Source: a virus. Taken from it: DNA of 64,000 nt. The stretch is taken from positions 1 to 64,000 of the IMG/VR virus record IMGVR_UViG_3300010160_002125, one strand, 5' to 3'. Of the stretch, positions 1 to 64,000 are shown piece by piece. The position numbers and the translations under genes were made by a program. The first letter of the stretch is position 1; every line of letters starts with the position of its first letter. The notes below the pieces were generated by a model, which saw only the letters and a program-made list of their open reading frames with translations, did not search any database and was not told the origin of the DNA.

Positions 1-12
1 CTCCCCGGCTGG

Positions 13-44
13 TTATCCACATGTTATACACAGACTTATGCACA
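13..44 (+). promoter_or_regulatory. three tandem DnaA boxes
   Basis: TTATCCACA at 13-21, TTATACACA at 24-32 and TTATGCACA at 36-44 all fit the TTATNCACA consensus, in the same orientation, 11 and 12 bases apart (about one helical turn). Three exact matches in 32 bases are most unlikely by chance. They suggest that host DnaA is recruited. Confidence 0.75.
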
Positions 45-77
45 TAATAATAACGGATAGTCTAAACGGAATATCAT

Positions 78-112
78 AGTAAATTTTTACCCTATAACAA
101 AGTAAATTTTTA
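78..112 (+). repeat. AT-rich 12-mer direct repeat (unwinding element candidate)
   Basis: AGTAAATTTTTA occurs at 78-89 and again at 101-112, inside a strongly AT-rich stretch next to the DnaA boxes. Spacing of 23 bases is about two helical turns. This resembles the AT-rich repeats of a DNA unwinding element. Confidence 0.6.
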
Positions 113-150
113 TTATTAAAGAGGCTCAATGGCTATTATATATTAGCACT

Positions 151-170
151 AGAGATCTCTGTATATACAG
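151..170. promoter_or_regulatory. overlapping perfect palindromes
   Basis: AGAGATCTCT (151-160) and CTGTATATACAG (159-170) are perfect palindromes sharing two bases. They lie between the AT-rich repeats and the iterons. A dimeric protein site is possible; nothing shows which. Confidence 0.4.
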
Positions 171-237
171 TACTAGACACTGTAGTAATCGTCGGAGTAC
201 ACGGTTACACCCGTGTGAATTATCAAGGATTAATACA

Positions 238-439
238 ACCGGTAGACACCGGTCTAGTATAATAAGGGGTTATCTCGCAACCGGTCACTACCGAAATGGT
301 ACTTATTATACCGGTACGTACCGGTTTTCATCGACTAGAGCTCAGACCGGTCACTACCGAAACCAATGAAAACAGTGAAATCTAAAGCGGTCACTACCGG
401 TTCTAGAGTAAAATAATTCTTGACCGGTCGGTACCGAAG
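238..439 (+). repeat. CGGT-N3-TACCG iteron array
   Basis: Copies: ACCGGTAGACACCGGT (238-253, divergent), ACCGGTCACTACCGAAA (280-296), ACCGGTACGTACCGGT (310-325, a perfect 16-base palindrome), ACCGGTCACTACCGAAA (346-362, identical to the second), GCGGTCACTACCGGT (387-401) and ACCGGTCGGTACCGAAG (423-439). Start-to-start spacing is 30 to 42 bases. Each unit is itself a near-palindrome, so a dimeric initiator or repressor is the likely ligand. Confidence 0.7.
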
Positions 440-586
440 ACAGGCATAGTCCAAATACTTTTTCCATTCCGCCACCAATTCTAGCCTACGCATACGCACA
501 CCAATGGGGGCCGGCCGGATATTGTGCTAACAAAGTAGTCTACAGTAGAGGCCCTTGTGCGTATAGATATTCTAGCCAAAAAGAGA

Positions 587-672
587 GCCCCACCGTAAAA
601 CCATACAGCGGGGCCAGTTGTGGTATATGCTGTCTACAGCTCTCTTACTGCAATCAGCACAGCGGGGCCAGT
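587..672. repeat. CAGCGGGGCC repeats and GC hairpin
   Basis: ACAGCGGGGCCAGT is at 605-618 and 659-672; a third copy (GCACAGCGGGGCC) at 924-936 covers the start of the neighbouring leftward gene. GCCCC at 587-591 can pair with GGGGC at 610-614. The role is unclear: leftward leader element or terminator. The rest of 440-699 shows nothing I can name. Confidence 0.35.
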
Positions 673-699
673 GGGGTTATATAGTTAACTCTAGCGTGT

Positions 700-927
700 T
701 TAACATTCTGAGTCTAGTAAGGGCAAGCCAGTAGCCAAATCTAAATGGGGATCTACAAGATAACAACAGTCAGCAAAGCGCAAACAGAACTCTGTATAGA
801 CCACTGAGTCTACTTCTATTGTAAAGCGTGAGCGATTCAAGTGTATGTCTATGGCGATACTGTGTGCTTTCAGCCAATCGAAGACTTCACTTAGACGTGG
901 GTTTTGTGTTAATATGTAATATTGCAC
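700..927 (-). CDS. hypothetical protein, 75 aa
   Basis: Leftward gene with a GTG start at 927; the GTG sits inside a CAGCGGGGCC repeat, whose complement supplies the upstream AAGGCCCC. No family recognised. The protein has alternating hydrophobic positions, a few cysteines (CLRFADCCYLVD) and an acidic C-terminus, with no signal peptide or membrane segment. It is the leftmost gene of a leftward group and lies 10 bases after the next gene. Confidence 0.6.
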   Translation of the reverse strand: MQYYILTQNPRLSEVFDWLKAHSIAIDIHLNRSRFTIEVDSVVYTEFCLRFADCCYLVDPHLDLATGLPLLDSEC

Positions 928-936
928 AGCGGGGCC

Positions 937-1173
937 TTATTGTTTGATATAGCCATCAACTGTGTGTATGCCCACATCTTGTTGTATGACTTTAGGTTGC
1001 CAATCGCAGGCATGCATATAAAAGTTTCTGTTCTGTAGGTCAGCAAACTGTTGTGCCAACTGTTCTGCTTGTTCTCGAGTCAGCTGTTCGTCTACTACAT
1101 TGGTCAAATCGAACTGACGAACTGTTTGATGTAGTGAGGCGCTGTAGGCTTCTACTGTATATATTATGGCCAT
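937..1173 (-). CDS. hypothetical protein, 78 aa
   Basis: Leftward gene with a good ribosome site (AAAGGAGT) before the ATG at 1173 and an ATAAATA late-type motif about 24 bases upstream. A Gln-rich helical middle (LTREQAEQLAQQFADLQN) could form a short coiled coil. Function unknown. Confidence 0.75.
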   Translation of the reverse strand: MAIIYTVEAYSASLHQTVRQFDLTNVVDEQLTREQAEQLAQQFADLQNRNFYMHACDWQPKVIQQDVGIHTVDGYIKQ

Positions 1174-1196
1174 TGTATGGACTCCTTTAATGTTAG

Positions 1197-1203
1197 TATT
1201 TAT
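1197..1203 (-). promoter_or_regulatory. late-promoter-like ATAAATA
   Basis: On the minus strand this reads ATAAATA, matching the T4-type late promoter TATAAATA at 7 of 8 positions, upstream of the 78-aa gene and its AAAGGAGT site. Confidence 0.4.
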
Positions 1204-1228
1204 TCAACTAAAATTTTTGCGACCGCTA

Positions 1229-1239
1229 CCGCTTCGCGG
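1229..1239. terminator. possible small GC hairpin
   Basis: CCGC-TTC-GCGG is a short perfect stem in the gap between divergent genes. On the minus strand it is followed, after a gap, by AAAAATTTT rather than a direct T-run, so it is only a weak terminator candidate for leftward transcription. Confidence 0.2.
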
Positions 1240-1274
1240 CTTTGTCAGGACTCTGTGATCGTGTCCAAACTGAG

Positions 1275-1280
1275 TAAATA
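1275..1280 (+). promoter_or_regulatory. late-promoter-like TAAATA, 5 bases before ATG
   Basis: GTAAATA ends exactly five bases before the ATG at 1286. In T4-type late promoters transcription starts about six bases after this box, which would put +1 on the A of the start codon. Confidence 0.4.
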
Positions 1281-1285
1281 ATTAC

Positions 1286-1405
1286 ATGAAGCTACTATAC
1301 TATATTGTTGACAATCACTTGTTGTATGTGCTGGCTTTGTTATGGCTATCCATTGTGGCATTTGGCTTGGGTTTGCTTATAGGATTAGTATGCGTATCGT
1401 TGTAA
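1286..1405 (+). CDS. small membrane protein, 39 aa
   Basis: Short gene encoding one strongly hydrophobic segment from about residue 11 to the end (LLYVLALLWLSIVAFGLGLL), preceded by a short polar N-terminus. It overlaps the next gene by 16 bases and starts five bases after a TAAATA box. One transmembrane helix is likely; a small membrane peptide made late in infection is plausible. No homolog recognised. Confidence 0.55.
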   Translation: MKLLYYIVDNHLLYVLALLWLSIVAFGLGLLIGLVCVSL

Positions 1406-1602
1406 CATTAGCCACAGACACTCCTGAGATAGATCGCATCATGTGGTACTGTTGGCAGCATGAAAAGCATGGCATTTACTTTAGCTCAGGGCGTTACATT
1501 GACGTGGGTGATCACTACTATACCTGTAAGATAGACTGTGAGCCCAACAAGTATGTGGATCTATTGCTACTACGTTGGGCAGACTATTTGGTAGTGGTTT
1601 AA
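1390..1602 (+). CDS. hypothetical protein with LLLRW tail, 70 aa
   Basis: I start it at ATG 1390 (MRIVVTLATD), six bases after AGGA; an in-frame ATG at 1342 has no such site and would overlap the membrane peptide extensively. Near the C-terminus is LLLLRWAD, like the F-[IVL]-L-R-W tails of several leftward genes between 4.0 and 6.7 kb, so it may be a distant member of that set. It ends four bases into the converging structural gene. Function unknown. Confidence 0.6.
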   Translation: MRIVVTLATDTPEIDRIMWYCWQHEKHGIYFSSGRYIDVGDHYYTCKIDCEPNKYVDLLLLRWADYLVVV

Positions 1603-2474
1603 ACTTCGTTGACCACTGTGTATGTTGAGCTAGTATACAATAGCTGTGTACAAGCCGCATCAGCCCACAGTTTGATTACCAGTGTTTCATCTGTTTCTGA
1701 GATGCCCACAGCGGCTTCTATGCCCTTGTCGCGGAATACCAAGAGATTGATAGTGGTTACCACATCTGTTGACGGTGCTTGTGTGGTCAGCGTCAGCGCA
1801 CCCTCGTATTGACTCACAGCATCATTGTACTCAGTTATTCGTAGTCCGGCTTCATACTCTAGCTTTTGTTTGAGTTGGGCCACTTGACGTGTGTATCTAG
1901 CGACTAATGGTTGATTGCCCTGTGCTCGGGCCAGTAGGGTCAACAGTCTAGCCATTGCGGCATTGTCTAGAGCCCAAGCCTCTGCTGATTTAACAGTTAG
2001 CCATGCACCCTGTGGACGGGCTATTGCGGGCCCTATGCCATAGTCTTCTGCACGGGTAGTGCCTGTATTGGTCCAATAGATCACGTCCCCGGGCAAGTAT
2101 CCCTGTGTGGTTATGTCAAAGGCCAGTTGATCACCCTCGTGTATGCTCAATCGATCTCTAAGAGCAAATGCGCTGATCTTGCGCCAGCTGACTAGAAAAC
2201 GAGCCAGTGTTTCGCCCACTAGCCCGTCTATGTTGGTGGCCAAACTTTCATTGCTGTTGTCCACCAACATGGCATAGCCCAGGGTGTTGGCCCATGCTTT
2301 GAACTCATCAGCGTTGCGTAGGCTCACGCTCATACGTGTGGTCCAAGAGCCCGCGGCCACTGCATTTCGAACCACTGTGCTGAATAGACTGTACTTGACG
2401 TCTAGATCTTCACTAGCAGGTGATTCTGCTGTTAGAGTTAATGAACCCGCTTCGCTGGCTGAAATTATTGACAT
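1599..2474 (-). CDS. putative virion/tail protein with Ig- or Calx-beta-like segment, 291 aa
   Basis: The leader has a TAAATA motif (GTAAATACTC) and GGGAGA before the ATG at 2474, as expected for a late virion gene. The sequence is beta-rich and Thr/Ser-rich. Residues about 110-150 (SIHEGDQLAFDITTQG, then DVIYWTNTGTTRAEDY) resemble the Calx-beta/Ig-like modules of phage fibres; a similar segment occurs in the fibre gene at 40.7 kb. A helical stretch follows (about 165-215). Virion role is inferred; the exact part is unknown. Confidence 0.6.
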   Translation of the reverse strand: MSIISASEAGSLTLTAESPASEDLDVKYSLFSTVVRNAVAAGSWTTRMSVSLRNADEFKAWANTLGYAMLVDNSNESLATNIDGLVGETLARFLVSWRKISAFALRDRLSIHEGDQLAFDITTQGYLPGDVIYWTNTGTTRAEDYGIGPAIARPQGAWLTVKSAEAWALDNAAMARLLTLLARAQGNQPLVARYTRQVAQLKQKLEYEAGLRITEYNDAVSQYEGALTLTTQAPSTDVVTTINLLVFRDKGIEAAVGISETDETLVIKLWADAACTQLLYTSSTYTVVNEV

Positions 2475-2495
2475 AGTAGTCTCCCATGTGAGTAT

Positions 2496-2717
2496 TTACT
2501 CAATTGTCCACTTGGGCCTGTTCTCCAGGTTGTCTATGCTGTATTGCAGTAGTCGGATCAGGCCTTCTATGTCAGCGGAGCCATCAGCTAGGTATAGGTG
2601 TTGTACACGGGCCAGAACTGCGCCAGCTAGGCTAGAGGGTGTAAAGCCCGCGGCCAGTGCGGCCAAGGTAAGCCCGTCAAAGGCTGAGAGAAATTCTTCT
2701 AGATCATGTTGCGTCAT
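2496..2717 (-). CDS. hypothetical protein, 73 aa
   Basis: Begins MTQHDLEEFLSAFDGL and is helical, with an acidic and hydrophobic pattern. It overlaps the end of the upstream gene by 14 bases, so the two are likely translated together. No family recognised. Confidence 0.75.
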   Translation of the reverse strand: MTQHDLEEFLSAFDGLTLAALAAGFTPSSLAGAVLARVQHLYLADGSADIEGLIRLLQYSIDNLENRPKWTIE

Positions 2718-2964
2718 TTTTCTTTTTGTTTTCCTCGTAGGTTCTAAACAAGCGGGTAACTGGTTCCATCTGTTGTTGGAACACGTCCGGGCTAGCTTCT
2801 GCCGCCTGCATCATATCGTAGTCAGATGGATAGTGGCGAAGCACACTACGAGCTTGACTGCGTACAACAGAGGGTATACCCGGAGTCTTTTTTGGATCCA
2901 TGAGCTCGTACATGAACTCACGGGCCCATTTGACAGCACGATAGCGTTCATCAGGTAGGGTCAT
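2704..2964 (-). CDS. hypothetical protein, 86 aa
   Basis: Helical, charged protein with a Lys/Asn-rich C-terminus (EENKKKNDAT). It overlaps both neighbours by 14 bases, marking an operon running from 3981 down to 2496. Function unknown. Confidence 0.75.
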   Translation of the reverse strand: MTLPDERYRAVKWAREFMYELMDPKKTPGIPSVVRSQARSVLRHYPSDYDMMQAAEASPDVFQQQMEPVTRLFRTYEENKKKNDAT

Positions 2965-3253
2965 TGGTGGCCTTTAATAGGTAGGCTAGGCTTTGTAGTG
3001 CTTGATCTGCTTGAATACGTGAGCCCGGAATATCCAAGGTTAGGCCCTGCTTGATCCAAACCCATGTGACGTTGTCGCTAAGATCAAATATCTCCAAGGC
3101 ATAGACTTCTGTGGATTCAGGATCAAATACTACTGTGGCAGTATGCACACCCTCTGGGTTGCCCAGGGCTATATAGCGCCACTGGTCCTGACCCCAATCA
3201 TCTAGGGCCAAATACTTGGGATCACCCACTGCCACAATCTCACTCAGCATCAT
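2951..3253 (-). CDS. hypothetical protein, 100 aa
   Basis: Beta-rich protein with WGQDQWRYIALG and TWVWIKQGL segments, starting with an ATG that overlaps the upstream TGA (ATGA). Not recognised. Confidence 0.75.
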   Translation of the reverse strand: MMLSEIVAVGDPKYLALDDWGQDQWRYIALGNPEGVHTATVVFDPESTEVYALEIFDLSDNVTWVWIKQGLTLDIPGSRIQADQALQSLAYLLKATNDPT

Positions 3254-3417
3254 GCCTGCTGTCGCCTATATTCATTGCGAAGCCACCAGCGAAAGCGTCT
3301 AAAGTAAACTTCAGAAGTATAGTCTGGTCTGGGTAAATTCCAAGCGTCCAATTCGTCCAAATGGCTAAACCACATGTCCTGGAGCCATACTCTGAATGTT
3401 TTATCCTTGGTTGGCAT
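3250..3417 (-). CDS. small conserved-type phage protein, 55 aa
   Basis: Short gene starting MPTKDKTFRVWLQDMWF and ending in an Arg/Trp-rich tail (FRRFRWWLRNEYRRQQ). Small proteins of this kind (K-T-F-R-x-W-L-x-D-M near the start, basic end) recur in T4-like phages, from my memory of the family. It overlaps the 64-aa gene upstream and shares ATGA with the gene downstream. The basic aromatic tail suggests nucleic-acid or membrane contact; function unknown. Confidence 0.7.
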   Translation of the reverse strand: MPTKDKTFRVWLQDMWFSHLDELDAWNLPRPDYTSEVYFRRFRWWLRNEYRRQQA

Positions 3418-3595
3418 CTAGTGAAAACCTTGCTAAAAAGCTGTCTTTGAAACAGCTATATTCACGGGGACTTTCGTGAGCTGATTCTTCACGATAGTAG
3501 ACCCAAACTCCGTCATCCAATTCAATTTCATCGGATATGGCTATAAACTTTTTATGCTCATGGCTTAACCAGCGTGAGCCTTGTGTGATCTTCAT
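3401..3595 (-). CDS. hypothetical protein, 64 aa
   Basis: Small acidic protein (IAISDEIELDDGVWVYYRE), with ATGA overlap to the upstream gene. Likely a compact beta fold. Function unknown. Confidence 0.7.
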   Translation of the reverse strand: MKITQGSRWLSHEHKKFIAISDEIELDDGVWVYYREESAHESPREYSCFKDSFLARFSLDANQG

Positions 3596-3981
3596 TTGAT
3601 ATTCATCCTTTTGGCTAATTCTTCTAATGCTGACACCATCTGACTCCTCTCCGTGTCAGTTAATTCTGTATTCTTTTGTATGTTAAAACTCTGCAGGGGA
3701 AAACGTGCATGGAATCGATCAAATAGCTCGCTAAATGAACGGCCCTGTGCTAGAAAGTCTCCGTCTAGTGCATAGGCAAAATACATGTTTTCATGACGTT
3801 CTAATCGAATTTTCATTTCATCTGGGTCATCGTCATCATCTATAATATTTGTAATATCAATACGGCCCGCGGCAATTTCACGACGAATACCTCTAACAAT
3901 AGGTATAACCACTGACCATTGCCCTAGTTTATAACTGGCATAGCACAAGGCCACTAAACTGACTAGTTCCCAAATATCCAT
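3592..3981 (-). CDS. hypothetical membrane-anchored protein, 129 aa
   Basis: The N-terminus (MDIWELVSLVALCYASYKLG) is a single hydrophobic segment likely to anchor the protein, followed by a charged domain containing DDDDDPDE. The leader holds ATAAATA and GGAGC before the ATG, so it looks late-expressed. It heads the small operon down to 2496. No family recognised. Confidence 0.75.
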   Translation of the reverse strand: MDIWELVSLVALCYASYKLGQWSVVIPIVRGIRREIAAGRIDITNIIDDDDDPDEMKIRLERHENMYFAYALDGDFLAQGRSFSELFDRFHARFPLQSFNIQKNTELTDTERSQMVSALEELAKRMNIK

Positions 3982-3998
3982 ATTCTGCTCCGTTTCAA

Positions 3999-4005
3999 TA
4001 TTTAT
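3999..4005 (-). promoter_or_regulatory. late-promoter-like ATAAATA
   Basis: Minus strand reads CATAAATA, about 18 bases before the ATG at 3981, followed by GGAGC. Confidence 0.4.
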
Positions 4006-4011
4006 GAGCCA

Positions 4012-4308
4012 TTAGGTCCAACGTAGGATAAACCAATCACGTTTGGCTTCCTTGCGAAAGCTCCAAAGTTTATCACTCATTTTCTGTCCACCATTGGCCG
4101 AACCCCAGACCTCCATTTCGGTAATCTCTTCGGCTGTGTACTGATTATAGTCCACAATCAATCCGGGAAGATTAAACGGGCCCACCTTACAGGTGATCAT
4201 TTTGGGCTCGTTGTTGGGGTTGCCACTCATGGGCGTGTTGATATTGGCTAGTACACTATTGATACCTGCTTGGGTACTGGTAATGTCGTCATCGTCTTCT
4301 TCAATCAT
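4012..4308 (-). CDS. LRW-tail family protein, 98 aa
   Basis: Ends KRDWFILRWT, the clearest form of the W-F-[IV]-L-R-W tail shared with genes at 4755, 5926 and 6437. The N-terminus is very acidic (MIEEDDDDITSTQAG). A consensus promoter lies 30 bases upstream. The shared position of a W-x-F-x(n)-W-F-x-L-R-W block at the extreme C-terminus suggests a duplicated gene family; function unknown. Confidence 0.75.
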   Translation of the reverse strand: MIEEDDDDITSTQAGINSVLANINTPMSGNPNNEPKMITCKVGPFNLPGLIVDYNQYTAEEITEMEVWGSANGGQKMSDKLWSFRKEAKRDWFILRWT

Positions 4309-4337
4309 GGTCTTGCCTAGAAGTTAATTATGTGTTA

Positions 4338-4366
4338 ATTGTAACACAGATTACAGACTCTGTCAA
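4338..4366 (-). promoter_or_regulatory. sigma70-type promoter TTGACA-17-TACAAT
   Basis: Minus strand: -35 TTGACA (4361-4366), 17-base spacer, -10 TACAAT (4338-4343). It lies at the very end of the upstream gene (stop at 4363) and should start transcripts for the gene at 4012-4308. Confidence 0.75.
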
Positions 4367-4758
4367 CCTTCTCGACATAATTCCAACAGCATTAGGTACT
4401 TTTGGTAGGCCTTTTCTACTGCTGGATTCTTATTTCTTACTAGGCTATCTCTGCGTTCATGTTCCCAGCACTTTTTGCCATATTCAGCATCTGCACTAAG
4501 CTGTTGCATGTGTTCCTGCTCTGCCACTAACTTTGCTAGATTGTCCGAAGTCAAGTGTATGGCTTTCATGGGTATGATCTTGGTTTCCATTCGCCAATCG
4601 TCACTGGAGCAAACATCACGGTAGTAAGGTGCTGGTCTCACATATTGATTGTACTCGCGGCTGTCTTCCACGCGGCATTCAAACTTGGAGATAAAATACT
4701 CAAAGTCTTCATCACTGTATCTTTGTTTGACATGGCGGTAATCATAGTTATTTTTCAT
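4363..4758 (-). CDS. hypothetical protein, 131 aa
   Basis: I start at ATG 4758 because it shares ATGA with the upstream stop and has GGAG five bases before it; a longer reading from 4809 has no such support. Begins MKNNYDYRHVKQRYSDED; the C-terminal third is helical (NPAVEKAYQKYLMLLELC), a pattern also seen in the gene at 8500 (NPSVRKAYERFILIAQL). The two may share this C-terminal helix module. Function unknown. Confidence 0.75.
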   Translation of the reverse strand: MKNNYDYRHVKQRYSDEDFEYFISKFECRVEDSREYNQYVRPAPYYRDVCSSDDWRMETKIIPMKAIHLTSDNLAKLVAEQEHMQQLSADAEYGKKCWEHERRDSLVRNKNPAVEKAYQKYLMLLELCREG

Positions 4759-5069
4759 GAGCTCCACCTTAACACAAACCAGTTGCGGTCCTGTTCTGTA
4801 CTGAACCAAAACTTGCGATTGTTAGCGTACCAACGCATGGCTGGTTCAGGTGCCTTTTCTCCCCAAATAGGTCCTGTATCTTTGAATGTTTCATAGCACC
4901 ATAGTTCCATTTCGGGCCAGTTGCCTCCAATAGGCTCTACGGTGTAATATCTAGCACCGTAGACTGTGCCTTCACTGAACACTAGGTCTTCTATAGGTCT
5001 AGAAACAATATCATCGAATGTACGTTTGAATGCCTGACTATTTGTCTGCCCTGCATTTAGACTGGTCAT
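4755..5069 (-). CDS. LRW-tail family protein, 104 aa
   Basis: C-terminus WFSTEQDRNWFVLRWSS carries the family tail. Middle segment EPIGGNWPEMELWCYETF has a Trp/Glu pattern like ITEMEVWGSANGG in the 98-aa relative. It overlaps the Bug gene's stop by ATGA, so both are on one transcript. Confidence 0.75.
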   Translation of the reverse strand: MTSLNAGQTNSQAFKRTFDDIVSRPIEDLVFSEGTVYGARYYTVEPIGGNWPEMELWCYETFKDTGPIWGEKAPEPAMRWYANNRKFWFSTEQDRNWFVLRWSS

Positions 5070-5929
5070 TTTTTAAATACTTTCTGATATACTTGATCTT
5101 CTACTGCTAGAAATTTGGTAAACTCTTGATCGTTTAAATAGACCATCTCCATATTGAGTTTCTTTAATGCATCTTGGAACTCTGGATCTTTGATCACAAG
5201 AGCAATGGATGTTCGTAATCGATCAACTAGTTCAGGCGCCAGGTCTTTTGGAGCAACAATACCTCTGTAGATCTTTCGATCAGTTATGGTATGTAATATC
5301 TTTATTTTACCTGCGGCAACAAAAGCCGATACTTCTGCGGTAGTGGTAACTCCAGCATCAATTTGTCCGCCTAGTACTGCTACTATCTCAGGAGCAGTTC
5401 CTGGATACGGAATACGATTAAACTTGATGTTAGTTTTGTTTTCAAATGTGCTGGTATTCAACTCACCCATCAGTCCCGATGTACCAATAGATATAACTCC
5501 TGGATTCTTTTTAGCACTGGCCACTAGATCATCAACTGTATTGAACGCACCGTCTGCACGAACAAAGATAACCATAGGATCTGCATTGATCATGGCTAAT
5601 GGTGTTACATCTCTGTAGGTATGTGTAGTAGTACCCACATGTGGCCCTAACACTAGATCAGTGCCTACCACCAACAATGTATACCCGTCTGGCTTCTGGC
5701 TGATTAGATAGTTTAATCCAATAGTACCTTGCGCTCCTGTCTTGTTGACTACAAGTATGCCTTTGGTCAGTTGTTTTTGCAGATTCTTTGCAAATGTTCT
5801 GGCCAATACATCTGTGCCACCACCTGCTGGATAAGGCACAATTAGTTCAATTGGTTTGTCGGGATATGCTTGTGCAAATACCGACGTTGATAATGCGACT
5901 GCTATCGCAACAAGTGTTTTCTTAATCAT
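5066..5929 (-). CDS. Bug/TctC-family periplasmic solute-binding protein, 287 aa
   Basis: Start ATG 5929 overlaps the upstream TGA (ATGA) with GGGGA just before it; a reading from 5941 would add MGNC. The signal peptide is clear (MIKKTLVAIAVALSTSVFAQ, cut before AYPDKP). The mature start PDKPIELIVPYPAGGGTDV and a later NKTGAQGTIG...QKPDGYTLL are signatures of tripartite-tricarboxylate-transporter receptors, which bind carboxylates in the periplasm. Compared with the usual length of about 320 residues, a piece around the vPT..E.G segment after HTITDR seems missing. Metabolic genes of this family are common in Burkholderiales; one in a phage operon between LRW-tail genes suggests transfer from a host. 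Confidence 0.9.
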   Translation of the reverse strand: MIKKTLVAIAVALSTSVFAQAYPDKPIELIVPYPAGGGTDVLARTFAKNLQKQLTKGILVVNKTGAQGTIGLNYLISQKPDGYTLLVVGTDLVLGPHVGTTTHTYRDVTPLAMINADPMVIFVRADGAFNTVDDLVASAKKNPGVISIGTSGLMGELNTSTFENKTNIKFNRIPYPGTAPEIVAVLGGQIDAGVTTTAEVSAFVAAGKIKILHTITDRKIYRGIVAPKDLAPELVDRLRTSIALVIKDPEFQDALKKLNMEMVYLNDQEFTKFLAVEDQVYQKVFKK

Positions 5930-6189
5930 ACAGTTCCCCATCTTAAAATAAACCAGTTAGCATCTCTGCTATCTTCAAATATAAAATCACGGCCATTACG
6001 TTCGTAGGCTTTCTTGCAGTTGTCTTCTAGCCATGTAATAATATCCACAGCCTTATAAGCATCTCCCATAGTGGGTATCATAACACGACACCACCCCATG
6101 CCTTCAAGCATACCCCATAGTACTTCACGGTCGATATCCTGTGCCATTTGATTGCCGGCCCGATTGATCATTTCCTCTTCTATATTCAT
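5926..6189 (-). CDS. LRW-tail family protein, 87 aa
   Basis: Ends DSRDANWFILRWGTV, the family tail. The preceding ICRV-like segment is WCRVMIPTMGDAYKAVDIITW. ATGA overlaps on both sides tie it to the Bug gene and the gene at 6186. Confidence 0.75.
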   Translation of the reverse strand: MNIEEEMINRAGNQMAQDIDREVLWGMLEGMGWCRVMIPTMGDAYKAVDIITWLEDNCKKAYERNGRDFIFEDSRDANWFILRWGTV

Positions 6190-6440
6190 TTCATATACTT
6201 TATTCGAAAGAGTAGAAATCGTTTGGGATTGCTGACTGAATATTCTTGTGTGTAGTTACCAGCGCCATCTAAGCCCATCTTGATTCCGTATTTGTCTTCC
6301 ATCCAATGAGGAAATGTAGATTTAACCATACCTGCATTATCTCCTACATCTAACGTGTATTCTTTACGAACAGCATGAAGCGCCCCCCAGTATTGTTTGC
6401 GTTGTTCTGTTGCCATAATATCTTCTGGTAGTATAGTCAA
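6186..6440 (-). CDS. LRW-tail-like protein with TTG start, 84 aa
   Basis: No ATG fits the overlap, but a TTG at 6440 shares TTGA with the upstream stop in the context AGGTGGAGTTCTTGA. That matches the context AGGTGGAGCTCATGA at 4758 base for base except the start, so TTG is the likely start. The end (NPKRFLLFRIKYMK) is a degenerate form of the F-x-L-R-W tail. Function unknown. Confidence 0.65.
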   Translation of the reverse strand: MTILPEDIMATEQRKQYWGALHAVRKEYTLDVGDNAGMVKSTFPHWMEDKYGIKMGLDGAGNYTQEYSVSNPKRFLLFRIKYMK

Positions 6441-6718
6441 GAACTCCACCTAATTAAAAACATAGTGATCTGCTTTTCATTCTTAAACTTCCACACATTA
6501 AAACTCATGCGTGTTCCACAATTACATTCGGTAGTCCATGCTTGTACAGGATCCATATCTGACTCGTTGATTCCACGTTCAAGGTCGCCACGGGCAGATA
6601 TTTCATCTGTATAGGCTTGTAGTTTGAGTCCAGGTAGGCGTTGCCATTTGATTTTAGGTTTTAATCCCATTCTGTCGTAGAAGGATTTAAGTATATCAGC
6701 AACGTGTGATTTACCCAT
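6437..6718 (-). CDS. LRW-tail family protein, 93 aa
   Basis: I choose ATG 6718 (MGKSHVADILKSFYDRMG) because GGGAG lies just upstream; an ATG at 6736 lacks a site. Ends FKNEKQITMFLIRWSS, the family tail. Contains TECNCGTRMSFNVWKF, with two nearby cysteines. Confidence 0.7.
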   Translation of the reverse strand: MGKSHVADILKSFYDRMGLKPKIKWQRLPGLKLQAYTDEISARGDLERGINESDMDPVQAWTTECNCGTRMSFNVWKFKNEKQITMFLIRWSS

Positions 6719-6736
6719 CTGTCTCCCATGCATCAT

Positions 6737-7051
6737 TTAATTAATAACAGTTTCGGGCTTGTGCGTCTTAAAAACATTCTGACCACAATTACGTATAGCA
6801 TCGGCTAACACCTGTGGATTTTCTCTAGCATATTCTTCTAGCTCGTCTCGCGATATGTCACTTTCAAATGCCCATATCTCCGGAAAGCGTTGCGGATTAG
6901 CCTGTGCTCGTAGTATAGCATAACGAGGGATAGGCATGTCAACTTTATCATTGCCTTTCAATGCCGCCCAGAACTTTTTCTTTTCGTAGTCGGTAATATC
7001 AAAGATCCATTCAAATCCCAGTGTATCAAAATAAGCCATGTATGCTGACAT
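6737..7051 (-). CDS. hypothetical protein, 104 aa
   Basis: AGAGGAA precedes the ATG at 7051. Contains KKKFWAALKGNDKV; the gene at 6186 has RKQYWGALHAV at a similar place, so the two may share an N-terminal motif. Mixed charged helices. Unknown function. Confidence 0.75.
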   Translation of the reverse strand: MSAYMAYFDTLGFEWIFDITDYEKKKFWAALKGNDKVDMPIPRYAILRAQANPQRFPEIWAFESDISRDELEEYARENPQVLADAIRNCGQNVFKTHKPETVIN

Positions 7052-7052
7052 G

Positions 7053-7229
7053 TTATTCCTCTATGTTAAATTCTTCTTTAATTGCTTTTGCTGTTGCCGT
7101 ATCACCTTTGAACACGGCAATCTTTACGCACTCAAACACAATCATCCTAGCTAGCTTTTGAGCACGTAAAGCAATCTCTGGTGCAGGATAGTCTGCTTGT
7201 TTCATCAACAAGTTTATCTTGTCATTCAT
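7053..7229 (-). CDS. small conserved-type phage protein, 58 aa
   Basis: Short gene starting MNDKINLLMKQADYP, followed by a helical body (RAQKLARMIVFECVKIAVF). Similar short N-D-K-I proteins occur in T4-like phages. It overlaps the upstream gene by eight bases. Confidence 0.7.
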   Translation of the reverse strand: MNDKINLLMKQADYPAPEIALRAQKLARMIVFECVKIAVFKGDTATAKAIKEEFNIEE

Positions 7230-7404
7230 CTGTTAATTCCCTTCGTAAACAATCAACTGCATCGTCGTATCCATTAAGATATAGAATACGCAAACATTCT
7301 TCTACAATTGAAGTGGTCAGCTGTTCAGCAAATTCATCAGATAGTGCATAACGGTCCCCGTGAAAGGTAGCTTGATCAACAAATTGTTTTAATCTTTGGT
7401 GCAT
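7222..7404 (-). CDS. hypothetical protein, 60 aa
   Basis: Helical small protein (EQLTTSIVEECLRILYLNGY). Overlaps both neighbours. Function unknown. Confidence 0.7.
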   Translation of the reverse strand: MHQRLKQFVDQATFHGDRYALSDEFAEQLTTSIVEECLRILYLNGYDDAVDCLRRELTDE

Positions 7405-7643
7405 GTTCTAACTCCCTTGATATCTTTATACTTGACCCGTATATAGTTCAAATATTCTGTGCCAACTTTCATAGGCAAATCCAAATGTATACTTACCATA
7501 GAGCCTTCTAGTTCATTACGCTGATTGTCAGTGTAAGCAGACCCCACAAATGGAATACCTTTGTATGTGCCTTCGACTCTATCACCAAACGCATACTTGG
7601 GTTTAGGACGGTGTAGTGCAAAGTATTCTGCTAGGCTACTCAT
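7389..7643 (-). CDS. hypothetical protein, 84 aa
   Basis: Beta-rich sequence with YAFGDRVEGTYKGIPFVG, typical of a small SH3- or KOW-like barrel. It overlaps the zinc-ribbon gene by eight bases. The barrel reading is only a pattern guess. Confidence 0.7.
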   Translation of the reverse strand: MSSLAEYFALHRPKPKYAFGDRVEGTYKGIPFVGSAYTDNQRNELEGSMVSIHLDLPMKVGTEYLNYIRVKYKDIKGVRTCTKD

Positions 7644-7794
7644 CCTTTACCTCTGACCAAAATGCATAAGAATCATTTTCGTTAAAATCTTTTTCTAATA
7701 TTGCATGTTCCTTGCAATATGGATGATCTCCAGCAAACTGGGTGCAACGAACCCAGTCGGCAGGTTTGTCACACACTATACATTTTTCAGTCAT
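7636..7794 (-). CDS. small zinc-ribbon-like protein, 52 aa
   Basis: CIVCDKPADWVRCTQ then HPYCKEHA gives C-x2-C ... C ... C-x2-H spacing, as in small zinc-binding phage proteins (C-x-V-C-G-K-P-A, then YCEEHA). Starts by ATGA-type overlap with the gene upstream. It probably binds one zinc ion; partner unknown. Confidence 0.7.
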   Translation of the reverse strand: MTEKCIVCDKPADWVRCTQFAGDHPYCKEHAILEKDFNENDSYAFWSEVKDE

Positions 7795-8045
7795 TTGATT
7801 TCGTCCGATGTTTCTGGAAAGTGGCTGATGATTAAATCCAATGCCGCAATGGTCTGTATGTTGAGACCCACATCTTCAGGATGCATCCAATAACCGTCTG
7901 GATTGCTTTCACTCTTGGGATTCTTCTTCCACTGTTTAAGTTCTTTCTTGAGATACGCACGATAGTCTTTTAAGTTAAGACTGGTAATACGATCCGCAGT
8001 TTCGCCGTCAATCCATTGATAGGGTTTATGTTTAGCTTTGCTCAT
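7791..8045 (-). CDS. hypothetical protein, 84 aa
   Basis: Start chosen at ATG 8045 (MSKAKHKPYQWIDG) rather than 8093, because the longer form would extend deep into the next gene without a ribosome site. Basic N-terminal half, then a helix. Unknown function. Confidence 0.7.
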   Translation of the reverse strand: MSKAKHKPYQWIDGETADRITSLNLKDYRAYLKKELKQWKKNPKSESNPDGYWMHPEDVGLNIQTIAALDLIISHFPETSDEIK

Positions 8046-8301
8046 CTTCTTCCTCTTTTGGTAGTTGGTCTGCAAATACTTCAAGTTGTTCAATTAGATT
8101 TCGAATACCTTTTTCATTCATAGTCAACATAGAATAGCCTATTCTAATATTGATACGATTATCGCTAGTCACACCGATACTATAATAAGTTTCTGGTTCC
8201 TTGGTTGGCGGCTCAACATACGGCATACTAGGAACTTTTATCTGTTCTGTAAACTTAACTACGTTGGAGTAGTCGGGCTTTTTAAACCAATCGAATATCA
8301 T
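8032..8301 (-). CDS. hypothetical protein, 89 aa
   Basis: Begins MIFDWFKKPDYSN and ends in an acidic stretch (KEEEDEQS). Middle is beta-rich (ETYYSIGVTSDNRINIRIG). Proteins with this layout are found in T4-like phages, from memory. ATGA overlap with the upstream gene. Confidence 0.75.
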   Translation of the reverse strand: MIFDWFKKPDYSNVVKFTEQIKVPSMPYVEPPTKEPETYYSIGVTSDNRINIRIGYSMLTMNEKGIRNLIEQLEVFADQLPKEEEDEQS

Positions 8302-8522
8302 ATAATCTTTCCTAGTCCTGCGTAGATAAGTTGATCTAACTCAGTTTGATAATCAGTGCGACCCACTCGACGCTTTAACCAAATAGCTTCTAACAGCTCT
8401 TTAGAGTTGCCGCCTTCAGTTGGAAGTTCTCCTCGTGACTCTAGTTCTTCTAACAGATCATCTGTGTCAAAGTCGCTAAGGTCCACATCCACTTCAACTT
8501 CAGTATAAATCGTTTTGTACAT
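8298..8522 (-). CDS. hypothetical acidic protein, 74 aa
   Basis: N-terminal EVEVDVDLSDFDTDDLLEEL is strongly acidic; the second half is helical and more basic. It overlaps the next gene upstream by 23 bases. Function unknown. Confidence 0.7.
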   Translation of the reverse strand: MYKTIYTEVEVDVDLSDFDTDDLLEELESRGELPTEGGNSKELLEAIWLKRRVGRTDYQTELDQLIYAGLGKII

Positions 8523-8973
8523 TGTTTTCTTTCGTTAATTGTGCAATCAAGATAAACCGTTCGTAGGCTTTACGAACACTAGGATTGGCTAACAACTTGT
8601 CAGCTTCTTCCATCATAGCTTTGACTCCAGCTTCGGCACAGTCATGTACACTAAGTCCATGTAGAGTGCAAAGATCATCGCCAAACTCTTTGGCTAGTTT
8701 TTCCCAAGCCTTCTTTTGTCCTGGAGTAATAGGTGTACTCTTAGGACGTAGTTCGCTGGCTTTACTAATAGCCCGGCAGATAGCATCTTCAGCAACACGA
8801 CCTGCGGCGATCATAGCCGCATAGTTGGGATCGATATTGAACCTACGACTAGTGCCACCAGGGTAACTCATAACCAAATGATTACCCTTGGGAAAACTAT
8901 CTAAAAAATCGTTGTCGTACTCTGCTACAGGTACGTACCTACGACCCTTCTTCTCATAGAAAATCTTCTTCAT
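8500..8973 (-). CDS. conserved-type phage protein, 157 aa
   Basis: Start at ATG 8973 (MKKIFYEKKGRRYVPVAEYD) fits the junction with the upstream gene better than 9000. The N-terminal sequence with LLDSFPKGxHLVM-like and YPGGTSRRFNIDP segments resembles a protein I know from marine T4-like phages whose function is not established. Helical C-terminus ends in NPSVRKAYERFILIAQL. Confidence 0.75.
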   Translation of the reverse strand: MKKIFYEKKGRRYVPVAEYDNDFLDSFPKGNHLVMSYPGGTSRRFNIDPNYAAMIAAGRVAEDAICRAISKASELRPKSTPITPGQKKAWEKLAKEFGDDLCTLHGLSVHDCAEAGVKAMMEEADKLLANPSVRKAYERFILIAQLTKENNVQNDLY

Positions 8974-9496
8974 CAAGCTCACCGCTTTCTGTTTGTGCAA
9001 TTACTTGTTTAAGTATTTCTTCAACCATTTGATTGAGAGTAATGTCACGCTCGTGCGCCATTCTCATCATTTCAAACATCATATCGTTAGGCAAATCTAA
9101 TGGCACTTGCACACGAGTATCATAGGTGTCACCATCTTTAATAGCCAAACACTTTTGAATAAAGTCGTCATCAACTTCCAAATCCACATAGTCCACGTCA
9201 TCCCATGCCTCGTTCATATTAACTGCATGAGCTTCTGCTTCTTTACGATGCTTGTCTAGTTTATTTTCTGCAATCATACGATAAGCACGACGATTGGTGT
9301 AGTCGCATACTGTTACTTCGTAGACCTTGTGCGTCTTAGTTGAGAACACAATATTAAAACTCCAGCCGCCTTTGTCGTGAAGCCCATTCCAACTACTCAA
9401 CTGGTAAGCATTAGGGCCGTAACATTGCCAACCATAAGAGTCACCTTCGGTGATCTTATAGTCAACCAATTCCATCCATTCTTTCATTGTAATCAT
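8954..9496 (-). CDS. protein with C-terminal ribbon-helix-helix-like segment, 180 aa
   Basis: The N-terminal domain begins MITMKEWMELVDYKITEGD, a start seen in T4-like phage proteins. Residues about 128-170 (RVQVPLDLPNDMMFEMMRMA, then ERDITLNQMVEEIL) look like a ribbon-helix-helix DNA-binding fold: a short strand followed by two helices. A regulator is possible; this is inference from pattern. Confidence 0.7.
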   Translation of the reverse strand: MITMKEWMELVDYKITEGDSYGWQCYGPNAYQLSSWNGLHDKGGWSFNIVFSTKTHKVYEVTVCDYTNRRAYRMIAENKLDKHRKEAEAHAVNMNEAWDDVDYVDLEVDDDFIQKCLAIKDGDTYDTRVQVPLDLPNDMMFEMMRMAHERDITLNQMVEEILKQVIAQTESGELDEEDFL

Positions 9497-9654
9497 TGTA
9501 CTAATCCTTCTTTATGTTGATAAAAAGTAACTTCAATCCAGCCAATCAAGGCCACTAACCATCCTGCATTTGCAGAAGTTTCCCAAGTAGCAAATACTTG
9601 AAAAATGCACATCACTAAAATTGCTATTGATAAAATTTGTTTAAGTTTAATCAT
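9493..9654 (-). CDS. small membrane protein, 53 aa
   Basis: Encodes two hydrophobic stretches (ILSIAILVMCIFQVFA and GWLVALIGWIEVTF) with little between. ATGA overlaps on both sides place it firmly in the operon. Likely a small inner-membrane protein. Confidence 0.7.
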   Translation of the reverse strand: MIKLKQILSIAILVMCIFQVFATWETSANAGWLVALIGWIEVTFYQHKEGLVQ

Positions 9655-9893
9655 TGTAGATTCCTTTTGGTTTCTTCGTCATTAAGAGACTGCATTAACC
9701 GTAATGCATACTCGGGTTCTTCTTTAATCAACTCGTCAATATCAACCGGCGTTGCATTCGCTTCCATCTCACCGGAGTCAAACATACGTTGTATCTCACT
9801 CATGAGATCGTCTAGTTCTTCTTGTGTGCCTTCAAAGCCGTCAAAACAGCCCGGAGCAAACTCAAGTTTAAGTGCTTTCTTTTCTTCGTTCAT
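9651..9893 (-). CDS. conserved-type phage protein, 80 aa
   Basis: Contains LKLEFAPGCFDGFEGTQEEL, a motif I associate with small proteins of T4-like phages. Acidic and helical C-terminal part. Unknown function. Confidence 0.75.
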   Translation of the reverse strand: MNEEKKALKLEFAPGCFDGFEGTQEELDDLMSEIQRMFDSGEMEANATPVDIDELIKEEPEYALRLMQSLNDEETKRNLQ

Positions 9894-10246
9894 TGTTCAG
9901 TTCCTGTGATCATTTTGCCTTCTTTGATAGACTGCATGAGATTTCTGTTGCGTTGTTTTTGTTCAGCCTTATTGCGTTTGTCATCGTCACTGAGACGCAA
10001 CAACATATCGTACTCACGTGCCCAGCGTACACCAGCCAACCAATCTTCAAGACGTTCTAAGCTACCAACAAACAGTTCAGCATCGCGACTGTAGATTGGC
10101 AAGCTATCAACATCCTTTGGCACTAGGCTCAGGGCACCGTGATCGTCTGTCCAATCACCGTGCTTGCTCTTAGCAAACTTGAAACCAAGTTTATCTATTT
10201 GAGCTTCAATGTTTCGAAGTCGCTGTATAGTATTCCATCCGCTCAT
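9890..10246 (-). CDS. hypothetical protein, 118 aa
   Basis: First gene after a consensus promoter. Helical start (RLRNIEAQIDKLGFKF) and a Lys/Arg/Gln-rich end (DDDKRNKAEQKQRNRNL). Possibly an RNA- or protein-binding adaptor; no family recognised. Confidence 0.75.
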   Translation of the reverse strand: MSGWNTIQRLRNIEAQIDKLGFKFAKSKHGDWTDDHGALSLVPKDVDSLPIYSRDAELFVGSLERLEDWLAGVRWAREYDMLLRLSDDDKRNKAEQKQRNRNLMQSIKEGKMITGTEQ

Positions 10247-10275
10247 AGTAGGTTTTCTATGTTGATAATAGTGCT

Positions 10276-10304
10276 ATTATAATGTCGTTAGACTTTCTTG
10301 TCAA
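10276..10304 (-). promoter_or_regulatory. consensus sigma70 promoter TTGACA-17-TATAAT
   Basis: Minus strand: -35 TTGACA (10299-10304), 17-base spacer, -10 TATAAT (10276-10281), both perfect. It overlaps the end of the upstream gene and drives the leftward operon from 10246. Confidence 0.85.
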
Positions 10305-10518
10305 CGTTTTTTGGGTCATTCATTTGGTTGATTTCATCGGCAGTCACATACCGACTTGGTGCATTCAACATCCAACTATCCGATGTAAAAATACGTACAG
10401 GTTTCCAATATTTGTGCAAAATATTATTGATTGCAACAACAGCCGCAATCACTACAATGAAACCCAATGCTGTCAAAATGCTTCCGGCCAAAAATACCGC
10501 CGCTTGATCCATATCCAT
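10288..10518 (-). CDS. membrane protein, 76 aa
   Basis: One long hydrophobic segment (about residues 8-34: AVFLAGSILTALGFIVVIAA) with a soluble C-terminal part. Its last codons overlap the -35 box and spacer of the promoter for the next operon. Function unknown. Confidence 0.75.
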   Translation of the reverse strand: MDMDQAAVFLAGSILTALGFIVVIAAVVAINNILHKYWKPVRIFTSDSWMLNAPSRYVTADEINQMNDPKNVDKKV

Positions 10519-10519
10519 A

Positions 10520-10717
10520 TTAGTCCTTATCTATAGGCACACAATATGTGGGCCACAGTCCTTGTTGCACATACATGTCTCCACCTTTGTCCGGCACCAT
10601 TACAATACCTAATAGACATTGTTTGGCAGGCGGTGTAGTAGTCGCCAAGACATATATCTGTGTGGCAATCATTAAGCCTAACACAGACATCAATATTCTG
10701 TATACCCATTTATTCAT
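10520..10717 (-). CDS. membrane or exported protein, 65 aa
   Basis: N-terminal KWVYRILMSVLGLMIATQIY is a signal anchor or uncleaved signal. The rest has three cysteines (KQC, and PTYC near the end) and could face the periplasm. Starts with ATGA-type overlap to the SWIM gene. Confidence 0.7.
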   Translation of the reverse strand: MNKWVYRILMSVLGLMIATQIYVLATTTPPAKQCLLGIVMVPDKGGDMYVQQGLWPTYCVPIDKD

Positions 10718-11046
10718 GCTAACTCCTTTATGTGTTTACAACTACCTCTAAATGTATAACCAGGACATGTACAGGTGTTTGTGTCAGTGTCTACTTCGTA
10801 GACTGCACCTTTACTGCCGGTTACTCGAACGATTGAGCTCTTAACTTCAAATGTTTTAAACGGATTTGATTTAAGTGTATCAAACTTACGACCACGTTTA
10901 TCAAAACCTTTAATTGGATTCTTGAAATAGAACGGCTTAGACTCGCCTTGCTTGATATAAGCAATCAAATTGTTGCCGTCTAATAGGTATGTGTGATTGG
11001 GAGCCTTAGCGTTGCCCCAATCTGTAGTTTCTTTAAGAGCTATCAC
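10714..11046 (-). CDS. SWIM-type zinc-finger protein, 110 aa
   Basis: C-terminal TCTCPGYTFRGSCKHI fits the SWIM pattern C-x-C-x(n)-C-x-H at residues about 90-105, with a preceding beta-rich region (SIVRVTGSKGAVYEVDTDT). SWIM domains bind zinc and often DNA or protein. Known: such short SWIM proteins occur in phages and bacteria. Its partner here is unknown. Confidence 0.8.
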   Translation of the reverse strand: MIALKETTDWGNAKAPNHTYLLDGNNLIAYIKQGESKPFYFKNPIKGFDKRGRKFDTLKSNPFKTFEVKSSIVRVTGSKGAVYEVDTDTNTCTCPGYTFRGSCKHIKELA

Positions 11047-11231
11047 CAGCGTTCTCCTCTAGCATAACGGATTTGAGCATCAAAGCGTTGCGGAGGAATC
11101 TGTTCCCATTTCTCTCCGCATTTGAAACAAGGATCGTAATCCATATAACCACTTCGTGCAGTCTTACCTAGCCATTCTGTGTTAGCACAGCCAGATATCA
11201 AAAGTACTGCTATAATTAATATTGGACGCAT
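11043..11231 (-). CDS. small lipoprotein, 62 aa
   Basis: Start ATG 11231 gives a classic lipoprotein signal, RPILIIAVLLISGC, with the lipobox cysteine at about residue 16. A longer reading from 11339 would begin upstream of the consensus promoter, so it is not transcribed as such. The mature part has C-F-K-C (DPCFKCGEKWEQIPP). Probably an outer-membrane or inner-membrane lipoprotein that may alter the host envelope. Confidence 0.75.
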   Translation of the reverse strand: MRPILIIAVLLISGCANTEWLGKTARSGYMDYDPCFKCGEKWEQIPPQRFDAQIRYARGERW

Positions 11232-11264
11232 TGTAGGTAGCTCTAAGTTGTTGTCGATGTTAGT

Positions 11265-11293
11265 ATTATACAGTCTACGCAGTGTTTTGTCAA
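11265..11293 (-). promoter_or_regulatory. consensus sigma70 promoter TTGACA-17-TATAAT
   Basis: Minus strand: TTGACA (11288-11293), 17 bases, TATAAT (11265-11270), both perfect. The predicted start near 11258 sets the lipoprotein start at 11231. Confidence 0.85.
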
Positions 11294-11350
11294 CCAGATC
11301 CAATCCAAAAATAAATACAGTTGTAGTCAACTTATCCAAAGGAGAAGATC

Positions 11351-11566
11351 ATGACCCTGCGTAGCGTATCCATTAATTTGGAATTAGGGCAGGAAATTGT
11401 AGTTGGACCGCATGACGATCTAGCTAAAATTACCAAAATTGAGTTTCATGAAAAAAGTGGAGAGGTTGTTATAAACACAACCAAAGGTACTAGAAAGGCA
11501 CTGACATTTAAGTTAGGACCCGATTATGCCGAAGATAACATTAACCCCGCGGATAAATATAGATAG
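11351..11566 (+). CDS. hypothetical protein, 71 aa
   Basis: Strong ribosome site (AAAGGAGAAG) before the ATG. Beta-rich sequence (IVVGPHDDLAKITKIEFHE) consistent with a small barrel. First gene of the rightward group; unknown function. Confidence 0.8.
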   Translation: MTLRSVSINLELGQEIVVGPHDDLAKITKIEFHEKSGEVVINTTKGTRKALTFKLGPDYAEDNINPADKYR

Positions 11567-11567
11567 T

Positions 11568-11813
11568 ATGAAAATAAAAGATCTAATAGAAAACTTTGAT
11601 GCAGACCTAGACGAAAAGGCATCCAGAGCTTTGTGCGTGAGCCAACGTTCCGATGACGATCTAGGTGCTAGCAATTTAGCCAGCTGTAAAAGCCAAGGTC
11701 TAAGAGCCCGCGACGGTAAGAAAAGCCATAAGATTGGCAAGCACCGCGAAACAGTTGGCGGCAAGAAGATCAAAGGCAAACGCTACGGTGGGCCATTGCC
11801 CGATTGGAGTTAA
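11568..11813 (+). CDS. conserved-type basic phage protein, 81 aa
   Basis: Start at ATG 11568 (MKIKDLIENFDADL). The C-terminal two thirds (SDDDLGASNLASCKSQGL, then GKKSHKIGKHR and GKRYGGPLPDWS) is rich in Lys/Gly and matches a module I know from T4-like phages. An ATAAATA motif lies nine bases upstream. Likely nucleic-acid contacting; not proven. Confidence 0.75.
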   Translation: MKIKDLIENFDADLDEKASRALCVSQRSDDDLGASNLASCKSQGLRARDGKKSHKIGKHRETVGGKKIKGKRYGGPLPDWS

Positions 11814-11814
11814 C

Positions 11815-12366
11815 ATGATCGGTACACTTCTCGTCGCACCTCCGGCACAAGAAGATGAATTTTGGGGAAAGACGGTAGTTTTTCTATACGAACAGAACCC
11901 AAATGCCATTGTTGGCCTTGTGCTAAACAAACCTTCAGACCGCGCTCTCAGTGAGCTTGCTAGCCATCATGACCTAGAGTTTCTTGGCCCGGATGTCTTG
12001 TTCACAGGTGGTCCAGTCAATCCGGCCGCACTCGTTATGCTACACACCGATGATTGGGCATGTGGCAACACTATGCAAATTGGTAGTGGTTATCGAGTCA
12101 GTTCAGATCGAACCATGCTTAATAGAATATGTTCCGGTGATCGTCCTAGACGTTGGCGCTTGTATTTGGGCATGAGTGTTTGGACCCCAGCACAGCTTGA
12201 AGGGGAGATTACCGGCAAAGCACCCTGGAACAAAAAGAACTCCTGGCTGACAGCAGACACCGCAGACGAATCCATTGTATTTGGCAAGGATCCAGAAACA
12301 ATTTGGAAACGATCAATAGACTCAGCCGCGGCCACTATGGTCCAAAGCTACTTCACAATATCCTAA
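11815..12366 (+). CDS. YqgE/AlgH-family protein, 183 aa
   Basis: Start at ATG 11815 (MIGTLLVAPPAQEDEFWGKT), one base after the previous stop. The family core is seen: fFxkTVvflyeh-like WGKTVVFLYEQNPNAIVGLV followed by LNKPS, then a GGPV motif (LFTGGPVNPAALVMLH). Known family DUF179; its biochemical role is not settled. Homologs occur in T4-like phages. Length is close to bacterial YqgE. Confidence 0.85.
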   Translation: MIGTLLVAPPAQEDEFWGKTVVFLYEQNPNAIVGLVLNKPSDRALSELASHHDLEFLGPDVLFTGGPVNPAALVMLHTDDWACGNTMQIGSGYRVSSDRTMLNRICSGDRPRRWRLYLGMSVWTPAQLEGEITGKAPWNKKNSWLTADTADESIVFGKDPETIWKRSIDSAAATMVQSYFTIS

Positions 12367-12373
12367 ATATCAC

Positions 12374-12402
12374 TTGACTGTTACAGGGTTTGAGTGTATA
12401 CT
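12374..12402 (+). promoter_or_regulatory. sigma70 promoter TTGACT-17-TATACT
   Basis: -35 TTGACT (12374-12379), 17-base spacer, -10 TATACT (12397-12402), placed 35 bases before the HNH gene. Confidence 0.75.
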
Positions 12403-12437
12403 AGTTAAATATAGTATAACTTAATTTGAGTTTTAAC

Positions 12438-12950
12438 ATGGCAGATACTTTACTATTAAATTCCGACGCACAACCTGTTTCTTGGTTACCTTTGAGTACG
12501 CTAACATGGCAGGATGCAATCAAATACATGGTACTTGACAAGGCTCGAGTACTGGAGTGGCACGACAATTGGATAGTCCATTCAGCCACTTGGGAAACAC
12601 CAGTACCTAGTATTATGATGCTGACTGACTACATGAAGCCAAAGACTTCTATTCGTTTCTCCAAGAGTAACGTATTCCTTCGTGACGGTTATGTATGTCA
12701 GTACTGCGGCGACAACTTAGAAAAGAAGCACTGCACACTTGACCATGTGCTACCGGTTAGCCACGGCGGTAAGAGTACTTTTGAAAACTGTACCACAGCC
12801 TGCGGTCCATGTAATGCAGGCAAAGGTGCTAACAAGAAGATCAAACCAAAAACACGACCTCACAAGCCAGAATACTGGGAACTTGTGAACAAGCGTAAGC
12901 ACATGCCTTTCCAAATCCGACACGAAGCATGGATGCCATACATTAAATAG
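12438..12950 (+). CDS. HNH endonuclease, 170 aa
   Basis: Start at ATG 12438; the earlier TTG at 12426 is less likely. Zinc-type HNH core: C87-x2-C90, LDHVLPVSHGG (D102-H103, H109), N117 and C122-x2-C125-N. This matches stand-alone HNH proteins of phages and bacteria that cut or nick DNA. The N-terminal 75 residues (LLLNSDAQPVSWLPLSTLTW) match the usual leader of this subgroup. It has its own promoter. Confidence 0.9.
   Translation: MADTLLLNSDAQPVSWLPLSTLTWQDAIKYMVLDKARVLEWHDNWIVHSATWETPVPSIMMLTDYMKPKTSIRFSKSNVFLRDGYVCQYCGDNLEKKHCTLDHVLPVSHGGKSTFENCTTACGPCNAGKGANKKIKPKTRPHKPEYWELVNKRKHMPFQIRHEAWMPYIK
12944..12949 (+). promoter_or_regulatory. late-promoter-like TTAAATA, 4 bases before ATG
   Basis: TAAATA ends four bases before the ATG at 12954 and overlaps the stop codon of the HNH gene. 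The spacing resembles that at 59740-59751. Confidence 0.3.
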
Positions 12951-12953
12951 TGT

Positions 12954-13373
12954 ATGAAAAAACTCTTTTGGAACGTACTTGGATTTTTAAGTTTGGGAAT
13001 GGCGTATGTCGGGCTTATCACACCCGGCATACCCTATAGCTGTTTTGTTGTATTCGCCGCCTATTGCTTTAGCAAGGGCAACGAACGTATGCATCGATGG
13101 CTATACAATCACAAGATTTTTGGACCTTTCCTAACCAACTGGAACGAGAAACGTGTGTTCCCTACTAAAATGAAGTTCTTTATGTTAGCTATGATGTCAA
13201 GTAGCCTTGGCATTATGTTCTTTACCAATGTACCTACTCGCGGTATTCTTTACACAGGCATATTCATGTTCTTTGTTGCAGTATGGGCATGGCGTTGGCC
13301 AGGTAGCATAGAAGCCTACAACAAAAGAATAGCCGACGGTAAAAAGGTCGGCTGGTTCAATAACAGTTTTTAA
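12954..13373 (+). CDS. DUF454/YbaN-like inner-membrane protein, 139 aa
   Basis: Three or four hydrophobic segments: residues about 8-40 ([20 protein letters not shown]), 78-96 and 100-118. The motifs [14 protein letters not shown] and FxxAxxCFSKxxxRxHxWL followed by fGP are typical of DUF454 (YbaN), a small inner-membrane family of unknown function. A gene of this type in a phage suggests host origin. Confidence 0.85.
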
Positions 13374-14560
13374 AACAGAGTTTTAAGAGCTTCGATTAAG
13401 TCTTCAATCATTCCATCATCATGTAACGGAGTAGGTGCAAAGCGCAACCGCTCCGTTCCCACATCTACTGTAGGATAATTGATTGGCTGTACATAGATGT
13501 TGTAGTCATTTAGCAAAGCATCGCTAATGGCCTTGCACTTTTTAGCATCACCGACTAGCACAGGCACAATATGAGTGGTACTACACGACATCACAGGCAA
13601 GCCTACTTTGTCCAATCGATATTTTAATTTACGAGCACGGTCTTGATGCTCTACACGTAGTTCATTGTGATCTTTAAGATACTTGACGGCGGCTAATGCT
13701 CCTGCACAAGTAACAGGCGACATCGATGTAGTAAAGATAAAGCCGGCTGCAACGCTACGAATAGCATCAACAACATCTGCATCAGCGGCAATGTATCCGC
13801 CCTGCACTCCAAACGCCTTTCCCAGGGTACCGTTAACTATGTCAACTCGATGTTGTAAGCCCATCTGTTCTAGCTTGCCTCCTCCATGATCTCCGTACAG
13901 GCCAACTGCATGTACTTCATCAATGTAGGTCATTGCTTCATATTTGTCTGCTAGATCACAGATCTCTTTGATCAATCCCACATCACCATCCATTGAATAA
14001 ACTGATTCAAAAGCAATGCAAGGCATGTGACCCAATGCTACTGCTTCTTTTAGTTTATCTTCTAGATCTTCCATATCATTATGACGGAATACACTCTTAG
14101 CCGCACGGCTATGTTGTATCCCTACAATCATTGAGTTATGATTGTTAGCATCACTGATGTAATGTATGTTTGGAATAATCTTTGCTAGAGCAATAAATGT
14201 CCATTCGTTAGCAACATAGGCACTTGAGAATAACAAGGCAGAGGCCTTGTTATGTAGTTTGGCCAATTCCATTTCTAATGCTACGTGATAATGACTGGTT
14301 CCGGCAATGTTACGAGTACCGCCTGATCCTGCACCAGTCATGTCCAGGGCAGTATGCATAGCATCTAGTACAACTTTATGTTGTCCCATGCCTAGATAGT
14401 CATTAGAACACCAATTGGTTATTGTTTTAATATTATATGGTCCATACCAAATGGCCTGAGGGAACTTACCGTTCTCTCTTAGGATATCGTTGAATACACG
14501 ATATTTGCCGCTGGTCTTGAGTGTTGTAAGTAATTCTGTAAATGGTTGTTTATTAATCAT
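13370..14560 (-). CDS. hemA: 5-aminolevulinate synthase
   Basis: Full-length (396 aa) pyridoxal-phosphate enzyme joining glycine and succinyl-CoA to make 5-aminolevulinate, the first step of haem synthesis by the C4 route. Diagnostic stretches: [12 protein letters not shown] (50-61), [13 protein letters not shown] (80-92), ESVYSMDGD (185-193), [11 protein letters not shown] (213-223), the PLP lysine K248 in [15 protein letters not shown] and [22 protein letters not shown] and the last block separate it from BioF and KBL. It is leftward, converging on the DUF454 gene by 4 bases. This route is typical of Alphaproteobacteria, which bears on host or gene origin. Confidence 0.96.
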
Positions 14561-14567
14561 AGTAGTT

Positions 14568-14582
14568 TATTTACACTAAATA
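14568..14582. promoter_or_regulatory. back-to-back late-promoter-like motifs
   Basis: TATTTA-CAC-TAAATA: two TAAATA boxes facing outward with a 3-base centre, between hemA (leftward) and the operon at 14651 (rightward). The same arrangement recurs at 39313-39327. Confidence 0.4.
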
Positions 14583-14600
14583 TTCGCCTAGTCAAAATAT

Positions 14601-14629
14601 TTGACAACCTTCTAAATTTACTGTAGACT
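14601..14629 (+). promoter_or_regulatory. sigma70 promoter TTGACA-17-TAGACT
   Basis: -35 TTGACA (14601-14606), 17-base spacer, -10 TAGACT (14624-14629). It heads the 23-kb rightward modification operon; no terminator or clear gap was seen until 38142. Confidence 0.75.
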
Positions 14630-14650
14630 TACACATAGGATAAAAATAAT

Positions 14651-15394
14651 ATGATCGGAATTATAGGATACGGCATGGTGGGCAAGGCCGTAGAATACGG
14701 GTTCTCTAAAACAACCTGTATTATTTCAGACCCACAGTACAACACAACTACAGTTAAAGACGTAGTAGCCGCAAATCCAGAAGCTATCTTTGTATGTGTA
14801 CCTACACCAACAGATGAAACAAACTATGCTGTACTTAAACAAGTTCTTACCAATATTAAAAATGCACAGTATACAGGTATAACTGTAGTCAAAAGCACAA
14901 TATTACCGCAATACTTAGAAGTATTTGATGTAGTATACAATCCTGAGTTTCTTTCTAGGGCTACCAGCCTAGAGGACTTTGTAAACCCGCCCTATGTTGT
15001 TATAGGCGGAAATAAAGCACCACAGGTCTTAGACATTTATCGCAAATACTCTACAGTAGACACTACTAATGCTTTTTTAGTTGACATCCCCACGGCCTGT
15101 ATGGTTAAATACACTATGAATAGCTTTTATGCTTTGAAGGTGATATTTATGAACGGTATGTACGATGTTGCTGAACAAATGGGTGCAGATTGGACAAATG
15201 CAACTGCAATATTAGCCAAACACCCGTGGATGGGGTCGAATCATTATCAAGTACCCGGCACAGACGGAGAAAGAGGATTCGGCGGACCGTGTTTACCAAA
15301 AGATACCAAAGCACTGGCTAGCACATACGAGCTACCACTTTTAACCAAAGTGATAGAGTTGAATAACAAATATAGAAACATTAAGGAAAGATAA
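14651..15394 (+). CDS. UDP-glucose/GDP-mannose dehydrogenase-like protein (short form), 247 aa
   Basis: Rossmann start IGIIGYGMVGKAVEYGF (G6-x-G8-x2-G11), then VPTPTD (51-55), KSTILP (81-86), NPEFL (97-101), the K153 and N157 region, and the catalytic cysteine motif GFGGPCLPKD (C214). These enzymes oxidise an NDP-sugar at C6 to the uronic acid. It is only 247 aa, lacking the usual C-terminal UDP-binding domain of 400-450 aa enzymes; phage short forms of this kind exist. AGGA lies before the ATG, and its stop overlaps the next start. Confidence 0.85.
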   Translation: MIGIIGYGMVGKAVEYGFSKTTCIISDPQYNTTTVKDVVAANPEAIFVCVPTPTDETNYAVLKQVLTNIKNAQYTGITVVKSTILPQYLEVFDVVYNPEFLSRATSLEDFVNPPYVVIGGNKAPQVLDIYRKYSTVDTTNAFLVDIPTACMVKYTMNSFYALKVIFMNGMYDVAEQMGADWTNATAILAKHPWMGSNHYQVPGTDGERGFGGPCLPKDTKALASTYELPLLTKVIELNNKYRNIKER

Positions 15395-16500
15395 TGGTAA
15401 TTGACCTAAACGTAACTAGTACTTGCAATCTAGCATGTACCTATTGCTCAGAAGGATTTGAATGCGGACTCAGTACGCAATTTGAAGAAAACACTTCCGT
15501 GACTCTAGAAAATATTGAAGAGTTTATGAGCAAGTTTAGTGACCCTAAACGAGACATTTACTTTTGGGGTGGCGAACCTTTTGTTAATTGGGAATTCTGT
15601 CGCGGTGTGATGGAAAAGTATATTGACAATCCTAACTATAACTTTTTCTTTTATACCAACGGTGTTTATCTAAAGAAGTATATGAAAGAGCTAGTACGTT
15701 TCCATCAATCCATGCCAGGCAGACTTAAAATACAGGTTAGCTATGACGGCAAACCAGTTAACGATATCACACGCATTGACAAGACAGGCAACCCAAGTAG
15801 CAGTTTGGTTAAATCAAATTATCTTGCAGCCAAGCAAGCTGGTCTAGCAGTTAAAATGAAATCAGTATTAACTGCTGAACACTTTCATCTAATCTACGAA
15901 GCTTTCTTAGATGTTATTACCCTAGACGAAAACTATTTTCCAACACCAGATATGTACAGTCATTTGACTGAGGAAGAGTTCATGCCTAGACTGGCAGTGC
16001 TCAACGAAGGGCTAGCCAAGATTGCCAAGTACATTTATCTAAACAAACTGCCTCCAGAAAAGTTTGGTTGGTTCACACAAAGTCGTGCCCTATGTGCTAG
16101 TGGTATTAACTATGTGTCAGTGGACCTCAACGGCGACATTAGTCCATGCCATGGTTGTATGTACAAAGAAAGTCATGCACACGTAATGGGTAATATTCTT
16201 AAGGCGCCGGACATTGATGCGTTGATTGCAGAGAAAACAGCAATGTATAGAGATGCACTAAAGAATCAACCACTTGATTGTATGAGTTGTGATGCACAGT
16301 TCTGTATGAAGTGTAATGCGGCTACATATGAAAAATCAGAGAAAGACACTTACTTAGAAAAGTGGAGTGATCATACTGCTAACTGGCAAGTGTGTAAGGT
16401 ATTCAAGTCTAACGAGATTGTACACCATGCATTACGTACAGCTCTAAAGTCATACAAGAAGCCAACTATTATTATCAAAGCGGAGCAATGTACAGTCTAA
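15394..16500 (+). CDS. radical SAM/SPASM-type maturase 1, 368 aa
   Basis: Canonical [4Fe-4S] motif C11-x3-C15-x2-C18 (TCNLACTYCSE), SAM-contacting FWGGEPFVNW (about 58-67), YTNG strand end, and a C-terminal cysteine set (CASG, SPCHGC, DCMSCDAQFCMKCN) typical of SPASM/twitch auxiliary clusters. SPASM proteins commonly modify peptides or proteins (thioether links, oxidations). It leads the radical SAM genes that precede four Cys-rich fibre genes. Substrate is not known. Confidence 0.9.
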   Translation: MVIDLNVTSTCNLACTYCSEGFECGLSTQFEENTSVTLENIEEFMSKFSDPKRDIYFWGGEPFVNWEFCRGVMEKYIDNPNYNFFFYTNGVYLKKYMKELVRFHQSMPGRLKIQVSYDGKPVNDITRIDKTGNPSSSLVKSNYLAAKQAGLAVKMKSVLTAEHFHLIYEAFLDVITLDENYFPTPDMYSHLTEEEFMPRLAVLNEGLAKIAKYIYLNKLPPEKFGWFTQSRALCASGINYVSVDLNGDISPCHGCMYKESHAHVMGNILKAPDIDALIAEKTAMYRDALKNQPLDCMSCDAQFCMKCNAATYEKSEKDTYLEKWSDHTANWQVCKVFKSNEIVHHALRTALKSYKKPTIIIKAEQCTV

Positions 16501-16501
16501 T

Positions 16502-17626
16502 ATGTTTACACTAGAGATATCAGTAACAGAAAAATGTAACCTTGGGTGTCCATATTGTTACGTGGCCAACCGTCCCACATGGATGGAACCTGAGACTTTT
16601 GATAATGCGATGCCCGAGCTTTATAATCTAATGAAGCGTAGCAACGACAGCGAGTTTCACGTTAGCTTCTTTGGTGGAGAGCCGTTACTTAATTGGGATT
16701 TAATCACCTACGCTGTACCAAAGCTAACAGCAGACCCTAAGTGCAAAGGCATTAACATTATTACTAATCTAACAATGATTGATGCTGATAAAGCCAAATA
16801 TCTAAAAGAACACGGAGTCGGAGTCAGTTGGTCATTTGACGGCATGAGTTCTAATACTACTCGTCCGTTATTACCTTTGTTAGAAAACACTAACCCAGAA
16901 ACTGGAGAATTGTTTGACGGCATCCTTGACATGTATAATCACAAGAAGGATATCATTACAGATTTAACTAACGGTTGTAAGGTAATGATATGGCCCGGCA
17001 ATACCAAAGACATGACAGAGAACTTTGAGTTCTTGTTAAGTTGGGGAATTGAACATCCAGACTTTTCTATTGTACGTGATGATGTATGGACAGAAGATGA
17101 CCTGCATGAGTATCGTAGAGAACTAATTAGACTAACCGATTGTTATATTGCTAAACTAAAAGCAGGAATACCTTGTTCAGTTGGATTCCTACGTTTATCT
17201 ATCTTAGACATCTTGTACGGATTGGTCAAAGGTAAACGCCCGTTTGGTTGCTTTGCCGGAACGCACGGCGGAGTATTAATGAGCAGTGGTGAGTTTTATC
17301 CTTGTGCTCGATTTGCATCTAAGAAGATTATGAAGATGGACAGTGACTATGACTTCAAGTACTATCAAGACATATTCAACCCACAGAACTTTGACAAGTG
17401 CGAGCCTTGCCAATTAAAACAAGTTTGTAATGCAGGATGTACATACAGTCAAGTTACCAACGGCAACAAGCCCTTAGACAGTATCTGCGAAATCTTTCAT
17501 ATCACTAATGAGCAGGCCATGCGTGTTGTAGAAGAATGTAAAGATGTCCCAGTATTCCAAGATTTAATACTACACTACTTACAAAATGTTGGTGTAGAGA
17601 ATGAAGGCGTGGAGTGTAGAAACTAA
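16502..17626 (+). CDS. radical SAM/SPASM-type maturase 2, 374 aa
   Basis: C12-x3-C16-x2-C19 (KCNLGCPYCYV), FFGGEPLLNW, and a textbook SPASM tail: CFAGTHGGVLMSSGEFYPCAR and then CEPCQLKQVCNAGC ... C. The second is a paralog of the first in layout, with separate substrates or steps possible. It sits one base after the previous stop and shares its stop with the next start. Confidence 0.9.
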   Translation: MFTLEISVTEKCNLGCPYCYVANRPTWMEPETFDNAMPELYNLMKRSNDSEFHVSFFGGEPLLNWDLITYAVPKLTADPKCKGINIITNLTMIDADKAKYLKEHGVGVSWSFDGMSSNTTRPLLPLLENTNPETGELFDGILDMYNHKKDIITDLTNGCKVMIWPGNTKDMTENFEFLLSWGIEHPDFSIVRDDVWTEDDLHEYRRELIRLTDCYIAKLKAGIPCSVGFLRLSILDILYGLVKGKRPFGCFAGTHGGVLMSSGEFYPCARFASKKIMKMDSDYDFKYYQDIFNPQNFDKCEPCQLKQVCNAGCTYSQVTNGNKPLDSICEIFHITNEQAMRVVEECKDVPVFQDLILHYLQNVGVENEGVECRN

Positions 17627-17919
17627 TGAAAAGCATATTAAAGATCCCAGTTAAAGTTGAAATGGCTCCGGTAGAGCATGTTTCAGACCGTGTATTATCT
17701 GTAGACGAATTATCATTGCAAATTGAAGAAGCTCGCAAGGGCAAAGCTAAAGTTGATAGTCAGTATGTTGGATACGATGATCTTAATAGAGGTCACCTCT
17801 ATGACTATAAGTTTGACTACGGACAATTTCTATCTAGTATGAGTCATATTATTAGAGAAGCCAAGAGTCGTCCGCAAGACAACCGATATAAAAATTCACA
17901 TGAGATGATTATCCAATGA
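17626..17919 (+). CDS. hypothetical protein between radical SAM genes, 97 aa
   Basis: Lies with ATG/TAATG overlap between two radical SAM genes, so it is probably their partner. Contains LSVDELSLQIEEARKGKAK (helical) and Tyr/Asp-rich DDLNRGHLYDYKFDYGQF. It could be a peptide-binding adaptor or a substrate; no recognition-element fold is evident by eye. Confidence 0.7.
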   Translation: MKSILKIPVKVEMAPVEHVSDRVLSVDELSLQIEEARKGKAKVDSQYVGYDDLNRGHLYDYKFDYGQFLSSMSHIIREAKSRPQDNRYKNSHEMIIQ

Positions 17920-18788
17920 TACCTATTGTTAGTGAATTTTATGTAGGAGATAAAACAGACAAACCTGCACCTGCAGGATCGGCTGTTAATGTTCTATATT
18001 TTACTAACAAGTGTAATTTGGCCTGTACCTATTGCTATGAAGACTTGCCAGGCCGACCGCCACAAATATTAACCAAAGAAGACATTGTCAAACACGTTGA
18101 TGCTATCCTTGCTCGAGAAGATCCTAAAAGCCAAACACTAATTGTATTATTTGGCGGCGAGCCTACACTTGAATGGGAGAATGTTTGCTTTGCTATGGAC
18201 TATGCTTTTAGTAAAAAACGTAATGTACATTTTAACATGACCACTAACGGTATCAAATACCTAAGTCAAAACTTCATAGATGAAACTATGAACAACTTCT
18301 TTTATAAAAAAGGGCTGTTATCTATCGACGTTAGTTTTGACGGAGTTGGTAACAAAGATCGAGTGTTTCATAATGGTACAGATAGTACAAAGAGCATGAT
18401 TGAAGTGTTTACTAATTTAGTAAAAAATAAGTTTAGATATCGTATGCGTTATACTATTCATAAGTTTAACATAAACTATGTGTATAAGGATATGACTAAG
18501 TTAATCAAAACGTTTAATCCAGAGCGTATGATTACTAGTGTAGCTTGGGATACCCTATCACCTAAGGATATTGAGAAGCTATCTGAGATTAAAAATCAGC
18601 TAAGAAATGACTGGATAAATAAAGCAGTATCTGTGCCTGTATGCGAATTATTTTGCGACATGTGCAGTGGATGCGGTGAACGCAAAGAGTTAAAGACATA
18701 TTTTACTAACGAGGGTAACGTAACAACCTATGGAAATTACGAAAACTCTCCAAAATTTCATGATTTTAAGGACAAAGAAATAAAATGA
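17916..18788 (+). CDS. radical SAM protein 3, 290 aa
   Basis: C34-x3-C38-x2-C41 (KCNLACTYCYE), LFGGEPTLEW, MTTNG, and a short cysteine cluster near the end (CELFCDMCSGCGERK) that could hold an auxiliary Fe-S cluster. Shorter than the first two. ATGA overlaps on both sides. Confidence 0.9.
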   Translation: MIPIVSEFYVGDKTDKPAPAGSAVNVLYFTNKCNLACTYCYEDLPGRPPQILTKEDIVKHVDAILAREDPKSQTLIVLFGGEPTLEWENVCFAMDYAFSKKRNVHFNMTTNGIKYLSQNFIDETMNNFFYKKGLLSIDVSFDGVGNKDRVFHNGTDSTKSMIEVFTNLVKNKFRYRMRYTIHKFNINYVYKDMTKLIKTFNPERMITSVAWDTLSPKDIEKLSEIKNQLRNDWINKAVSVPVCELFCDMCSGCGERKELKTYFTNEGNVTTYGNYENSPKFHDFKDKEIK

Positions 18789-19183
18789 CACAGATGACTA
18801 TAAATGAAAAATTAGAAAAGATTCTAGAGATTATCAAACTTATGGAAGTTGAGGATGATCCGGGCGTTTCTACAATTATGTTAGATGGCTTCATCCTATC
18901 TATGAACATTATTAAAGAATTATCTGAACAGACTGAACCTGCTAACACTCTTGATATTTCTAAACAGATAGAAATGGTTACGTCAATTTTAGGTATTTCA
19001 TTACATGATCTAGTTATGCAAATTATCAAAGAAATGAATGAGAATCAAGAGATGCCTGATAAAGAAGTTGATAAAAACACTTTAGATTTTATTACATCGG
19101 CGGAGAATCTTGACGACTATGATAAGTTTCTAGCACAAGCTAAAGCCAAAGAAGATTTAGACTTTTTGTCAAAAGCAATTTAA
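18785..19183 (+). CDS. hypothetical acidic helical protein, 132 aa
   Basis: Acidic protein, mainly helices (KLEKILEIIKLMEVEDD; LVMQIIKEMNENQEM). Directly before the four Cys-rich fibre genes and after a radical SAM gene; a chaperone or adaptor for the fibre substrates is possible. A good ribosome site (GGAGATAGGAG) follows its stop for the next gene. Confidence 0.75.
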   Translation: MTQMTINEKLEKILEIIKLMEVEDDPGVSTIMLDGFILSMNIIKELSEQTEPANTLDISKQIEMVTSILGISLHDLVMQIIKEMNENQEMPDKEVDKNTLDFITSAENLDDYDKFLAQAKAKEDLDFLSKAI

Positions 19184-19196
19184 GGAGATAGGAGCG

Positions 19197-19769
19197 ATGA
19201 CGTTACCAACATTAGCGGCGGGCATAGTAAAAGACATATATGGCACGGATGCTTCTGATGCTGTAACACACGGGCTTACACCTGTTAATAATACTAACAA
19301 AACATCTGGTGCTATATTTTATAATATAGCACTAAAAGCCAATGCAGAAAGAGTGAGACGTGGTAAGTCGTCAGTTAATATCCCAACAGATTATTTTACT
19401 GGAAAGTTATATGCTAGTAAAATTCAAGAAATAAAAACAAATGTAGAAGTTACAGGCCCTGCAGAAACTCAAGCATACAATACCAACTATGGCGGCGGAT
19501 CCAATAGCGGCAATCCGCCAGCAGTGACCACATTCAGTCAACTGCCTGCACCAAGCGGAGCATCTGATTTTGTAAAAGGTGCAAAAATAACCAGTGCTAT
19601 TGTTAATGCATTGATTAATGAAATTAATGCCGCTGGTAACACATGTACTTGTAACTGCAACTATTGCACCTGCAACTGCAACTATTGCACCTGCAACTGC
19701 AACTACTCATGTACTTGTAATTGCAACTACAGTGATGAACAACTTAAAAGTCAAGTGGAGTACATATAA
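19197..19769 (+). CDS. Cys-heptad fibre-like protein A, 190 aa
   Basis: Fibre-like body with RVRRGKSSVNIPTDYFTGKL and an ITSAIVNALINEINAAG helix common in phage structural proteins, then four copies of C-T-C-N-C-N-Y (12 cysteines, the fourth copy separated by Ser), then SDEQLKSQVEYI. The SDE..K..VEYI ending matches the opening of the S74 intramolecular chaperone (SDxRLKxNIxxI), but the gene stops there. The Cys tail could bind metal, form disulfides or be modified by the neighbouring radical SAM enzymes. Stop and next start abut (TAAATG). Confidence 0.85.
   Translation: MTLPTLAAGIVKDIYGTDASDAVTHGLTPVNNTNKTSGAIFYNIALKANAERVRRGKSSVNIPTDYFTGKLYASKIQEIKTNVEVTGPAETQAYNTNYGGGSNSGNPPAVTTFSQLPAPSGASDFVKGAKITSAIVNALINEINAAGNTCTCNCNYCTCNCNYCTCNCNYSCTCNCNYSDEQLKSQVEYI
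19644..19730 (+). repeat. Cys-heptad repeat coding block (protein A)
   Basis: Four 21-base units encoding C-T-C-N-C-N-Y, three contiguous (19644-19706) and a fourth after one codon (19710-19730). Codons differ between units (TGT/TGC, AAC/AAT) while the residues do not, so the protein sequence is being kept. Confidence 0.9.
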
Positions 19770-20483
19770 ATGGCATTACCAAGTTTTCCAATTAGGGCAT
19801 TCGCCTCGGGCGGTAGTCATGCTCCTAACGGAAATCCAGCGTACCGAGCGCAAAATGGAATTATGTCATCTGTATACGGCACTACTACCGGTAAAACAGT
19901 CAGTTATAATATAGCCGAAGTAGCATCTACTGATTTGATGCGAGAAAACAAATTACTAGATATAGCAAACAAGGCAGTATTGGAACGAACACGCCGAGGC
20001 GGATCAGCAATACAGATACCAGGTGGATATTTTAGTGGACAAATTTATGGTTCAAGAGTTCAAGATATTGTTAATGTATTACAAGTATCCGGACCCGATA
20101 ATGAACAAGCATATAACGGTACAGGGCAGGGAACTAATTCTCCCTGGGGATATTATCAAACTGGTAATAATGTAACATATGATAATTATGGAAATCCTAT
20201 TAACAATCCAGTATATTCAGCAGTAGCCGATCCAACCGCAGTAACTTACCCAAAAGCAGCCGCACCATCGGTTGGGGTATCATTCTCTAAGGGTGATCAA
20301 ATATCATCGTTGAATATCAATACATTAATTAGAACAATTAATAATGCTGGCAATGTATGTACTTGTAACTGCAACTACTGCACTTGCAACTGCAACTATT
20401 GCACCTGTAATTGTAACTATGGCTGTACCTGTAACTGCAATTACAGTGACGAAAGAGTTAAGGCAGAAGTGGAGTACATGTAA
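19770..20483 (+). CDS. Cys-heptad fibre-like protein B, 237 aa
   Basis: Longest of the four. N-terminal extension, then NIAEVASTDLMRENKLLDIA, IQIPGGYFSGQIYGSRVQDI, a Gly/Asn/Tyr-rich middle (YYQTGNNVTYDNYGNPINN), KGDQISSLNINTLIRTINNAG, the four-heptad tail and SDERVKAEVEYM. It shares long stretches with protein D and its Tyr/Asn middle with protein C, a mosaic pattern. Confidence 0.85.
   Translation: MALPSFPIRAFASGGSHAPNGNPAYRAQNGIMSSVYGTTTGKTVSYNIAEVASTDLMRENKLLDIANKAVLERTRRGGSAIQIPGGYFSGQIYGSRVQDIVNVLQVSGPDNEQAYNGTGQGTNSPWGYYQTGNNVTYDNYGNPINNPVYSAVADPTAVTYPKAAAPSVGVSFSKGDQISSLNINTLIRTINNAGNVCTCNCNYCTCNCNYCTCNCNYGCTCNCNYSDERVKAEVEYM
20358..20444 (+). repeat. Cys-heptad repeat coding block (protein B)
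   Basis: Three contiguous C-T-C-N-C-N-Y units (20358-20420), a Gly codon, then the fourth (20424-20444). Synonymous codon differences again exceed amino-acid change. Confidence 0.9.
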
Positions 20484-21128
20484 ATGGCATCCTTAACAGC
20501 AAGCCCATACGGATATAATGCATCAAACGCTGTATCGCCTATTGGCGGCTATGTTGGTGCTGGAATGTTAATAAGTGGATCGCACATCCGTGTTATAGCA
20601 GAAGAGGCAATCGCTGAGCGAGTTCGTAGAGGCCAAGCCAATATTACTATTCCTCCAGGATATTATTCAGGAACAATTTCAGCTTCACGTCTTCAAGACG
20701 TTATTACAGTAGCATCAGTAGCAGGACCTGCTCAAACACAAGCATATAACGGAGCATGGCAAGGATATAACAGCTCTAACGGCTATTACGATACTGGAGG
20801 TCGTACACCAGTATATGACAATTATGGTAATCTGATTAGATACGATGTAGTCTATGCGTCATTACCGGCTCCAGAAATTGTTTACTACTATCAGCAAGGC
20901 GCACCAAATTTTTATGTATCATTTTCGAGTTTAGTTGGATCAACTATTAGTGCTAGTCATATAAACGAATTAATTAGTGGAATTAATGCGGCTAAAGCCG
21001 TTTGTACTTGTAACTGTAACTATTGCACCTGTAACTGTAACTATTGCACCTGTAACTGTAACTATGGCTGTACCTGTAACTGCAACTATAGTGATGAAAG
21101 AGTGAAGGCAGAGGTGGAGTACATGTAA
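20484..21128 (+). CDS. Cys-heptad fibre-like protein C, 214 aa
   Basis: Body with VIAEEAIAERVRRGQANITI and PPGYYSGTISASRLQDVITV, a TYDNYGN-like middle (PVYDNYGNLIRYDVV), the ISASHINELISGINAAK helix, four heptads and SDERVKAEVEYM, identical at the end to protein B. No gap to either neighbour. Confidence 0.85.
   Translation: MASLTASPYGYNASNAVSPIGGYVGAGMLISGSHIRVIAEEAIAERVRRGQANITIPPGYYSGTISASRLQDVITVASVAGPAQTQAYNGAWQGYNSSNGYYDTGGRTPVYDNYGNLIRYDVVYASLPAPEIVYYYQQGAPNFYVSFSSLVGSTISASHINELISGINAAKAVCTCNCNYCTCNCNYCTCNCNYGCTCNCNYSDERVKAEVEYM
21003..21089 (+). repeat. Cys-heptad repeat coding block (protein C)
   Basis: Units at 21003-21065 (three) and 21069-21089 (fourth, after a Gly codon). Here most Asn codons before Cys pair with TGT/TGC alternation different from protein A. 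Confidence 0.9.
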
Positions 21129-21761
21129 ATGTCGTTACCTACGATATCAGGACTAACTACATCAGTATACGGCACTAATTCTAGTAACGCTGTAGGTTAT
21201 AATATAGCCGAAGTAGCATCCACTGATTTGATGCGAGAAAACAAATTAATAGAGATTGCCAATAATGCTGTATCGGAACGAACACGGCGCGGTCAATCGG
21301 CAATACAGATACCAGGTGGATATTTTAGCGGAAGAATTTATGGCTCACGGGTACAAGATATTATTAATGTAGTACAAGTAGCTGGACCGGCGGCAACACA
21401 AGCATATAATGGCGCAGGACAGGGAACTAACAGTAGCGATGGAAGAGGCCCAATCATTGGATATACGCCCGGCCGCTTTAGACTCCCTATATACGGTCCT
21501 TTGGTACAACCAGAAGTAGTAACTTACCCACAAACTGCGGCGCCATCATTTGGGGTATCATTCTCTAAGGGAGATCAAATATCATCGTTGAATATTAACA
21601 CATTAATTAGAACAATTAATAATGCTGGTGCAGCCTGCACCTGTAACTGCAACTACTGCACCTGTAACTGCAACTACTGCACCTGTAATTGTAACTATGC
21701 ATGTACCTGTAACTGCAATTATAGTGATGAACAAGTTAAAACTAACATAGAATACATATAA
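21129..21761 (+). CDS. Cys-heptad fibre-like protein D, 210 aa
   Basis: Shares NIAEVASTDLMRENKL, IQIPGGYFSGRIYGSRVQDI and KGDQISSLNINTLIRTINNAG with protein B, but has a different middle (GPIIGYTPGRFRLPIYGPL). Four heptads with an Ala spacer, then SDEQVKTNIEYI. The stop TAA shares its last A with the ATG of the S74-like gene, so translation is coupled. Confidence 0.85.
   Translation: MSLPTISGLTTSVYGTNSSNAVGYNIAEVASTDLMRENKLIEIANNAVSERTRRGQSAIQIPGGYFSGRIYGSRVQDIINVVQVAGPAATQAYNGAGQGTNSSDGRGPIIGYTPGRFRLPIYGPLVQPEVVTYPQTAAPSFGVSFSKGDQISSLNINTLIRTINNAGAACTCNCNYCTCNCNYCTCNCNYACTCNCNYSDEQVKTNIEYI
21636..21722 (+). repeat. Cys-heptad repeat coding block (protein D)
   Basis: Units at 21636-21698 (three) and 21702-21722 (fourth, after an Ala codon). 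Confidence 0.9.
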
Positions 21762-22027
21762 TGAGTTTAGAAAAAATAAAACAGCTTCGACCCGCAGAGC
21801 ATATATACACAGACAGCACAAAAGGTGATACTGTACGTAAAACTATGAGCTGTATGGCACAGAATATAAACGAGATTTGGCCAATAGAAAAATACACTAT
21901 TTTGGAAAAAGACAAGGACGGTTACTTTATTGTTGCCAATCCGCATCAGTTAATTTTTCCATTGATCAAAGCAGTACAAGAATTATCTGAGGAAATTGAA
22001 AGGTTAAAAAATGAAAGAACTAAGTGA
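21761..22027 (+). CDS. stand-alone S74-like chaperone domain, 88 aa
   Basis: Reads as the remainder of a peptidase S74/intramolecular chaperone domain: SLEKIKQLRPAEHIY matches the (I)e.alekiklLrpv.f.y step, MSCMAQNINEIWP the v.GfiAQEveevfPe step, KDGYFIVANPHQLIFPLIKA the gyk.VdY..Lv.lLveA step, and VQELSEEIERLKNE the C-terminal coiled coil. In the usual protein this follows SDERLKxNI directly. Here the four upstream proteins end with that opening strand and this gene supplies the rest, so it may act in trans as a fibre-folding chaperone. Recognition is by eye. Confidence 0.65.
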   Translation: MSLEKIKQLRPAEHIYTDSTKGDTVRKTMSCMAQNINEIWPIEKYTILEKDKDGYFIVANPHQLIFPLIKAVQELSEEIERLKNERTK

Positions 22028-22421
22028 ATATAAAGAAGTTGAAGGTATTCCAGCTAGCACTTATGCGGGCAAAGCAGCCAAGGCAGTTAAAACTAAAGCT
22101 CGCGGAATCCTAGGAGACGATTTATTAATTTTTAAATTAATAGATTTTGTTTCTTTTATGTTGCTTAATAATAAGTTTGCCAACAAAGGGATTTTTATCA
22201 CCGATGATAACAAAGAAGAGTGTTATATCAAAATAATTGAAGCAGGCGACGAATCTTTAATTACAGACCTTGAAAGATATATTTCTTTAAAAGATGATAT
22301 TAAAGCTATCGAGGCTAATAAAGCAGAGTACCAGGAAATTATCAAAAAATTGCAATTACTGCCTGATCAAAACGACGAAAATGCTGTAAATAAGATAGTA
22401 GAAGACTATCTAAGGAGATAA
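22011..22421 (+). CDS. hypothetical protein, 136 aa
   Basis: Overlaps the S74-like gene by 17 bases. Basic Ala/Lys start (AGKAAKAVKTKARG), then helices (LKDDIKAIEANKAEYQEII) that may form a coiled coil. Possibly a fibre or chaperone partner; unknown. Confidence 0.75.
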   Translation: MKELSEYKEVEGIPASTYAGKAAKAVKTKARGILGDDLLIFKLIDFVSFMLLNNKFANKGIFITDDNKEECYIKIIEAGDESLITDLERYISLKDDIKAIEANKAEYQEIIKKLQLLPDQNDENAVNKIVEDYLRR

Positions 22422-22422
22422 T

Positions 22423-23481
22423 ATGTTAGTAATTTTAAGTGGTGTAGAAACCATACACAAGAAATTTTTTGCAAGGAAAATAGTTTCGACTTTAAATAAG
22501 TTCACTATTGACGGGTACGATGTTGATTTCAGCGTTGAACCATTTAAAGTTACAGATGCTAACGGGAAAATAGTTTACTGCATGGCTCACGGCGAGCAGC
22601 CAGCAACTAACGAGTTATTAGTTGATCTAGATAATGACGGAGTAATTGACCCAGAAGGCAATGCAACGTTTGAAAAAATTATAGAGTTAAGCGATAAATT
22701 ATTTTTAGATGGGGGCCGAGATAATCACTTTTACGGTATGTTTATTAATATAGCCTATGATCTTGGTCTAAGAGACACTTTGACTTTTTTAGAAACTGCT
22801 GATCCAAATATCCCAACACTTCTACATCCCCATACCTACAACGATGTTTTAGAAAACTATAGAAATAGAATAGGTTCTACACATGTTATCACTGGCATTT
22901 TTTCTAAAGGATTTATTGACAGAATTAAAAATGACATTGGCGCAGAAAATGTAATTGCATTAAACATAATACGTAATCCGTCTGTATGCTGTTTACTACA
23001 TGAAAAAAGTGCAGATTATTATGCAAATCCTGAGAAAGACATAACTCCTGAAATAGATGCAACAAAATTAAGACAGTCGTTAGTTAACGCTGTCATTTTA
23101 TCAAAATCTTCAGATGTTATTACCCTTAAATTTGAAGACATTATTCGCGAAGGAAAATTTAGACTTAACGGAGTTGACATTGAAGTGCCGTTTGGGTATA
23201 CACCATATCTTGATTGGTTGACAGCATGGGAAAAAGACAACGTAATTCCTCTAAAAATTGTATCAGAAGAAACATTAGATGCGTTCAATGCAGAGTTTCA
23301 AAACTTTGCGTCTGGAAAAAGTGCTGAACTGACTGAAGAAGATGCAAGTTTAAATAATGCTTTTAGAGCTGACCCAATATCTTTGGATGAGCTTAAAACA
23401 CTATATGTTGAAAAAATGCCAGAAAATCTGTTTGATGCATTAGGTTATGATTCATTGACTATTGAAGAGATAACAGAATAA
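22423..23481 (+). CDS. hypothetical protein, sulfotransferase- or P-loop-like, 352 aa
   Basis: Begins MLVILSGVETIHKKFFARKI, where a phosphate-binding loop would sit, but the G-x-x-G-K-S/T consensus is absent. Later LNIIRNPSVCCLL and VITLKFEDIIREG resemble the 3'-phosphate-binding and the E-D-[IL] segments of sulfotransferases. A paralog follows. Transferase role on the virion or glycan is a weak inference. Confidence 0.5.
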   Translation: MLVILSGVETIHKKFFARKIVSTLNKFTIDGYDVDFSVEPFKVTDANGKIVYCMAHGEQPATNELLVDLDNDGVIDPEGNATFEKIIELSDKLFLDGGRDNHFYGMFINIAYDLGLRDTLTFLETADPNIPTLLHPHTYNDVLENYRNRIGSTHVITGIFSKGFIDRIKNDIGAENVIALNIIRNPSVCCLLHEKSADYYANPEKDITPEIDATKLRQSLVNAVILSKSSDVITLKFEDIIREGKFRLNGVDIEVPFGYTPYLDWLTAWEKDNVIPLKIVSEETLDAFNAEFQNFASGKSAELTEEDASLNNAFRADPISLDELKTLYVEKMPENLFDALGYDSLTIEEITE

Positions 23482-23487
23482 AACATA

Positions 23488-24300
23488 ATGCTTGTTATTT
23501 TAAGTTGTGCTGAAACTTTTAAAAAAACAAACTTATCGGCCATAATACATTCAGCACTAAACAATCTAACTAGTGATCAACTCACCTTAGATTCTTTTTA
23601 TCAAAATCAATTAGATCTTGCTGAACAATTTAATTATAGAATGTTGTTCAGAGCATTACCATTTGATTTTGGTGTAGAAAGTCAAGTGCGATTTCCTGAA
23701 GGCGGTAATTACGCTAAGTTTTTAAAAGACTATCATAACAGAAGTCATCCATACCATGTAATTTGCGGAAGTTTTTCTAAGATATTTTGTGATATGGCTA
23801 GGAACGATATACCCAATACCGAAGTAGTTAACATAACTAGACACCCATCTACAGCATATGTTTTAGATACAATAGCATATGATTCTTTAGCCCCTTATAA
23901 TACTAATATGGGATTAAAGTTGTTTAAGAAACGATTCAATTCGTCTATACTACAACAAATTAATTTAAAGAACTATGTTCGAACTATCAAGTTTGAAGAT
24001 ATGATAGCCTCTCAATCAATTAGAGTATTTGGTCAATTGATTAATCTAACAGATTTTTATAAATCATACAACCAATGGTTAACTGTGAAAGAGTACACAG
24101 AACTAATCCCACAATATAAATTAACCGATGAAGATCTTGATAAATTTAATCAAGCATACTTGCGATTTAATGAAACATGGCCAAACGGTCGTGATGATAT
24201 GATAGCAGAAATAATACCAAAACTACCTCAAAATATTTTTAGTGAGTTAGGCTACACTAGTCTAACTTACGAGGAAATTTTAAATGACAACCATACTTAA
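23488..24300 (+). CDS. hypothetical paralog of the preceding protein, 270 aa
   Basis: Same start (MLVILSCAETFKKTNLSAII), same VVNITRHPSTAYVLD and VRTIKFEDMIA segments as its neighbour, and a similar end (LPQNIFSELGYTSLTYEEI against MPENLFDALGYDSLTIEEI). It is a shortened duplicate: an acidic insert near the N-terminus of the first is missing. Overlaps the next gene by 17 bases. Confidence 0.5.
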   Translation: MLVILSCAETFKKTNLSAIIHSALNNLTSDQLTLDSFYQNQLDLAEQFNYRMLFRALPFDFGVESQVRFPEGGNYAKFLKDYHNRSHPYHVICGSFSKIFCDMARNDIPNTEVVNITRHPSTAYVLDTIAYDSLAPYNTNMGLKLFKKRFNSSILQQINLKNYVRTIKFEDMIASQSIRVFGQLINLTDFYKSYNQWLTVKEYTELIPQYKLTDEDLDKFNQAYLRFNETWPNGRDDMIAEIIPKLPQNIFSELGYTSLTYEEILNDNHT

Positions 24301-25207
24301 TACCAAACAATACGATCTAGTGTTTGCCACATCATTTGAAACAGTACACGGAGTCACCGGCCATGTATTTGAAATGATTGAATACTGTTTTATGTGTAGA
24401 CGCAACGGTATTAATGCGGCTATAGCTTTATTAGACGGTACAGATATTAGTCTAGTAATAGGACTACTAACTTCAAAGTATAATTTTAATCAAGAAGAAG
24501 TTGCAGACCTAACAGCAAATATAATAGTGTTTACACACCCTAAAATTATATTAGCCAACAATTTTTGCATAGTTGACGGTTCACCTCGAGTCAATGGCTG
24601 TACCATTTACGCAGACAATGTATTTTTATTAAGATGCTACGACGGAGAACTAGATTTCTTTTCTAACAATAAGTCTATTAAACGTACTCATCTACTTCAA
24701 GATTTTTCAATGTACCCTGAACGATACGAGCATTTAAACATTGAAGTAATCGACTATAATAAAAAATTACTATGGGATAGGTATCATAAACCTAAGACAG
24801 TTAAAACTAATACAGCTATGTTTTATATGATGAATAGATGTAAAGCAAGACCTGTTGATGAAGTTGCAGGGTATATTGCTAAACACACATTTGACCATTA
24901 TCTTATAATAACAGATATTCCAGAACGATATCAAAGTTTAAAATCTAATCAAGTATCAATTGAAGTTGTGCCAGTTGACAATTTATTTGAAAAGTTTGAC
25001 ACATACATTTATACTCCAGTGACCAAAGTAGATTGCAGTCCTAGATTTATGGTTGAGTGTGCGGCATTTGGTAAAGATATCATTTACGAAATTGACTATT
25101 TAGATCCTGGAATTTTAGCAAGACAACGAGGAATAGAAGCCGGAGTAGAAACGCTGTTGTTAAAAGATAATGACCCCTTCATCAAATACGTAAATAGATG
25201 TCTATGA
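24284..25207 (+). CDS. GT-B-like glycosyltransferase, 307 aa
   Basis: The C-terminal half (FDTYIYTPVTKVDCSPRFMV, ECAAFGKDIIYEID) resembles the C-domain of GT-B glycosyltransferases, where a D-x-x-P-R-x-x-x-E-A-x-x-F-G-K pattern binds the nucleotide sugar. N-terminus has FATSFETVHGVTGHVFEM. Acceptor unknown; the operon makes sugar nucleotides. Confidence 0.6.
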   Translation: MTTILNTKQYDLVFATSFETVHGVTGHVFEMIEYCFMCRRNGINAAIALLDGTDISLVIGLLTSKYNFNQEEVADLTANIIVFTHPKIILANNFCIVDGSPRVNGCTIYADNVFLLRCYDGELDFFSNNKSIKRTHLLQDFSMYPERYEHLNIEVIDYNKKLLWDRYHKPKTVKTNTAMFYMMNRCKARPVDEVAGYIAKHTFDHYLIITDIPERYQSLKSNQVSIEVVPVDNLFEKFDTYIYTPVTKVDCSPRFMVECAAFGKDIIYEIDYLDPGILARQRGIEAGVETLLLKDNDPFIKYVNRCL

Positions 25208-26280
25208 GTCAAACAATAATTCCCCGTCCAAGAAATAACGCCCTTAATGAAATGAGCGTTCAGGGCATCGTGATGGATACAATTACACCGCAATGTAATC
25301 GAGCCAAACTTAACACAGGTACATTTTGCAACTATGACTGTGAGTTTTGCTATTATACAGATCTTCTGGATGTAAAAACTCCGTTTGAAGTAGTCAAAGA
25401 GCGAGCAGACTATCTTAGAGATTACGGCATTACCGAAGTAGATCTAAGCGGCGGCGAAAGCTCTGTTAGTCCAGATTGGTTTAGAATATTAGACTATTGC
25501 AATGAAAACTTTGAGCATGTTAGTTGTCTTAGCCACGGCGGCCGTTTTAGTAATATAGAATTTTTAAAAGAAAGTCAAGACCACGGCTTGAAAGAAATAC
25601 TGTTTAGTCTGCACGGTGCTACTAGTGAAGCGCACGACACAATCACACGCCGCAAGGGATCTTTTAACAGAATAGTCCAAGCTATTAAAAATGCCAAAGA
25701 ATTAGGCATCGTTGTTAGAATTAATTCTACTGTCTATTACAAAAATTATTTCCAGTTGGCCAATGAATATGCTGATCTAATCAATGAACTTAATCCCTTA
25801 GAAGTAAACTTTATCACACTAAATTATTGGGAAGGCGTCAGGATTGAAAAAGAAAATGTCACCTATGCAGACATGACTGAACAAATAAAACGGTGTATAG
25901 ATCGTTTGAATAAAAAAATAGTGATTAATGTTCGATTTGTGCCTTACTGTTATATGGAAGGCTATGAGAAGTATGTGTGCGATCAGTATCAGCACATTTA
26001 TGATCCGTGGGACTGGAATAGGGCAATGTTAACAGACGAGTTTGATCCCGACATAGACACTACAAAAACTTATTCAGAAGAAGAAAAACTAGCGTTTGCT
26101 CATAAACAATGTGCCAGTCATAGGAATAGATTTTATAGAAAAGAGTTGAGTTGTTTAAAATGCAAGTATTTTTATATATGCGATGGCATTGAAAATGAAA
26201 TAGCAGGTACTCCAGTTTATCCAGTTGACGGAGAAAAGATCAAAGAAGTTACTTTCTTTAGAAAAGATCATTTCAAATGA
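25198..26280 (+). CDS. radical SAM protein 4, 360 aa
   Basis: C44-x3-C48-x2-C51 (FCNYDCEFCYYTD), LSGGESSVSP (GGES in place of GGEP), LSLHG-like SLHGATSEAHD, and a C-terminal cysteine set (CASHRNRFYRKELSCLKCKY, then ICDG). An alternative start at 25204 would give the ATGA overlap usual in this operon. Substrate unknown; next to a glycosyltransferase. Confidence 0.88.
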   Translation: MSMSQTIIPRPRNNALNEMSVQGIVMDTITPQCNRAKLNTGTFCNYDCEFCYYTDLLDVKTPFEVVKERADYLRDYGITEVDLSGGESSVSPDWFRILDYCNENFEHVSCLSHGGRFSNIEFLKESQDHGLKEILFSLHGATSEAHDTITRRKGSFNRIVQAIKNAKELGIVVRINSTVYYKNYFQLANEYADLINELNPLEVNFITLNYWEGVRIEKENVTYADMTEQIKRCIDRLNKKIVINVRFVPYCYMEGYEKYVCDQYQHIYDPWDWNRAMLTDEFDPDIDTTKTYSEEEKLAFAHKQCASHRNRFYRKELSCLKCKYFYICDGIENEIAGTPVYPVDGEKIKEVTFFRKDHFK

Positions 26281-26966
26281 AACTGTCTATACTAATACTA
26301 ACACACAATCGTCCAAAATTATTTAACCGTTGCTTAGAAAGTGTATTAGATCAAATAACTCCAGACATAGAAATTCTTGTCAACAATGACAGTTGTGATA
26401 TTGAAGAAATTGTTCATCCACAGGTAAAATACTATTACCATAATCCAAACAGTCTATGTGAAATATATAAATTTTTATTAGAGTTAGCACAAGGAGAATA
26501 TGTTTATTATCTAGAAGATGATGACTATTTGACTAAAGATTTCCTATCAATCAATTTGGATGCAGATTTAATTACAGGTAACTATTACCCTACTTATAAA
26601 ACAACTGATATACTAATCAGCATGACCATGTACAAAGATGCACACATGAATAGCCAACAGTTTATAGCTAATCTTAACACTGAAAATCTACAACTATCTC
26701 AGCACATATACAAACGTAGTCATATAGAAGATTTTGATTTTCCAATGGATAGTAACATACACAATGATATTAGATTAACACTACACGCGGCCTCAAAAGC
26801 TAAAACTATACATACTTTGAATAAAGTATTCTTTTATCAAACTACTGACGGTAGAGACAATATTTCTTTTCCTGAGTCAATCAGCAGGGTAAATATAACG
26901 AAATCCCTAAACTTTTTGGAAAACTATGAAATATTCGGTACAACACCACGTACAACAAGATCCTGA
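26277..26966 (+). CDS. family 2 (GT-A) glycosyltransferase, 229 aa
   Basis: Classic start MKLSILILTHNRPKLFNRCL with LESVLDQ, then EILVNNDSCD and GEYVYYLEDDDYL, the DxD-type metal site at about residues 83-86. Transfers a sugar from a nucleotide donor. Overlaps the next radical SAM gene by 41 bases. Confidence 0.85.
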   Translation: MKLSILILTHNRPKLFNRCLESVLDQITPDIEILVNNDSCDIEEIVHPQVKYYYHNPNSLCEIYKFLLELAQGEYVYYLEDDDYLTKDFLSINLDADLITGNYYPTYKTTDILISMTMYKDAHMNSQQFIANLNTENLQLSQHIYKRSHIEDFDFPMDSNIHNDIRLTLHAASKAKTIHTLNKVFFYQTTDGRDNISFPESISRVNITKSLNFLENYEIFGTTPRTTRS

Positions 26967-27825
26967 TCACATCAATGTGCATTGGGATACTCTTACCATT
27001 TGTCAGCTTAACTGTACCTATTGTTATGCTAGGAATACCTACGGTAAAGAATGGGGTAAACTATCAAGCAAAGAAACTATTGACGGAGTAATTGAAGCAC
27101 TTAATAGAAGTAGCTTGCCGTTCAATTTGGGACTGTTAGGTGGCGAACCCACCCTTGGCCCGCACTATTATTATGTGCTTGATGAAATATCTAAATTAGA
27201 AAAGTTTAAATGGGTATATGTTGTTACCAATGCCGAGAAAGACTTTACTAGCCATCCTCACTACGATAAAGTAGCATTTCTTTTTAGTTATCATCCGGCA
27301 GATTGCACAAACAGAGATCGATTTGTTGACAATATGAAACTGATGATCAGTCGAGGATACCCTTGCAAAATAAATGTAATACTGCACCACGGCAAACAGT
27401 ATTGGCCGCTGATCAAAGAAATGTTTGATATTTGTGCCAACATACCAGGACTGAAAGTACATCCGCATTTCTTATACGGCAACAAAATGGACAAGTTGTT
27501 TAACTACCGAAAAGACTTTTGGGAATATTTTAGCTTCCTAAAAGACTTTGAAAGAGATCTTCAGTACGATGACGATGTGTTCAATGACTATGAAGTCTAC
27601 AGCCAAAAGCTAACTGACTTTTACGGTTGGGATTGTTATAACAATAACTACGAAGTTGATGTTCGTGGCAATGTAGTACAGTTCTGCATGAATGAACTAG
27701 GCGGCATAAGTTTATTAAAAGATCCTGATTTCTTTAAACGATTAGAAAAAACTGTCCCTATTACTTGTCCTCATAAACAATGTAACTGCGACGGGCTATT
27801 AAAACAGTTAAAGGTTAAAAAATGA
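26926..27825 (+). CDS. radical SAM protein 5, 299 aa
   Basis: C26-x3-C30-x2-C33 (ICQLNCTYCYARN), LLGGEPTLGP, and VVTNAE. C-terminal cysteines (QFCMNELGG; CPHKQCNCDG) could ligate a second cluster. ATGA overlap with radical SAM protein 6. Confidence 0.88.
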   Translation: MKYSVQHHVQQDPDHINVHWDTLTICQLNCTYCYARNTYGKEWGKLSSKETIDGVIEALNRSSLPFNLGLLGGEPTLGPHYYYVLDEISKLEKFKWVYVVTNAEKDFTSHPHYDKVAFLFSYHPADCTNRDRFVDNMKLMISRGYPCKINVILHHGKQYWPLIKEMFDICANIPGLKVHPHFLYGNKMDKLFNYRKDFWEYFSFLKDFERDLQYDDDVFNDYEVYSQKLTDFYGWDCYNNNYEVDVRGNVVQFCMNELGGISLLKDPDFFKRLEKTVPITCPHKQCNCDGLLKQLKVKK

Positions 27826-28571
27826 AAGTAGAATGGGAAATAACTTTAAAATGTAATTACAGTTGTTTCTATTGTACTAACCTTGACCAGACTTTGAATG
27901 TAGTTATGGACAAAGATATTATTAGGGCGTTTATTAAAGATTTAGGAGAAACATACCCCGGAGTTGAAATATTTGTATTTGGTGGAGAACCATTTATACA
28001 TCCGCACATCGAATTTATTATTGAATGCTTTAATGAATTTTCAGTACCGTTTGTAATACAAACAAACTTTAGTAAAAAATCAGTAGCTGTAATGAAAAGA
28101 ATCACTGAAAAATTTACCATACAAATATCTATACATCCTACAGAAGTTAGATTAGACCAGTTAGATGAGTTATTTAAAACACAAGCAAATATACGAGTAA
28201 TTGATGTAATGTATACAGGCAAAGAAGCTATACAATATTATTTTAAAGTCAAAGAACTTGTAGAGTGTGATCATTTGTTCCTAACACCAATTACTGACTT
28301 TGGTGATGGCAAGTCAAATGATATACTAAAAGAATATACTAACCTACGATTAAATTCTCCCTATTCTAAATTTATTAACTTTGAAGATATTGTAAGACAA
28401 GGCGAACAAAGGTCTATTGTTTGGTTAAATGATAAGTTTAGCCCTAGAGGCAAACCTTGTTTGTACAATGGAACTTATTTTTTATATGGGCCAAACTTAG
28501 AACTTTATAACTGTTGCTATAGAGTAAAACATAATGGCATATGCGAGCACGATAAATGTTTCCTGATGTAG
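27822..28571 (+). CDS. radical SAM protein 6, 249 aa
   Basis: C11-x3-C15-x2-C18 (KCNYSCFYCTN), FVFGGEPFIHP, IQTNFS. Short core-only enzyme with a Cys-rich end (LYNCCYRVKHNGICEHDKC). Stop overlaps the next gene by 16 bases. Confidence 0.85.
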   Translation: MKVEWEITLKCNYSCFYCTNLDQTLNVVMDKDIIRAFIKDLGETYPGVEIFVFGGEPFIHPHIEFIIECFNEFSVPFVIQTNFSKKSVAVMKRITEKFTIQISIHPTEVRLDQLDELFKTQANIRVIDVMYTGKEAIQYYFKVKELVECDHLFLTPITDFGDGKSNDILKEYTNLRLNSPYSKFINFEDIVRQGEQRSIVWLNDKFSPRGKPCLYNGTYFLYGPNLELYNCCYRVKHNGICEHDKCFLM

Positions 28572-29008
28572 ACATACAAAAACGTTTGATAGCATATTAT
28601 CAAACAACTACCAATCAATCTGCTAACACAGTATTGGCATATATCAAGCTGAATAGACGTGTAGTAGACATGCATTTAGGTAGGCATACATTAAAAGAAA
28701 TGATGTTAAATTATAGAACATTATATAATCCAAAAAAGAAAGATAAGATTGTATCAGATTTTAAAAAATATATAATAGACAAAGAAACACATCATAAAAG
28801 TGATTTAGCAATAGCTTTTAACATTATTAAACATGTGAATCTTACCGCTAATGAAGAAGAACAAATTATTAATTTTATGTTTGATCGATTGCAATCAAGT
28901 TTAAAAAATACTAATTTATCAAAAGCAGAAAGCGTTTATTTTTTTAAAAAACAATTGATTATGGAGTACGTTGAAACAAACGTTATAACTAGGAAAATTA
29001 AAACATGA
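28556..29008 (+). CDS. hypothetical helical protein, 150 aa
   Basis: Entirely helical and Lys/Asn-rich, with no recognised motif (KRLIAYYQTTTNQSANTVL; LSKAESVYFFKKQLIMEY). Overlaps the radical SAM gene upstream and shares ATGA with the next gene; a partner of the enzymes is likely. Confidence 0.7.
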   Translation: MFPDVDIQKRLIAYYQTTTNQSANTVLAYIKLNRRVVDMHLGRHTLKEMMLNYRTLYNPKKKDKIVSDFKKYIIDKETHHKSDLAIAFNIIKHVNLTANEEEQIINFMFDRLQSSLKNTNLSKAESVYFFKKQLIMEYVETNVITRKIKT

Positions 29009-29811
29009 GATACTTACTAGCAGGTGCATTTTCTAGATCAATAGCACTGATAAAATTTTTAGGTCAATATAACGGAACAGCCGAGCTTGTTGTCTATGAC
29101 GGTATAAACAAATGTAGATGGAATGGCGGACGAATTAATAGAGACATCGGATACACTGATGGCCTAATTAATTATTATTACAGTAAGGGAATAAAAATTG
29201 CCCTTACTATGACCAATCATAAGATTAACTTAGATGATGAAACAGGTAATCACCTCCTTGAGAAATTTCATAAAGAAGGAAACTGTATCATATTAATTAA
29301 TGACGAACTTAGAGCTTATATTCGAAAAAACTTTCCCAAGTACAAATTAATATTCAGTATTACAGGAATGGGTCTATTAAACATTCCCTTACAAGACAGC
29401 GATATTGCTTTTTATAAAGATTTAGAAAGCAAGTATGATTGGATAGTTCCTAGATTTGAACACATTTTTGATCCTCGAGCAGTTGAACTTGATCGAACCA
29501 AATGGGAAGTAATGGTCAACGATACTTGCGTATGGGGATGTAAATATTTTGACGAACATTTTAAAGCTATCGCAGATGAAAATACCGCGGGCAGGCCGTA
29601 TAGTGTAGAAGTAGAAGAATGTTGGCTTCCAAAATTCAATCCGGATATTCCTAGCAAATATAACTGTATGGATATTGATGAAGAGCATCTTAATAAACTA
29701 ATGGGCCTTGGTGTACAAAGTTTTAAAATCACTGGCAGAGAGATGAAAGACGATCAATATTTTGTAGAATTATTTAGATATGTAAAAGAACGCCATCATG
29801 CAGTTGTATAA
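29005..29811 (+). CDS. U32/UbiU-like TIM-barrel protein, 268 aa
   Basis: GGRINRDIGYTDGLINYYYS, LTMTNHKI, a ND-x-C-x3-C pair (VNDTCVWGCKYFDEH), and LMGLGVQSFKITGREM near the end resemble the U32 peptidase/UbiU-UbiV fold (barrel with G-[VI]-x-x-F-K-I-x-G-R and a cysteine pair holding Fe-S). UbiU/V-type proteins use Fe-S for oxygen-independent hydroxylation. The match is by short motifs only. Confidence 0.5.
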   Translation: MRYLLAGAFSRSIALIKFLGQYNGTAELVVYDGINKCRWNGGRINRDIGYTDGLINYYYSKGIKIALTMTNHKINLDDETGNHLLEKFHKEGNCIILINDELRAYIRKNFPKYKLIFSITGMGLLNIPLQDSDIAFYKDLESKYDWIVPRFEHIFDPRAVELDRTKWEVMVNDTCVWGCKYFDEHFKAIADENTAGRPYSVEVEECWLPKFNPDIPSKYNCMDIDEEHLNKLMGLGVQSFKITGREMKDDQYFVELFRYVKERHHAVV

Positions 29812-30637
29812 CGTTAACACAGTAGAGTATCTACAGAGTACAGAATTTAAAAATATTGTAACTTTTATAAACAATATTAGGAACCAGCGTGAAATTAATT
29901 TATTAACTAGGCATCCAAGTTTTCAAGTCAACCCTCGTTGCCAAAAGGATCAAGACATCAGTTTTTCTTTTGTTGAAAGAAATACTCCGTTTTTTGACAT
30001 GCCCTGCGAAACTCTACTGCATAAAGACGGCAATGGTTGGATTGATATTATTGAATGGCATTACCATCTCAACTGTTTTCATAAAGGCATGTATCATAGA
30101 TTAGAATGGAGTAAACTTCCTAATCATAATCTGGATAAGTTCCTACATGAAATCTATCAAGATTGGATCTCTAATACAGACTTTCAACAATTAATGATAC
30201 AATCAGAAGAAGCATTTAACTTATATGATTTATTAGATTATCATAAGAATTTTATATACAATGAAAATTTTGAACCTATCAGTTTAGATGATGTTAGAGA
30301 ATTGTTTGATGCATTGGTTGCTGAGGGTGTATTTTTAAATAAAGACGGCGACCTTTATCAAATCTATGAAAATTTAACGATTGAACAAGCTAACACCAAT
30401 GTCAAGCGCAAATACTATAATGGACAAATAAACAAAATTGACGAGCTACATATCCGCTCAACTTTTACAGTTAAAACTTTACCAATTCTACAAAAATTAA
30501 CAACTAAACTTAACTTTGTTCCAAACAACATCAACGGATTTAGTGGTATTTGGCTAGTACAAAAACTTGCAGGACAGATTTGTTTTGTACCTCAAAATCT
30601 TGTATTTTATAATAAAAGAGTGTATAATCAACTATGA
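29798..30637 (+). CDS. hypothetical protein, 279 aa
   Basis: No family recognised. Contains HLNCFHKGMYHRLEW, an acidic middle (ISLDDVRELFDALVAEG) like a winged-helix segment, and a C-terminal WLVQKLAGQICFVPQN. Positioned between the barrel protein and a radical SAM gene. Confidence 0.7.
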   Translation: MQLYNVNTVEYLQSTEFKNIVTFINNIRNQREINLLTRHPSFQVNPRCQKDQDISFSFVERNTPFFDMPCETLLHKDGNGWIDIIEWHYHLNCFHKGMYHRLEWSKLPNHNLDKFLHEIYQDWISNTDFQQLMIQSEEAFNLYDLLDYHKNFIYNENFEPISLDDVRELFDALVAEGVFLNKDGDLYQIYENLTIEQANTNVKRKYYNGQINKIDELHIRSTFTVKTLPILQKLTTKLNFVPNNINGFSGIWLVQKLAGQICFVPQNLVFYNKRVYNQL

Positions 30638-31680
30638 TCCCAATTAAGATTATAGGTAACACTTACTTACAAACAGCAGGCAGTATACAACCAACAGATG
30701 TATACGAAGCTATCAATTTGAATAAAAGTGGCGGCAAAGATGTCAATTACCAAGTGACATTTAGAATCACCGAAGCCTGCGATCTTCATTGCAGTTACTG
30801 CCACTGGAACGGAGGAAAACATTATTCCTATTCAGATATTACAGCAAGCCTCGATCGATTATTTGAATTTTTTCAAAAACATAGATTTAAAAGTGTAGTT
30901 TTTTATTATCACGGCGGCGAAGCAACTCGTCACCCTAGAGTTGTAGATGTACTAAAGTATATTAAAGAAAAAAGCAAAGAAACTGGTATAATTGCCTACA
31001 ACGAGATGCAGACTAATTTAACTGTATCAGTTGATAGATTAAAAGCAATCTTAGAGTATTGTGACCAGTTGGATGTTACTTTTCATTATTTAGAATTAAG
31101 AAATCGAAGCTATAAACTAAAAGCCTTTTTAAAAAATTGGAAACATTTAGTAGACACTAACTATCAAATACACAATTTTGATGTAATGCTTGAGTTTATC
31201 CCTCAAGAGTATCTACCGGAGTTTTATAATCACGTAGAAGAGTTTTTGACATATAACAATATCATCAATTCGGAAATGGTCTATCGCTTTGGATATGCCT
31301 ATGCATATAATGAAGAAACTGACAAACAACATTTAGAGTTTTATAAAAAACATAATAAGACAGAACAGTCTTATAATATAGATGGCAAAATCTACAGTAC
31401 AAATGATCTATTCAAAGACGGGGTAAATTGTTTAAACTGGCAGTGCGCGGCAGGAACAGAAACTATAACTATTAACGGCGACGGTAATGTGTTTAATTGC
31501 GGAATACATATGACAGGATACATAAGAAAGTTCCCAGAAATTCCATATACTAATCTAATAACTGATCCAATAGCACTTAGTAAAATGTCAGTGCTATATA
31601 AAACTGGAACACGATGCAAGTGGGATTATTGTGGCGGCGACTTTTATCTTTCAAGGACTAAACCAAATGACAATAATTAA
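30634..31680 (+). CDS. radical SAM protein 7, 348 aa
   Basis: C49-x3-C53-x2-C56 (ACDLHCSYCHWNG), YYHGGEATRHP (GGEA), MQTNL, and C-terminal cysteines (NCLNWQCAAG; NGDGNVFNCGIH; CKWDYCGGDF). GDGxVxxC is a typical SPASM segment. Overlaps the oxygenase gene by 14 bases. Confidence 0.88.
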   Translation: MIPIKIIGNTYLQTAGSIQPTDVYEAINLNKSGGKDVNYQVTFRITEACDLHCSYCHWNGGKHYSYSDITASLDRLFEFFQKHRFKSVVFYYHGGEATRHPRVVDVLKYIKEKSKETGIIAYNEMQTNLTVSVDRLKAILEYCDQLDVTFHYLELRNRSYKLKAFLKNWKHLVDTNYQIHNFDVMLEFIPQEYLPEFYNHVEEFLTYNNIINSEMVYRFGYAYAYNEETDKQHLEFYKKHNKTEQSYNIDGKIYSTNDLFKDGVNCLNWQCAAGTETITINGDGNVFNCGIHMTGYIRKFPEIPYTNLITDPIALSKMSVLYKTGTRCKWDYCGGDFYLSRTKPNDNN

Positions 31681-32293
31681 TCTATTTCCAACACAGTTGT
31701 ATAAGACAACTATTAGTGGCGATTATAATAGGGACGCTATATTAGCTCGTACCACAGAATATCTTGCAAAATACCCGGAGTACAAAAAAGGCAACTTGGA
31801 AAATGGTGCAAGAGGAATACATGATGCTGTTAGTGATCTGCACAAAGACCCTGTGTTTAAACCAGTTGTAGATTTTATAAATCAATCAATTGAAGAATAT
31901 TGGAAACAACTTGATTACTCTACTGAATGGCGACCTGGAATATGTCACTTATGGGCTAACCAGTATCCAAAAGGAGGTTATGCCTCTATACATAACCATT
32001 CTCCAATGTGGTTAACAGGAGTATTTTATCTACAAATGGAACCTGGCATGGGGGACATTTATTTTGTAGATCCTAACACTGACTTAATTGAAATGCAACC
32101 AATAAGTGATAATCGTAGATACGATAACAAGTATCAATCTGTAGCAGTACAATCTGGAGACCTTATTATTTTTCCTGCTTGGCTAAATCACGGAACCTAT
32201 CCTAACACTACAGATACACTAAGAATTGTATTGCCGTTTGAAGTATCATTTAAAGGTGCAGATGTTTACCACAAATTATCTAGTAAATTATGA
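31667..32293 (+). CDS. 2OG-Fe(II) oxygenase-like protein, 208 aa
   Basis: Start at ATG 31667 (MTIINLFPTQLYKTTISG), because an earlier ATG at 31631 would lie within the radical SAM gene. Begins with the -LFPTPVY- type opening of the phage/bacterial putative 2OG-Fe(II) oxygenase group; HNH at 109-111, a GD pair (129-130), H175 in WLNHGT and R186 (LRIVLPFEVSF) fit the H-x-D/H-x(n)-H-x(n)-R iron and 2-oxoglutarate set. Hydroxylation of a protein or sugar is likely. Confidence 0.75.
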   Translation: MTIINLFPTQLYKTTISGDYNRDAILARTTEYLAKYPEYKKGNLENGARGIHDAVSDLHKDPVFKPVVDFINQSIEEYWKQLDYSTEWRPGICHLWANQYPKGGYASIHNHSPMWLTGVFYLQMEPGMGDIYFVDPNTDLIEMQPISDNRRYDNKYQSVAVQSGDLIIFPAWLNHGTYPNTTDTLRIVLPFEVSFKGADVYHKLSSKL

Positions 32294-33003
32294 AACAAGA
32301 ATTATTAGCTTATTCTTTTAAACAAGGACTTTCTCATATTCCAAGTGCAATGAGTATGCTTGACTATGTTGATGTGTTATTCAGTGAACAGATTGTTACA
32401 CCCAATGACAAAATAGTATTAGGTAAACCTTTTGGTAGCCAAGCATATTATCTTATATGGCGTAAGTTGGGTTATCTTAAAACTATTGAAGGACTTAACA
32501 TTGGAGTCAAGCATGACGAGATTGAGTTTGTAGACTATAGTGAAGAAACAATGGGCAATGCTTTGGGAGTTGCTATTGGTATTGCAATGACTACCAACAA
32601 GCGAGTATGGGTTAATATCAGCGATGCCGCACTACAGATGGGTAATACATTAGAAGCAATCCAATTTATTGGACATCATAATATTAAAAATATATTTTTA
32701 ACTATTGACTACAATAATGCACAGGTCACTGGCTCTATTAGTGATGTGTTAAAAATTAAACCTACAATACAATTTTTTAAAGAATATAGCTGGTTTGTTC
32801 AAGAAGTAGATGGGCATGATAAAATGAAAATTAAGACTGCATATAAAAATGCAGTTACTACAGTTCCTAATGTATTTGTTTTTCATACACAAAAAGGACA
32901 CGGAGTTAGCAGTATAGAAAAGGATATTAAAAAATGGCATTACCGGAAAATACAGGACGAAAAAGAATTACAGTCGTTGGTGGCGGAACTTCAGGCTATC
33001 TGA
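32290..33003 (+). CDS. transketolase N-terminal half (ThDP domain), 237 aa
   Basis: Covers only the N-terminal pyrophosphate-binding domain: a short form of the SDAALQMGNTLEAIQFIGHH region (S111-H130) and the NN of the metal site, DYNNAQVTG (140-148). The usual GDG is I-S-D-A here, keeping the Asp. The matching C-terminal part is the gene at 34198. Together they could move two-carbon units between sugars. Overlaps the halogenase gene by 70 bases. Confidence 0.85.
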   Translation: MKQELLAYSFKQGLSHIPSAMSMLDYVDVLFSEQIVTPNDKIVLGKPFGSQAYYLIWRKLGYLKTIEGLNIGVKHDEIEFVDYSEETMGNALGVAIGIAMTTNKRVWVNISDAALQMGNTLEAIQFIGHHNIKNIFLTIDYNNAQVTGSISDVLKIKPTIQFFKEYSWFVQEVDGHDKMKIKTAYKNAVTTVPNVFVFHTQKGHGVSSIEKDIKKWHYRKIQDEKELQSLVAELQAI

Positions 33004-34217
33004 CAGTCTTATATTTCTGCAAGAAACACCCTGAGATTGATATTACATGGATCTATCCACAAGACAATAAACCTATTGGCGTAGGCGAAGCAACGGTACC
33101 AGATGTTACTAATTTTTTAGCTGACCTAGGTGTAAGTGTAAAAGATATTCTACAGGATATTAACGGCAGTTTAAAGATTGGCGCACGTTTTGAAGGTTGG
33201 GCAGACACTGGCCAATACTTCTATCACCCTTTTGGACTAACTGACAAAGAGTCAGTTGAGATAGAATGGATGATGCAGAATGACAAACTTGATCCTAACA
33301 TATTGAATAACTATAGTGATCTTGCTGTTAACTTTGATGTTCGAGAATTAGCCGCTTGGTTAGATGTAAAATTTAGAGAGTTTGCTAATCTCACAATACA
33401 ACGTACATCGATTAGTGACGCAAGTGAAATAGCGGATGATCATATTGTAGATTGTACAGGTTTTGCCAAAGTGTTAATTAACAAAGGTCAACCTGATAAC
33501 TTTAAGAGTATTAAACATATAATACCTAACAATCGTGCCTTTGTCTATCGAGCACAGTACAGTGACATCGACACACAACAGGTTGCTTATACTACACTAA
33601 CTGCCGCAAGCCACGGATGGATATGGAACACTCCATTAAAAAATGTAGTTACATTTGGTTACATACATGACGATCAATATGATGTTCGACAAGAATTTAT
33701 CGACTTTGTAGAAAGCAAAGTTAATTATAAGATCGATCAAAACAAGATCGGTAACGTGCCTATGATAACAGGGCGTAACATTAACCACATTAGACATCAA
33801 GATAACAAAACAATATATTCCGTTGGGCTCAGCAGTTTCTTTATTGAGCCTTTAGAAGCAACAGGACTATACCTAACATCGTTTGGTATTAAACTATTAG
33901 ACAGATTAATACATAATGAAATCACTGAAGAATATTACAACTCAGAATACAATAGAGAGTTTGATGCTGTAACTGATTTCATTGCCGCATATTATCGGTT
34001 TTCTAACAAGACTAATGAATACTGGGACTCTTTTAAACAACTAGAAATAGAAAAACACAGAAAGAATCATATTTTTCCTGCACGTAGTTGGCACTACATT
34101 CTAAGCGGATTAGGTGCAGAAGATCGAGAATTAAAAATAACAGCTGAGTCAATCCTTAAGGTAAGGAAAGGCATCACATACAGAGAATGGTTAAAAAATG
34201 CGGGCTACTCTACATAA
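32934..34217 (+). CDS. FAD-dependent tryptophan halogenase-like protein, 427 aa
   Basis: FAD site VVGGGTSGYL (G16-G21), GVGEATVP (49-56), K81 in GSLKIG (the lysine position needed for hypohalous transfer), HGWIWNTP (the W-x-W-x-x-P signature with Thr for Ile) and FFIEPLEATGLY (303-313), where the conserved glutamate lies. These fit flavin-dependent halogenases that chlorinate or brominate tryptophan or related aromatics. Shorter than the usual 500-540 aa, mainly in the C-terminal part. Needs a flavin reductase, not seen here. Confidence 0.85.
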   Translation: MALPENTGRKRITVVGGGTSGYLTVLYFCKKHPEIDITWIYPQDNKPIGVGEATVPDVTNFLADLGVSVKDILQDINGSLKIGARFEGWADTGQYFYHPFGLTDKESVEIEWMMQNDKLDPNILNNYSDLAVNFDVRELAAWLDVKFREFANLTIQRTSISDASEIADDHIVDCTGFAKVLINKGQPDNFKSIKHIIPNNRAFVYRAQYSDIDTQQVAYTTLTAASHGWIWNTPLKNVVTFGYIHDDQYDVRQEFIDFVESKVNYKIDQNKIGNVPMITGRNINHIRHQDNKTIYSVGLSSFFIEPLEATGLYLTSFGIKLLDRLIHNEITEEYYNSEYNREFDAVTDFIAAYYRFSNKTNEYWDSFKQLEIEKHRKNHIFPARSWHYILSGLGAEDRELKITAESILKVRKGITYREWLKNAGYST

Positions 34218-34674
34218 ATTCCTAGAAGACTCTTCCAAAGAAATTTACTTTTTACATGCTGACATGTGGAAGTGGACAGAGGGCAACTACAAAATAATCA
34301 ACTGTGGCGTACAAGAACCTAACATGGTTAATATTGCCGCAGGATTAGCAAGCCAAGGCAAAAAAGTAATTATCTACGGAGTAGCTGGTTTCGTAATTTA
34401 CAAAGCCTACGAACAAATTAAACTTAATATCAAAGGTTGGGCAGAGAACTACGGCAGTATCATATTTGTCAATGCAGGCCATAACGGATGTTACAGCATC
34501 TGTGGTAGAGGACATTTAGTTAACGATGATTGGCAGTTAATGCAGGCATTAGATATTCCGCTAATTGATCCTCCTGACTGTAGTACGTTTATAGAGTCTA
34601 TTGCTACAGCATTAAGTAAACCTGGGGCGACATTTGTTCGATTGGGCTGGGACGGTGAAGTATGGAAAAAATAG
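34198..34674 (+). CDS. transketolase C-terminal half (pyrimidine-binding domain), 158 aa
   Basis: Contains CGVQEPNMVNIAAGLASQG with the catalytic glutamate at E40 (E-P-N-M-V in the pattern G-I-x-E-x-N-M), and VIIYGVAGFV. It is the partner of the half at 32290. Overlaps the halogenase stop by 20 bases. The C-terminal third domain of a full transketolase is absent. Confidence 0.85.
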   Translation: MRATLHKFLEDSSKEIYFLHADMWKWTEGNYKIINCGVQEPNMVNIAAGLASQGKKVIIYGVAGFVIYKAYEQIKLNIKGWAENYGSIIFVNAGHNGCYSICGRGHLVNDDWQLMQALDIPLIDPPDCSTFIESIATALSKPGATFVRLGWDGEVWKK

Positions 34675-35279
34675 CAGTCACTGGTTACTCGGGATTTATT
34701 GGGCAACATCTAGTTGAAGCCCTAACTCGCTGTGGACATGTGGTTTATCCAATAGGCCGTGACTTTAGGCAAGTGGACTGTGATAGAGTATATCATTTGG
34801 CTTGCCCAAGCAGGTCTGAAATAATAACAGCAGACCCAATTTTAGTTATGGATACTATAATAGATGCTACTCGACAGGCTTTGGCAATATGTCCTAGTGC
34901 TTTGTTTGTCAATTCTTCCACAAAAGGTGCAACGGATCTTGTATCTACAGCTCAAGGATGTTATAATATAGCAAAACGCTGTATGGAAACATATATTGAA
35001 TTCAGCGGACATGATTATAAAAACTACAGAATACCTAGTGTATATGGTCCAGGGATGCATGATGACATGTTTATTAAGAGATGTATAGACGGTCGTGCAT
35101 ACAAACCTACAGATCCTAACAAGATGCATTATATAGCACACATAGATGACGTAGTTGAAGCATTAATCAATCTCACAGAGATAAACACAGAAGAAATAAC
35201 ATTAGGGGAAATTTATGAACATTTTAATTCTGGGCGGCGCGGGCTTCATAGGCCAGAATCTAGTACACGCTCTACTTAA
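34662..35279 (+). CDS. NAD-dependent epimerase/dehydratase-like protein (short), 205 aa
   Basis: Rossmann start IAVTGYSGFIGQHLVEAL (G8-x2-G11-x2-G14 type), then FVNSSTKGA, Y-x3-K (YNIAKRC), and YGPG. It is shorter than the usual 300 aa; the C-terminal substrate domain is cut back and its last part overlaps the next gene by 65 bases. A changed substrate or partnership with the next gene is possible. Confidence 0.8.
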   Translation: MEKIAVTGYSGFIGQHLVEALTRCGHVVYPIGRDFRQVDCDRVYHLACPSRSEIITADPILVMDTIIDATRQALAICPSALFVNSSTKGATDLVSTAQGCYNIAKRCMETYIEFSGHDYKNYRIPSVYGPGMHDDMFIKRCIDGRAYKPTDPNKMHYIAHIDDVVEALINLTEINTEEITLGEIYEHFNSGRRGLHRPESSTRST

Positions 35280-36141
35280 AACAAGACAGAACCGTGTCAC
35301 TATTATTGATAACCTTAAGACTGCTAGAATTAATTTAGAAGACTTTGCTGAATACAAAAACCTATTTGAATTTATAGAAGCAGACCTAAGCACTATAGAT
35401 GACAACGAGTTTTTAAAAATTTGTGCAAGACAACATAGAATCTATCATCTGGCCAGTTCAGTTGGTGTAGAATACGGAGATAAAGAACCTAAGTTAACTG
35501 TCTACAACAATGTTGCTCTAGTGAATAAAATTATTCCTCTGTTAGACCGTGCCAAGAAGCCTGTAATTTTTAGCAGTACATCCGAAGTCTACGGTAACGG
35601 CCCTACATTTAAAGAAGATGATGCTAGTGGAATTGGACCATCAAGTAAACTAAGATGGGCTTATGCTACTAGTAAACTAATGAGTGAGTTTATGATACGT
35701 GCTAGCTCATTTCCTTATACTATTGTTCGATTCTTTAATGTTACTGGACCAGGACAATTAGCAGACTACGGCATGGTCTTACCAAAAATGATTCATAGTG
35801 CAAAGAACGGTGAAGACATTGTAGTTCACGGTACTGGAGAACAGGTTAGAAGTTTTTGCCATATCAACGATGCTATCACTGCCTTGGTCAAAGTAAGTGA
35901 AGTAACAGGAGAATTGTTTAACATCGGCAATGACAGTCCTGTTACTATGAATCAATTGGCCGCTCGAGTGATTGCACTAACTGGATCTACATCTATAATT
36001 AAACATGTTGCCTATGATCAGGCATTTTCAAAAGAATATGAAGATGTTATGTATAGAGTACCTAATTTAGATAAAATTAGAAATGCTGTTAACTATCAGC
36101 CAAAACATTCACTTGATGATATTATCAAAGATATGTTATGA
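35215..36141 (+). CDS. NAD-dependent epimerase/dehydratase, 308 aa
   Basis: MNILILGGAGFIGQNLVHAL (G7-x2-G10-x2-G13), HLASSVGVEYG, STSEVYGNGP, Y-x3-K in YATSKLMSE and a FFNVTGPGQ signature. Full length. Similar to dTDP-glucose 4,6-dehydratase and UDP-glucuronate decarboxylase enzymes; the exact sugar cannot be set from sequence. It supplies the modified sugar for the operon's transferases. Confidence 0.88.
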   Translation: MNILILGGAGFIGQNLVHALLKTRQNRVTIIDNLKTARINLEDFAEYKNLFEFIEADLSTIDDNEFLKICARQHRIYHLASSVGVEYGDKEPKLTVYNNVALVNKIIPLLDRAKKPVIFSSTSEVYGNGPTFKEDDASGIGPSSKLRWAYATSKLMSEFMIRASSFPYTIVRFFNVTGPGQLADYGMVLPKMIHSAKNGEDIVVHGTGEQVRSFCHINDAITALVKVSEVTGELFNIGNDSPVTMNQLAARVIALTGSTSIIKHVAYDQAFSKEYEDVMYRVPNLDKIRNAVNYQPKHSLDDIIKDML

Positions 36142-36830
36142 TTTACATATACAATGCAGAAGTACTTGCAAGTTTACGTAATAGGTCATTAGGATGGTAT
36201 AACGAATATACATTACTATCTCATTTTATGAACCCTAGTAATGTATACAAAACTTTGTCCTGGGCAGGACTAAACGGAATATTTTATTTTTATATACACG
36301 AAATGTATGATCCGTTGTTTTTATGGAACATTGAAGAAACAAAACAATTAAAAATTGAATTAGGAAATCACCGATATTTGGGCAGAGCTATACGAGCACA
36401 ACAAACTTCAAAAGAAATGTGGTTACCTACTAAAATAGTATCACCCATTCCCTGGGAGTATGTGTTGGCAGATATTCGTGTGCAGGGATTAGATAAAACA
36501 ATTGATATAGAATTTCCTAGTGCTGAACTATTTAAAAACAACGTACAACATATTATTGTAGAGGGTAAATTTTACGATAGAGTTGTAAAACCCTATCTTA
36601 AATTTCCAAATATTGTTGATAAAATGTTTGGTAGATTAGATCTCGCTTACGGAATTTATGTTGATAAACATTTATCTAATAGTTATGTTTTAAAAAATAA
36701 AGATATGGTTATTGGAATACTAGGAAACAAAAATTATCTAAACGCTAAAGAATATGATATTAATGATTATGGTGGTTTTATGGACACTGTATCTGCAATG
36801 TTTATGGATGCAGAAAAGGAAATAAAATGA
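36138..36830 (+). CDS. hypothetical protein, 230 aa
   Basis: No family recognised. Aromatic-rich start (MIYIYNAEVLASLRNRSLGW). Between an epimerase and a cytidylyltransferase with ATGA overlaps, so likely an enzyme or transferase of the sugar pathway. Confidence 0.7.
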   Translation: MIYIYNAEVLASLRNRSLGWYNEYTLLSHFMNPSNVYKTLSWAGLNGIFYFYIHEMYDPLFLWNIEETKQLKIELGNHRYLGRAIRAQQTSKEMWLPTKIVSPIPWEYVLADIRVQGLDKTIDIEFPSAELFKNNVQHIIVEGKFYDRVVKPYLKFPNIVDKMFGRLDLAYGIYVDKHLSNSYVLKNKDMVIGILGNKNYLNAKEYDINDYGGFMDTVSAMFMDAEKEIK

Positions 36831-37495
36831 ATATTATTGCAATGGTGCCCGTAAGAAAAGGATCTAAACGAGTACCTTCAAAAAACTCAAAACCGTTTGC
36901 TGACACTACTCTATTGGATATTAGACTAACCATGTTAAAACAGCTAAAAGGATTAGCTGATATTATCGTTAGTACTGATTGTGAACGATGTATTGAGATT
37001 GCAGAGTCACACGGAGTACGGATACATCATAGAGATCCTTATTACGCAGGAGAAATATCTAACGATTTATTTTATAAAAATTTAGCAGAGGCATGTCCTG
37101 CTGAGTTTATGATAAACTCAGAAGTTGTTCAGCCACTATTAAAATTATCAACCCTACAGGCGGCTGTTGACAAGATTAAAACAGACTATCCTAATATAGA
37201 TAGTGTTGTGTCAGTCAGTCCTGAAAAGAAGTTTTTATGGCAAGAGGGCAAGTCCCTCAACTATGACCGTAATAAAACTCCTCGCAGTCAAGAACTACCT
37301 AACATTGTATCATTAAACTGGGCTGTGGGTATTATTAAGACTGCAACCCTAGCCGCTACAGGTAACATAGTAGGCGATAAACCTTATTTCACTGTGTTAA
37401 ACAAGATTGAAAGCATAGACATTGACGACGAAGAAGATTTTATGGTTGCTGAGTTGCTGTATAAAAAATTAGGAATGGACTGGGTATTGGCATGA
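36827..37495 (+). CDS. CMP-sugar synthetase-like cytidylyltransferase, 222 aa
   Basis: IIAMVPVRKGSKRVPSKN fits the A-x-I-P-A-R-x-G-S-K-x-[LIV]-x-x-K-N motif of CMP-sialic/CMP-KDO synthetases, with DTTLLDIRLTML, then DIIVSTDC and IDIDDEEDFMVAE. These charge a 9- or 8-carbon acidic sugar with CMP. Length is normal for the group. Confidence 0.85.
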   Translation: MNIIAMVPVRKGSKRVPSKNSKPFADTTLLDIRLTMLKQLKGLADIIVSTDCERCIEIAESHGVRIHHRDPYYAGEISNDLFYKNLAEACPAEFMINSEVVQPLLKLSTLQAAVDKIKTDYPNIDSVVSVSPEKKFLWQEGKSLNYDRNKTPRSQELPNIVSLNWAVGIIKTATLAATGNIVGDKPYFTVLNKIESIDIDDEEDFMVAELLYKKLGMDWVLA

Positions 37496-38142
37496 AAGTA
37501 GTTTTTCTAATAGCACATCCAGACGACGAAGCCTACGGTCCTTACGGCACAATAGTTAAACTTGCCCGTGAAGGACACGATGTTCATGTATTCTGCATGT
37601 GTAATGGAGAACGCCCTGGCGCAGAAGATGTAGGCAATGCCCGATGTGATCGTTTTATATTCAACTGTGAAGCGGCAGGAGCCAAATGGCGGATATGGTC
37701 TAATGCTGATCTAACATTGGACATTAAGGAAACATCTGAGTTTGTAACACGGCTATTTGATTTAGAAAAACCCGATGCTGTGTATACACATAATATCAGT
37801 GATATGAATAGAGATCATAGGATTCTAGCAGAAGCGGCTCTAGTTGCTTGTAGACCCAAACCCAATAGCACAGTAAAGGAATTATACTTCTTTGAAGTTC
37901 CATCTAGCACAGATTGGACTTTCTCACAAATACAACCTTCGTTTGAACCAAATATATTTGTTGAACTAGCTGATGACATTGTTAAACTTAAAACAGGTGC
38001 TCTAAGCGGATATGCTACAGAAACATATGAGTTTCCTGATGCTCGTAGCGTAGAAGCAATGCTTACACTATTGAAATATAGAGGATATCAAGTTGGATAC
38101 AATAATGCAGAAGCATTAAAACTTGTATTCAAACGCGGCTAA
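37492..38142 (+). CDS. PIG-L/LmbE-type deacetylase, 216 aa
   Basis: AHPDDE (residues 8-13) is the zinc motif of LmbE/PIG-L; HNISDMNRDHR later carries the second His set. These enzymes remove N-acetyl groups from sugars. Last gene of the operon; ends overlapping the converging sulfotransferase gene by 27 bases. Confidence 0.9.
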   Translation: MKVVFLIAHPDDEAYGPYGTIVKLAREGHDVHVFCMCNGERPGAEDVGNARCDRFIFNCEAAGAKWRIWSNADLTLDIKETSEFVTRLFDLEKPDAVYTHNISDMNRDHRILAEAALVACRPKPNSTVKELYFFEVPSSTDWTFSQIQPSFEPNIFVELADDIVKLKTGALSGYATETYEFPDARSVEAMLTLLKYRGYQVGYNNAEALKLVFKRG

Positions 38143-38844
38143 GTCTTCCTGATAGACAGCTTCTACCAGCTGCCTAGTCTTAGTAGAATAATATTCTCTG
38201 TAATCCAAGTGCCTGCTAACATTATCAACAGGCAGCGGCACATTACATTTGAGCAACTGTTGTATAGCATCAAACTGTTCCCCAAGCTGTTCTGTTTTGA
38301 TCACAATATTGGGTAATTGGCCGTTGAACCAACTCAGCTGTGTTTCACCCCGCCAAAAGTGATCAATGATGTGTCTAGTTCCCTGTCCTGTTTTATCATA
38401 TATGTCTCGCCTATTGTAAAATACATGATTGATCCAATAGTTGAATCCTAGATTGTAATATTCAACTAGACGCATATCGTCGTGTATTGCAGTTATAAAA
38501 TTATCACTTTGATAGGGAAATGTTTTAACAAAAGGAACTCTTGCGGCTAGTTTTTGTTTATTTTCTGTTAATCGATTTTCGGCCCATTGTCCCATATAAT
38601 GATAAAGACTAATTAAACGGTCAAAAGGATTCCTAACAAATGTAAAAACTGTTCCTAAATTTGGATGCAGTTGATTAATATAGTTGCGATCAGGTGCAAC
38701 ATTAACATTTTGCGGTTCCCATGCAGGCTGTGCTACTGTTCGATGATCAATATTATTAGTCACTAGCCAATTTTTAAAACTAGTACCGCCGGTTCTCGGC
38801 ACATGTATAAAAGTAGCGGGCGTATTAGGAAAGTAGATGCTCAC
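38116..38844 (-). CDS. sulfotransferase family protein, 242 aa
   Basis: 5'-phosphosulfate loop HVPRTGGTSF (14-23) and 3'-phosphate motif FVRNPFDRLISLYHY (69-83) match Sulfotransfer_2-type enzymes, which move sulfate from PAPS to a sugar or protein. It overlaps the NodB-like gene by 20 bases, so the two form a small leftward operon. A later FNYWINHVFYNR helps define the group. Confidence 0.88.
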   Translation of the reverse strand: MSIYFPNTPATFIHVPRTGGTSFKNWLVTNNIDHRTVAQPAWEPQNVNVAPDRNYINQLHPNLGTVFTFVRNPFDRLISLYHYMGQWAENRLTENKQKLAARVPFVKTFPYQSDNFITAIHDDMRLVEYYNLGFNYWINHVFYNRRDIYDKTGQGTRHIIDHFWRGETQLSWFNGQLPNIVIKTEQLGEQFDAIQQLLKCNVPLPVDNVSRHLDYREYYSTKTRQLVEAVYQEDLAAFEYKF

Positions 38845-39307
38845 ACACTATCCTTTCACCTGCATAGATCTTGCTGATCCCTTTACTTCGAAGCCAAATA
38901 GCATACACATCGCCAACATCTTCGTTATAGGGCAAACAAAATGCATTGGGTGTGTGCCCTAGATATTCTTTAAACCAAACTAGGGCACTTTCAGTATCTT
39001 GTTTAATATGTGCTAGTTTTTCAGCTAGTGTATCAAATGAGTTTAACCTAATGTGATTGTGACTATGTCCACCAACGGTAACCATAGGGTCTAAACTCAT
39101 CTGTTTAATCTGTTCTAGGCTAAGATAACCTTCTGTGCCAATGCGATTAGTAATAATAAAATAAATCTTTTCTGTAGGAACAGCCTGCACTTGCTTAAAA
39201 TACTGCCAGTGATCTTGAGTCCCATCGTCAAAAGTCAGCAGATAATCAGCTAAGGGCAAGTTAAAAATTGCATCTGTAATCTCATGTATCATCAATACAG
39301 GTTTCAT
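38825..39307 (-). CDS. NodB-type polysaccharide deacetylase-like protein, 160 aa
   Basis: TFDDG (25-29) and HSHNH (81-85) are the two zinc motifs of carbohydrate esterase family 4. It is shorter than bacterial enzymes. The ATG is five bases after a TAAATA box on this strand, so the mRNA may begin at the start codon. Together with the PIG-L gene it would de-N-acetylate glycans. Confidence 0.8.
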   Translation of the reverse strand: MKPVLMIHEITDAIFNLPLADYLLTFDDGTQDHWQYFKQVQAVPTEKIYFIITNRIGTEGYLSLEQIKQMSLDPMVTVGGHSHNHIRLNSFDTLAEKLAHIKQDTESALVWFKEYLGHTPNAFCLPYNEDVGDVYAIWLRSKGISKIYAGERIVCEHLLS

Positions 39308-39312
39308 AAAGA

Positions 39313-39327
39313 TATTTAAGCTAAATA
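39313..39327. promoter_or_regulatory. back-to-back late-promoter-like motifs
   Basis: TATTTA-AGC-TAAATA, with boxes facing the leftward deacetylase gene and the rightward fibre gene. Leftward box ends five bases before its ATG; rightward one is 19 bases before the ATG at 39347 with GAGG between. Confidence 0.5.
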
Positions 39328-39346
39328 TTGACAGAGGATTAAAATA

Positions 39347-40672
39347 ATGGCAGCTAACGGCATATCAACACTGGCAACTAAAGAACTACGACAAGTTGCT
39401 AAACTAGAATTAGCACAGACTAAGCGTCAGCTAGTTGGAACACAAGGTTATCGTGACTTACGTTACTACGATCTAGACTTACTACCTACAAAGTACAGTG
39501 GCGATGGCATTGTTAACAATCCTAACGTGGGTGGGCTAGTGCAAGGCCGTCCTTGGAAGGCTACTCCTAATATATTAAGTGGATTATGGCGTTCACAATA
39601 CAACGGATACTTTGGGGATGTTGAATTTGCTGGCGGAAACGGCCAACAGACTAACTCACCTAACTGGTTCGACACTCAAACACCAGTTGAAAGCATACAG
39701 GTAACAGATTTTTCTAAACCAGACATAGGTGTGGACTTGGTTAGCTTCCAATGGATAGGATACTTTAGAGCACCGCATACTGCTAACTATACATTTTATA
39801 TTACCAGCGATGACGAAAGTTATTTCTGGATTGGCAATAAAGCTATAACAAATTACACAACAGTCAATGCCGACATATGGACTTGGAGTGGGTTAGGCGA
39901 AACAGCAAGTGATCCAATATCATTAACAGCAGGTCAATACTATCCTATTCGTGTACAATATGGTAATGCTACTGGCCTAAATTCATTTAGTATTAGTTGG
40001 AGTGATGATTACACTCCGCCTCCTAGTTTATCTATTCTTTTTGAATTAGATGCCAGTACTTACACATCGGGTACTACCTGGTCAGATAGTTCAACTCACG
40101 CCCGTAACGCTACTTTGCATGGTGGAATTAATTGGAGCAGTGACGCTGGGGGATGTTTTGTATTTCCTGGAGACGACACAAAGTTTATTGATATAGCTGG
40201 CAGTGAAAGTGGCTTTGGCATTAGGGATTTGGCACCTAACGCTACTTTTAGTATTTGGGTCAATCTTGATTCTCAAGGAGGATTTATCCAACAAGTAGGT
40301 GGTTGGAGAGGTAATGACTTTAATTTCTACTTTGTAGTGATACAAGGCGGGACAGAAGCCAGAGTAGACAGCGGCACAACCTATGATATAGAAGTAAGTT
40401 ACGGTTCTTATTTCAACAACTGGACACTTGTAACATTTGCTACAAACTCTACAACTTCTTCATTGTATCTAAACGGCGCCTTAGTGGGAACCAATACCAA
40501 CATAACAGGAACACAATGGTCAGGAGATGCTATATTTGAATTAGGTCACTCTCGCGACTATCAATTTCCTATTACTGGTAAAATAGGCGGAGCTATAGCC
40601 TATGATAGAGAACTTACACAATTAGAAGTTACTGCTGAATACAATAGAACTAAAACAAGGTACGGACTATGA
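39347..40672 (+). CDS. PA14-like and LamG-like fibre protein, 441 aa
   Basis: N-terminal helix (AKLELAQTKRQLVGTQGYRD), then a PA14-type carbohydrate-binding segment (NYTFYITSDDESYFWIGN, about 146-163), then a concanavalin/LamG fold from about 235 to 440 (FSIWVNLDSQGGF, SLYLNGALVG, TGKIGGAIAYDREL). Structural adhesin of the tail; ligand likely a glycan. First of the fibre block. Confidence 0.8.
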   Translation: MAANGISTLATKELRQVAKLELAQTKRQLVGTQGYRDLRYYDLDLLPTKYSGDGIVNNPNVGGLVQGRPWKATPNILSGLWRSQYNGYFGDVEFAGGNGQQTNSPNWFDTQTPVESIQVTDFSKPDIGVDLVSFQWIGYFRAPHTANYTFYITSDDESYFWIGNKAITNYTTVNADIWTWSGLGETASDPISLTAGQYYPIRVQYGNATGLNSFSISWSDDYTPPPSLSILFELDASTYTSGTTWSDSSTHARNATLHGGINWSSDAGGCFVFPGDDTKFIDIAGSESGFGIRDLAPNATFSIWVNLDSQGGFIQQVGGWRGNDFNFYFVVIQGGTEARVDSGTTYDIEVSYGSYFNNWTLVTFATNSTTSSLYLNGALVGTNTNITGTQWSGDAIFELGHSRDYQFPITGKIGGAIAYDRELTQLEVTAEYNRTKTRYGL

Positions 40673-41664
40673 CAGCAAAGACTTCAGACTTCAGCGGCTT
40701 ACTATTCTACAATCCAGCTGGCCCGGGATTTAATCCTGTAGAGTCGGCGACTATCACAGGTCCAACTAGCATTGACGAAGGTGCCACAGCAACATTCAAT
40801 GTAGTGACTTGGGGTATACCTGACGGTACAACATTATATTGGCAAGCAAGGAATCGTTTTAATATAGACATTGGAAGATTTACTGCCGTTGGTGGGACTT
40901 TTACTATTGTAAAAAATCGAGGATCTTTTACTATTACTGTTGATGCTAATAATACTACACAAAATGCTCAACAAACTTATGGCGCCTGTGTTAGCAAAGT
41001 TAGTACAACTAGCAACGACATTTTAGCAGTATTCCCTGGGGTTGTAGTCAACGATACAAGTCAAACCCCACCCGTACCGTCAAGCAACAAAGTTATTAGT
41101 TTGAATCCAAACTACATTGCTACTAACGGCGGCACCAGTATTCCAAACGATACAGACGAGGGTAGTACCTCGGCCACCGTAGTGGGAGCATTTACCAGTT
41201 CACTAGCACAGGGTGGAACAATAACTCTTATTGACACCCAAACCTCTGCGGTGTATCTACCTGTTAAGCATGTAAAGACTATTGGCATGTGGATTAAAAT
41301 AATAGACGTGCAGAACAATTCTCGGTATTTGCTTGATTCTCGTGAGAGAGTTGGCCCTAATTTTGGTTTAGGTACCGGATATTTCTATAGCGGCGGATAT
41401 GAAGGATGGACATTGATGTCCATTAACGGAGCTCCAGCAGACACCAGCGACTGGTACACTGTAGCAAACAACACTAATGTTTGGCAGTATGTGACTTTGA
41501 TAAATCAAACAGATACACCTCTTAGTATAACCTTGTTTAATCGCTATACTTTAGCAGAAGGTCTTGCTACAATTCAAGTAGGCAGGATAGAAGCATGGGA
41601 TTATATACAAATTGATAGTCAAATAGCCACTGCCTATGCATCACACTCATCGAACTATGTATGA
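40669..41664 (+). CDS. tail fibre-like protein with Calx-beta/Ig-like domain, 331 aa
   Basis: Contains TGPTSIDEGATATFNVVTWG and GTTLYWQARNRFNIDIGRF, the same type of segment seen in the leftward protein at 1.6 kb. C-terminal half beta-rich with WTLMSING. ATGA overlap with the previous gene. Confidence 0.75.
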   Translation: MTAKTSDFSGLLFYNPAGPGFNPVESATITGPTSIDEGATATFNVVTWGIPDGTTLYWQARNRFNIDIGRFTAVGGTFTIVKNRGSFTITVDANNTTQNAQQTYGACVSKVSTTSNDILAVFPGVVVNDTSQTPPVPSSNKVISLNPNYIATNGGTSIPNDTDEGSTSATVVGAFTSSLAQGGTITLIDTQTSAVYLPVKHVKTIGMWIKIIDVQNNSRYLLDSRERVGPNFGLGTGYFYSGGYEGWTLMSINGAPADTSDWYTVANNTNVWQYVTLINQTDTPLSITLFNRYTLAEGLATIQVGRIEAWDYIQIDSQIATAYASHSSNYV

Positions 41665-41683
41665 TAACAAGTAGGAGCATATA

Positions 41684-42760
<1,077 letters not shown>

Positions 42761-42777
42761 CAAACGGAGCGGTCTAA

Positions 42778-45700
42778 ATGGCTAATGATGCAAATATTAT
42801 AAAGATTAAACGATCAGGTACTAGTGGCGCACCAGCATCGTTAAAACTGGGTGAGTTAGCCTATAGCTATTTGACTGCTAGCGGTAACCCAACTAGCAAT
42901 GGTGGCGACAGGTTATTCATCGGTGCTAACGGTGTTAACGGCGGCACGGGTAATGCCAATGACGTTATTGTTATTGGTGGTAAGTATTTTACAGACCTAC
43001 TAGATCACGAACGTGGTATACTTACAGCTAGCTCTGCATTAATAGTTGACGGTAATAAAAAGTTAGACGAACTTCTAGTTGATGATTTATCACTAAACGG
43101 TAATACTCTAAGTACTACTAGTGGTGACTTAAATGTAATATTATCAGCTAACGGTACTGGTAAGGTACAGATTAATACAGGTGCTAGTAGTTTTACACTA
43201 CCTGCTTCAAGAACAGGCACAACGGGTTATGTACTCACAGCCAACACAGATGGCTCAACAAGCTGGGCGGCAGCGGCAAGCACACTAAGTTTAAAAGCAG
43301 GAACACATACAGGTGATACTGGTACTGATGCTACTCTCAACTTATTAACAGATGATATAGAATTCCGCGGCGATGCTGGTGCAATCACAACAGCACTATC
43401 AAAATCTAGCACACATTATGTAGTAGAAACTAAAGCACGTTTTGCTACTACTAGCGTAACTGGTGTTGCAACATTTGATAGTGATACATTTAGTGTTGGT
43501 ATTATTGGTGATGTTGATGTTAAATCTGGTGGTATTTCAAATACTCAACTGGCAAACTCAACTACATATCTTGGAAGTACACTTCTAACATTAGGCGATG
43601 CTAGCGGAGACAATGACACACTAGCAGGCTTATTAAGCGTAACATTTGATGGATCTACAAGTGGAACATCAGTATTACAGGCCCAAGCCGTTGCTGGAAC
43701 AACTACATTCACCCTACCAACAACTACTGGTACATTAGTTGGCACAGGCGACTCAGGGTCTGTCACTAACACTATGTTGGCTAACAGTACTATCAGTAAT
43801 ATCAGCTTAGGCGACAATCTAGCAGACTTAACTGTAGGTACTAACTTAAATCTAAGCAGTGCAGGTACAACTTACAACGGCGGCACAGCACAAACTATTA
43901 ACTTAGATTCAGCACTAACTGGTATTACAAGCATTAGTGCAAGTGGTGGAACAGGCAACGTTACACTTAACAACGGTACTGACAACTTGGTATTTGATGC
44001 TACGGGACAGCTGGTATTACCTAAGTTTACAATACCAAATACAAGCGGTACAGCAGGACAAGTATTATCGTGGGTCGGTAACGCTGCCAGTTCAGTACTA
44101 GCATGGACCACAGTTAGCACATCATTATCTATCAGTGACGGTACTGCAACAGATACAGTAGCATTATTAACTGATACCTTAACATTTGCAGGCTCTGGTG
44201 CGATTAGCACAGCAGTTACAAATAACCAAGTAGCAATCAGTGTAGCCACAGCAACTAGTTCAGTGCTTGGTGTTGCTAGTTTTGACTCAACAGACTTTAC
44301 AGTTACCACTGGTGCTGTTACAGTTAAAGAAGAAAGAATACAAGATATCATTGGAGCAATGGTTAGCTCCAACAGTGAAAGTAACATCAGCGTTACCTAT
44401 GACGATCCAAACGGCAAGTTAGACTTTAGCGTAGCCACTGCAACAAGTTCAACACTGGGTGTTGCGTCATTTAACACAGCTAGCTTCACAGTAACAGCTG
44501 GTGATGTAACTATCAAGTCAGCTGGTGTTAGTAATGCACAGTTAGCTAATAGCACTATCTACATTGGTACTACACAAGTTACACTAGGTGATGCTAGTGG
44601 TACTACATCTAGCCTAGCAGTTAACATTAGTGGTAAGGCTAGCACAGCAGGTACAGCAGATCAAGTTGCTAACTCGCTAACATTTAGTGATAGTGGTGGC
44701 GTAGCACTAAATGCCACATATAACGGATCAGCCGCAAAGACTATCGACTACAGTTCAGTAGGTGCGGCACCAAAAGCTGGTTCGAGTGACATTGTTACTG
44801 TTGGCACATTAACAAGCGGTAGTATTGGCGCTGGCTTTACTGCCATTGCCAACGCTAGATTGGCCAACAGCAAAGTAACAGTTGGTACAACTGACATTAG
44901 CCTAGGTTCAAGTTCAACTACACTTGCAGGGCTAACACAAGTCGATGTTAATAATATTCGTGTAACTGGCAATACAATCAGCAGTACTAACACAGATGGT
45001 GATATTGTATTTGATCCAAATGGTACTGGTACGATTAATGTTAGCAGTGCTAGAATTACCAACCTGGCTGATCCAACTAGCGCACAAGACGCGGCAACTA
45101 AAGCCTATGTCGATGCTACTCGTTCAGGATTAGATGTTAAAGATTCAGTACGTGCGGCAACAACAGGCAATATTACCCTAACTAATACACAAACAGTTGA
45201 CGGTGTTGCACTGGCAGTTGGTAATCGTGTTCTAGTTAAGAATCAAGATACTGCAAGCGAAAACGGTATTTACGTTGTTGCCAGCGGTGCATGGACCAGA
45301 GCAACTGATGCAGATAATAGTCCAGCAGGCGAAGTCACTAGCGGCATGTTTGCATTTGTTGAACAAGGTACAGTTAACGCTGACAGCGGATGGGTATTAA
45401 CCACAGACGGTGCTATTACACTAGATACAACTGCATTAACATTTGTACAGTTCAGTGGTGCAGGACAGATTACAGCAGGCGATGGGTTAGCTAAAACTGG
45501 TAACACATTATCAGTTAACGTTGCTAACGGTATTGAAATCTCCGGGGATAACGTACAGCTAGCAAGTTCAGTAGCAGGTAATGGTTTAACATACACCAGT
45601 GGTGTACTTGATGTAGTTGGTACTACTGATAGGATTAGCGTAAGTGCTAACGCTATTGACATTAGCACAAACTATGTTGGACAAAACACAATCACTACAC

Positions 45701-45909
45701 TAGGTACTATTGGAACTGGTACTTGGCAGGGCAATGTAGTAACTTACGCTTACGGTGGTACTGGACAATCTACTTATGCTAAAGGTGACTTGTTATACGC
45801 AAGTGCCTCAAACACACTGAGCAAACTAACTGCTGGTACTAACGGGCAGACGCTACAGTTGCAGGATGGTTTACCAGTTTGGGCTGACTTGGACGGCGGT
45901 ACATACTAA
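42778..45909 (+). CDS. long tail fibre protein, 1043 aa
   Basis: Starts with NIIKIKRSGTSGAPASLKLG and GELAYSY, the Mtd-N-like opening shared with the genes at 46706 and 63506. A long Thr/Ser/Ala/Gly-rich repeat region follows, with recurring TLGDAS, ATSSVLGVASF and ANSTI segments. Around 760-910 is the phage fibre module (DAATKAYVDATRSGLDVKDS; VLVKNQDTASENGIYVV). C-terminal YAYGGTGQSTYAKGDLLYAS. It is the largest gene in the window. Receptor binding is inferred. Confidence 0.88.
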   Translation: MANDANIIKIKRSGTSGAPASLKLGELAYSYLTASGNPTSNGGDRLFIGANGVNGGTGNANDVIVIGGKYFTDLLDHERGILTASSALIVDGNKKLDELLVDDLSLNGNTLSTTSGDLNVILSANGTGKVQINTGASSFTLPASRTGTTGYVLTANTDGSTSWAAAASTLSLKAGTHTGDTGTDATLNLLTDDIEFRGDAGAITTALSKSSTHYVVETKARFATTSVTGVATFDSDTFSVGIIGDVDVKSGGISNTQLANSTTYLGSTLLTLGDASGDNDTLAGLLSVTFDGSTSGTSVLQAQAVAGTTTFTLPTTTGTLVGTGDSGSVTNTMLANSTISNISLGDNLADLTVGTNLNLSSAGTTYNGGTAQTINLDSALTGITSISASGGTGNVTLNNGTDNLVFDATGQLVLPKFTIPNTSGTAGQVLSWVGNAASSVLAWTTVSTSLSISDGTATDTVALLTDTLTFAGSGAISTAVTNNQVAISVATATSSVLGVASFDSTDFTVTTGAVTVKEERIQDIIGAMVSSNSESNISVTYDDPNGKLDFSVATATSSTLGVASFNTASFTVTAGDVTIKSAGVSNAQLANSTIYIGTTQVTLGDASGTTSSLAVNISGKASTAGTADQVANSLTFSDSGGVALNATYNGSAAKTIDYSSVGAAPKAGSSDIVTVGTLTSGSIGAGFTAIANARLANSKVTVGTTDISLGSSSTTLAGLTQVDVNNIRVTGNTISSTNTDGDIVFDPNGTGTINVSSARITNLADPTSAQDAATKAYVDATRSGLDVKDSVRAATTGNITLTNTQTVDGVALAVGNRVLVKNQDTASENGIYVVASGAWTRATDADNSPAGEVTSGMFAFVEQGTVNADSGWVLTTDGAITLDTTALTFVQFSGAGQITAGDGLAKTGNTLSVNVANGIEISGDNVQLASSVAGNGLTYTSGVLDVVGTTDRISVSANAIDISTNYVGQNTITTLGTIGTGTWQGNVVTYAYGGTGQSTYAKGDLLYASASNTLSKLTAGTNGQTLQLQDGLPVWADLDGGTY

Positions 45910-46622
45910 TGACGGGACTAGTAATAAACGCAGGCGTAACTATAAACGCCGGAGTAACCTTGAACGGGTTTGCATCTGGCGGTGGTCCAGTAACACTAAC
46001 GTCTGGAACTAGTCTTGGATTCGATGGCACCGGAAGTTTTGTTCAAGTAACCGGTACGACTACAGATTGGATTCTAGTGGATGATTGGTGCATTGAATGG
46101 TGGGAAAAACTTCCAGATGCCGGCAATAATGCGTACCGCGGAGTTATAGCACAAAGTGTTTTTAGTGGTTTAGATATATGGCACAATGCTGGTTTTATAA
46201 ATGTAAGTAATGCACAAATACAATTTTATCAACCAACACCAGGCGCATGGCATCATGTGGCTGTACAAAAAGACGGATCTACCGTTACGGCCTATATCGA
46301 TGGAGTTTCCCAGACATTAACACGTAATGATGGTGGTAGTAGCACATTTACTAATAGTTCACAAAATATAATTATTGGTGATAGAACATTTGACGGTACT
46401 AGCCCAATTAGCCAAAATTTTGTTGGGCAACTTGCCAACATTAGAATTAGTAAAATACACCGTTACTCAGCAACATTCACTCCACCGACCACAGTAGTAA
46501 CAGATTCTAACACTGTATTAGCACTAGATAGCTCTGTAGGATCAAGTGGTATGCTAGACGATGTAAGTCCAAGCAATCATACCATTGCCAATATCGGCGT
46601 TGCATTAACAACAATAACCTAA
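45909..46622 (+). CDS. LamG-like fibre protein, 237 aa
   Basis: TAATG overlap with the long fibre. Contains the LamG pattern WCIEWWEKLPD, PGAWHHVAVQKDGSTVTAYI and FVGQLANIRISKIHRYSA. A carbohydrate-binding concanavalin fold is likely. It may cap the preceding fibre. Confidence 0.8.
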   Translation: MTGLVINAGVTINAGVTLNGFASGGGPVTLTSGTSLGFDGTGSFVQVTGTTTDWILVDDWCIEWWEKLPDAGNNAYRGVIAQSVFSGLDIWHNAGFINVSNAQIQFYQPTPGAWHHVAVQKDGSTVTAYIDGVSQTLTRNDGGSSTFTNSSQNIIIGDRTFDGTSPISQNFVGQLANIRISKIHRYSATFTPPTTVVTDSNTVLALDSSVGSSGMLDDVSPSNHTIANIGVALTTIT

Positions 46623-46634
46623 TCCCTTTAAAAC

Positions 46635-46642
46635 AATAAATA
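46635..46642 (+). promoter_or_regulatory. late-promoter-like AATAAATA
   Basis: Lies before the fibre gene at 46706. The predicted start (about 46648) is the first base of the AGAGTATATACTCT palindrome. Confidence 0.5.
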
Positions 46643-46647
46643 CAGTG

Positions 46648-46686
46648 AGAGTATATACTCTTGTAATAAAACCTCGCTATATAGCG
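46648..46686 (+). promoter_or_regulatory. two perfect palindromes in a leader
   Basis: AGAGTATATACTCT (46648-46661) and CGCTATATAGCG (46675-46686) can form RNA hairpins in the 5' leader of the fibre gene at 46706, ahead of AAAGGGATG. They may protect the mRNA or set translation. Confidence 0.5.
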
Positions 46687-46705
46687 GATTATAAAGGGAT
46701 GCCAC

Positions 46706-47647
46706 ATGGCTACAGCGGCAAATGTCGTTAAACTCAAACGAAGTGCAGTTGCGGGCAGAGTACCAGCAACTACAGACTTAGCACTAGGTGAAATAGCCTT
46801 AAACACCTATGACGGCAGAGTATACCTTAAGAAATCCGTTTCATCAGTAGAAAGTATAGTAACTCTGCAAGCGTTCCCTGCGGGCGGAACTAACGGACAA
46901 ATTTTAACCATTGATAACAATGGAAACTTAATATGGTCAACTAGTAATTACGTAACATCAACTAGTTTAACTAGTACCCTAAGTTCATATGTAACAAATG
47001 CAAGCCTAGGTTCAACATTAAGTAGTTACAATTACATAACTCTTACATCGTTGAGCATGGATACTCCTGGCGCCGCCAGTGGTAATGGTAGTGTAGCATA
47101 CGATAATGCAACAGGTAAGTTTAAGTATACACCTCCCAATTTAAGCAGTTTTATCACAGCCAGTGTAGCCACTTTAAGCAGTTTAACATCAATTGGCTCA
47201 ACAGGGGTAGATACTACAGCCAAAGGCAATTTAATAGTTAATGGGAACTTAAGAGTTGACGGTAACACAACAACGCCCGGAGACATTTTGGTTAATAATA
47301 TCAGTGTAGCTGAAAGTCTAACCAAGGCTGTTTTTTTGTATCAAGACGGAGATTTAACAATCTACACAGGAACTGTAAGATGGTATGCAAGTCAACCGGT
47401 TACTGTAACCAAAATTATAGCAAGATTAGCACGAGCAAGTGATATTGGGGTTACTTTACAAGTTCGCAAAAATGGAACAGTGGTTAAGACTATCAATATA
47501 GACGGAAACTCGCTAAAAACCACTATATCAACTGGATTATTTAATATGGCAGTAGACGATTATCTCACTGTAGATACTACTGCCATTGGCAATGCCAACA
47601 ACACCGGATCAGGATTAAGTGTACAATTCAGCTATTACTATAGCTAA
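46706..47647 (+). CDS. Mtd-N-like tail fibre protein, 313 aa
   Basis: MATAANVVKLKRSAVAGRVP and LALGEIALNTYDGRVYLKK give the Mtd-N-like domain (a known fibre attachment domain). A middle Ser/Thr-rich section leads to a C-terminal beta sandwich (VTVTKIIARLARASDIGVTL). Its own leader with hairpins and late motif suggests strong late expression. Confidence 0.82.
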   Translation: MATAANVVKLKRSAVAGRVPATTDLALGEIALNTYDGRVYLKKSVSSVESIVTLQAFPAGGTNGQILTIDNNGNLIWSTSNYVTSTSLTSTLSSYVTNASLGSTLSSYNYITLTSLSMDTPGAASGNGSVAYDNATGKFKYTPPNLSSFITASVATLSSLTSIGSTGVDTTAKGNLIVNGNLRVDGNTTTPGDILVNNISVAESLTKAVFLYQDGDLTIYTGTVRWYASQPVTVTKIIARLARASDIGVTLQVRKNGTVVKTINIDGNSLKTTISTGLFNMAVDDYLTVDTTAIGNANNTGSGLSVQFSYYYS

Positions 47648-47665
47648 ATATGTAAGCAATAAATA
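47644..47665 (+). promoter_or_regulatory. two late-promoter-like boxes
   Basis: CTAAATA (47644-47650) and AATAAATA (47658-47665) precede the gene at 47687 with AAGGAACG between. Confidence 0.45.
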
Positions 47666-47686
47666 TTCAATATTTAAGGAACGAAC

Positions 47687-48091
47687 ATGTCAGTATTATT
47701 CACACAACGAGGGGAAAAAATAGCTCTTCAAAATCTAGTAAATCAGTCAGCACCTCAAACATTAATTTTGAGACTGTATTCAAATAATAAAACTCCTACA
47801 GAAACGGACGTTGCCAACGACTATACTGAAGTAGTTGGATATGGATATACTAGCACTACGCTAACTCCCAATAACTTTACGTTCGTAGAAGCTATACCAA
47901 CTACTGCAACATATCCCACCATTACCTATACATTTACAGGAGCTGTAGGATACATTTATGGATATTTTGTTACACAAGCAAGTTCAGGAAATTTGATATT
48001 TGCTAATAGATTTACCAATGCTCCAATTCAGATTGCCAATGATGGTGACCAAATTCGCGTTACACTGACCATACAATTACAGAACGCTTAA
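47687..48091 (+). CDS. putative virion protein, 134 aa
   Basis: Beta-rich: RLYSNNKTPTETDVANDYTE, then GYIYGYFVTQASSGNLIFAN. Small tail/fibre-type protein with the pattern seen in T4-like phage fibre clusters. No enzyme motif. Confidence 0.75.
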   Translation: MSVLFTQRGEKIALQNLVNQSAPQTLILRLYSNNKTPTETDVANDYTEVVGYGYTSTTLTPNNFTFVEAIPTTATYPTITYTFTGAVGYIYGYFVTQASSGNLIFANRFTNAPIQIANDGDQIRVTLTIQLQNA

Positions 48092-48095
48092 TAAC

Positions 48096-48461
48096 ATGAC
48101 ACAAGTATCTTCCATACTGCGGGTTGATAGGGTTAGAGAAACATGTACGGCAAGTTCGCCTGGTACATATACTCTAACTGGGGCTACCCTTGGTTATGGA
48201 ACATTTAGTGCAAACGTACCTGATGGTAGTATCATAGAATACGGTGTAACTCAAACAGCTGGAGCTAGTTGGGAAAACGGTGAAGGCGTTTATCATTCAG
48301 CTACTAATACAGTCACTGTCACTACTGTTACCAGTAGTTCAAATGCAGGTAGTCCTATTACATGGACTGGACAAAGCATAACAATTTTTGTGTCATTAAA
48401 TGCTGCCAGCGTGACAGAACTTCAAAATATTTCGTTGGTATATAGTATTATTCTTGGATAA
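48096..48461 (+). CDS. fibre-type module protein, 121 aa
   Basis: RVDRVRETCTASSPGTYTLT and GATLGYGTFSANVPDGSIIEYG match a common phage fibre module (D-R-V-x-E-T..G-T-Y-T-L..G..F..F); WENGEGVYHSATNTV is its second half. Here it stands as its own gene. Confidence 0.78.
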   Translation: MTQVSSILRVDRVRETCTASSPGTYTLTGATLGYGTFSANVPDGSIIEYGVTQTAGASWENGEGVYHSATNTVTVTTVTSSSNAGSPITWTGQSITIFVSLNAASVTELQNISLVYSIILG

Positions 48462-48464
48462 GAT

Positions 48465-49001
48465 ATGATATTAGGAACAGAAGCCATTGGCGTACTTAAT
48501 ATTGGATCGGATCAAGACACCGTTTATGGTCCTGCAAGCTACGACTTTGACGAGAAGGGCAATCTTAAAATCAGTGTTGCTTCAGTATACAACAATGTAT
48601 ATAATGAAACAACTGAATACAACCAAGTAACCAGTGCTAATTTAAAAATAAGCGGTCAATCACAGTGGGGCTTTATCTACACCCAAGAAAGCCTACCAAA
48701 ATTCACAATTTCTGGTACAGGTATTGTTGGTTTCGTATACAACAGGGTCGACACTGCATCACTAAACATATATGCAGATTCTGGGTATACAGCCCTGTAT
48801 AATGATTTCCAACCTACTAGTTTAAAATTATCAGCGCAGAGTTTAATGAATGGTTATACATTCAATGTGCAAGAGTATGATCAACAACCAGTTAAATTAA
48901 AAATATCAGGCACAAGTGTAGATTTCTATCTAAGCGTAGCAGATAGAGGAACAGGTACAGGTACAGGTACTTTGGGTCCTGTACAAATTTGGATAGGGTA
49001 A
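48465..49001 (+). CDS. hypothetical structural protein, 178 aa
   Basis: Repeats of the form LKISGxSxxGFxYxxxxxxxx (ANLKISGQSQWGFIYTQ; SLKLSAQSLMNGYTFN; KLKISGTSVDFYLS) give a beta-solenoid look. Ends GTGTGTGTLG from a small hexamer repeat in the DNA. Probable fibre component. Confidence 0.72.
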   Translation: MILGTEAIGVLNIGSDQDTVYGPASYDFDEKGNLKISVASVYNNVYNETTEYNQVTSANLKISGQSQWGFIYTQESLPKFTISGTGIVGFVYNRVDTASLNIYADSGYTALYNDFQPTSLKLSAQSLMNGYTFNVQEYDQQPVKLKISGTSVDFYLSVADRGTGTGTGTLGPVQIWIG

Positions 49002-49037
49002 TTGATACAGTTGTATACTCACTAATAATAGAATAAA

Positions 49038-49673
49038 ATGTTATCAATAAGTGATAATAAGTTTGATGCAAACGGTTATTGGGACAAGCCAATAGAAAAA
49101 CTGCTTTACCAACCCACAATAGAAGACCTTGATCTATTTGATCAAAACGGTTACGATCTAACACAGCTGGAACAACACTTTGCCTACGGCAATAGAACTA
49201 AACCTAAAAAGCACAGAGATCATTTGCGAGCCCTTAAACAGGATTGGTTTACGCATCTACCAAGAACAGAAGGCGCACATCTTAATCACAGTCTCTTATT
49301 TGAGCGCAAGGGCTATACAGGGGCGGCACTAGAAGAACTTGAGTTCTGGGCTCGTACACTTCCCCTAATCAATAAGGTCATAGCCTTACGTCCCAAGTGG
49401 GGATTAGACTTTTCTATGGACTATGCTGATCGTGAGGGTAATGCTTTTGAAGTCTTACACTGGGAATGGGACAGCTTTGTCTACGAAGAAACTGAGTGTA
49501 TTCGTAAACTTGTAGAACCTGTACTAGCACAAATAGACTGGCACGATGCGGCACAGAATATCCTAGCTAAGAAAGATCAGTGGCATCACTTAGATTTCTT
49601 TGCACAGAGCCGTTGGAAGTGCCGTTACTTTGGCATTCCAGAGGAGCGATTTAAAATGGTTTCTTGGCAATAA
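49038..49673 (+). CDS. hypothetical protein, 211 aa
   Basis: Soluble, acidic, Trp-rich protein (LHWEWDSFVYEETECIRKLV). No motif recognised. It lies at the end of the fibre block and before the secreted nuclease; small conserved phage role likely. Confidence 0.75.
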   Translation: MLSISDNKFDANGYWDKPIEKLLYQPTIEDLDLFDQNGYDLTQLEQHFAYGNRTKPKKHRDHLRALKQDWFTHLPRTEGAHLNHSLLFERKGYTGAALEELEFWARTLPLINKVIALRPKWGLDFSMDYADREGNAFEVLHWEWDSFVYEETECIRKLVEPVLAQIDWHDAAQNILAKKDQWHHLDFFAQSRWKCRYFGIPEERFKMVSWQ

Positions 49674-49676
49674 ATA
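49669..49676 (+). promoter_or_regulatory. late-promoter-like AATAAATA
   Basis: Overlaps the stop codon of the 211-aa gene and precedes the nuclease gene by 24 bases with GAGGT. Confidence 0.35.
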
Positions 49677-49700
49677 GTAGTACTTAAAAGAGGTACTACA

Positions 49701-50519
49701 ATGAAAAGATTATTAGCCTTAGTTCTGCTATTAACAGCAGGACTAGCACAAGCCTGGGAGCAACGAGCTCCACTACCGCCACAAGCCTGCGCCGTTCACA
49801 GCCCATACGGCTTTGCACAAACACAGCGTCCTGCGGCTCCTATTTGCCGTGAAGCATATCTAGTAGCGTATGATGCTCCTGTAAAGATTCCAGTGTACGT
49901 AGCATACACACTACTACCACAGAACGCCTTAGGTTGCTTTCCCCGTACTAACGCTTTTGTTGCTGACCAAAGCCTAGGTGGTACAGGCGCTCGTCCAGAT
50001 GATTATGCTGGCACAGGTTACGACAAAGGTCATGCGGCACCAGACGGAGACCTTAGCTGGTCAGCTATTGTGGAGTATGAAAGTTTTTTAATGACAAACA
50101 TGTATCCACAACACGGTTCTTTAAACAGGGGAATATGGAAGTTGTTAGAGACATCAGTCCGCGGGTGGGCCGTGCAACTGAACCAACCCTTTACTATATA
50201 CGTTGGCGCATTGTATGGCGCTGGTGATGGCGTTATCGGTAATGGAGTTATTGTTCCACATGGTTACTACAAGATTGTAATCAACAATCAAACTAAGCAG
50301 ATTGCTGGTTGGGTATTTCCACATACTAAGCCATATGTTAATCTTGGTAATGACTTAACTGTGTTCCGTAAGCCTGTTGCTGACATTATGAAAGTTGCTG
50401 GTGTGCAATACAAGTTCCCACAAGGCGCTATAGAACTAGCACCTGGACAAGAATGGCCAGTTAACTACGGTGATCTAACCAAAGCCAAACGTGCCAAGTG
50501 TGGCGCCAACGCTGAATAA
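49701..50519 (+). CDS. secreted DNA/RNA non-specific endonuclease (NUC family), 272 aa
   Basis: Signal peptide MKRLLALVLLLTAGLAQA. The active site fits the Serratia-nuclease family: DKGH (108-111, usual DRGH), N133 and Q137 of TNMYPQ, N142, W146 and E150 (NRGIWKLLE). The ending is Cys/Ala. It hydrolyses DNA and RNA outside the cytoplasm; may degrade host or competing DNA, or be host-derived. Confidence 0.9.
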   Translation: MKRLLALVLLLTAGLAQAWEQRAPLPPQACAVHSPYGFAQTQRPAAPICREAYLVAYDAPVKIPVYVAYTLLPQNALGCFPRTNAFVADQSLGGTGARPDDYAGTGYDKGHAAPDGDLSWSAIVEYESFLMTNMYPQHGSLNRGIWKLLETSVRGWAVQLNQPFTIYVGALYGAGDGVIGNGVIVPHGYYKIVINNQTKQIAGWVFPHTKPYVNLGNDLTVFRKPVADIMKVAGVQYKFPQGAIELAPGQEWPVNYGDLTKAKRAKCGANAE

Positions 50520-50520
50520 G

Positions 50521-50829
50521 TTATTGTGAACAGGTACGTGTTCTAGTAATAGAACCGTCCGAATGTTGTGTTTCAGTCCACGGTGTACACGTTTGATTCT
50601 GCCCATATACCGGAGACGAGTATATGATATTAGGCGGTTGTTGAACAACTACTGTGGGCTGATTTGTACGAGCTAACTCATATCCAATGATAGCTCCACC
50701 GACTACAATGGGAACTGACCAACCCCATCCGTATCCTGGATGATGATTGAACCCGCCTCGATGTCCGTGATGTTGTGCCATTGCACTGGCGCTTAGAGTT
50801 AATAATACTACAGCTAATAATCTTTTCAT
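50521..50829 (-). CDS. small exported His/Gly-rich protein, 102 aa
   Basis: Signal peptide MKRLLAVVLLTLSASAMAQ. Then a His-rich run (HHGHRGGFNHHPGYGW), a glycine-zipper-like hydrophobic part (VPIVVGGAIIGYEL) and a C-terminal tail with two cysteines (CTPWTETQH; TCS). Similar exported proteins occur in betaproteobacteria. It converges on the nuclease gene. Confidence 0.75.
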   Translation of the reverse strand: MKRLLAVVLLTLSASAMAQHHGHRGGFNHHPGYGWGWSVPIVVGGAIIGYELARTNQPTVVVQQPPNIIYSSPVYGQNQTCTPWTETQHSDGSITRTRTCSQ

Positions 50830-50847
50830 AGCAGTCTCCTAATATAA

Positions 50848-50853
50848 TATTTA
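50848..50853 (-). promoter_or_regulatory. late-promoter-like TTAAATA
   Basis: Minus strand TAAATA about 18 bases before the ATG at 50829, with AGGAGA between. Confidence 0.35.
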
Positions 50854-50858
50854 ATAAA

Positions 50859-50889
50859 AAAGCCCATAGCACTTTTATGCTTGGGCTTT
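50859..50889 (-). terminator. intrinsic terminator hairpin
   Basis: AAAGCCCA (50859-50866) pairs with TGGGCTTT (50882-50889), with AGCA/TGCT pairing inside; on the minus strand the stem is followed by six T. The stop codon of the leftward gene at 50875 lies in the loop. It ends transcription from the gene at 51271. Confidence 0.7.
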
Positions 50890-51117
50890 TCTATATGCTT
50901 CCATTGCTAGTTCCCTAGCCTTTGCCAATCTAGCCATAACATAGTCACTTAATGGTTCATCATCTTCGTGTACTATTCTTCCAAAGTTTTCAGCTCGTCT
51001 ATTACGACCAAATGTGACCTCATCGTCTATTATGAGGTCATCGTTGTCATCTAAACTACGATTACTTAGCGGCTGGTGCTGGGGTAGCGGCCTTTGCGTC
51101 TTTCTTTGCAGGCTCAC
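50875..51117 (-). CDS. conserved-type phage protein, start unclear, about 80 aa
   Basis: The C-terminal part (DDEVTFGRNRRAENFGRIVH, then LSDYVMARLAKARELAMEAY) is a motif I know from T4-like phages. Upstream, no ATG lies between the end of the overlapping gene at 51062 and this part. I use the in-frame GTG at 51117; other options are an ATG at 51237 (fully overlapping the secreted gene) or +1 frameshifting from AAG-TAA at its end. Confidence 0.5.
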   Translation of the reverse strand: MSLQRKTQRPLPQHQPLSNRSLDDNDDLIIDDEVTFGRNRRAENFGRIVHEDDEPLSDYVMARLAKARELAMEAYRKAQA

Positions 51118-51271
51118 TTTTGGTAGGCTTCTTTTCGTCCTTCTTAACTTCGGCTTTTGCAGGGGCACTTGCTGTTGCGGCTGCTGGTGCAGGAGTTGCT
51201 GGCTTAGCTGGCTCAGCGGCGAATACAGTTGCGGCAAACATTGTTGCGATTAGAGTTGCGATCAATTTCAT
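51062..51271 (-). CDS. small exported Ala/Lys-rich protein, 69 aa
   Basis: Signal peptide MKLIATLIATMFAATVFA; the mature part is almost entirely Ala/Pro/Lys/Glu (PAKPATPAPAAATASAPAKA). AAAAGGAAA precedes the ATG. Such secreted low-complexity proteins are common in Comamonadaceae-like hosts. Its 3' end overlaps the conserved phage gene in another frame. Confidence 0.75.
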   Translation of the reverse strand: MKLIATLIATMFAATVFAAEPAKPATPAPAAATASAPAKAEVKKDEKKPTKSEPAKKDAKAATPAPAAK

Positions 51272-51360
51272 GATATTTCCTTTTTGGTTAAGTAGGAATT
51301 TCTACCCCTACATATATATATAACGCGGTAGCCCATAAATAAGTTTACACATAGCCAAAG

Positions 51361-51388
51361 AAAAAGCACCCGAAGGTGCTTTTCTTTT
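51361..51388 (-). terminator. UUCG-type intrinsic terminator
   Basis: On the minus strand AAGCACC-TTCG-GGTGCTT followed by a T-rich tail: a GC stem with the stable UUCG tetraloop. It ends the 88-aa gene's transcript. Confidence 0.8.
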
Positions 51389-51421
51389 ATAGTAAGGCTA
51401 TGCCCGTATTGTTATTTTATA

Positions 51422-51688
51422 TTATTTCTTTGTGCTTTGATTAACAAAGCCGTACATTTTCTCAGCGGCTTCTAGAACCTTGTCGATTCCTGGAAACTCT
51501 GGCATACCAACTGTGGTAACCAACTTGCCTGTCTTTTCATCTTTGGCAGTTGACATTTCCCAACCTTGGAACTTGTAGCTGTACTCAGCTTGGACAGCAT
51601 CTTTAGCTAATGCTAGGATGTCTGCACGGATTTCGTATCCGTTTTTATTGAACTTAACTTCTGGTAGTTTTGGTGTTTCGAATGACAT
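51422..51688 (-). CDS. conserved-type T4-like phage protein, 88 aa
   Basis: MSFETPKLPEVKFNKNGYEI, KFQGWEMSTAKDEKTGKLV and FPGIDKVLEAAEKMYGFV match a small protein of T4-like phages of unknown role. Own promoter and terminator; GGAG before the ATG. A 5' hairpin is at 51718-51745. Confidence 0.85.
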   Translation of the reverse strand: MSFETPKLPEVKFNKNGYEIRADILALAKDAVQAEYSYKFQGWEMSTAKDEKTGKLVTTVGMPEFPGIDKVLEAAEKMYGFVNQSTKK

Positions 51689-51717
51689 AATAATCTCCTG
51701 TGTGTAATGTCTGTATT

Positions 51718-51745
51718 AACATAGATACTTCTTTTTCTCTATGTT
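51718..51745 (-). promoter_or_regulatory. 5' leader hairpin
   Basis: AACATAGA (51718-51725) and TCTATGTT (51738-51745) are perfect inverted repeats, the expected transcript start (about 51742) falling at its edge, so the mRNA would begin with the hairpin. Confidence 0.5.
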
Positions 51746-51748
51746 ACT

Positions 51749-51777
51749 ATTATATATGCTTTTACGAATAAAAGCAA
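51749..51777 (-). promoter_or_regulatory. sigma70-type promoter, TATAAT -10
   Basis: Minus strand -10 TATAAT (51749-51754) with a weak -35 TTGCTT (51772-51777) at 17 bases. Confidence 0.55.
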
Positions 51778-52353
51778 CTACTTTCCGAACTTTTTTACTC
51801 GTTCTTTAATGATTTTAATCACTGGCTCAGCTAGAACAACTTCATAGTGATTGTAATCCACTTCTACTAGTTCCATATCCTCATGATGCTTCTGACTGGC
51901 AATGGTTACCACGCCGTCATTGGGCTCATGCATAAAAGGACTTTGTCCTTTCACTGTCACAATGTTGGTCCACGGATGCTGTATTTTAATCTTACTGGCC
52001 TGTTTCATAACCCACGAACTGGGCCCAATATCACGCATCAATCTACTAAACGGTAAGAAGTATTGAGCATAGTCGGCTACTTCAGCACCACCATATGGAG
52101 TGCTCAATGTTACAGCACCCTTAACACTCATGGGCATTGAGTTGGCTAGATGCAGACTGTAAATGCCGCCTAGACTATGAGCAATAAACACTATATCAGT
52201 GTGGCTACTCAAAGTTGTCTGCATGTCTTTTAGGTTATTTTCAAAACCGTTTCGACTGTCGTAGTTAAGGTCCAGCCCACCGCCCAGTTTACTTTTAATA
52301 TAGTTGAAGCTTTCGCTAGTGGCATTAGCCCCGTGAATGTACACCAAGTTCAT
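51778..52353 (-). CDS. alpha/beta hydrolase, 191 aa
   Basis: Serine nucleophile motif AHSLGG, oxyanion start LVYIHGANA, a Thr-Pro (LSTPYGGAEVADYA), a likely acid PNDGVV and His NHYEVV complete the lipase-type triad. Resembles PGAP1/lipase group hydrolases found in T4-like phages. Its ATG lies five bases after TAAATA, so the mRNA may be leaderless. Confidence 0.85.
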   Translation of the reverse strand: MNLVYIHGANATSESFNYIKSKLGGGLDLNYDSRNGFENNLKDMQTTLSSHTDIVFIAHSLGGIYSLHLANSMPMSVKGAVTLSTPYGGAEVADYAQYFLPFSRLMRDIGPSSWVMKQASKIKIQHPWTNIVTVKGQSPFMHEPNDGVVTIASQKHHEDMELVEVDYNHYEVVLAEPVIKIIKERVKKFGK

Positions 52354-52358
52354 GCCAA

Positions 52359-52364
52359 TATTTA
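52359..52364 (-). promoter_or_regulatory. late-promoter-like AATAAATA, 5 bases before ATG
   Basis: Minus-strand TAAATA ends five bases before the hydrolase ATG (52353); +1 would fall on the A of ATG. Confidence 0.45.
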
Positions 52365-52484
52365 TTAAGATCCGTAGACAGCTTTAGCTTCAGTGATTCT
52401 GCCTTGACGAACAAGACTAGCCGCATAACGTGCTTGTCCAAATGCTTCTAAAAATGACCAGATTGAGTTTAAGACGGTTTTCAT
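52365..52484 (-). CDS. small protein, 39 aa
   Basis: MKTVLNSIWSFLEAFGQARY followed by AASLVRQGRITEAKAVYGS. Short amphipathic-helix protein with the N-terminal pattern of small proteins seen in proteobacteria and phages. ATGA-type overlap with the next gene. Confidence 0.6.
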   Translation of the reverse strand: MKTVLNSIWSFLEAFGQARYAASLVRQGRITEAKAVYGS

Positions 52485-52657
52485 AGATATTGTTCCTTTT
52501 TGTAGTTAAACTGACGGATATAGTTTTCCAACTGTGCGGCATCGGTAATGCCTTTGGTGCTCAGATATGCATCTAAGCGGCTTTGGTAACTGCTACCTGG
52601 AAACATTTCGGTTAAACGTTCTAGTATAGACAGCATCTTGTTTGATAAGTATTTCAT
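52481..52657 (-). CDS. hypothetical protein, 58 aa
   Basis: Start at ATG 52657 (MKYLSNKMLSILERLTEMFP), with AGAGGAT upstream; a longer reading from 52687 is not supported. Helical, with a C-terminal QLENYIRQFNYKKEQYL. Unknown function. Confidence 0.65.
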   Translation of the reverse strand: MKYLSNKMLSILERLTEMFPGSSYQSRLDAYLSTKGITDAAQLENYIRQFNYKKEQYL

Positions 52658-52743
52658 TTTGTGTATCCTCTGTATGTGTGTAGTCACTCATGGTTTCTAC
52701 TGAGTATTTAGTATACTATTGATTACAATAAGATGCAACTGAT

Positions 52744-52772
52744 TTGACTTTTGCCAAACAGTATTGTATAAT
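52744..52772 (+). promoter_or_regulatory. sigma70 promoter TTGACT-17-TATAAT
   Basis: -35 TTGACT (52744-52749), 17-base spacer, -10 TATAAT (52767-52772). It fixes the start of the next gene at ATG 52809, as an earlier ATG (52764) lies inside the promoter. Confidence 0.85.
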
Positions 52773-52808
52773 AGACTTAGGGTAAATAATACTACAGGAA
52801 ACACTAAT

Positions 52809-53078
52809 ATGAAAAGAAGAACACGTTCGATCCTAGAGGAACTCAATAGTTTAGGCAACAGCCGAAACACTGAGCTACTGATAGAAAACCGTGGTGCCAA
52901 TATCATAGAGAGCGCAATCAATCTTATGGCTTTGATTAAACAGCAGTTTAACGAAGAAGAAGCCGCTGAACTAGAGCGCCGTTTCCTAAATGCTATTCGT
53001 ACGGGCGATGCACGTAAGTTTAAGCGTGGCGTACATAAAGTACAAGAAAGCCGCAAAACTCCCCCAGTAGAAGAATAA
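52809..53078 (+). CDS. conserved-type phage protein, 89 aa
   Basis: MKRRTRSILEELNSLGNSRN then ESAINLMALIKQQFNEEEAA and ELERRFLNAIRTGDARKF is a helical protein with relatives in T4-like phages. AGGAAA precedes the ATG. Heads the 53-56 kb structural block. Confidence 0.8.
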   Translation: MKRRTRSILEELNSLGNSRNTELLIENRGANIIESAINLMALIKQQFNEEEAAELERRFLNAIRTGDARKFKRGVHKVQESRKTPPVEE

Positions 53079-53091
53079 AATAGTCATTTGA

Positions 53092-53098
53092 CTAAATA
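53092..53098 (+). promoter_or_regulatory. late-promoter-like CTAAATA
   Basis: CTAAATA, then a hairpin CCGCA-GAG-TGCGG (53111-53123), then AAAGAGG before the gene at 53149. Confidence 0.55.
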
Positions 53099-53148
53099 AT
53101 ATTACAAGATCCGCAGAGTGCGGGTTAAGCCTAAAGAGGAAAAATATT

Positions 53149-53613
53149 ATGGCACAAATGATCGATGTAAGCCCTAACTGGCAAAAAGCCGAAACACCTT
53201 ATTCACGTTTTGGTACACGTAAAGTTCAATGGTATACTATTGGACACGTTGGAACACGTACACCACCTAGCTACGCAGTTGACCCTGCTAAAATGGCTAG
53301 CCTAATACAGTTGATCCAAACACAAATGGAAGTTATCATGGTAGGTCACCCACGTGCTGGTCAAGATTGGGGTAGATTTATGATTGCAGTTGCGGCTGAC
53401 ACAGCTAACGACGGCGGAAATACAGATAGCTACTACTACAATAACAAGAGCAGATCGTTAGAAGAAATTCTAGAGCAGTTCGAAGACGACACAATCGGTG
53501 ACGGTAACGTACAAGTTCAAAAGCGTTATATTTGGTCCGACGAGTTCGTTACTGACTCAGACTACGCAGAAGCTGATCTTAAAGCTGATATCGTACCACA
53601 CGACGCTGACTAA
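53149..53613 (+). CDS. putative virion protein, paralog 1, 154 aa
   Basis: Begins MAQMIDVSPNWQKAETPYSR and has FGTRKVQWYTI; the N-W-x(n)-[FL]-G-T-R-x-[LV]-x-[WF]-Y pattern is shared with the genes at 53738, 54673 and 55506. Late promoter, 5' hairpin and strong ribosome site suggest abundant protein. Likely structural; exact role unknown. Confidence 0.8.
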   Translation: MAQMIDVSPNWQKAETPYSRFGTRKVQWYTIGHVGTRTPPSYAVDPAKMASLIQLIQTQMEVIMVGHPRAGQDWGRFMIAVAADTANDGGNTDSYYYNNKSRSLEEILEQFEDDTIGDGNVQVQKRYIWSDEFVTDSDYAEADLKADIVPHDAD

Positions 53614-53646
53614 TCAGTTATTTTTCCACTCGGGATGGGAAGCATT

Positions 53647-53671
53647 AAAGGACTTTTAGGAGTCCTTTTTT
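53647..53671 (+). terminator. intrinsic terminator
   Basis: AAAGGACT-TTTAGG-AGTCCTTT followed by T: perfect 8-base stem, 6-base loop and a T-run. Confidence 0.85.
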
Positions 53672-53681
53672 GTTGACCGAA

Positions 53682-53688
53682 CTAAATA
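53682..53688 (+). promoter_or_regulatory. late-promoter-like CTAAATA
   Basis: Directly after the terminator. A perfect hairpin GGGCG-AAA-CGCCC (53707-53719) then AAAGAGGAG precede the gene at 53738. Confidence 0.55.
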
Positions 53689-53737
53689 CAATACAAGTTT
53701 CGCAAAGGGCGAAACGCCCATAAAGAGGAGATATATT

Positions 53738-54160
53738 ATGGCACAGATGTTAGATACAAGTCCAAACTGGACACAAACAAAGCCAACAACTCGTGTAAGC
53801 ACACGTCAGTTAGGCTTTTTCAACGTAGCATTAGCAAACGTACATGTTAACCCATACGCGGCAGACAGCTTGTTTTCTAAAGCAGTTCGTGGCGCACAAG
53901 TGCAATCAGAAATGTTTGCAGTAGGTGAGCCAGCAAGTGGCAACTTTATCATTGTTGTTGCAAGCGACACAGCCAATGATGGTTCAATCACAGAAACTGC
54001 AGAACTAGACAGTAGTTACAATGACATGGCTAAGACTCTAGAGTTAGCTATCGAAGCTTCTACTGGAACTGGTTGCACTGTTACACGTAAGCATTTGAGT
54101 GGTAATGGTTTTGCCGCTGGATTCACAGTATACAGCGACGAGTCACAGAACGATGCATAA
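53738..54160 (+). CDS. putative virion protein, paralog 2, 140 aa
   Basis: MAQMLDTSPNWTQTKPTTRV and STRQLGFFNVALA mirror paralog 1. Single-gene unit with its own late box, 5' hairpin and terminators on both sides, which suggests very high expression (major structural protein). Confidence 0.8.
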   Translation: MAQMLDTSPNWTQTKPTTRVSTRQLGFFNVALANVHVNPYAADSLFSKAVRGAQVQSEMFAVGEPASGNFIIVVASDTANDGSITETAELDSSYNDMAKTLELAIEASTGTGCTVTRKHLSGNGFAAGFTVYSDESQNDA

Positions 54161-54179
54161 TCTTAACTGATTATACACT

Positions 54180-54202
54180 AAAGGACCTTAGGGTCCTTTT
54201 TT
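54180..54202 (+). terminator. intrinsic terminator
   Basis: AAAGGACC-TTAG-GGTCCTTT then T-run: perfect 8-base stem with a 4-base loop. Confidence 0.85.
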
Positions 54203-54210
54203 GTTGGCTG

Positions 54211-54218
54211 TATAAATA
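54211..54218 (+). promoter_or_regulatory. perfect T4-type late promoter TATAAATA
   Basis: Exact match to the T4 late promoter. It lies after the terminator and before a GCTC-ACA-GAGC hairpin (54227-54237) and the gene at 54259. Confidence 0.7.
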
Positions 54219-54258
54219 CAATATGAGCTCACAGAGCAAACAATGAGGAATTTTTATT

Positions 54259-54657
54259 ATGGCAATCCCACAAGACCTAGTAGACGGAACAATAGGTAGA
54301 ATTAACGGCTCCAACACCCGTGTTGGTACACTATACAACTCAAACTGCAATCTATACAACATTTATGTTAGCTACGAAGGTGCAGTTGATCTAAGAACAG
54401 AAGACAGCTACGGCGGCGACGCCACTATTGACGGTGTGATCGAAAGCATTGTTAAAGAACTTAATCCTCTGGCTTGGTTTGCCCCTAACAACAATGACGG
54501 CATTATCAGTGTGGTAATGGACAAGTCTATCAATGATGCGGCTGACATACAAAAACGTATTCGTGACCTAAGCCCAGTCGGACCAAATCAAACTAATATC
54601 AGCGGAACAACAGTATGGCCCGCAACGTCAATACCACCGTTTGGCGACAACTCTTAA
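54259..54657 (+). CDS. putative virion protein, 132 aa
   Basis: Has a different start from its neighbours (MAIPQDLVDGTIGRINGSNT) but a similar size; AVDLRTEDSYGGDATIDGVI and PLAWFAPNNNDGIISVVMD. Read from a perfect late promoter. Confidence 0.78.
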   Translation: MAIPQDLVDGTIGRINGSNTRVGTLYNSNCNLYNIYVSYEGAVDLRTEDSYGGDATIDGVIESIVKELNPLAWFAPNNNDGIISVVMDKSINDAADIQKRIRDLSPVGPNQTNISGTTVWPATSIPPFGDNS

Positions 54658-54672
54658 TCAAGGACTATCAAC

Positions 54673-55488
54673 ATGGCATACACAAACGACCCACAAATAC
54701 TATCAAACTGGACAAGAACCTTTGATACATCAAACCTTGGCACACGCAAACTAGCTTTCTATCAAGTATCATTAGATGGCGATGTTGGCATGGCCGCAGA
54801 CTATCAAGACAACGACAGCGTTTACTATAGAATGGTTCGCGCTATTCAAGAAGCCGCAGGCGGCGAACTATATTATCTAGGAGAGCCGCAACACCAATAC
54901 GGCACACCGGGTACTGACTATTTTATCATTGGCGTAGCTGATGATGCACAACCTGACTATGCTTACCTAGAAGACACTGATACATATACTGTTGTAGAAA
55001 CTGACGTCGATGGTTGGATTTTGATTGACCAGAATCAACTTTATATAGGAGCCGGTATTCCGTTACAGTTTAACAGCGGAGTATTTGGTGGTATTGTACC
55101 AGGCAAGAAATACTATGCTAGAGATTTTGATTGGGAGGGTAGTCAAACTTGGGTACAACTAAGCGATACCATTGAAGCAAAATCAGCAGACGGCACAGGT
55201 GACTATCCCCCTAACAGTTATGGTATACCTGGCGCACCAACTCAAGATTTCACATCAGCCACTGGCGAAGAAGATATAACATCCTACTTATATGACATTC
55301 ACTGGACCGGACGAGCAGGTGATGTGCAGTGGTCATGTTGCTCGGATGTTATTTTTAAATCAATCTTTGCCGATCGTTTCATAGGTGCAATACAAGATGC
55401 ATACATACCCGAGATAGGCAGTGCTTACTGGAGTGTTTTCAGATGTCAAGTAACCGACGGAGTTTATCCGTGGTACTGCTGTTGCTAA
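54673..55488 (+). CDS. putative virion protein, paralog 3 (long), 271 aa
   Basis: Paralog start LSNWTRTFDTSNLGTRKLAF. An insert of about 110 residues follows the shared domain (GELYYLGEPQHQYG) with beta-rich YYARDFDWEGSQTWVQ. Ends in Cys: WSCCSDVIF and a C-terminal PWYCCC, unusual for this family. Confidence 0.78.
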   Translation: MAYTNDPQILSNWTRTFDTSNLGTRKLAFYQVSLDGDVGMAADYQDNDSVYYRMVRAIQEAAGGELYYLGEPQHQYGTPGTDYFIIGVADDAQPDYAYLEDTDTYTVVETDVDGWILIDQNQLYIGAGIPLQFNSGVFGGIVPGKKYYARDFDWEGSQTWVQLSDTIEAKSADGTGDYPPNSYGIPGAPTQDFTSATGEEDITSYLYDIHWTGRAGDVQWSCCSDVIFKSIFADRFIGAIQDAYIPEIGSAYWSVFRCQVTDGVYPWYCCC

Positions 55489-55505
55489 TATAAGGAAAAA
55501 TAATC

Positions 55506-55952
55506 ATGGCACAATCACAAGAATCAATCATCACAACCAACTGGAAGCGCACACAACCTTCCAGCCACTTTGGCACACGTAACCTACAGTGGTATTATTT
55601 TTCAGTAGACTATAACTTATACAGCGACGACTCAAATGACTTCGACGGTTATACTACCGTAGGACAGTTGGCTGCCGGCTACACTAATCCGGGTAGCTTA
55701 TATTCAGCAGTAGTTAAAGTTATACAAGAAGTTGCCGGCGCGGAACTATACTATCTAGGTGCTCCAACATTCCAACAAGTAAGTGAGTTTGTATTTGCAG
55801 TAGCAGACGATGACGGACAAGGTCTTACTGAAGACGGTCCATTTGTTATACTTAATCAAATAGGTAATGCAATATTTGACAATCTTCTAGGACCCGGCCC
55901 ATGGAATGTACTTCCTCTGTTTGACGCCGGCGAAGGCATTTACACACCATAA
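55506..55952 (+). CDS. putative virion protein, paralog 4, 148 aa
   Basis: TTNWKRTQPSSHFGTRNLQW and GAELYYLGAPTFQQVSEF repeat the family pattern seen in paralogs 1-3. Likely a fourth copy of one domain. Confidence 0.78.
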   Translation: MAQSQESIITTNWKRTQPSSHFGTRNLQWYYFSVDYNLYSDDSNDFDGYTTVGQLAAGYTNPGSLYSAVVKVIQEVAGAELYYLGAPTFQQVSEFVFAVADDDGQGLTEDGPFVILNQIGNAIFDNLLGPGPWNVLPLFDAGEGIYTP

Positions 55953-55964
55953 AGGAAAAATAAC

Positions 55965-56225
55965 ATGAATCCACATTTTAAAGCACAAGGCATGACTCCA
56001 ACAGCCGCCTTGGCCGCAAGAGCCAAAGCACAAGCAACAGCCGCAAGAGTAAGCGCAGTCGTTAAAGCACAAAGAGAAGCTGCCGGACAACCCTCAACTA
56101 GACAAGCAAAGATGGAAGCCGCAAAGGCACGTAGAGCCAGTATTCGCACAATGAAACCAAATGACTTTCGTGCAAAGCTAGCTGGTGATTGGGCAAACGC
56201 AAAACTTAACTGGCCTAAAAAATGA
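55965..56225 (+). CDS. small basic Ala-rich protein, 86 aa
   Basis: Ala, Lys and Arg dominate (AALAARAKAQATAARVSAVV; AKARRASIRTMKPNDF). It would bind DNA or an acidic partner, as internal head or scaffold proteins do. ATGA overlap with the protease gene. Confidence 0.65.
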   Translation: MNPHFKAQGMTPTAALAARAKAQATAARVSAVVKAQREAAGQPSTRQAKMEAAKARRASIRTMKPNDFRAKLAGDWANAKLNWPKK

Positions 56226-57775
56226 AAGAGTACGTGGTCGTTGCCAATAATGAAACAGATATTGACAGCGTTCATGAGGACTTAACTGCTCCTCATGGCA
56301 GCGACACGATTCCTAATAGACCAGTTGATATAGCAGATGCCAAGCCACTCAACGAACGTATTACCAACTATGTACTCACAGATGAGGAAGCTAAGAAACT
56401 AGCAGACGATCCTCGTGTAGAAGCAGTACACTTAAAACCTGATCCGAGAACCATGCGACCTTTTACGGTCCAAACTCCGCGCACCTGGGATAATCGCCCG
56501 GGCAACTTTAATCGCGATGGTACACTTGATAATCGCAACGTAAACTGGGGTCTAAGACGTACCAGTGTTGCCGCACCTGAAAAGACTGTGGGCACTACTT
56601 ATGAGTACGAAGCAGACGGTACAGGTGTTGATGTCGTCATCATGGATGACGGCGTACAGACTAATCATCCTGAGTTTCTAAATGCACAGGGACAAAGTCG
56701 TGTAAAAGAAATCAACTGGTTCACAGCCGCAGGTGTAAGTGGCACAATGCCCACAGGCTTTTATGACTATACTACATTTGGTGATGGCGAACACGGCACA
56801 CACGTAGCAGGCATTGCCTGTGGTAAAACATACGGCTATGCTAAAAATGCTGACATCTACAGTATGCGTATATTTGATGATGTCAACGGTGCGGCCAGTT
56901 TTAGTTCAGACATGGCATTTGACTTAATCAAACTATGGCACCAACGTAAAGGCAATGGCCGTCCAACTGTGGTAAACATGAGTTGGGGCTATGCTTGGTA
57001 CTATACAGGCGATCCTAATCGTCCTGCACTTCGATGCATTACTGCCGTCAACTATAGAAGCAAGCTGACCAGCTATGCCAACAAACCAACTGCGCCATTA
57101 CGAGCCAATGGCATGGTTGGACCAGAACATGGATTCCGTGTGCCCAGTATTGATGCACAGGTAACTGACGGTGAAGCCGCAGGCATTATCTATTGTGCTG
57201 CCGCAGGCAACTATGGACACAAGGTAGATGTGCCAGGCGGAGCTGACTACAACAACTATTACAAGTTATCATTTGAAAACATTGAACCAGCTAATACTCC
57301 TGTTTACTATCACAGAGGATCTAGCCCACGTGGTACTATACAGGTAACTGCCGCTGAGGTAACTGTTGCCAAAACAGGCAATACACTAAACGAACTATTG
57401 GCTAGTTACAGTGAACGTGGCCCAGGCTGTGATGTTGTGGCTCCGGGAACTAACATTGCCAGCTCAACTAGCTTACAAAGCGGCTTTGGTCCTTATGCTT
57501 ATCAGTTTGGTACACAAGCACAGACCTCAAACAAGGCAGTTTCTATCAGCGGTACTAGTATGGCAACTCCACAGGTAACAGGTGTATGCGCTCTGTACCT
57601 ACAACGAAATCCAACCAAAACACCTGCACAGGTCAAAGCATGGATAGCCGCCAAGTCAAAGACCAATCAAGTCAAGACCTCAACTAAAACAGACGATTGG
57701 ACTAACAGTCAAGCACTGTTAGGTGGTCCAAATCGTTACTTGTTCAACCCATACCGCAACGGCTATACTGACTGA
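56222..57775 (+). CDS. subtilisin-like (S8) serine protease, 517 aa
   Basis: Catalytic Asp142 (VVIMDDGVQTNHPEF), His191 (GEHGTHVAGIACG) and Ser446 (SGTSMATPQVTGVCALYL); an oxyanion Asn lies in CAAAGNYG. The first 80 residues (VVVANNETDIDSVHEDL) look like an inhibitor-type prodomain. No signal peptide is evident, so it acts in the host cytoplasm or in the virion. Processing of virion or head proteins is the likely role; position inside the structural block supports it. Confidence 0.9.
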   Translation: MKEYVVVANNETDIDSVHEDLTAPHGSDTIPNRPVDIADAKPLNERITNYVLTDEEAKKLADDPRVEAVHLKPDPRTMRPFTVQTPRTWDNRPGNFNRDGTLDNRNVNWGLRRTSVAAPEKTVGTTYEYEADGTGVDVVIMDDGVQTNHPEFLNAQGQSRVKEINWFTAAGVSGTMPTGFYDYTTFGDGEHGTHVAGIACGKTYGYAKNADIYSMRIFDDVNGAASFSSDMAFDLIKLWHQRKGNGRPTVVNMSWGYAWYYTGDPNRPALRCITAVNYRSKLTSYANKPTAPLRANGMVGPEHGFRVPSIDAQVTDGEAAGIIYCAAAGNYGHKVDVPGGADYNNYYKLSFENIEPANTPVYYHRGSSPRGTIQVTAAEVTVAKTGNTLNELLASYSERGPGCDVVAPGTNIASSTSLQSGFGPYAYQFGTQAQTSNKAVSISGTSMATPQVTGVCALYLQRNPTKTPAQVKAWIAAKSKTNQVKTSTKTDDWTNSQALLGGPNRYLFNPYRNGYTD

Positions 57776-57781
57776 TAAATA
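57776..57781 (+). promoter_or_regulatory. late-promoter-like GATAAATA, 5 bases before ATG
   Basis: TAAATA ends five bases before the ATG at 57787 and overlaps the protease stop codon region. Confidence 0.35.
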
Positions 57782-57786
57782 AGGGT

Positions 57787-58566
57787 ATGTTTACATCATA
57801 CCAACTACGTCAAGACTGGAGCCAAGACTTACCCAAGTACTGGTGCGACAATAATCCATTCCGTACACATTTTTTAAATGCTATGAGCGCAATCTTCCCT
57901 GAAGGTGAAAAATTCTTCATTGACAGCGTAAAACCATTTAAAGACAGCATAACTGATCCCAAGTTAAAAGCAGAGATTGATGAGTTTATCAAACAAGAAA
58001 ACTGGCACGGCTATGCCCACAAACAATATAACGAATGGTTAGAACAACAAGGGCTACCTGCTGACCATGCCGCACAGGAGCACATACAAAGACTCAGTTG
58101 GATCAAAAGACATTTTAGTCCAGAAATGTGTCTAGCAATCACAGTTGGGTTGGAACACATTACTGCACTAACTGGTGGATATAATCTACGCAAACGATCT
58201 TTTATGAAACGTATGCATCCACATTTTGAAACACTATGGCGCTGGCACAGCGTAGAAGAAGTAGAACACAAAGCAGTATGCTTTGATCTTTGGCGCAGTA
58301 TAAATGGTAAAGAAAGTACTAGACAATGGGCTATGATATTTGCTACAATGTTTTATTGGTGGACAGTGGGCAAGTCAACTGTTCAGTTTTTACATGCAGA
58401 TCAACAACTGTTTAAATGGGCTACTCTAAAAGATGCCTGGCAGTTTTTATTTGCAAAAGAAGGAATGGTTAGAGAAAATACTCAAAAATACTTTAGTTAT
58501 TGTAGAAAAGATTTTCATCCCAATGACCACGACGATTCACTCTTATTAAGATTTAGAAAAACATGA
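57787..58566 (+). CDS. PF10118-like putative metal-dependent hydrolase, 259 aa
   Basis: ENWHGYAHKQYNEWL, LEHITALTGGYNL and WRWHSVEEVEHKAVCFD give the E-x2-H-type ligand pattern of this predicted di-metal family (about residues 78-85, 120-125 and 150-160). Function of the family is not fixed. It shares ATGA with the acyl carrier protein gene, suggesting a joint job with an acyl group. Confidence 0.72.
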   Translation: MFTSYQLRQDWSQDLPKYWCDNNPFRTHFLNAMSAIFPEGEKFFIDSVKPFKDSITDPKLKAEIDEFIKQENWHGYAHKQYNEWLEQQGLPADHAAQEHIQRLSWIKRHFSPEMCLAITVGLEHITALTGGYNLRKRSFMKRMHPHFETLWRWHSVEEVEHKAVCFDLWRSINGKESTRQWAMIFATMFYWWTVGKSTVQFLHADQQLFKWATLKDAWQFLFAKEGMVRENTQKYFSYCRKDFHPNDHDDSLLLRFRKT

Positions 58567-58796
58567 CAATATCAGAACAAGTAATAGCACTTATAACAGA
58601 CGAACTGCGCCTTAATGATGGTGCTGTTCAGTTGACCATGAATCTAAAAGAAGACCTGGATGTGCAGAGCCTAGATGCTGTAGAAATGCTTATGGCACTA
58701 GAAGACAAGTTTAACATTGAGTTTGACGAGAAAGATCATGAGAAAGTAACAACAGTACAAGATGTTGTAGACCTTGTGGCTAGTCTTGTTAAATAG
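58563..58796 (+). CDS. acyl carrier protein, 77 aa
   Basis: The 4'-phosphopantetheine site is DLDVQSLDAVEML (Ser36); the four-helix pattern (LITDELRLNDGAVQLTMNL; DKFNIEFDEKDHEKV) and 77-residue length match acyl carrier proteins. Carries an acyl chain for the neighbouring enzyme or a lipid modification. Confidence 0.92.
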   Translation: MTISEQVIALITDELRLNDGAVQLTMNLKEDLDVQSLDAVEMLMALEDKFNIEFDEKDHEKVTTVQDVVDLVASLVK

Positions 58797-58799
58797 TTG

Positions 58800-59216
58800 A
58801 TGCAGAGATTTAAAGTACTCACCTTACTAGACATTACAGAAACACAACAGCACAGGAAAGAACCTGGACGCGAGCTTGAGTGGCAACAACAGCAAAACTT
58901 TCAGATGCTGTTACAGGTAATAGGTCTACGTGTAAACCCCTTATATAGAACGGGTCCAACAGTTGAAGAAGTCAACCTAAAAGACTATCAGTTTGGCAAT
59001 GAATACAAAGGCCAACATTTGATGTGGGATTTTACTTTTGAAATAGAGTACGATGGCGGCTTTACAGACACACTGGGACGTGAAGAAGGCCTGCTAGTAG
59101 AACTACTGCACTTTGTACCCATGATTACTGGCCTTAAAGAAACAGCTGATCTGTCAATACCCATGTTTGACACACAGGCCGGTCAGTACCGAAACACCAT
59201 AGTTTACCTTGATTGA
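58800..59216 (+). CDS. conserved-type phage protein, 138 aa
   Basis: ATG 58800 (after a TTG at 58797). Contains MQRFKVLTLLDITETQQHRK and NFQMLLQVIGLRVNPLYRTG, segments I know from T4-like phages. No enzyme motif. Beta-rich C-terminal half. Confidence 0.78.
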   Translation: MQRFKVLTLLDITETQQHRKEPGRELEWQQQQNFQMLLQVIGLRVNPLYRTGPTVEEVNLKDYQFGNEYKGQHLMWDFTFEIEYDGGFTDTLGREEGLLVELLHFVPMITGLKETADLSIPMFDTQAGQYRNTIVYLD

Positions 59217-59217
59217 C

Positions 59218-59224
59218 ATAAATA
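59218..59224 (+). promoter_or_regulatory. late-promoter-like ATAAATA
   Basis: In the 97-base gap before the coiled-coil gene at 59314, which also holds a GGAG site. Confidence 0.4.
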
Positions 59225-59313
59225 ATAGCATAGGCAACTATCAATCACACACCACTAGGCCGCAGTAATATACACAGTTCTGAGCGAACTTAACTTATTG
59301 GAGACGCCTAACA

Positions 59314-59715
59314 ATGGCCACGAAAGAAGCACAAGCACAACTAGCCACACTACCAGAGCGAGTAAGTGTACTAGAAACAAAAGTTGAAAACGTAAACGAA
59401 AAACTAGTTGAACTCAAAGCAGACGTCAAAGACATGCACGACTGTCTCGATAACACACGTGACGCAGTGATGGCACAACTAGATAAGATGACAGACGAAT
59501 ATCGCACTAATGCTGAAAAGTATTATGAACATGCTAATCACCTAAACGAACAACAATCAGCACAGCATAACGAACTAGCTGATAAAATTGGCGAACTAGA
59601 AAAAGTCAAAAGCAAGATTACGATGTATGTCATGGCTGCACTGGCATTTGCCGCAGGCACAGGTTGGATCAATGCTGTCAACTTCCCACACATCATAAAG
59701 TTCTTGGGACTTTAA
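59314..59715 (+). CDS. coiled-coil protein with C-terminal membrane helix, 133 aa
   Basis: A long coiled coil (LPERVSVLETKVENVNEKLV, continuing to about residue 100) ends in one hydrophobic segment (KITMYVMAALAFAAGTGW). GGAG precedes the ATG. A membrane-spanning tail with a coiled coil fits a spanin- or holin-associated or XhlA-like role; not certain. Confidence 0.7.
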   Translation: MATKEAQAQLATLPERVSVLETKVENVNEKLVELKADVKDMHDCLDNTRDAVMAQLDKMTDEYRTNAEKYYEHANHLNEQQSAQHNELADKIGELEKVKSKITMYVMAALAFAAGTGWINAVNFPHIIKFLGL

Positions 59716-59739
59716 AAACTCCTCTAGCCTTTTAACACG

Positions 59740-59746
59740 CTAAATA
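59740..59746 (+). promoter_or_regulatory. late-promoter-like CTAAATA, 4 bases before ATG
   Basis: TAAATA ends four bases before the ATG at 59751. Confidence 0.35.
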
Positions 59747-59750
59747 CAGT

Positions 59751-60473
59751 ATGCTTATAAAAGAGTTTACTGATATTTTGCGCGAGTTCAGCATTGATAA
59801 TGCTGTGACATTTCACGACGAACTAAATCCCAAACTATTTGCCAACGAACAGTTAATTCCAGAGATTAGACAGGGTCTACTCAAAATAGCTGAGCACTTT
59901 GAAGAGTTTATCGGTGTTGAACTAGATGTAGTTGACATCACTATCAGTGGCAGTAATGCGGCCTATAGTTATACTACCCACAGTGACGTTGATCTGCACA
60001 TTATAGTTCAAGTTCCCAATACTGATGAATACAAGCAGTTACTCGATGCTAAGAAAAATGACTACAATGCTCGTCATGATATCACAGTTAGAGGTATTCC
60101 TGTAGAACTATATGCACAGGATGTGGGACAAGATCATCACAGCGTGGGCATTTACAGTGTGCTAAATGATGAATGGGTATCACAAGCAGAACGTACAGAT
60201 ATAGATATTGACAGCGAAGATGTACAGCGTAAATACACTAACTATAGAGATAGAGTTAAACTAGTTTTAAAACAAGATGATCACGATATTGCCCAACACA
60301 TGTGGGATGATATCAAACGTATGCGTAAAGCAGGATTAGAAAGTGCGGCCAGTGAGTTTAGTACAGAAAACCTAGTATACAAGATGCTACGCAATAAAAA
60401 GTGGATTGAAAGACTACAGGACCATATGAACACAATAGTGGATAAAGATTTGAGTATAGAGGGCAGACAATGA
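59751..60473 (+). CDS. nucleotidyltransferase-like protein, 240 aa
   Basis: GSNAAYSYTTHSDVDLHIIV gives the G-S-x(n)-S-D-x-D-[LI] core (about residues 67-82) of minimal and RelA/SpoT-type nucleotidyltransferases. Proteins of this kind are seen near virion genes of T4-like phages. The substrate is unknown. Confidence 0.75.
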   Translation: MLIKEFTDILREFSIDNAVTFHDELNPKLFANEQLIPEIRQGLLKIAEHFEEFIGVELDVVDITISGSNAAYSYTTHSDVDLHIIVQVPNTDEYKQLLDAKKNDYNARHDITVRGIPVELYAQDVGQDHHSVGIYSVLNDEWVSQAERTDIDIDSEDVQRKYTNYRDRVKLVLKQDDHDIAQHMWDDIKRMRKAGLESAASEFSTENLVYKMLRNKKWIERLQDHMNTIVDKDLSIEGRQ

Positions 60474-60856
60474 GACTACAAGACATAGTAAACGAAGATG
60501 ATCAGCAACTGAATGAATTCCTGCCAGCTTTAGCCGCAGGTGCGGCAGGCATAGCCAGGGTAGGCTCAGCAGTAGGAGGAGCTCTTGCAAAAGGTGCTCA
60601 AGCAGTGGGTGGTGCTGTTAGCAAAGGTGCTCAAGCAGTGGGTGGTGCTGTTAGCAAAGTTGGAACAGGTGCTTTAAAAACTGCTGCCGAGATAGCGGCT
60701 ACTATGCCGGCAACATCAAATGATCCAAAAATACAAAGTGCCATGATGGCACAGCAACAAAAACAAACACAAGAACAACGTAAAGCTATTCAAGATCAAA
60801 TCACTGCTGTTACCAAACAGTTAACTGATCTACGCAGACAACTATCACAACTATGA
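60470..60856 (+). CDS. phage protein with Ala/Gly tandem repeat, 128 aa
   Basis: MRLQDIVNEDDQQLNEFLPA, then a Gly/Ala stretch with an exact 11-residue repeat (GAQAVGGAVSK, twice), then a Gln-rich coiled-coil C-terminus. The Gly/Ala stretch may span or perturb a membrane. ATGA overlap on both sides. Confidence 0.7.
   Translation: MRLQDIVNEDDQQLNEFLPALAAGAAGIARVGSAVGGALAKGAQAVGGAVSKGAQAVGGAVSKVGTGALKTAAEIAATMPATSNDPKIQSAMMAQQQKQTQEQRKAIQDQITAVTKQLTDLRRQLSQL
60593..60658 (+). repeat. perfect 33-base tandem duplication
   Basis: Two identical 33-base copies (60593-60625 and 60626-60658), each encoding GAQAVGGAVSK. No differences, so the duplication is recent or kept homogeneous. Confidence 0.9.
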
Positions 60857-61056
60857 AACTAAACGAGCTAGTTAGAAGCCTAGATACTTGGACCAGCCGT
60901 GAAGAACGTGCAGTCCTAGAAGGTCTCAAAGGTTTAATTTCTATAAAAACATTTGACGAACACGAGCGTTTCATAATCGAGAGCCTAATCAGGAAAAGTC
61001 TTGTAATTAAAGTACAGGGCAACAATAATGAAACCTACATCTACCCCAACACCTAA
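60853..61056 (+). CDS. hypothetical protein, 67 aa
   Basis: MKLNELVRSLDTWTSREERA and FDEHERFIIESLIRKSLVIK look like a small helix-turn-helix or winged-helix protein. Similar short proteins occur in T4-like phages. Confidence 0.75.
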   Translation: MKLNELVRSLDTWTSREERAVLEGLKGLISIKTFDEHERFIIESLIRKSLVIKVQGNNNETYIYPNT

Positions 61057-61483
61057 TATGGATTCGGAAAAGCTAGAAGCACAAATATACGACATGGCGG
61101 TAAGAAGCGGTATGTTTGTGCCTATTAATGCTAGATCTACCAAATATAAAAACTATATGATTGTTAGAGGCCCTGACGACATGTGGAATGTATTCCTAAT
61201 GCCCAGAAAAATACTTATATCTACTACTTACTTAAAAGTATCAGCGTTTGCCATAGCAAAACTGCATGATAAGAAAGCAGTTACCCGTATTGACGACATT
61301 GAAAAAGAAGACAAACGTTTTCAAAAAAACTACACTGATTCAGTATTTTACAAAAATACCATGAAAGTAAGCAAAGATTATGTTACTAAAGACACAGCAC
61401 TTTGGCGCTGGGAATTAGTTACAGAGCAGGTCAAGGATGCTAAGAGCCGAATAGACGGCATCTTCTATGCATCACTGAGATAA
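61028..61483 (+). CDS. hypothetical protein, 151 aa
   Basis: Overlaps the previous gene by 29 bases; an alternative start at 61058 (MDSEKLEAQIYDMAV) is possible but has no ribosome site. Contains PDDMWNVFLMPRKIL and a C-terminal basic/aromatic tail. Function unknown. Confidence 0.72.
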   Translation: MKPTSTPTPNMDSEKLEAQIYDMAVRSGMFVPINARSTKYKNYMIVRGPDDMWNVFLMPRKILISTTYLKVSAFAIAKLHDKKAVTRIDDIEKEDKRFQKNYTDSVFYKNTMKVSKDYVTKDTALWRWELVTEQVKDAKSRIDGIFYASLR

Positions 61484-61486
61484 ATA
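61480..61486 (+). promoter_or_regulatory. late-promoter-like ATAAATA
   Basis: In the leader of the assembly-type gene at 61518, with AGGAAG before its ATG. Confidence 0.4.
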
Positions 61487-61517
61487 AACTTAACAATACC
61501 ATTTAGGAAGAACTAAT

Positions 61518-62402
61518 ATGCGAATCACAGAATTTCACCAAAAACCTACAGCAAAGGCTTTGAATGAAAGCGCGGCTCAAATGTTTGGCCAGAAGCTAAA
61601 CTTAGACAGTTTCACGCTAGAGCAGATGCTTGATGCCCGCAACAAGCTAAGAACAAAGGTTAGCCAGTTTGAAAGTGCATCAAGCTATGATGCAGTTATC
61701 AATAACGAAAGTTTCACTAAGAACAAAATGTTCCTAGACGTACTAAACACAGCCATTGAAGAGCGTGAAGCAAGTGCTCCACAACTAACACAAATGGAAT
61801 CATTAGTATTAGCTAAGGTAGAAGAAGGTCTAATCGCATTTGAAGATATTCCTCAAGAGCTTCAAGAGAAGGCAGAGATCCGTGCCAAGATGGCAGGCTT
61901 AAAAGAAGATGTAATTACAGAAGGCGAAGAAGAAAAAGCCGAATTGATCATGGCCGCTCGTGACATGGTTGACCGCATCACAGGCTGGATGGAAGATACA
62001 GCAAACATGCAGGCCGAATCAATGTTAGAACTAGTAGACTCTATAAGAGACGAAATGGGCTCAGATTTAGCTATGGAATTTGAATCAGTGGTTAAACCAT
62101 CTCTAGCTACAATCTACACAGCATTAGAATCAAGCAGACAACAACTAACGCAAAGCGTAGGCCTACTAACAGGTGAAAATGGCGGTGACATGATGGGTGC
62201 AGAACCCAACATGGGCGGCGAAGAAGATATGGCCAGTCCAGATGATGCAATGCCAGGCGAAGGTACAGGCGAAGAACCAACTGACGAGTTTGGCGCTGAC
62301 GCAACTGCCGCAGGTGGTGAAGAGGCTGCAGGACGTATGACACGTGAAAGCGTAGAGTACGGCCGCAAACTAGCAACTTTATTAGCACCAAAAAAAAAGT
62401 AA
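61518..62402 (+). CDS. acidic coiled-coil virion-assembly-type protein, 294 aa
   Basis: Long helical N-terminal domain (LNLDSFTLEQMLDARNKLRT; LVLAKVEEGLIAFEDIPQEL), a middle coiled coil (ESVVKPSLATIYTALESSRQ), and a low-complexity acidic Gly/Met-rich segment (GGEEDMASPDDAMPGEGTGE). Acidic helical proteins of this kind serve as scaffolds or core proteins in phages; the role is inferred. The end is encoded by CCA-AAA-AAA-AAG-TAA, a classical -1 slippery site, so an extended product is likely (next entry). Confidence 0.78.
   Translation: MRITEFHQKPTAKALNESAAQMFGQKLNLDSFTLEQMLDARNKLRTKVSQFESASSYDAVINNESFTKNKMFLDVLNTAIEEREASAPQLTQMESLVLAKVEEGLIAFEDIPQELQEKAEIRAKMAGLKEDVITEGEEEKAELIMAARDMVDRITGWMEDTANMQAESMLELVDSIRDEMGSDLAMEFESVVKPSLATIYTALESSRQQLTQSVGLLTGENGGDMMGAEPNMGGEEDMASPDDAMPGEGTGEEPTDEFGADATAAGGEEAAGRMTRESVEYGRKLATLLAPKKK
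62393..62399 (+). promoter_or_regulatory. A-AAA-AAG slippery heptamer
   Basis: The eight-A run followed by G gives the A-AAA-AAG heptamer on codons AAA-AAG of the 294-aa protein, one codon before its stop TAA. A -1 slip moves ribosomes to GTA-AAC-GAA in the frame of the open reading frame at 62399-62725. Confidence 0.6.
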
Positions 62403-62725
62403 ACGAAGATAACAATCAACTTAATCTAGTATTAAAGCAACTCATCGGCAGGGCAGATCAAAAAGGTCGTCCTGCCGTTCTTACCTGGGATGAAGTAAAT
62501 CGTTATATGCAAAATGTAGGTGATGAAGAGTTCACATACGATTCATTCAAACAGGCCTACGACAGTGATCCGCTTACACAAGGTCTTACTCAACGCTTTG
62601 ATCAAAATGGTGTAGAACTAAAAACCAAAGTATCCAATACTGACGTTGCACCGAGTGATGCCAAATTAGACGGTTCGGGTGTAAAACAAATGGCCAAACA
62701 TGCTTTGAACAAAGCCAGGGGTTGA
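62399..62725 (+). CDS. downstream -1-frame extension with no normal start, about 108 codons
   Basis: An open frame that continues protein-like before the first ATG (62507): VNEDNNQLNLVLKQLIGRAD, then TWDEVNRYMQNVGDEEFTY. No ATG, GTG or TTG with a ribosome site opens it, and it joins the 294-aa gene exactly after a -1 slip on the A-AAA-AAG. Translation as a frameshift product is the best reading; an ATT start at 62381 or a missed A in the run are the alternatives. The tail has KQMAKHALNKARG. Confidence 0.55.
   Translation, partial: VNEDNNQLNLVLKQLIGRADQKGRPAVLTWDEVNRYMQNVGDEEFTYDSFKQAYDSDPLTQGLTQRFDQNGVELKTKVSNTDVAPSDAKLDGSGVKQMAKHALNKARG
62446..62476 (+). other. GC stem-loop downstream of the slippery site
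   Basis: CGGCAGG (62446-62452) pairs perfectly with CCTGCCG (62470-62476). It begins 46 bases after the slippery site, too far for an ordinary stimulatory structure, so a link to frameshifting is uncertain. Confidence 0.4.
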
Positions 62726-62750
62726 CACAGCCAGTTCTAGATGTTATTAT
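62722..62750 (+). promoter_or_regulatory. sigma70-type promoter TTGACA-17-TATTAT
   Basis: -35 TTGACA (62722-62727), 17-base spacer, -10 TATTAT (62745-62750). The predicted start falls at or next to the ATG at 62756, so this mRNA could be leaderless. No ribosome site is seen. Confidence 0.6.
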
Positions 62751-62755
62751 AACGT

Positions 62756-63472
62756 ATGACATTATTACAAGAACGATATACCTACACCAAACTGACAAGA
62801 GACGAATCATCGGGCAAGCGTTTATATGCAACGCCCGATGGACATAAGGTTCCGTCAGTAACCACGATCCTAGACAAGACTAAACCAGCAGAAAGCCGTA
62901 TTGCTCTTGCAAACTGGCGCAAAGCTGTTGGCGAAGCAAAAGCACAACAAATTACCACTGAAGCTGCCAATCGCGGTACTAGGATGCATACTTACTTGGA
63001 AAACTATATTAAAGGTGAAACTTTAAAAGAAACAGTAAGTAACCCCTATGCACAGCAAAGTCTAGTAATGGCCAAAAAAGTCATTGCAGAAGGTATGATA
63101 CACGTTGACGAAGTATGGGGCAGTGAAGTACCTTTATACTTTCCCGAACTGTATGCGGGTACTACTGACTGTGTGGGCATACACAAGGGTGATCAAAGTA
63201 TTTTAGACTTTAAACAGACAAACAAGCCTAAAAAGCGTGAGTTTATTGATGACTACTTTATACAGCTAACAGCCTATGCTATGGCTCATAACGAAGTACA
63301 TGGAACTAACATACGTAAAGGTGTTATTTTGATGTGCGTTAAACCCGAGGAGATTTCACCGGGAGTATGGGCAGAACCGCAGTACCAAGAATTCGTCCTA
63401 GAACCTGCAGACTTTGACTATTGGCAAGAACGCTGGTGTACAAGAGTATCAGAGTACTATCGCCTAGCATAA
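62756..63472 (+). CDS. PD-(D/E)XK nuclease-like exonuclease, 238 aa
   Basis: Core residues: TTDCVG (D138), SILDFKQ (D151-x-K153), and QLTAYAMAHNEVHG, as in RecB/lambda-type PD-(D/E)XK nucleases. N-terminal PSVTTILDKTKP and H78 (RGTRMHTYLE) fit the same family. T4-like phages carry a similar exonuclease. DNA-end processing or host-DNA degradation. Confidence 0.88.
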   Translation: MTLLQERYTYTKLTRDESSGKRLYATPDGHKVPSVTTILDKTKPAESRIALANWRKAVGEAKAQQITTEAANRGTRMHTYLENYIKGETLKETVSNPYAQQSLVMAKKVIAEGMIHVDEVWGSEVPLYFPELYAGTTDCVGIHKGDQSILDFKQTNKPKKREFIDDYFIQLTAYAMAHNEVHGTNIRKGVILMCVKPEEISPGVWAEPQYQEFVLEPADFDYWQERWCTRVSEYYRLA

Positions 63473-63477
63473 ATGGC

Positions 63478-63484
63478 ATAAATA
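63478..63484 (+). promoter_or_regulatory. late-promoter-like ATAAATA
   Basis: CATAAATA 21 bases before the fibre gene at 63506. Confidence 0.45.
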
Positions 63485-63505
63485 CTCTATAATGGAGTGT
63501 TTACA

Positions 63506-64000
63506 ATGGCTGTAGTCCAAATATCACGAGTACAAGTACGCAGAGGGCGTAAAAATTCAGGAACTAGTGTTCCACAGTTAGCCAGCGGAGAAGTGGGTTG
63601 GGCTATCGACAGTCAAGAACTGTTCATTGGTAATGGGTCAATCCAAGAAGGTGCGCCCTATGTAGGCAATACCAAAATTCTTACTGAGCATGATAACATT
63701 CTTGACCTAGCACTACAGTATGAGTACAAGCGTACACTAGGCACTATACAAACTGGTCCAACTGCCGGTACTCCTGTACAACGTACATTCCAACAGCGTC
63801 TTGACGATACAGTTAGCACTAGAAGTTTTGGAGCAATTGGGGACGGTTCTTACAATGTGTCAACAGACGCATATACATTTACCACTGATGATACTGTAGC
63901 ATTACAACGTGCCATTGATCAATTATATCTTAACGGTGTACCTGCAGGTGAACATGTTTCTGAATCAAATAGAATTATCTTAAACATTGAACCTGGAATT
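63506..64000 (+). CDS. fibre protein with Mtd-N-like domain (partial, runs off the window)
   Basis: MAVVQISRVQVRRGRKNSGT, then VPQLASGEVGWAIDSQELFI and GNGSIQEGAPYVGNTKILTE match a fibre-attachment opening frequent in T4-like marine phages. From about residue 105 (TRSFGAIGDGSYNVS, then DDTVALQRAIDQL) a pectate-lyase-like beta-helix begins (pattern ..FGAxGDGxxDDTxAlQxAID). The stop is outside the window. Confidence 0.85.
   Translation, partial: MAVVQISRVQVRRGRKNSGTSVPQLASGEVGWAIDSQELFIGNGSIQEGAPYVGNTKILTEHDNILDLALQYEYKRTLGTIQTGPTAGTPVQRTFQQRLDDTVSTRSFGAIGDGSYNVSTDAYTFTTDDTVALQRAIDQLYLNGVPAGEHVSESNRIILNIEPGI

Follow-up and report, generated by a model that had tools for sequence, protein, structure and literature searches.

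A candidate radical-SAM maturation cassette for cysteine-rich fibre tips in phages

Gene content of the locus

The window analysed here, 64,000 nucleotides of the virus record IMGVR_UViG_3300010160_002125, carries on its plus strand three radical-SAM genes upstream of four tandem genes for cysteine-rich proteins. The enzymes represent three families: A (15394-16500, 368 aa, PF04055 E=1.2e-11) and B (16502-17626, 374 aa, E=3.7e-13), both of the radical-SAM/SPASM type, and C (17916-18788, 290 aa, E=9e-14), with a short C-terminal cysteine set. The B/C cassette also includes a small conserved protein (17626-17919, plus strand, 97 aa) that has homologues at many heptad loci. A second small conserved protein (18785-19183, plus strand, 132 aa) has homologues just 5' of the heptad gene at many loci. 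The initial annotation placed the radical-SAM genes directly before the cysteine-rich proteins. All three are intact and upstream, but owing to these two small ORFs they are not strictly adjacent.

The candidate fibre-tip proteins are encoded at 19197-19769 (190 aa), 19770-20483 (237 aa), 20484-21128 (214 aa) and 21129-21761 (210 aa), all on the plus strand. Each has four exact terminal CTCNCNY units, in the first protein followed by SDEQLKSQVEYI, which amounts to 16 units and 48 cysteines. The ORF sequences thus agree with the earlier description of four tandem proteins with four cysteine heptads each, and its outer limits, the start of the first radical-SAM ORF at 15394 and the stop of the fourth heptad ORF at 21761, were exact. 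All 12 cysteines of each protein lie inside its four units, and the fourth unit is preceded by one additional residue (S, G or A). Downstream follow a putative split-off S74-like chaperone piece (21761-22027, plus strand, 88 aa; PF13884 E=0.016, below cut-off) and a conserved protein (22011-22421, plus strand, 136 aa) with 150 homologous ORFs, a candidate fibre-assembly factor whose homologues also follow the non-heptad cysteine tips of A loci (e.g. L125-L150).

Radical-SAM enzymes

PF04055 matches above cut-off and the cluster motif CX3CX2C place A, B and C in the radical-SAM superfamily. Among 20 homologues of each enzyme, A and B show invariant CX3CX2C cysteines together with the seven C-terminal cysteines of the SPASM auxiliary cluster set. 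In the 20 homologues of C the invariant cysteines are those of CX3CX2C and of a shorter C-terminal CX3CX2CX2C, and the seven-cysteine set is absent. The cysteine sets had been read as two clear and one short, which was right. Of the window enzymes only A matched the Pfam SPASM model PF13186, just below its cut-off (21.2 against 21.5 bits), and B gave no match, while TIGR04085 was above cut-off for homologues of B (L018) and A (L002).

The best NCBIfam model for A, B and C was PapB (NF047865), with 66.8, 130.2 and 88.0 bits. As the cut-off is 340 bits and the window enzymes and their homologues reach only about 64-140 bits (139.9 at most in homologues), they fall outside the PapB family. The nearest PDB entry by sequence was 5wgg (CteB) for all three, with E=2e-33 for B. 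Judged by these similarities, A, B and C are nearest to thioether-forming peptide maturases. All these scores fall well short of the curated cut-offs, which makes the subfamily a new one, and its reaction may be different. A, B and C start directly with the radical-SAM domain and showed no RiPP recognition element. The 97-aa protein was considered for this role; its AlphaFold model, of low confidence, consists of three helices without strands and thus gives no sign of such an element, and the assignment was rejected as unsupported.

Conservation of the heptads

Heptad protein 1 matches phrog_26958 (E=8e-12), a family without assigned function. In the AlphaFold model of heptad protein 4 the N-terminal part mostly has pLDDT values of 58-91, and the heptads have values of 35-38; a fold search of the heptad-protein model against the PDB gave no significant match. 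Over the 29 codons of the heptad region, the four window copies differ by 6-13 synonymous and 0-1 non-synonymous changes, the latter only at the spacer. Compared across 13 loci (18 copies), the heptad regions show on average 12.5 synonymous and 1.6 non-synonymous differences. Synonymous drift with near-fixed residues indicates purifying selection on the heptads, and the earlier claim that cysteines conserved against drifting codons reflect function is borne out by these counts. A slipped-strand DNA repeat, with cysteine content selected only as its by-product, would be in keeping with the 21-bp tandem repeats, and the CP220 version has been handled as a DNA repeat by Timms et al. (PMC2853527). 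The codon data reject this origin, and the pattern is kept across 459 units in 58 proteins; we regard it as extremely improbable. The highest number of cysteines in one heptad protein was 90 (L017). A match at L078 lay out of frame inside another ORF and was discarded as a chance match, and a match at a contig end (L055) was left out of the heptad class.

S74 domains and the position of the heptads

In several homologues (L001, L006, L011, L020, L022 and L036) an S74 domain (PF13884, above cut-off) directly follows the heptads at the C-terminus. In full-length homologues the motif SDxRLK immediately after the heptads marks the start of S74. In the window heptad proteins S74 is cut down to a terminal SDExxK..VEY, and the remainder forms the separate ORF 21761-22027, itself below the PF13884 cut-off. 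The profile of this ORF matches the S74 parts of L001, L011, L020 and L036 and also free-standing homologues (L010, L019, L023, L025 and L129). Since S74 is a trimer-forming and self-cleaving domain and directly follows the heptads, the expected place of the heptads is the distal tip of a trimeric fibre. The S74 domains of the homologues thus strengthen the fibre label of the initial annotation, which for the window proteins is still one that we infer. For CP220, the heptad protein is absent from the virion proteins listed from 11 gel bands (PMC2853527).

A trimeric tip would also suit a metal-binding or Fe-S stack similar to the T4 gp37 needle, built from cysteine thiolates, with the radical-SAM enzymes as neighbours or acting on another substrate. 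In a three-chain stack, alternating CxCxC with small polar residues between the cysteines makes a natural arrangement of ligands, and the gp37 needle coordinates seven irons that are essential for function (PMC6957217). However, a metal stack leaves unexplained why A, B and C accompany the heptads everywhere, even unlinked in CP220, and why A relatives adjoin a different cysteine-rich tip. We therefore consider it improbable.

Co-occurrence of heptads and enzymes

Heptad proteins are present in many large, divergent phages, including known Campylobacter phages. Heptads that elsewhere always lack radical-SAM neighbours had been named beforehand as one outcome speaking against a link. Instead, PF04055 matches occurred in 39 of the 43 heptad-bearing virus records, usually 7-11 per record. 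In the other four (G004, G005, G034 and G040) the heptad gene lies at, or at most about 1.6 kb from, the contig end; truncation explains the absence, and we do not count them as heptads without enzyme. In relatives sharing EWKVxC heptads, B follows after about 1.5-1.7 kb (L186, L189-191 and L208) or after 4.5 kb (L077).

A, B and C form three orthologous families, mostly with one member each per locus and with changing gene order. Near full-length relatives of B with at least 36% identity had a heptad ORF at 47 of 50 loci. The three loci without an intact one comprise a truncated heptad gene (L172), a contig end (L178) and an 8.6-kb fragment (L115). At L103/L172 the enzyme cassette is intact and the heptad gene starts normally and is cut to 71 aa; L092/L174 carry the full-length version of this protein.

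Among 50,697 annotated phage records, the heptad protein, A, B and C occurred together in one identical set of 15, each of them a Campylobacter Firehammervirus. The heptad gene is gp140 in CP220, contig 3 gp10 in IBB_35 and CP21_105 in CP21. In CP220 the heptad gene is located at 161.8 kb and the enzyme genes at 164.8 (A), 16.4 (B) and 84.0 kb (C), the latter two being assigned to clades B and C by the tree. As the enzymes are scattered around these genomes, linkage alone is not the explanation of the co-occurrence. The initial annotation had proposed to look for heptads next to radical-SAM genes in other phages; the pairing of heptads with radical-SAM genes is an observed fact, and it includes all three families, A, B and C. 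A tblastn search of the phage collection with a heptad protein gave zero matches, probably because the low-complexity filter masks the motif; blastn recovered the Campylobacter phages with heptads. One fecal record with an A match (MT837768) was set aside because it is bacterial, a fragment that carries sbcCD-like genes and has no cysteine tip.

A second cysteine tip at A loci

A relatives without heptads mostly adjoin a second cysteine-rich tip (CxCNxD), which is often S74-tailed. Of the A relatives that diverge by over 5% (n=59), 49 had a dense CxC-rich ORF in the locus, in 26 cases as the next gene; L113/L114 have an A relative without any cysteine-rich neighbour. In the non-heptad tips, 101 of 142 cysteines have N or D at +3, compared to 38% in shuffles (0/5000), a comparison that ignores relatedness and concerns periodic tips. 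An Asn or Asp three residues after Cys is common to both tip classes, and Cys alone is fixed in both.

Alternatively, the radical-SAM enzymes might be part of a pathway for glycans or the host surface encoded in this variable region, the link to heptads reflecting shared ancestry and hitch-hiking of modules. In the window, transferase, epimerase and nucleotide-sugar-like genes surround four further radical-SAM genes (25198-31680), and host-recognition clusters of T4-like pelagiphages combine radical-SAM cassettes with glycosyltransferases (PMC7029224). With so many other radical-SAM and sugar genes in the region, some enzymes may serve another pathway. A, B and C, however, form clades apart from the genes of the 25198-31680 block, are SPASM/peptide-maturase-like, stay with the heptads despite changing gene order and, in the case of A, directly adjoin a cysteine tip at the 26 loci mentioned above. 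A glycan role for them is thus quite unlikely.

Proposed maturation of the fibre tip

We propose that the locus is a phage maturation cassette in which A, B and C post-translationally modify the cysteine tip of a trimeric fibre or spike, most likely by thioether-type chemistry, and give this reading a probability of roughly 70%. The pairing of heptads with the same radical-SAM families strongly suggests chemical cross-linking of fibre tips by the phages themselves; the action of the enzymes on the heptads, the thioether product, the presence of the protein in the virion and the tip position are all steps that we infer. The heptad protein would consist of a variable N-terminal domain, a cysteine-rich tip of (CTCNCNY)n and, ancestrally, an S74 intramolecular chaperone. 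S74 would trimerise and cleave itself off at SDxRLK directly after the heptads, so that the mature fibre would end distally in the heptads. Once translated, the heptad segment would be the substrate of A and B, both SPASM-type, and of the shorter radical-SAM enzyme C. The most likely chemistry is PapB/CteB-like, with Cys linked by a thioether to a carbon other than the alpha carbon of a residue close by, probably the Asn or Asp three residues downstream (C1 to N4, C3 to N6). The product would be a stapled, redox-stable tip, and the third cysteine may be left free for trimer contacts or metal. The residues at these positions are mostly Asn in the heptads, and PapB acceptors are Asp or Glu, a caveat to the thioether reading.

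Other chemistry at the tip is conceivable, namely cyclophane or C-C links at Tyr, epimerisation, conversion of Cys to formylglycine, or sequential reactions by A, B and C. SPASM enzymes catalyse many reactions, the NCBIfam models for anaerobic sulfatase maturases and cyclophane synthases also score on these enzymes, and position 7 is Tyr, Phe or His in 445 of 459 units. The top sequence matches of each enzyme are nevertheless thioether maturases; in both tip classes no feature other than Cys is fixed, and the N/D at +3 agrees with an acceptor rule for Cys. We consider a non-thioether product unlikely, but a serious alternative.

Extended to all these loci, the thioether reading suggests a widespread viral system in which up to three dedicated radical-SAM enzymes turn the repeated cysteine tips of self-cleaving trimeric fibres into points cross-linked by poly-thioethers or other C-H derived bonds, giving a hardened receptor-contacting or cell-piercing tip, with the second, CxCNxD class served by A-type enzymes alone. 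We would put the chances of this wider view at about even.

Radical-SAM enzymes are known to cross-link small peptides and a few enzyme subunits. In the literature searched, we found no description of such cross-linking on a virion component, nor of viral cross-linking of a virus's own fibre tips. If true, the proposal would bring a kind of structural modification new to viruses, with a tip unlike any known virion structure, and would provide peptide chemistry with a new maturase family acting on repeat substrates. It would also say what the puzzlingly many radical-SAM genes of Campylobacter phages are for, an abundance on record since 2010 for which a metabolic role has been guessed (PMC2853527). 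Cultured phages such as CP220 would allow a direct test.

Comparison with known systems

PapB/PapA (freyrasin, NF047865) likewise combines a radical-SAM/SPASM enzyme with a cysteine-rich substrate that has many regularly spaced cysteines. PapB forms Cys-Xn-Asp thioethers with n=0-6 (PMC9413430). In contrast to the leader-core peptide PapA with its CX3D spacing and single enzyme, the phage substrate is a fibre-like protein with CX2[N/D] spacing and three enzymes. The phage proteins also depart from RiPPs in general, which have a short leader precursor, an RRE and proteolytic core release: the substrates have about 190-240 aa, and no RRE was found in the enzymes or the 97-aa protein. CteB, the SCIFF peptide maturase (5wgg, 5why), is the solved structure nearest to A, B and C by sequence. 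It has 453 aa, the match starting about 100 residues in, whereas in A and B the radical-SAM domain comes first, and it acts on another substrate than the phage enzymes. QhpD, from quinohemoprotein amine dehydrogenase maturation, is a radical-SAM enzyme cross-linking cysteines in a protein subunit instead of a small peptide. It is among the top NCBIfam matches of the phage enzymes, but is a single, non-viral enzyme with an enzyme-subunit substrate that lacks repeats.

S74 fibres of the endosialidase type (K1F endosialidase, T5 pb1) share PF13884, which in the phage version starts with SDxRLK directly after the heptads; trimer formation and auto-cleavage are known for T5 pb1 (PMC4690869). Known S74 fibres are not enzyme-modified and have no cysteine tip, and in the window the chaperone is split. 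The T4 gp37 needle tip similarly has short in-register metal-binding motifs in a trimeric fibre tip, with His instead of Cys and without radical-SAM enzymes. The 'repetitive region x' protein of Campylobacter phages CP220 and CPt10 (phrog_26958) was never linked to radical-SAM genes in the literature examined. It has the same heptad together with the same three enzyme families and is the known member of the system, differing from the window in being one 534-aa protein with six perfect units and in its dispersed enzymes.

Heptads and radical SAM genes of the window

The window carries three radical SAM genes, A (15394-16500), B (16502-17626) and C (17916-18788), all matching the Pfam Radical_SAM model well above cut-off, followed by four tandem genes for fibre-like proteins (19197-21761). 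Small ORFs lie between B and C (17626-17919) and between C and the first fibre gene (18785-19183). These ORFs agreed exactly with the positions in the initial annotation, which had proposed that the enzymes remodel the Cys-rich fibre tails. All four proteins carry three Cys-Thr-Cys-Asn-Cys-Asn-Tyr units (heptads), one spacer residue and a further unit, and then end in SDE(Q/R)xK...EY. The 16 heptads with their 48 Cys are identical, the spacer being the sole variable residue of the region among the four copies, and synonymous differences affect 6-13 of its 29 codons.

Across all loci, 459 units from 58 non-redundant proteins were counted with a pattern fixed by positions 1, 3 and 5. Position 4 was N, D or Q in 441, position 6 N or D in 440 and position 7 Y, F or H in 445 of them, and 391 of 401 listed spacings were 7 or 8 residues. 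An extreme member at homologous locus L017 (5265-6305) has 90 Cys in 346 aa and about 25-28 units; in a protein of L036 (4351-5139) with heptads and an S74 domain, Cys also occur throughout the N-terminal domain (33 in 262 aa).

Chaperone domain

In homologues with a full C-terminus, the intramolecular chaperone Peptidase_S74 (PF13884) was found above cut-off directly after the last heptad. The S74 domain of T5 pb1 trimerises, cleaves itself off at a conserved Ser and uncovers the end that binds the receptor (PMC4690869). From both observations we infer that the heptads would form the distal end of the mature trimeric fibre after S74 cleavage. In the window the domain is split: its SDExxK start closes each heptad protein, and the rest is a separate 88-aa ORF (21761-22027) overlapping the stop of the fourth heptad gene. 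Its Pfam match to S74 was below cut-off (E=0.016), but a profile search connected it clearly with the S74 regions of homologous proteins. AlphaFold gave moderate confidence for the N-terminal part of a window heptad protein and disordered heptads (pLDDT 35-38), which means only that the unmodified monomer would have no predicted fold there; a PDB fold search with this model gave no match.

Pairing of heptads and enzymes

The refuting condition named in the initial annotation, heptad proteins elsewhere without radical SAM neighbours, was tested in both directions. A search of IMG/VR contigs with a degenerate-codon pattern yielded 44 matching stretches and, combined with a protein search, 43 heptad records, each scanned over its whole length. 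PF04055 genes were present in 39, usually 7-11 per record; in the other four (L004, L005, L043, L066) the heptad gene lies at a contig end or no more than about 1.6 kb from one. In relatives sharing their EWKVxC-type heptads, B is located about 1.5-1.7 kb beyond the heptad (L186, L189-L191, L208) or, in the MAG contig L077, 4.5 kb further (E=7e-132). Thus, no heptad record with enough flank lacked the enzymes.

Conversely, 50 loci have a B relative that is nearly full-length and at least 36% identical, and a heptad ORF is present in 47 of them. The others are a contig end (L178), an 8.6-kb fragment (L115) and a locus whose heptad gene starts normally and is then truncated (L172). A dense CxC-rich ORF lies within the examined stretch in 49 of the 59 A relatives that differ by >5%, and is the adjoining gene in 26; the base rate for such neighbours includes the Cys-rich tips themselves. 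Among the other ten, five have looser Cys-rich neighbours (L140, L145, L150, L156, L157) and L096 and L115 are short or cut contigs; the examined loci of L155 and L158 showed no Cys-rich neighbour, and neither did that of L113/L114, a true exception.

In L103 (13781-13996) the heptad gene is cut to 71 aa before the heptads, by deletion or assembly collapse, and the enzyme cassette is that of L092/L174. Heptads are very rare in bacterial and archaeal genome collections, with four real stretches (L074-L077) in three MAGs (Thermoplasmata, uncultured bacterium, Chloroflexi). All have radical SAM genes nearby, and the contigs may be viral.

A collection of 50,697 annotated phage records contains 15 with the heptad, 16 with A, 15 with B and 15 with C. 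The 15 common records are all Campylobacter Firehammervirus and count as one lineage; the sixteenth A match was rejected as a phage exception, since the record is a bacterial fragment. In CP220, A lies 2.2 kb downstream of the heptad gene (161.8 kb), B at 16.4 kb and C at 84.0 kb; a careful tree put the latter two firmly within clade B (100/100) and clade C (100/99), respectively. This shows, for one lineage, that presence of the heptad goes with presence of all three enzymes even without linkage to its gene. Timms et al. gave separate descriptions of the 21-bp repeat and of the 11-12 radical SAM genes, for which they conjectured a metabolic function (PMC2853527).

A second class of tips

Many A relatives occur without B or heptads (among them L123, L125-L127, L132, L137-L139, L143 and L147). 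The next gene usually codes for a protein whose tips, for example CICNSDCSCNLVCACHNDCGCNY, mostly lead into SDxRLK and S74. Common to heptad and non-heptad tips is Asn/Asp at the third residue after Cys (+3). Over 19 tips without heptads, N/D occupied this position in 101 of 142 non-Cys cases versus 38% in shuffles (0/5000), and was depleted at +2 and +4, with the relatedness and periodicity of these tips as a caveat. Within the heptad, C1-N4 and C3-N6 fit this rule and C5 does not. PapB links Cys to Asp across 0-6 intervening residues, preferring three (PMC9413430); given this tolerance, a CX2[N/D] cross-link would be chemically reasonable, Asn as thioether acceptor being an extrapolation.

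Beside another A relative, a tip of C-H-S-N/C-H-S-D tetrads again has N/D at +3 (L140, 11133-11636). In L136 (11802-12464) a CxCDxN tip precedes, by eye, an intein/Hint-like domain ending VSHNA in the S74 position.

Enzymes and possible product

A and B retain CX3CX2C and seven C-terminal SPASM Cys invariantly (20 homologues each), and C retains CX3CX2C and a short CX3CX2CX2C. The top NCBIfam model for every scanned A, B and C protein was the PapB ranthipeptide maturase. Models including those of SCIFF, QhpD-type and nif11-type maturases came next, and no score reached the curated cut-off. The closest solved structure for each profile was 5wgg, the SCIFF maturase CteB. By sequence, A, B and C thus form a new subfamily with thioether-forming maturases as nearest relatives, and are not assigned to PapB. 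Remoter B-like loci encode Cys-rich proteins with CxC-type repeats (L212, 4990-5874, 51 Cys; L213, 11401-12009 and 14448-15455, 25-54 Cys), possibly further classes of the same enzyme-tip idea.

We consider post-translational modification of the tips by A, B and C probable (about 0.7). A recognition domain, looked for in the A/B/C system, was not found, which counts against this reading. Sugar genes and other radical SAM genes in the neighbouring block (25198-31680) also count against it. This block holds four radical SAM genes (25198, 26926, 27822, 30634), apart from A/B/C in trees, in the company of glycosyltransferase-, epimerase- and 2OG-Fe(II) oxygenase-like genes. Homologues of the four keep their synteny in many of the same phages. 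A further point against is that the heptad protein is not among 11 published CP220 virion bands (PMC2853527). A distal position of the modified tip on a fibre or spike of the virion seems rather likely. That the product consists mainly of Cys thioethers to Asn/Asp is proposed tentatively, at slightly under even odds.

Elsewhere in the window, 32290-34674 holds, by eye, transketolase halves (32290, 34198) around a tryptophan-halogenase-like ORF (32934), and 56222-57775 a subtilisin-like protease related to phage protease family phrog_3677 (E=3e-38). The ORF at 5066-5941 (minus strand), without PHROG match, resembles Bug/TctC-type periplasmic binding proteins by eye, which, if correct, would hint at a betaproteobacterial host.

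The open-licence papers searched gave no link of radical SAM enzymes, RiPPs or ranthipeptides to virions or Cys-rich tail fibres, which is no proof of novelty. If proven, the modification would be a new kind of virion chemistry, carried out by enzymes that themselves work like known maturases.
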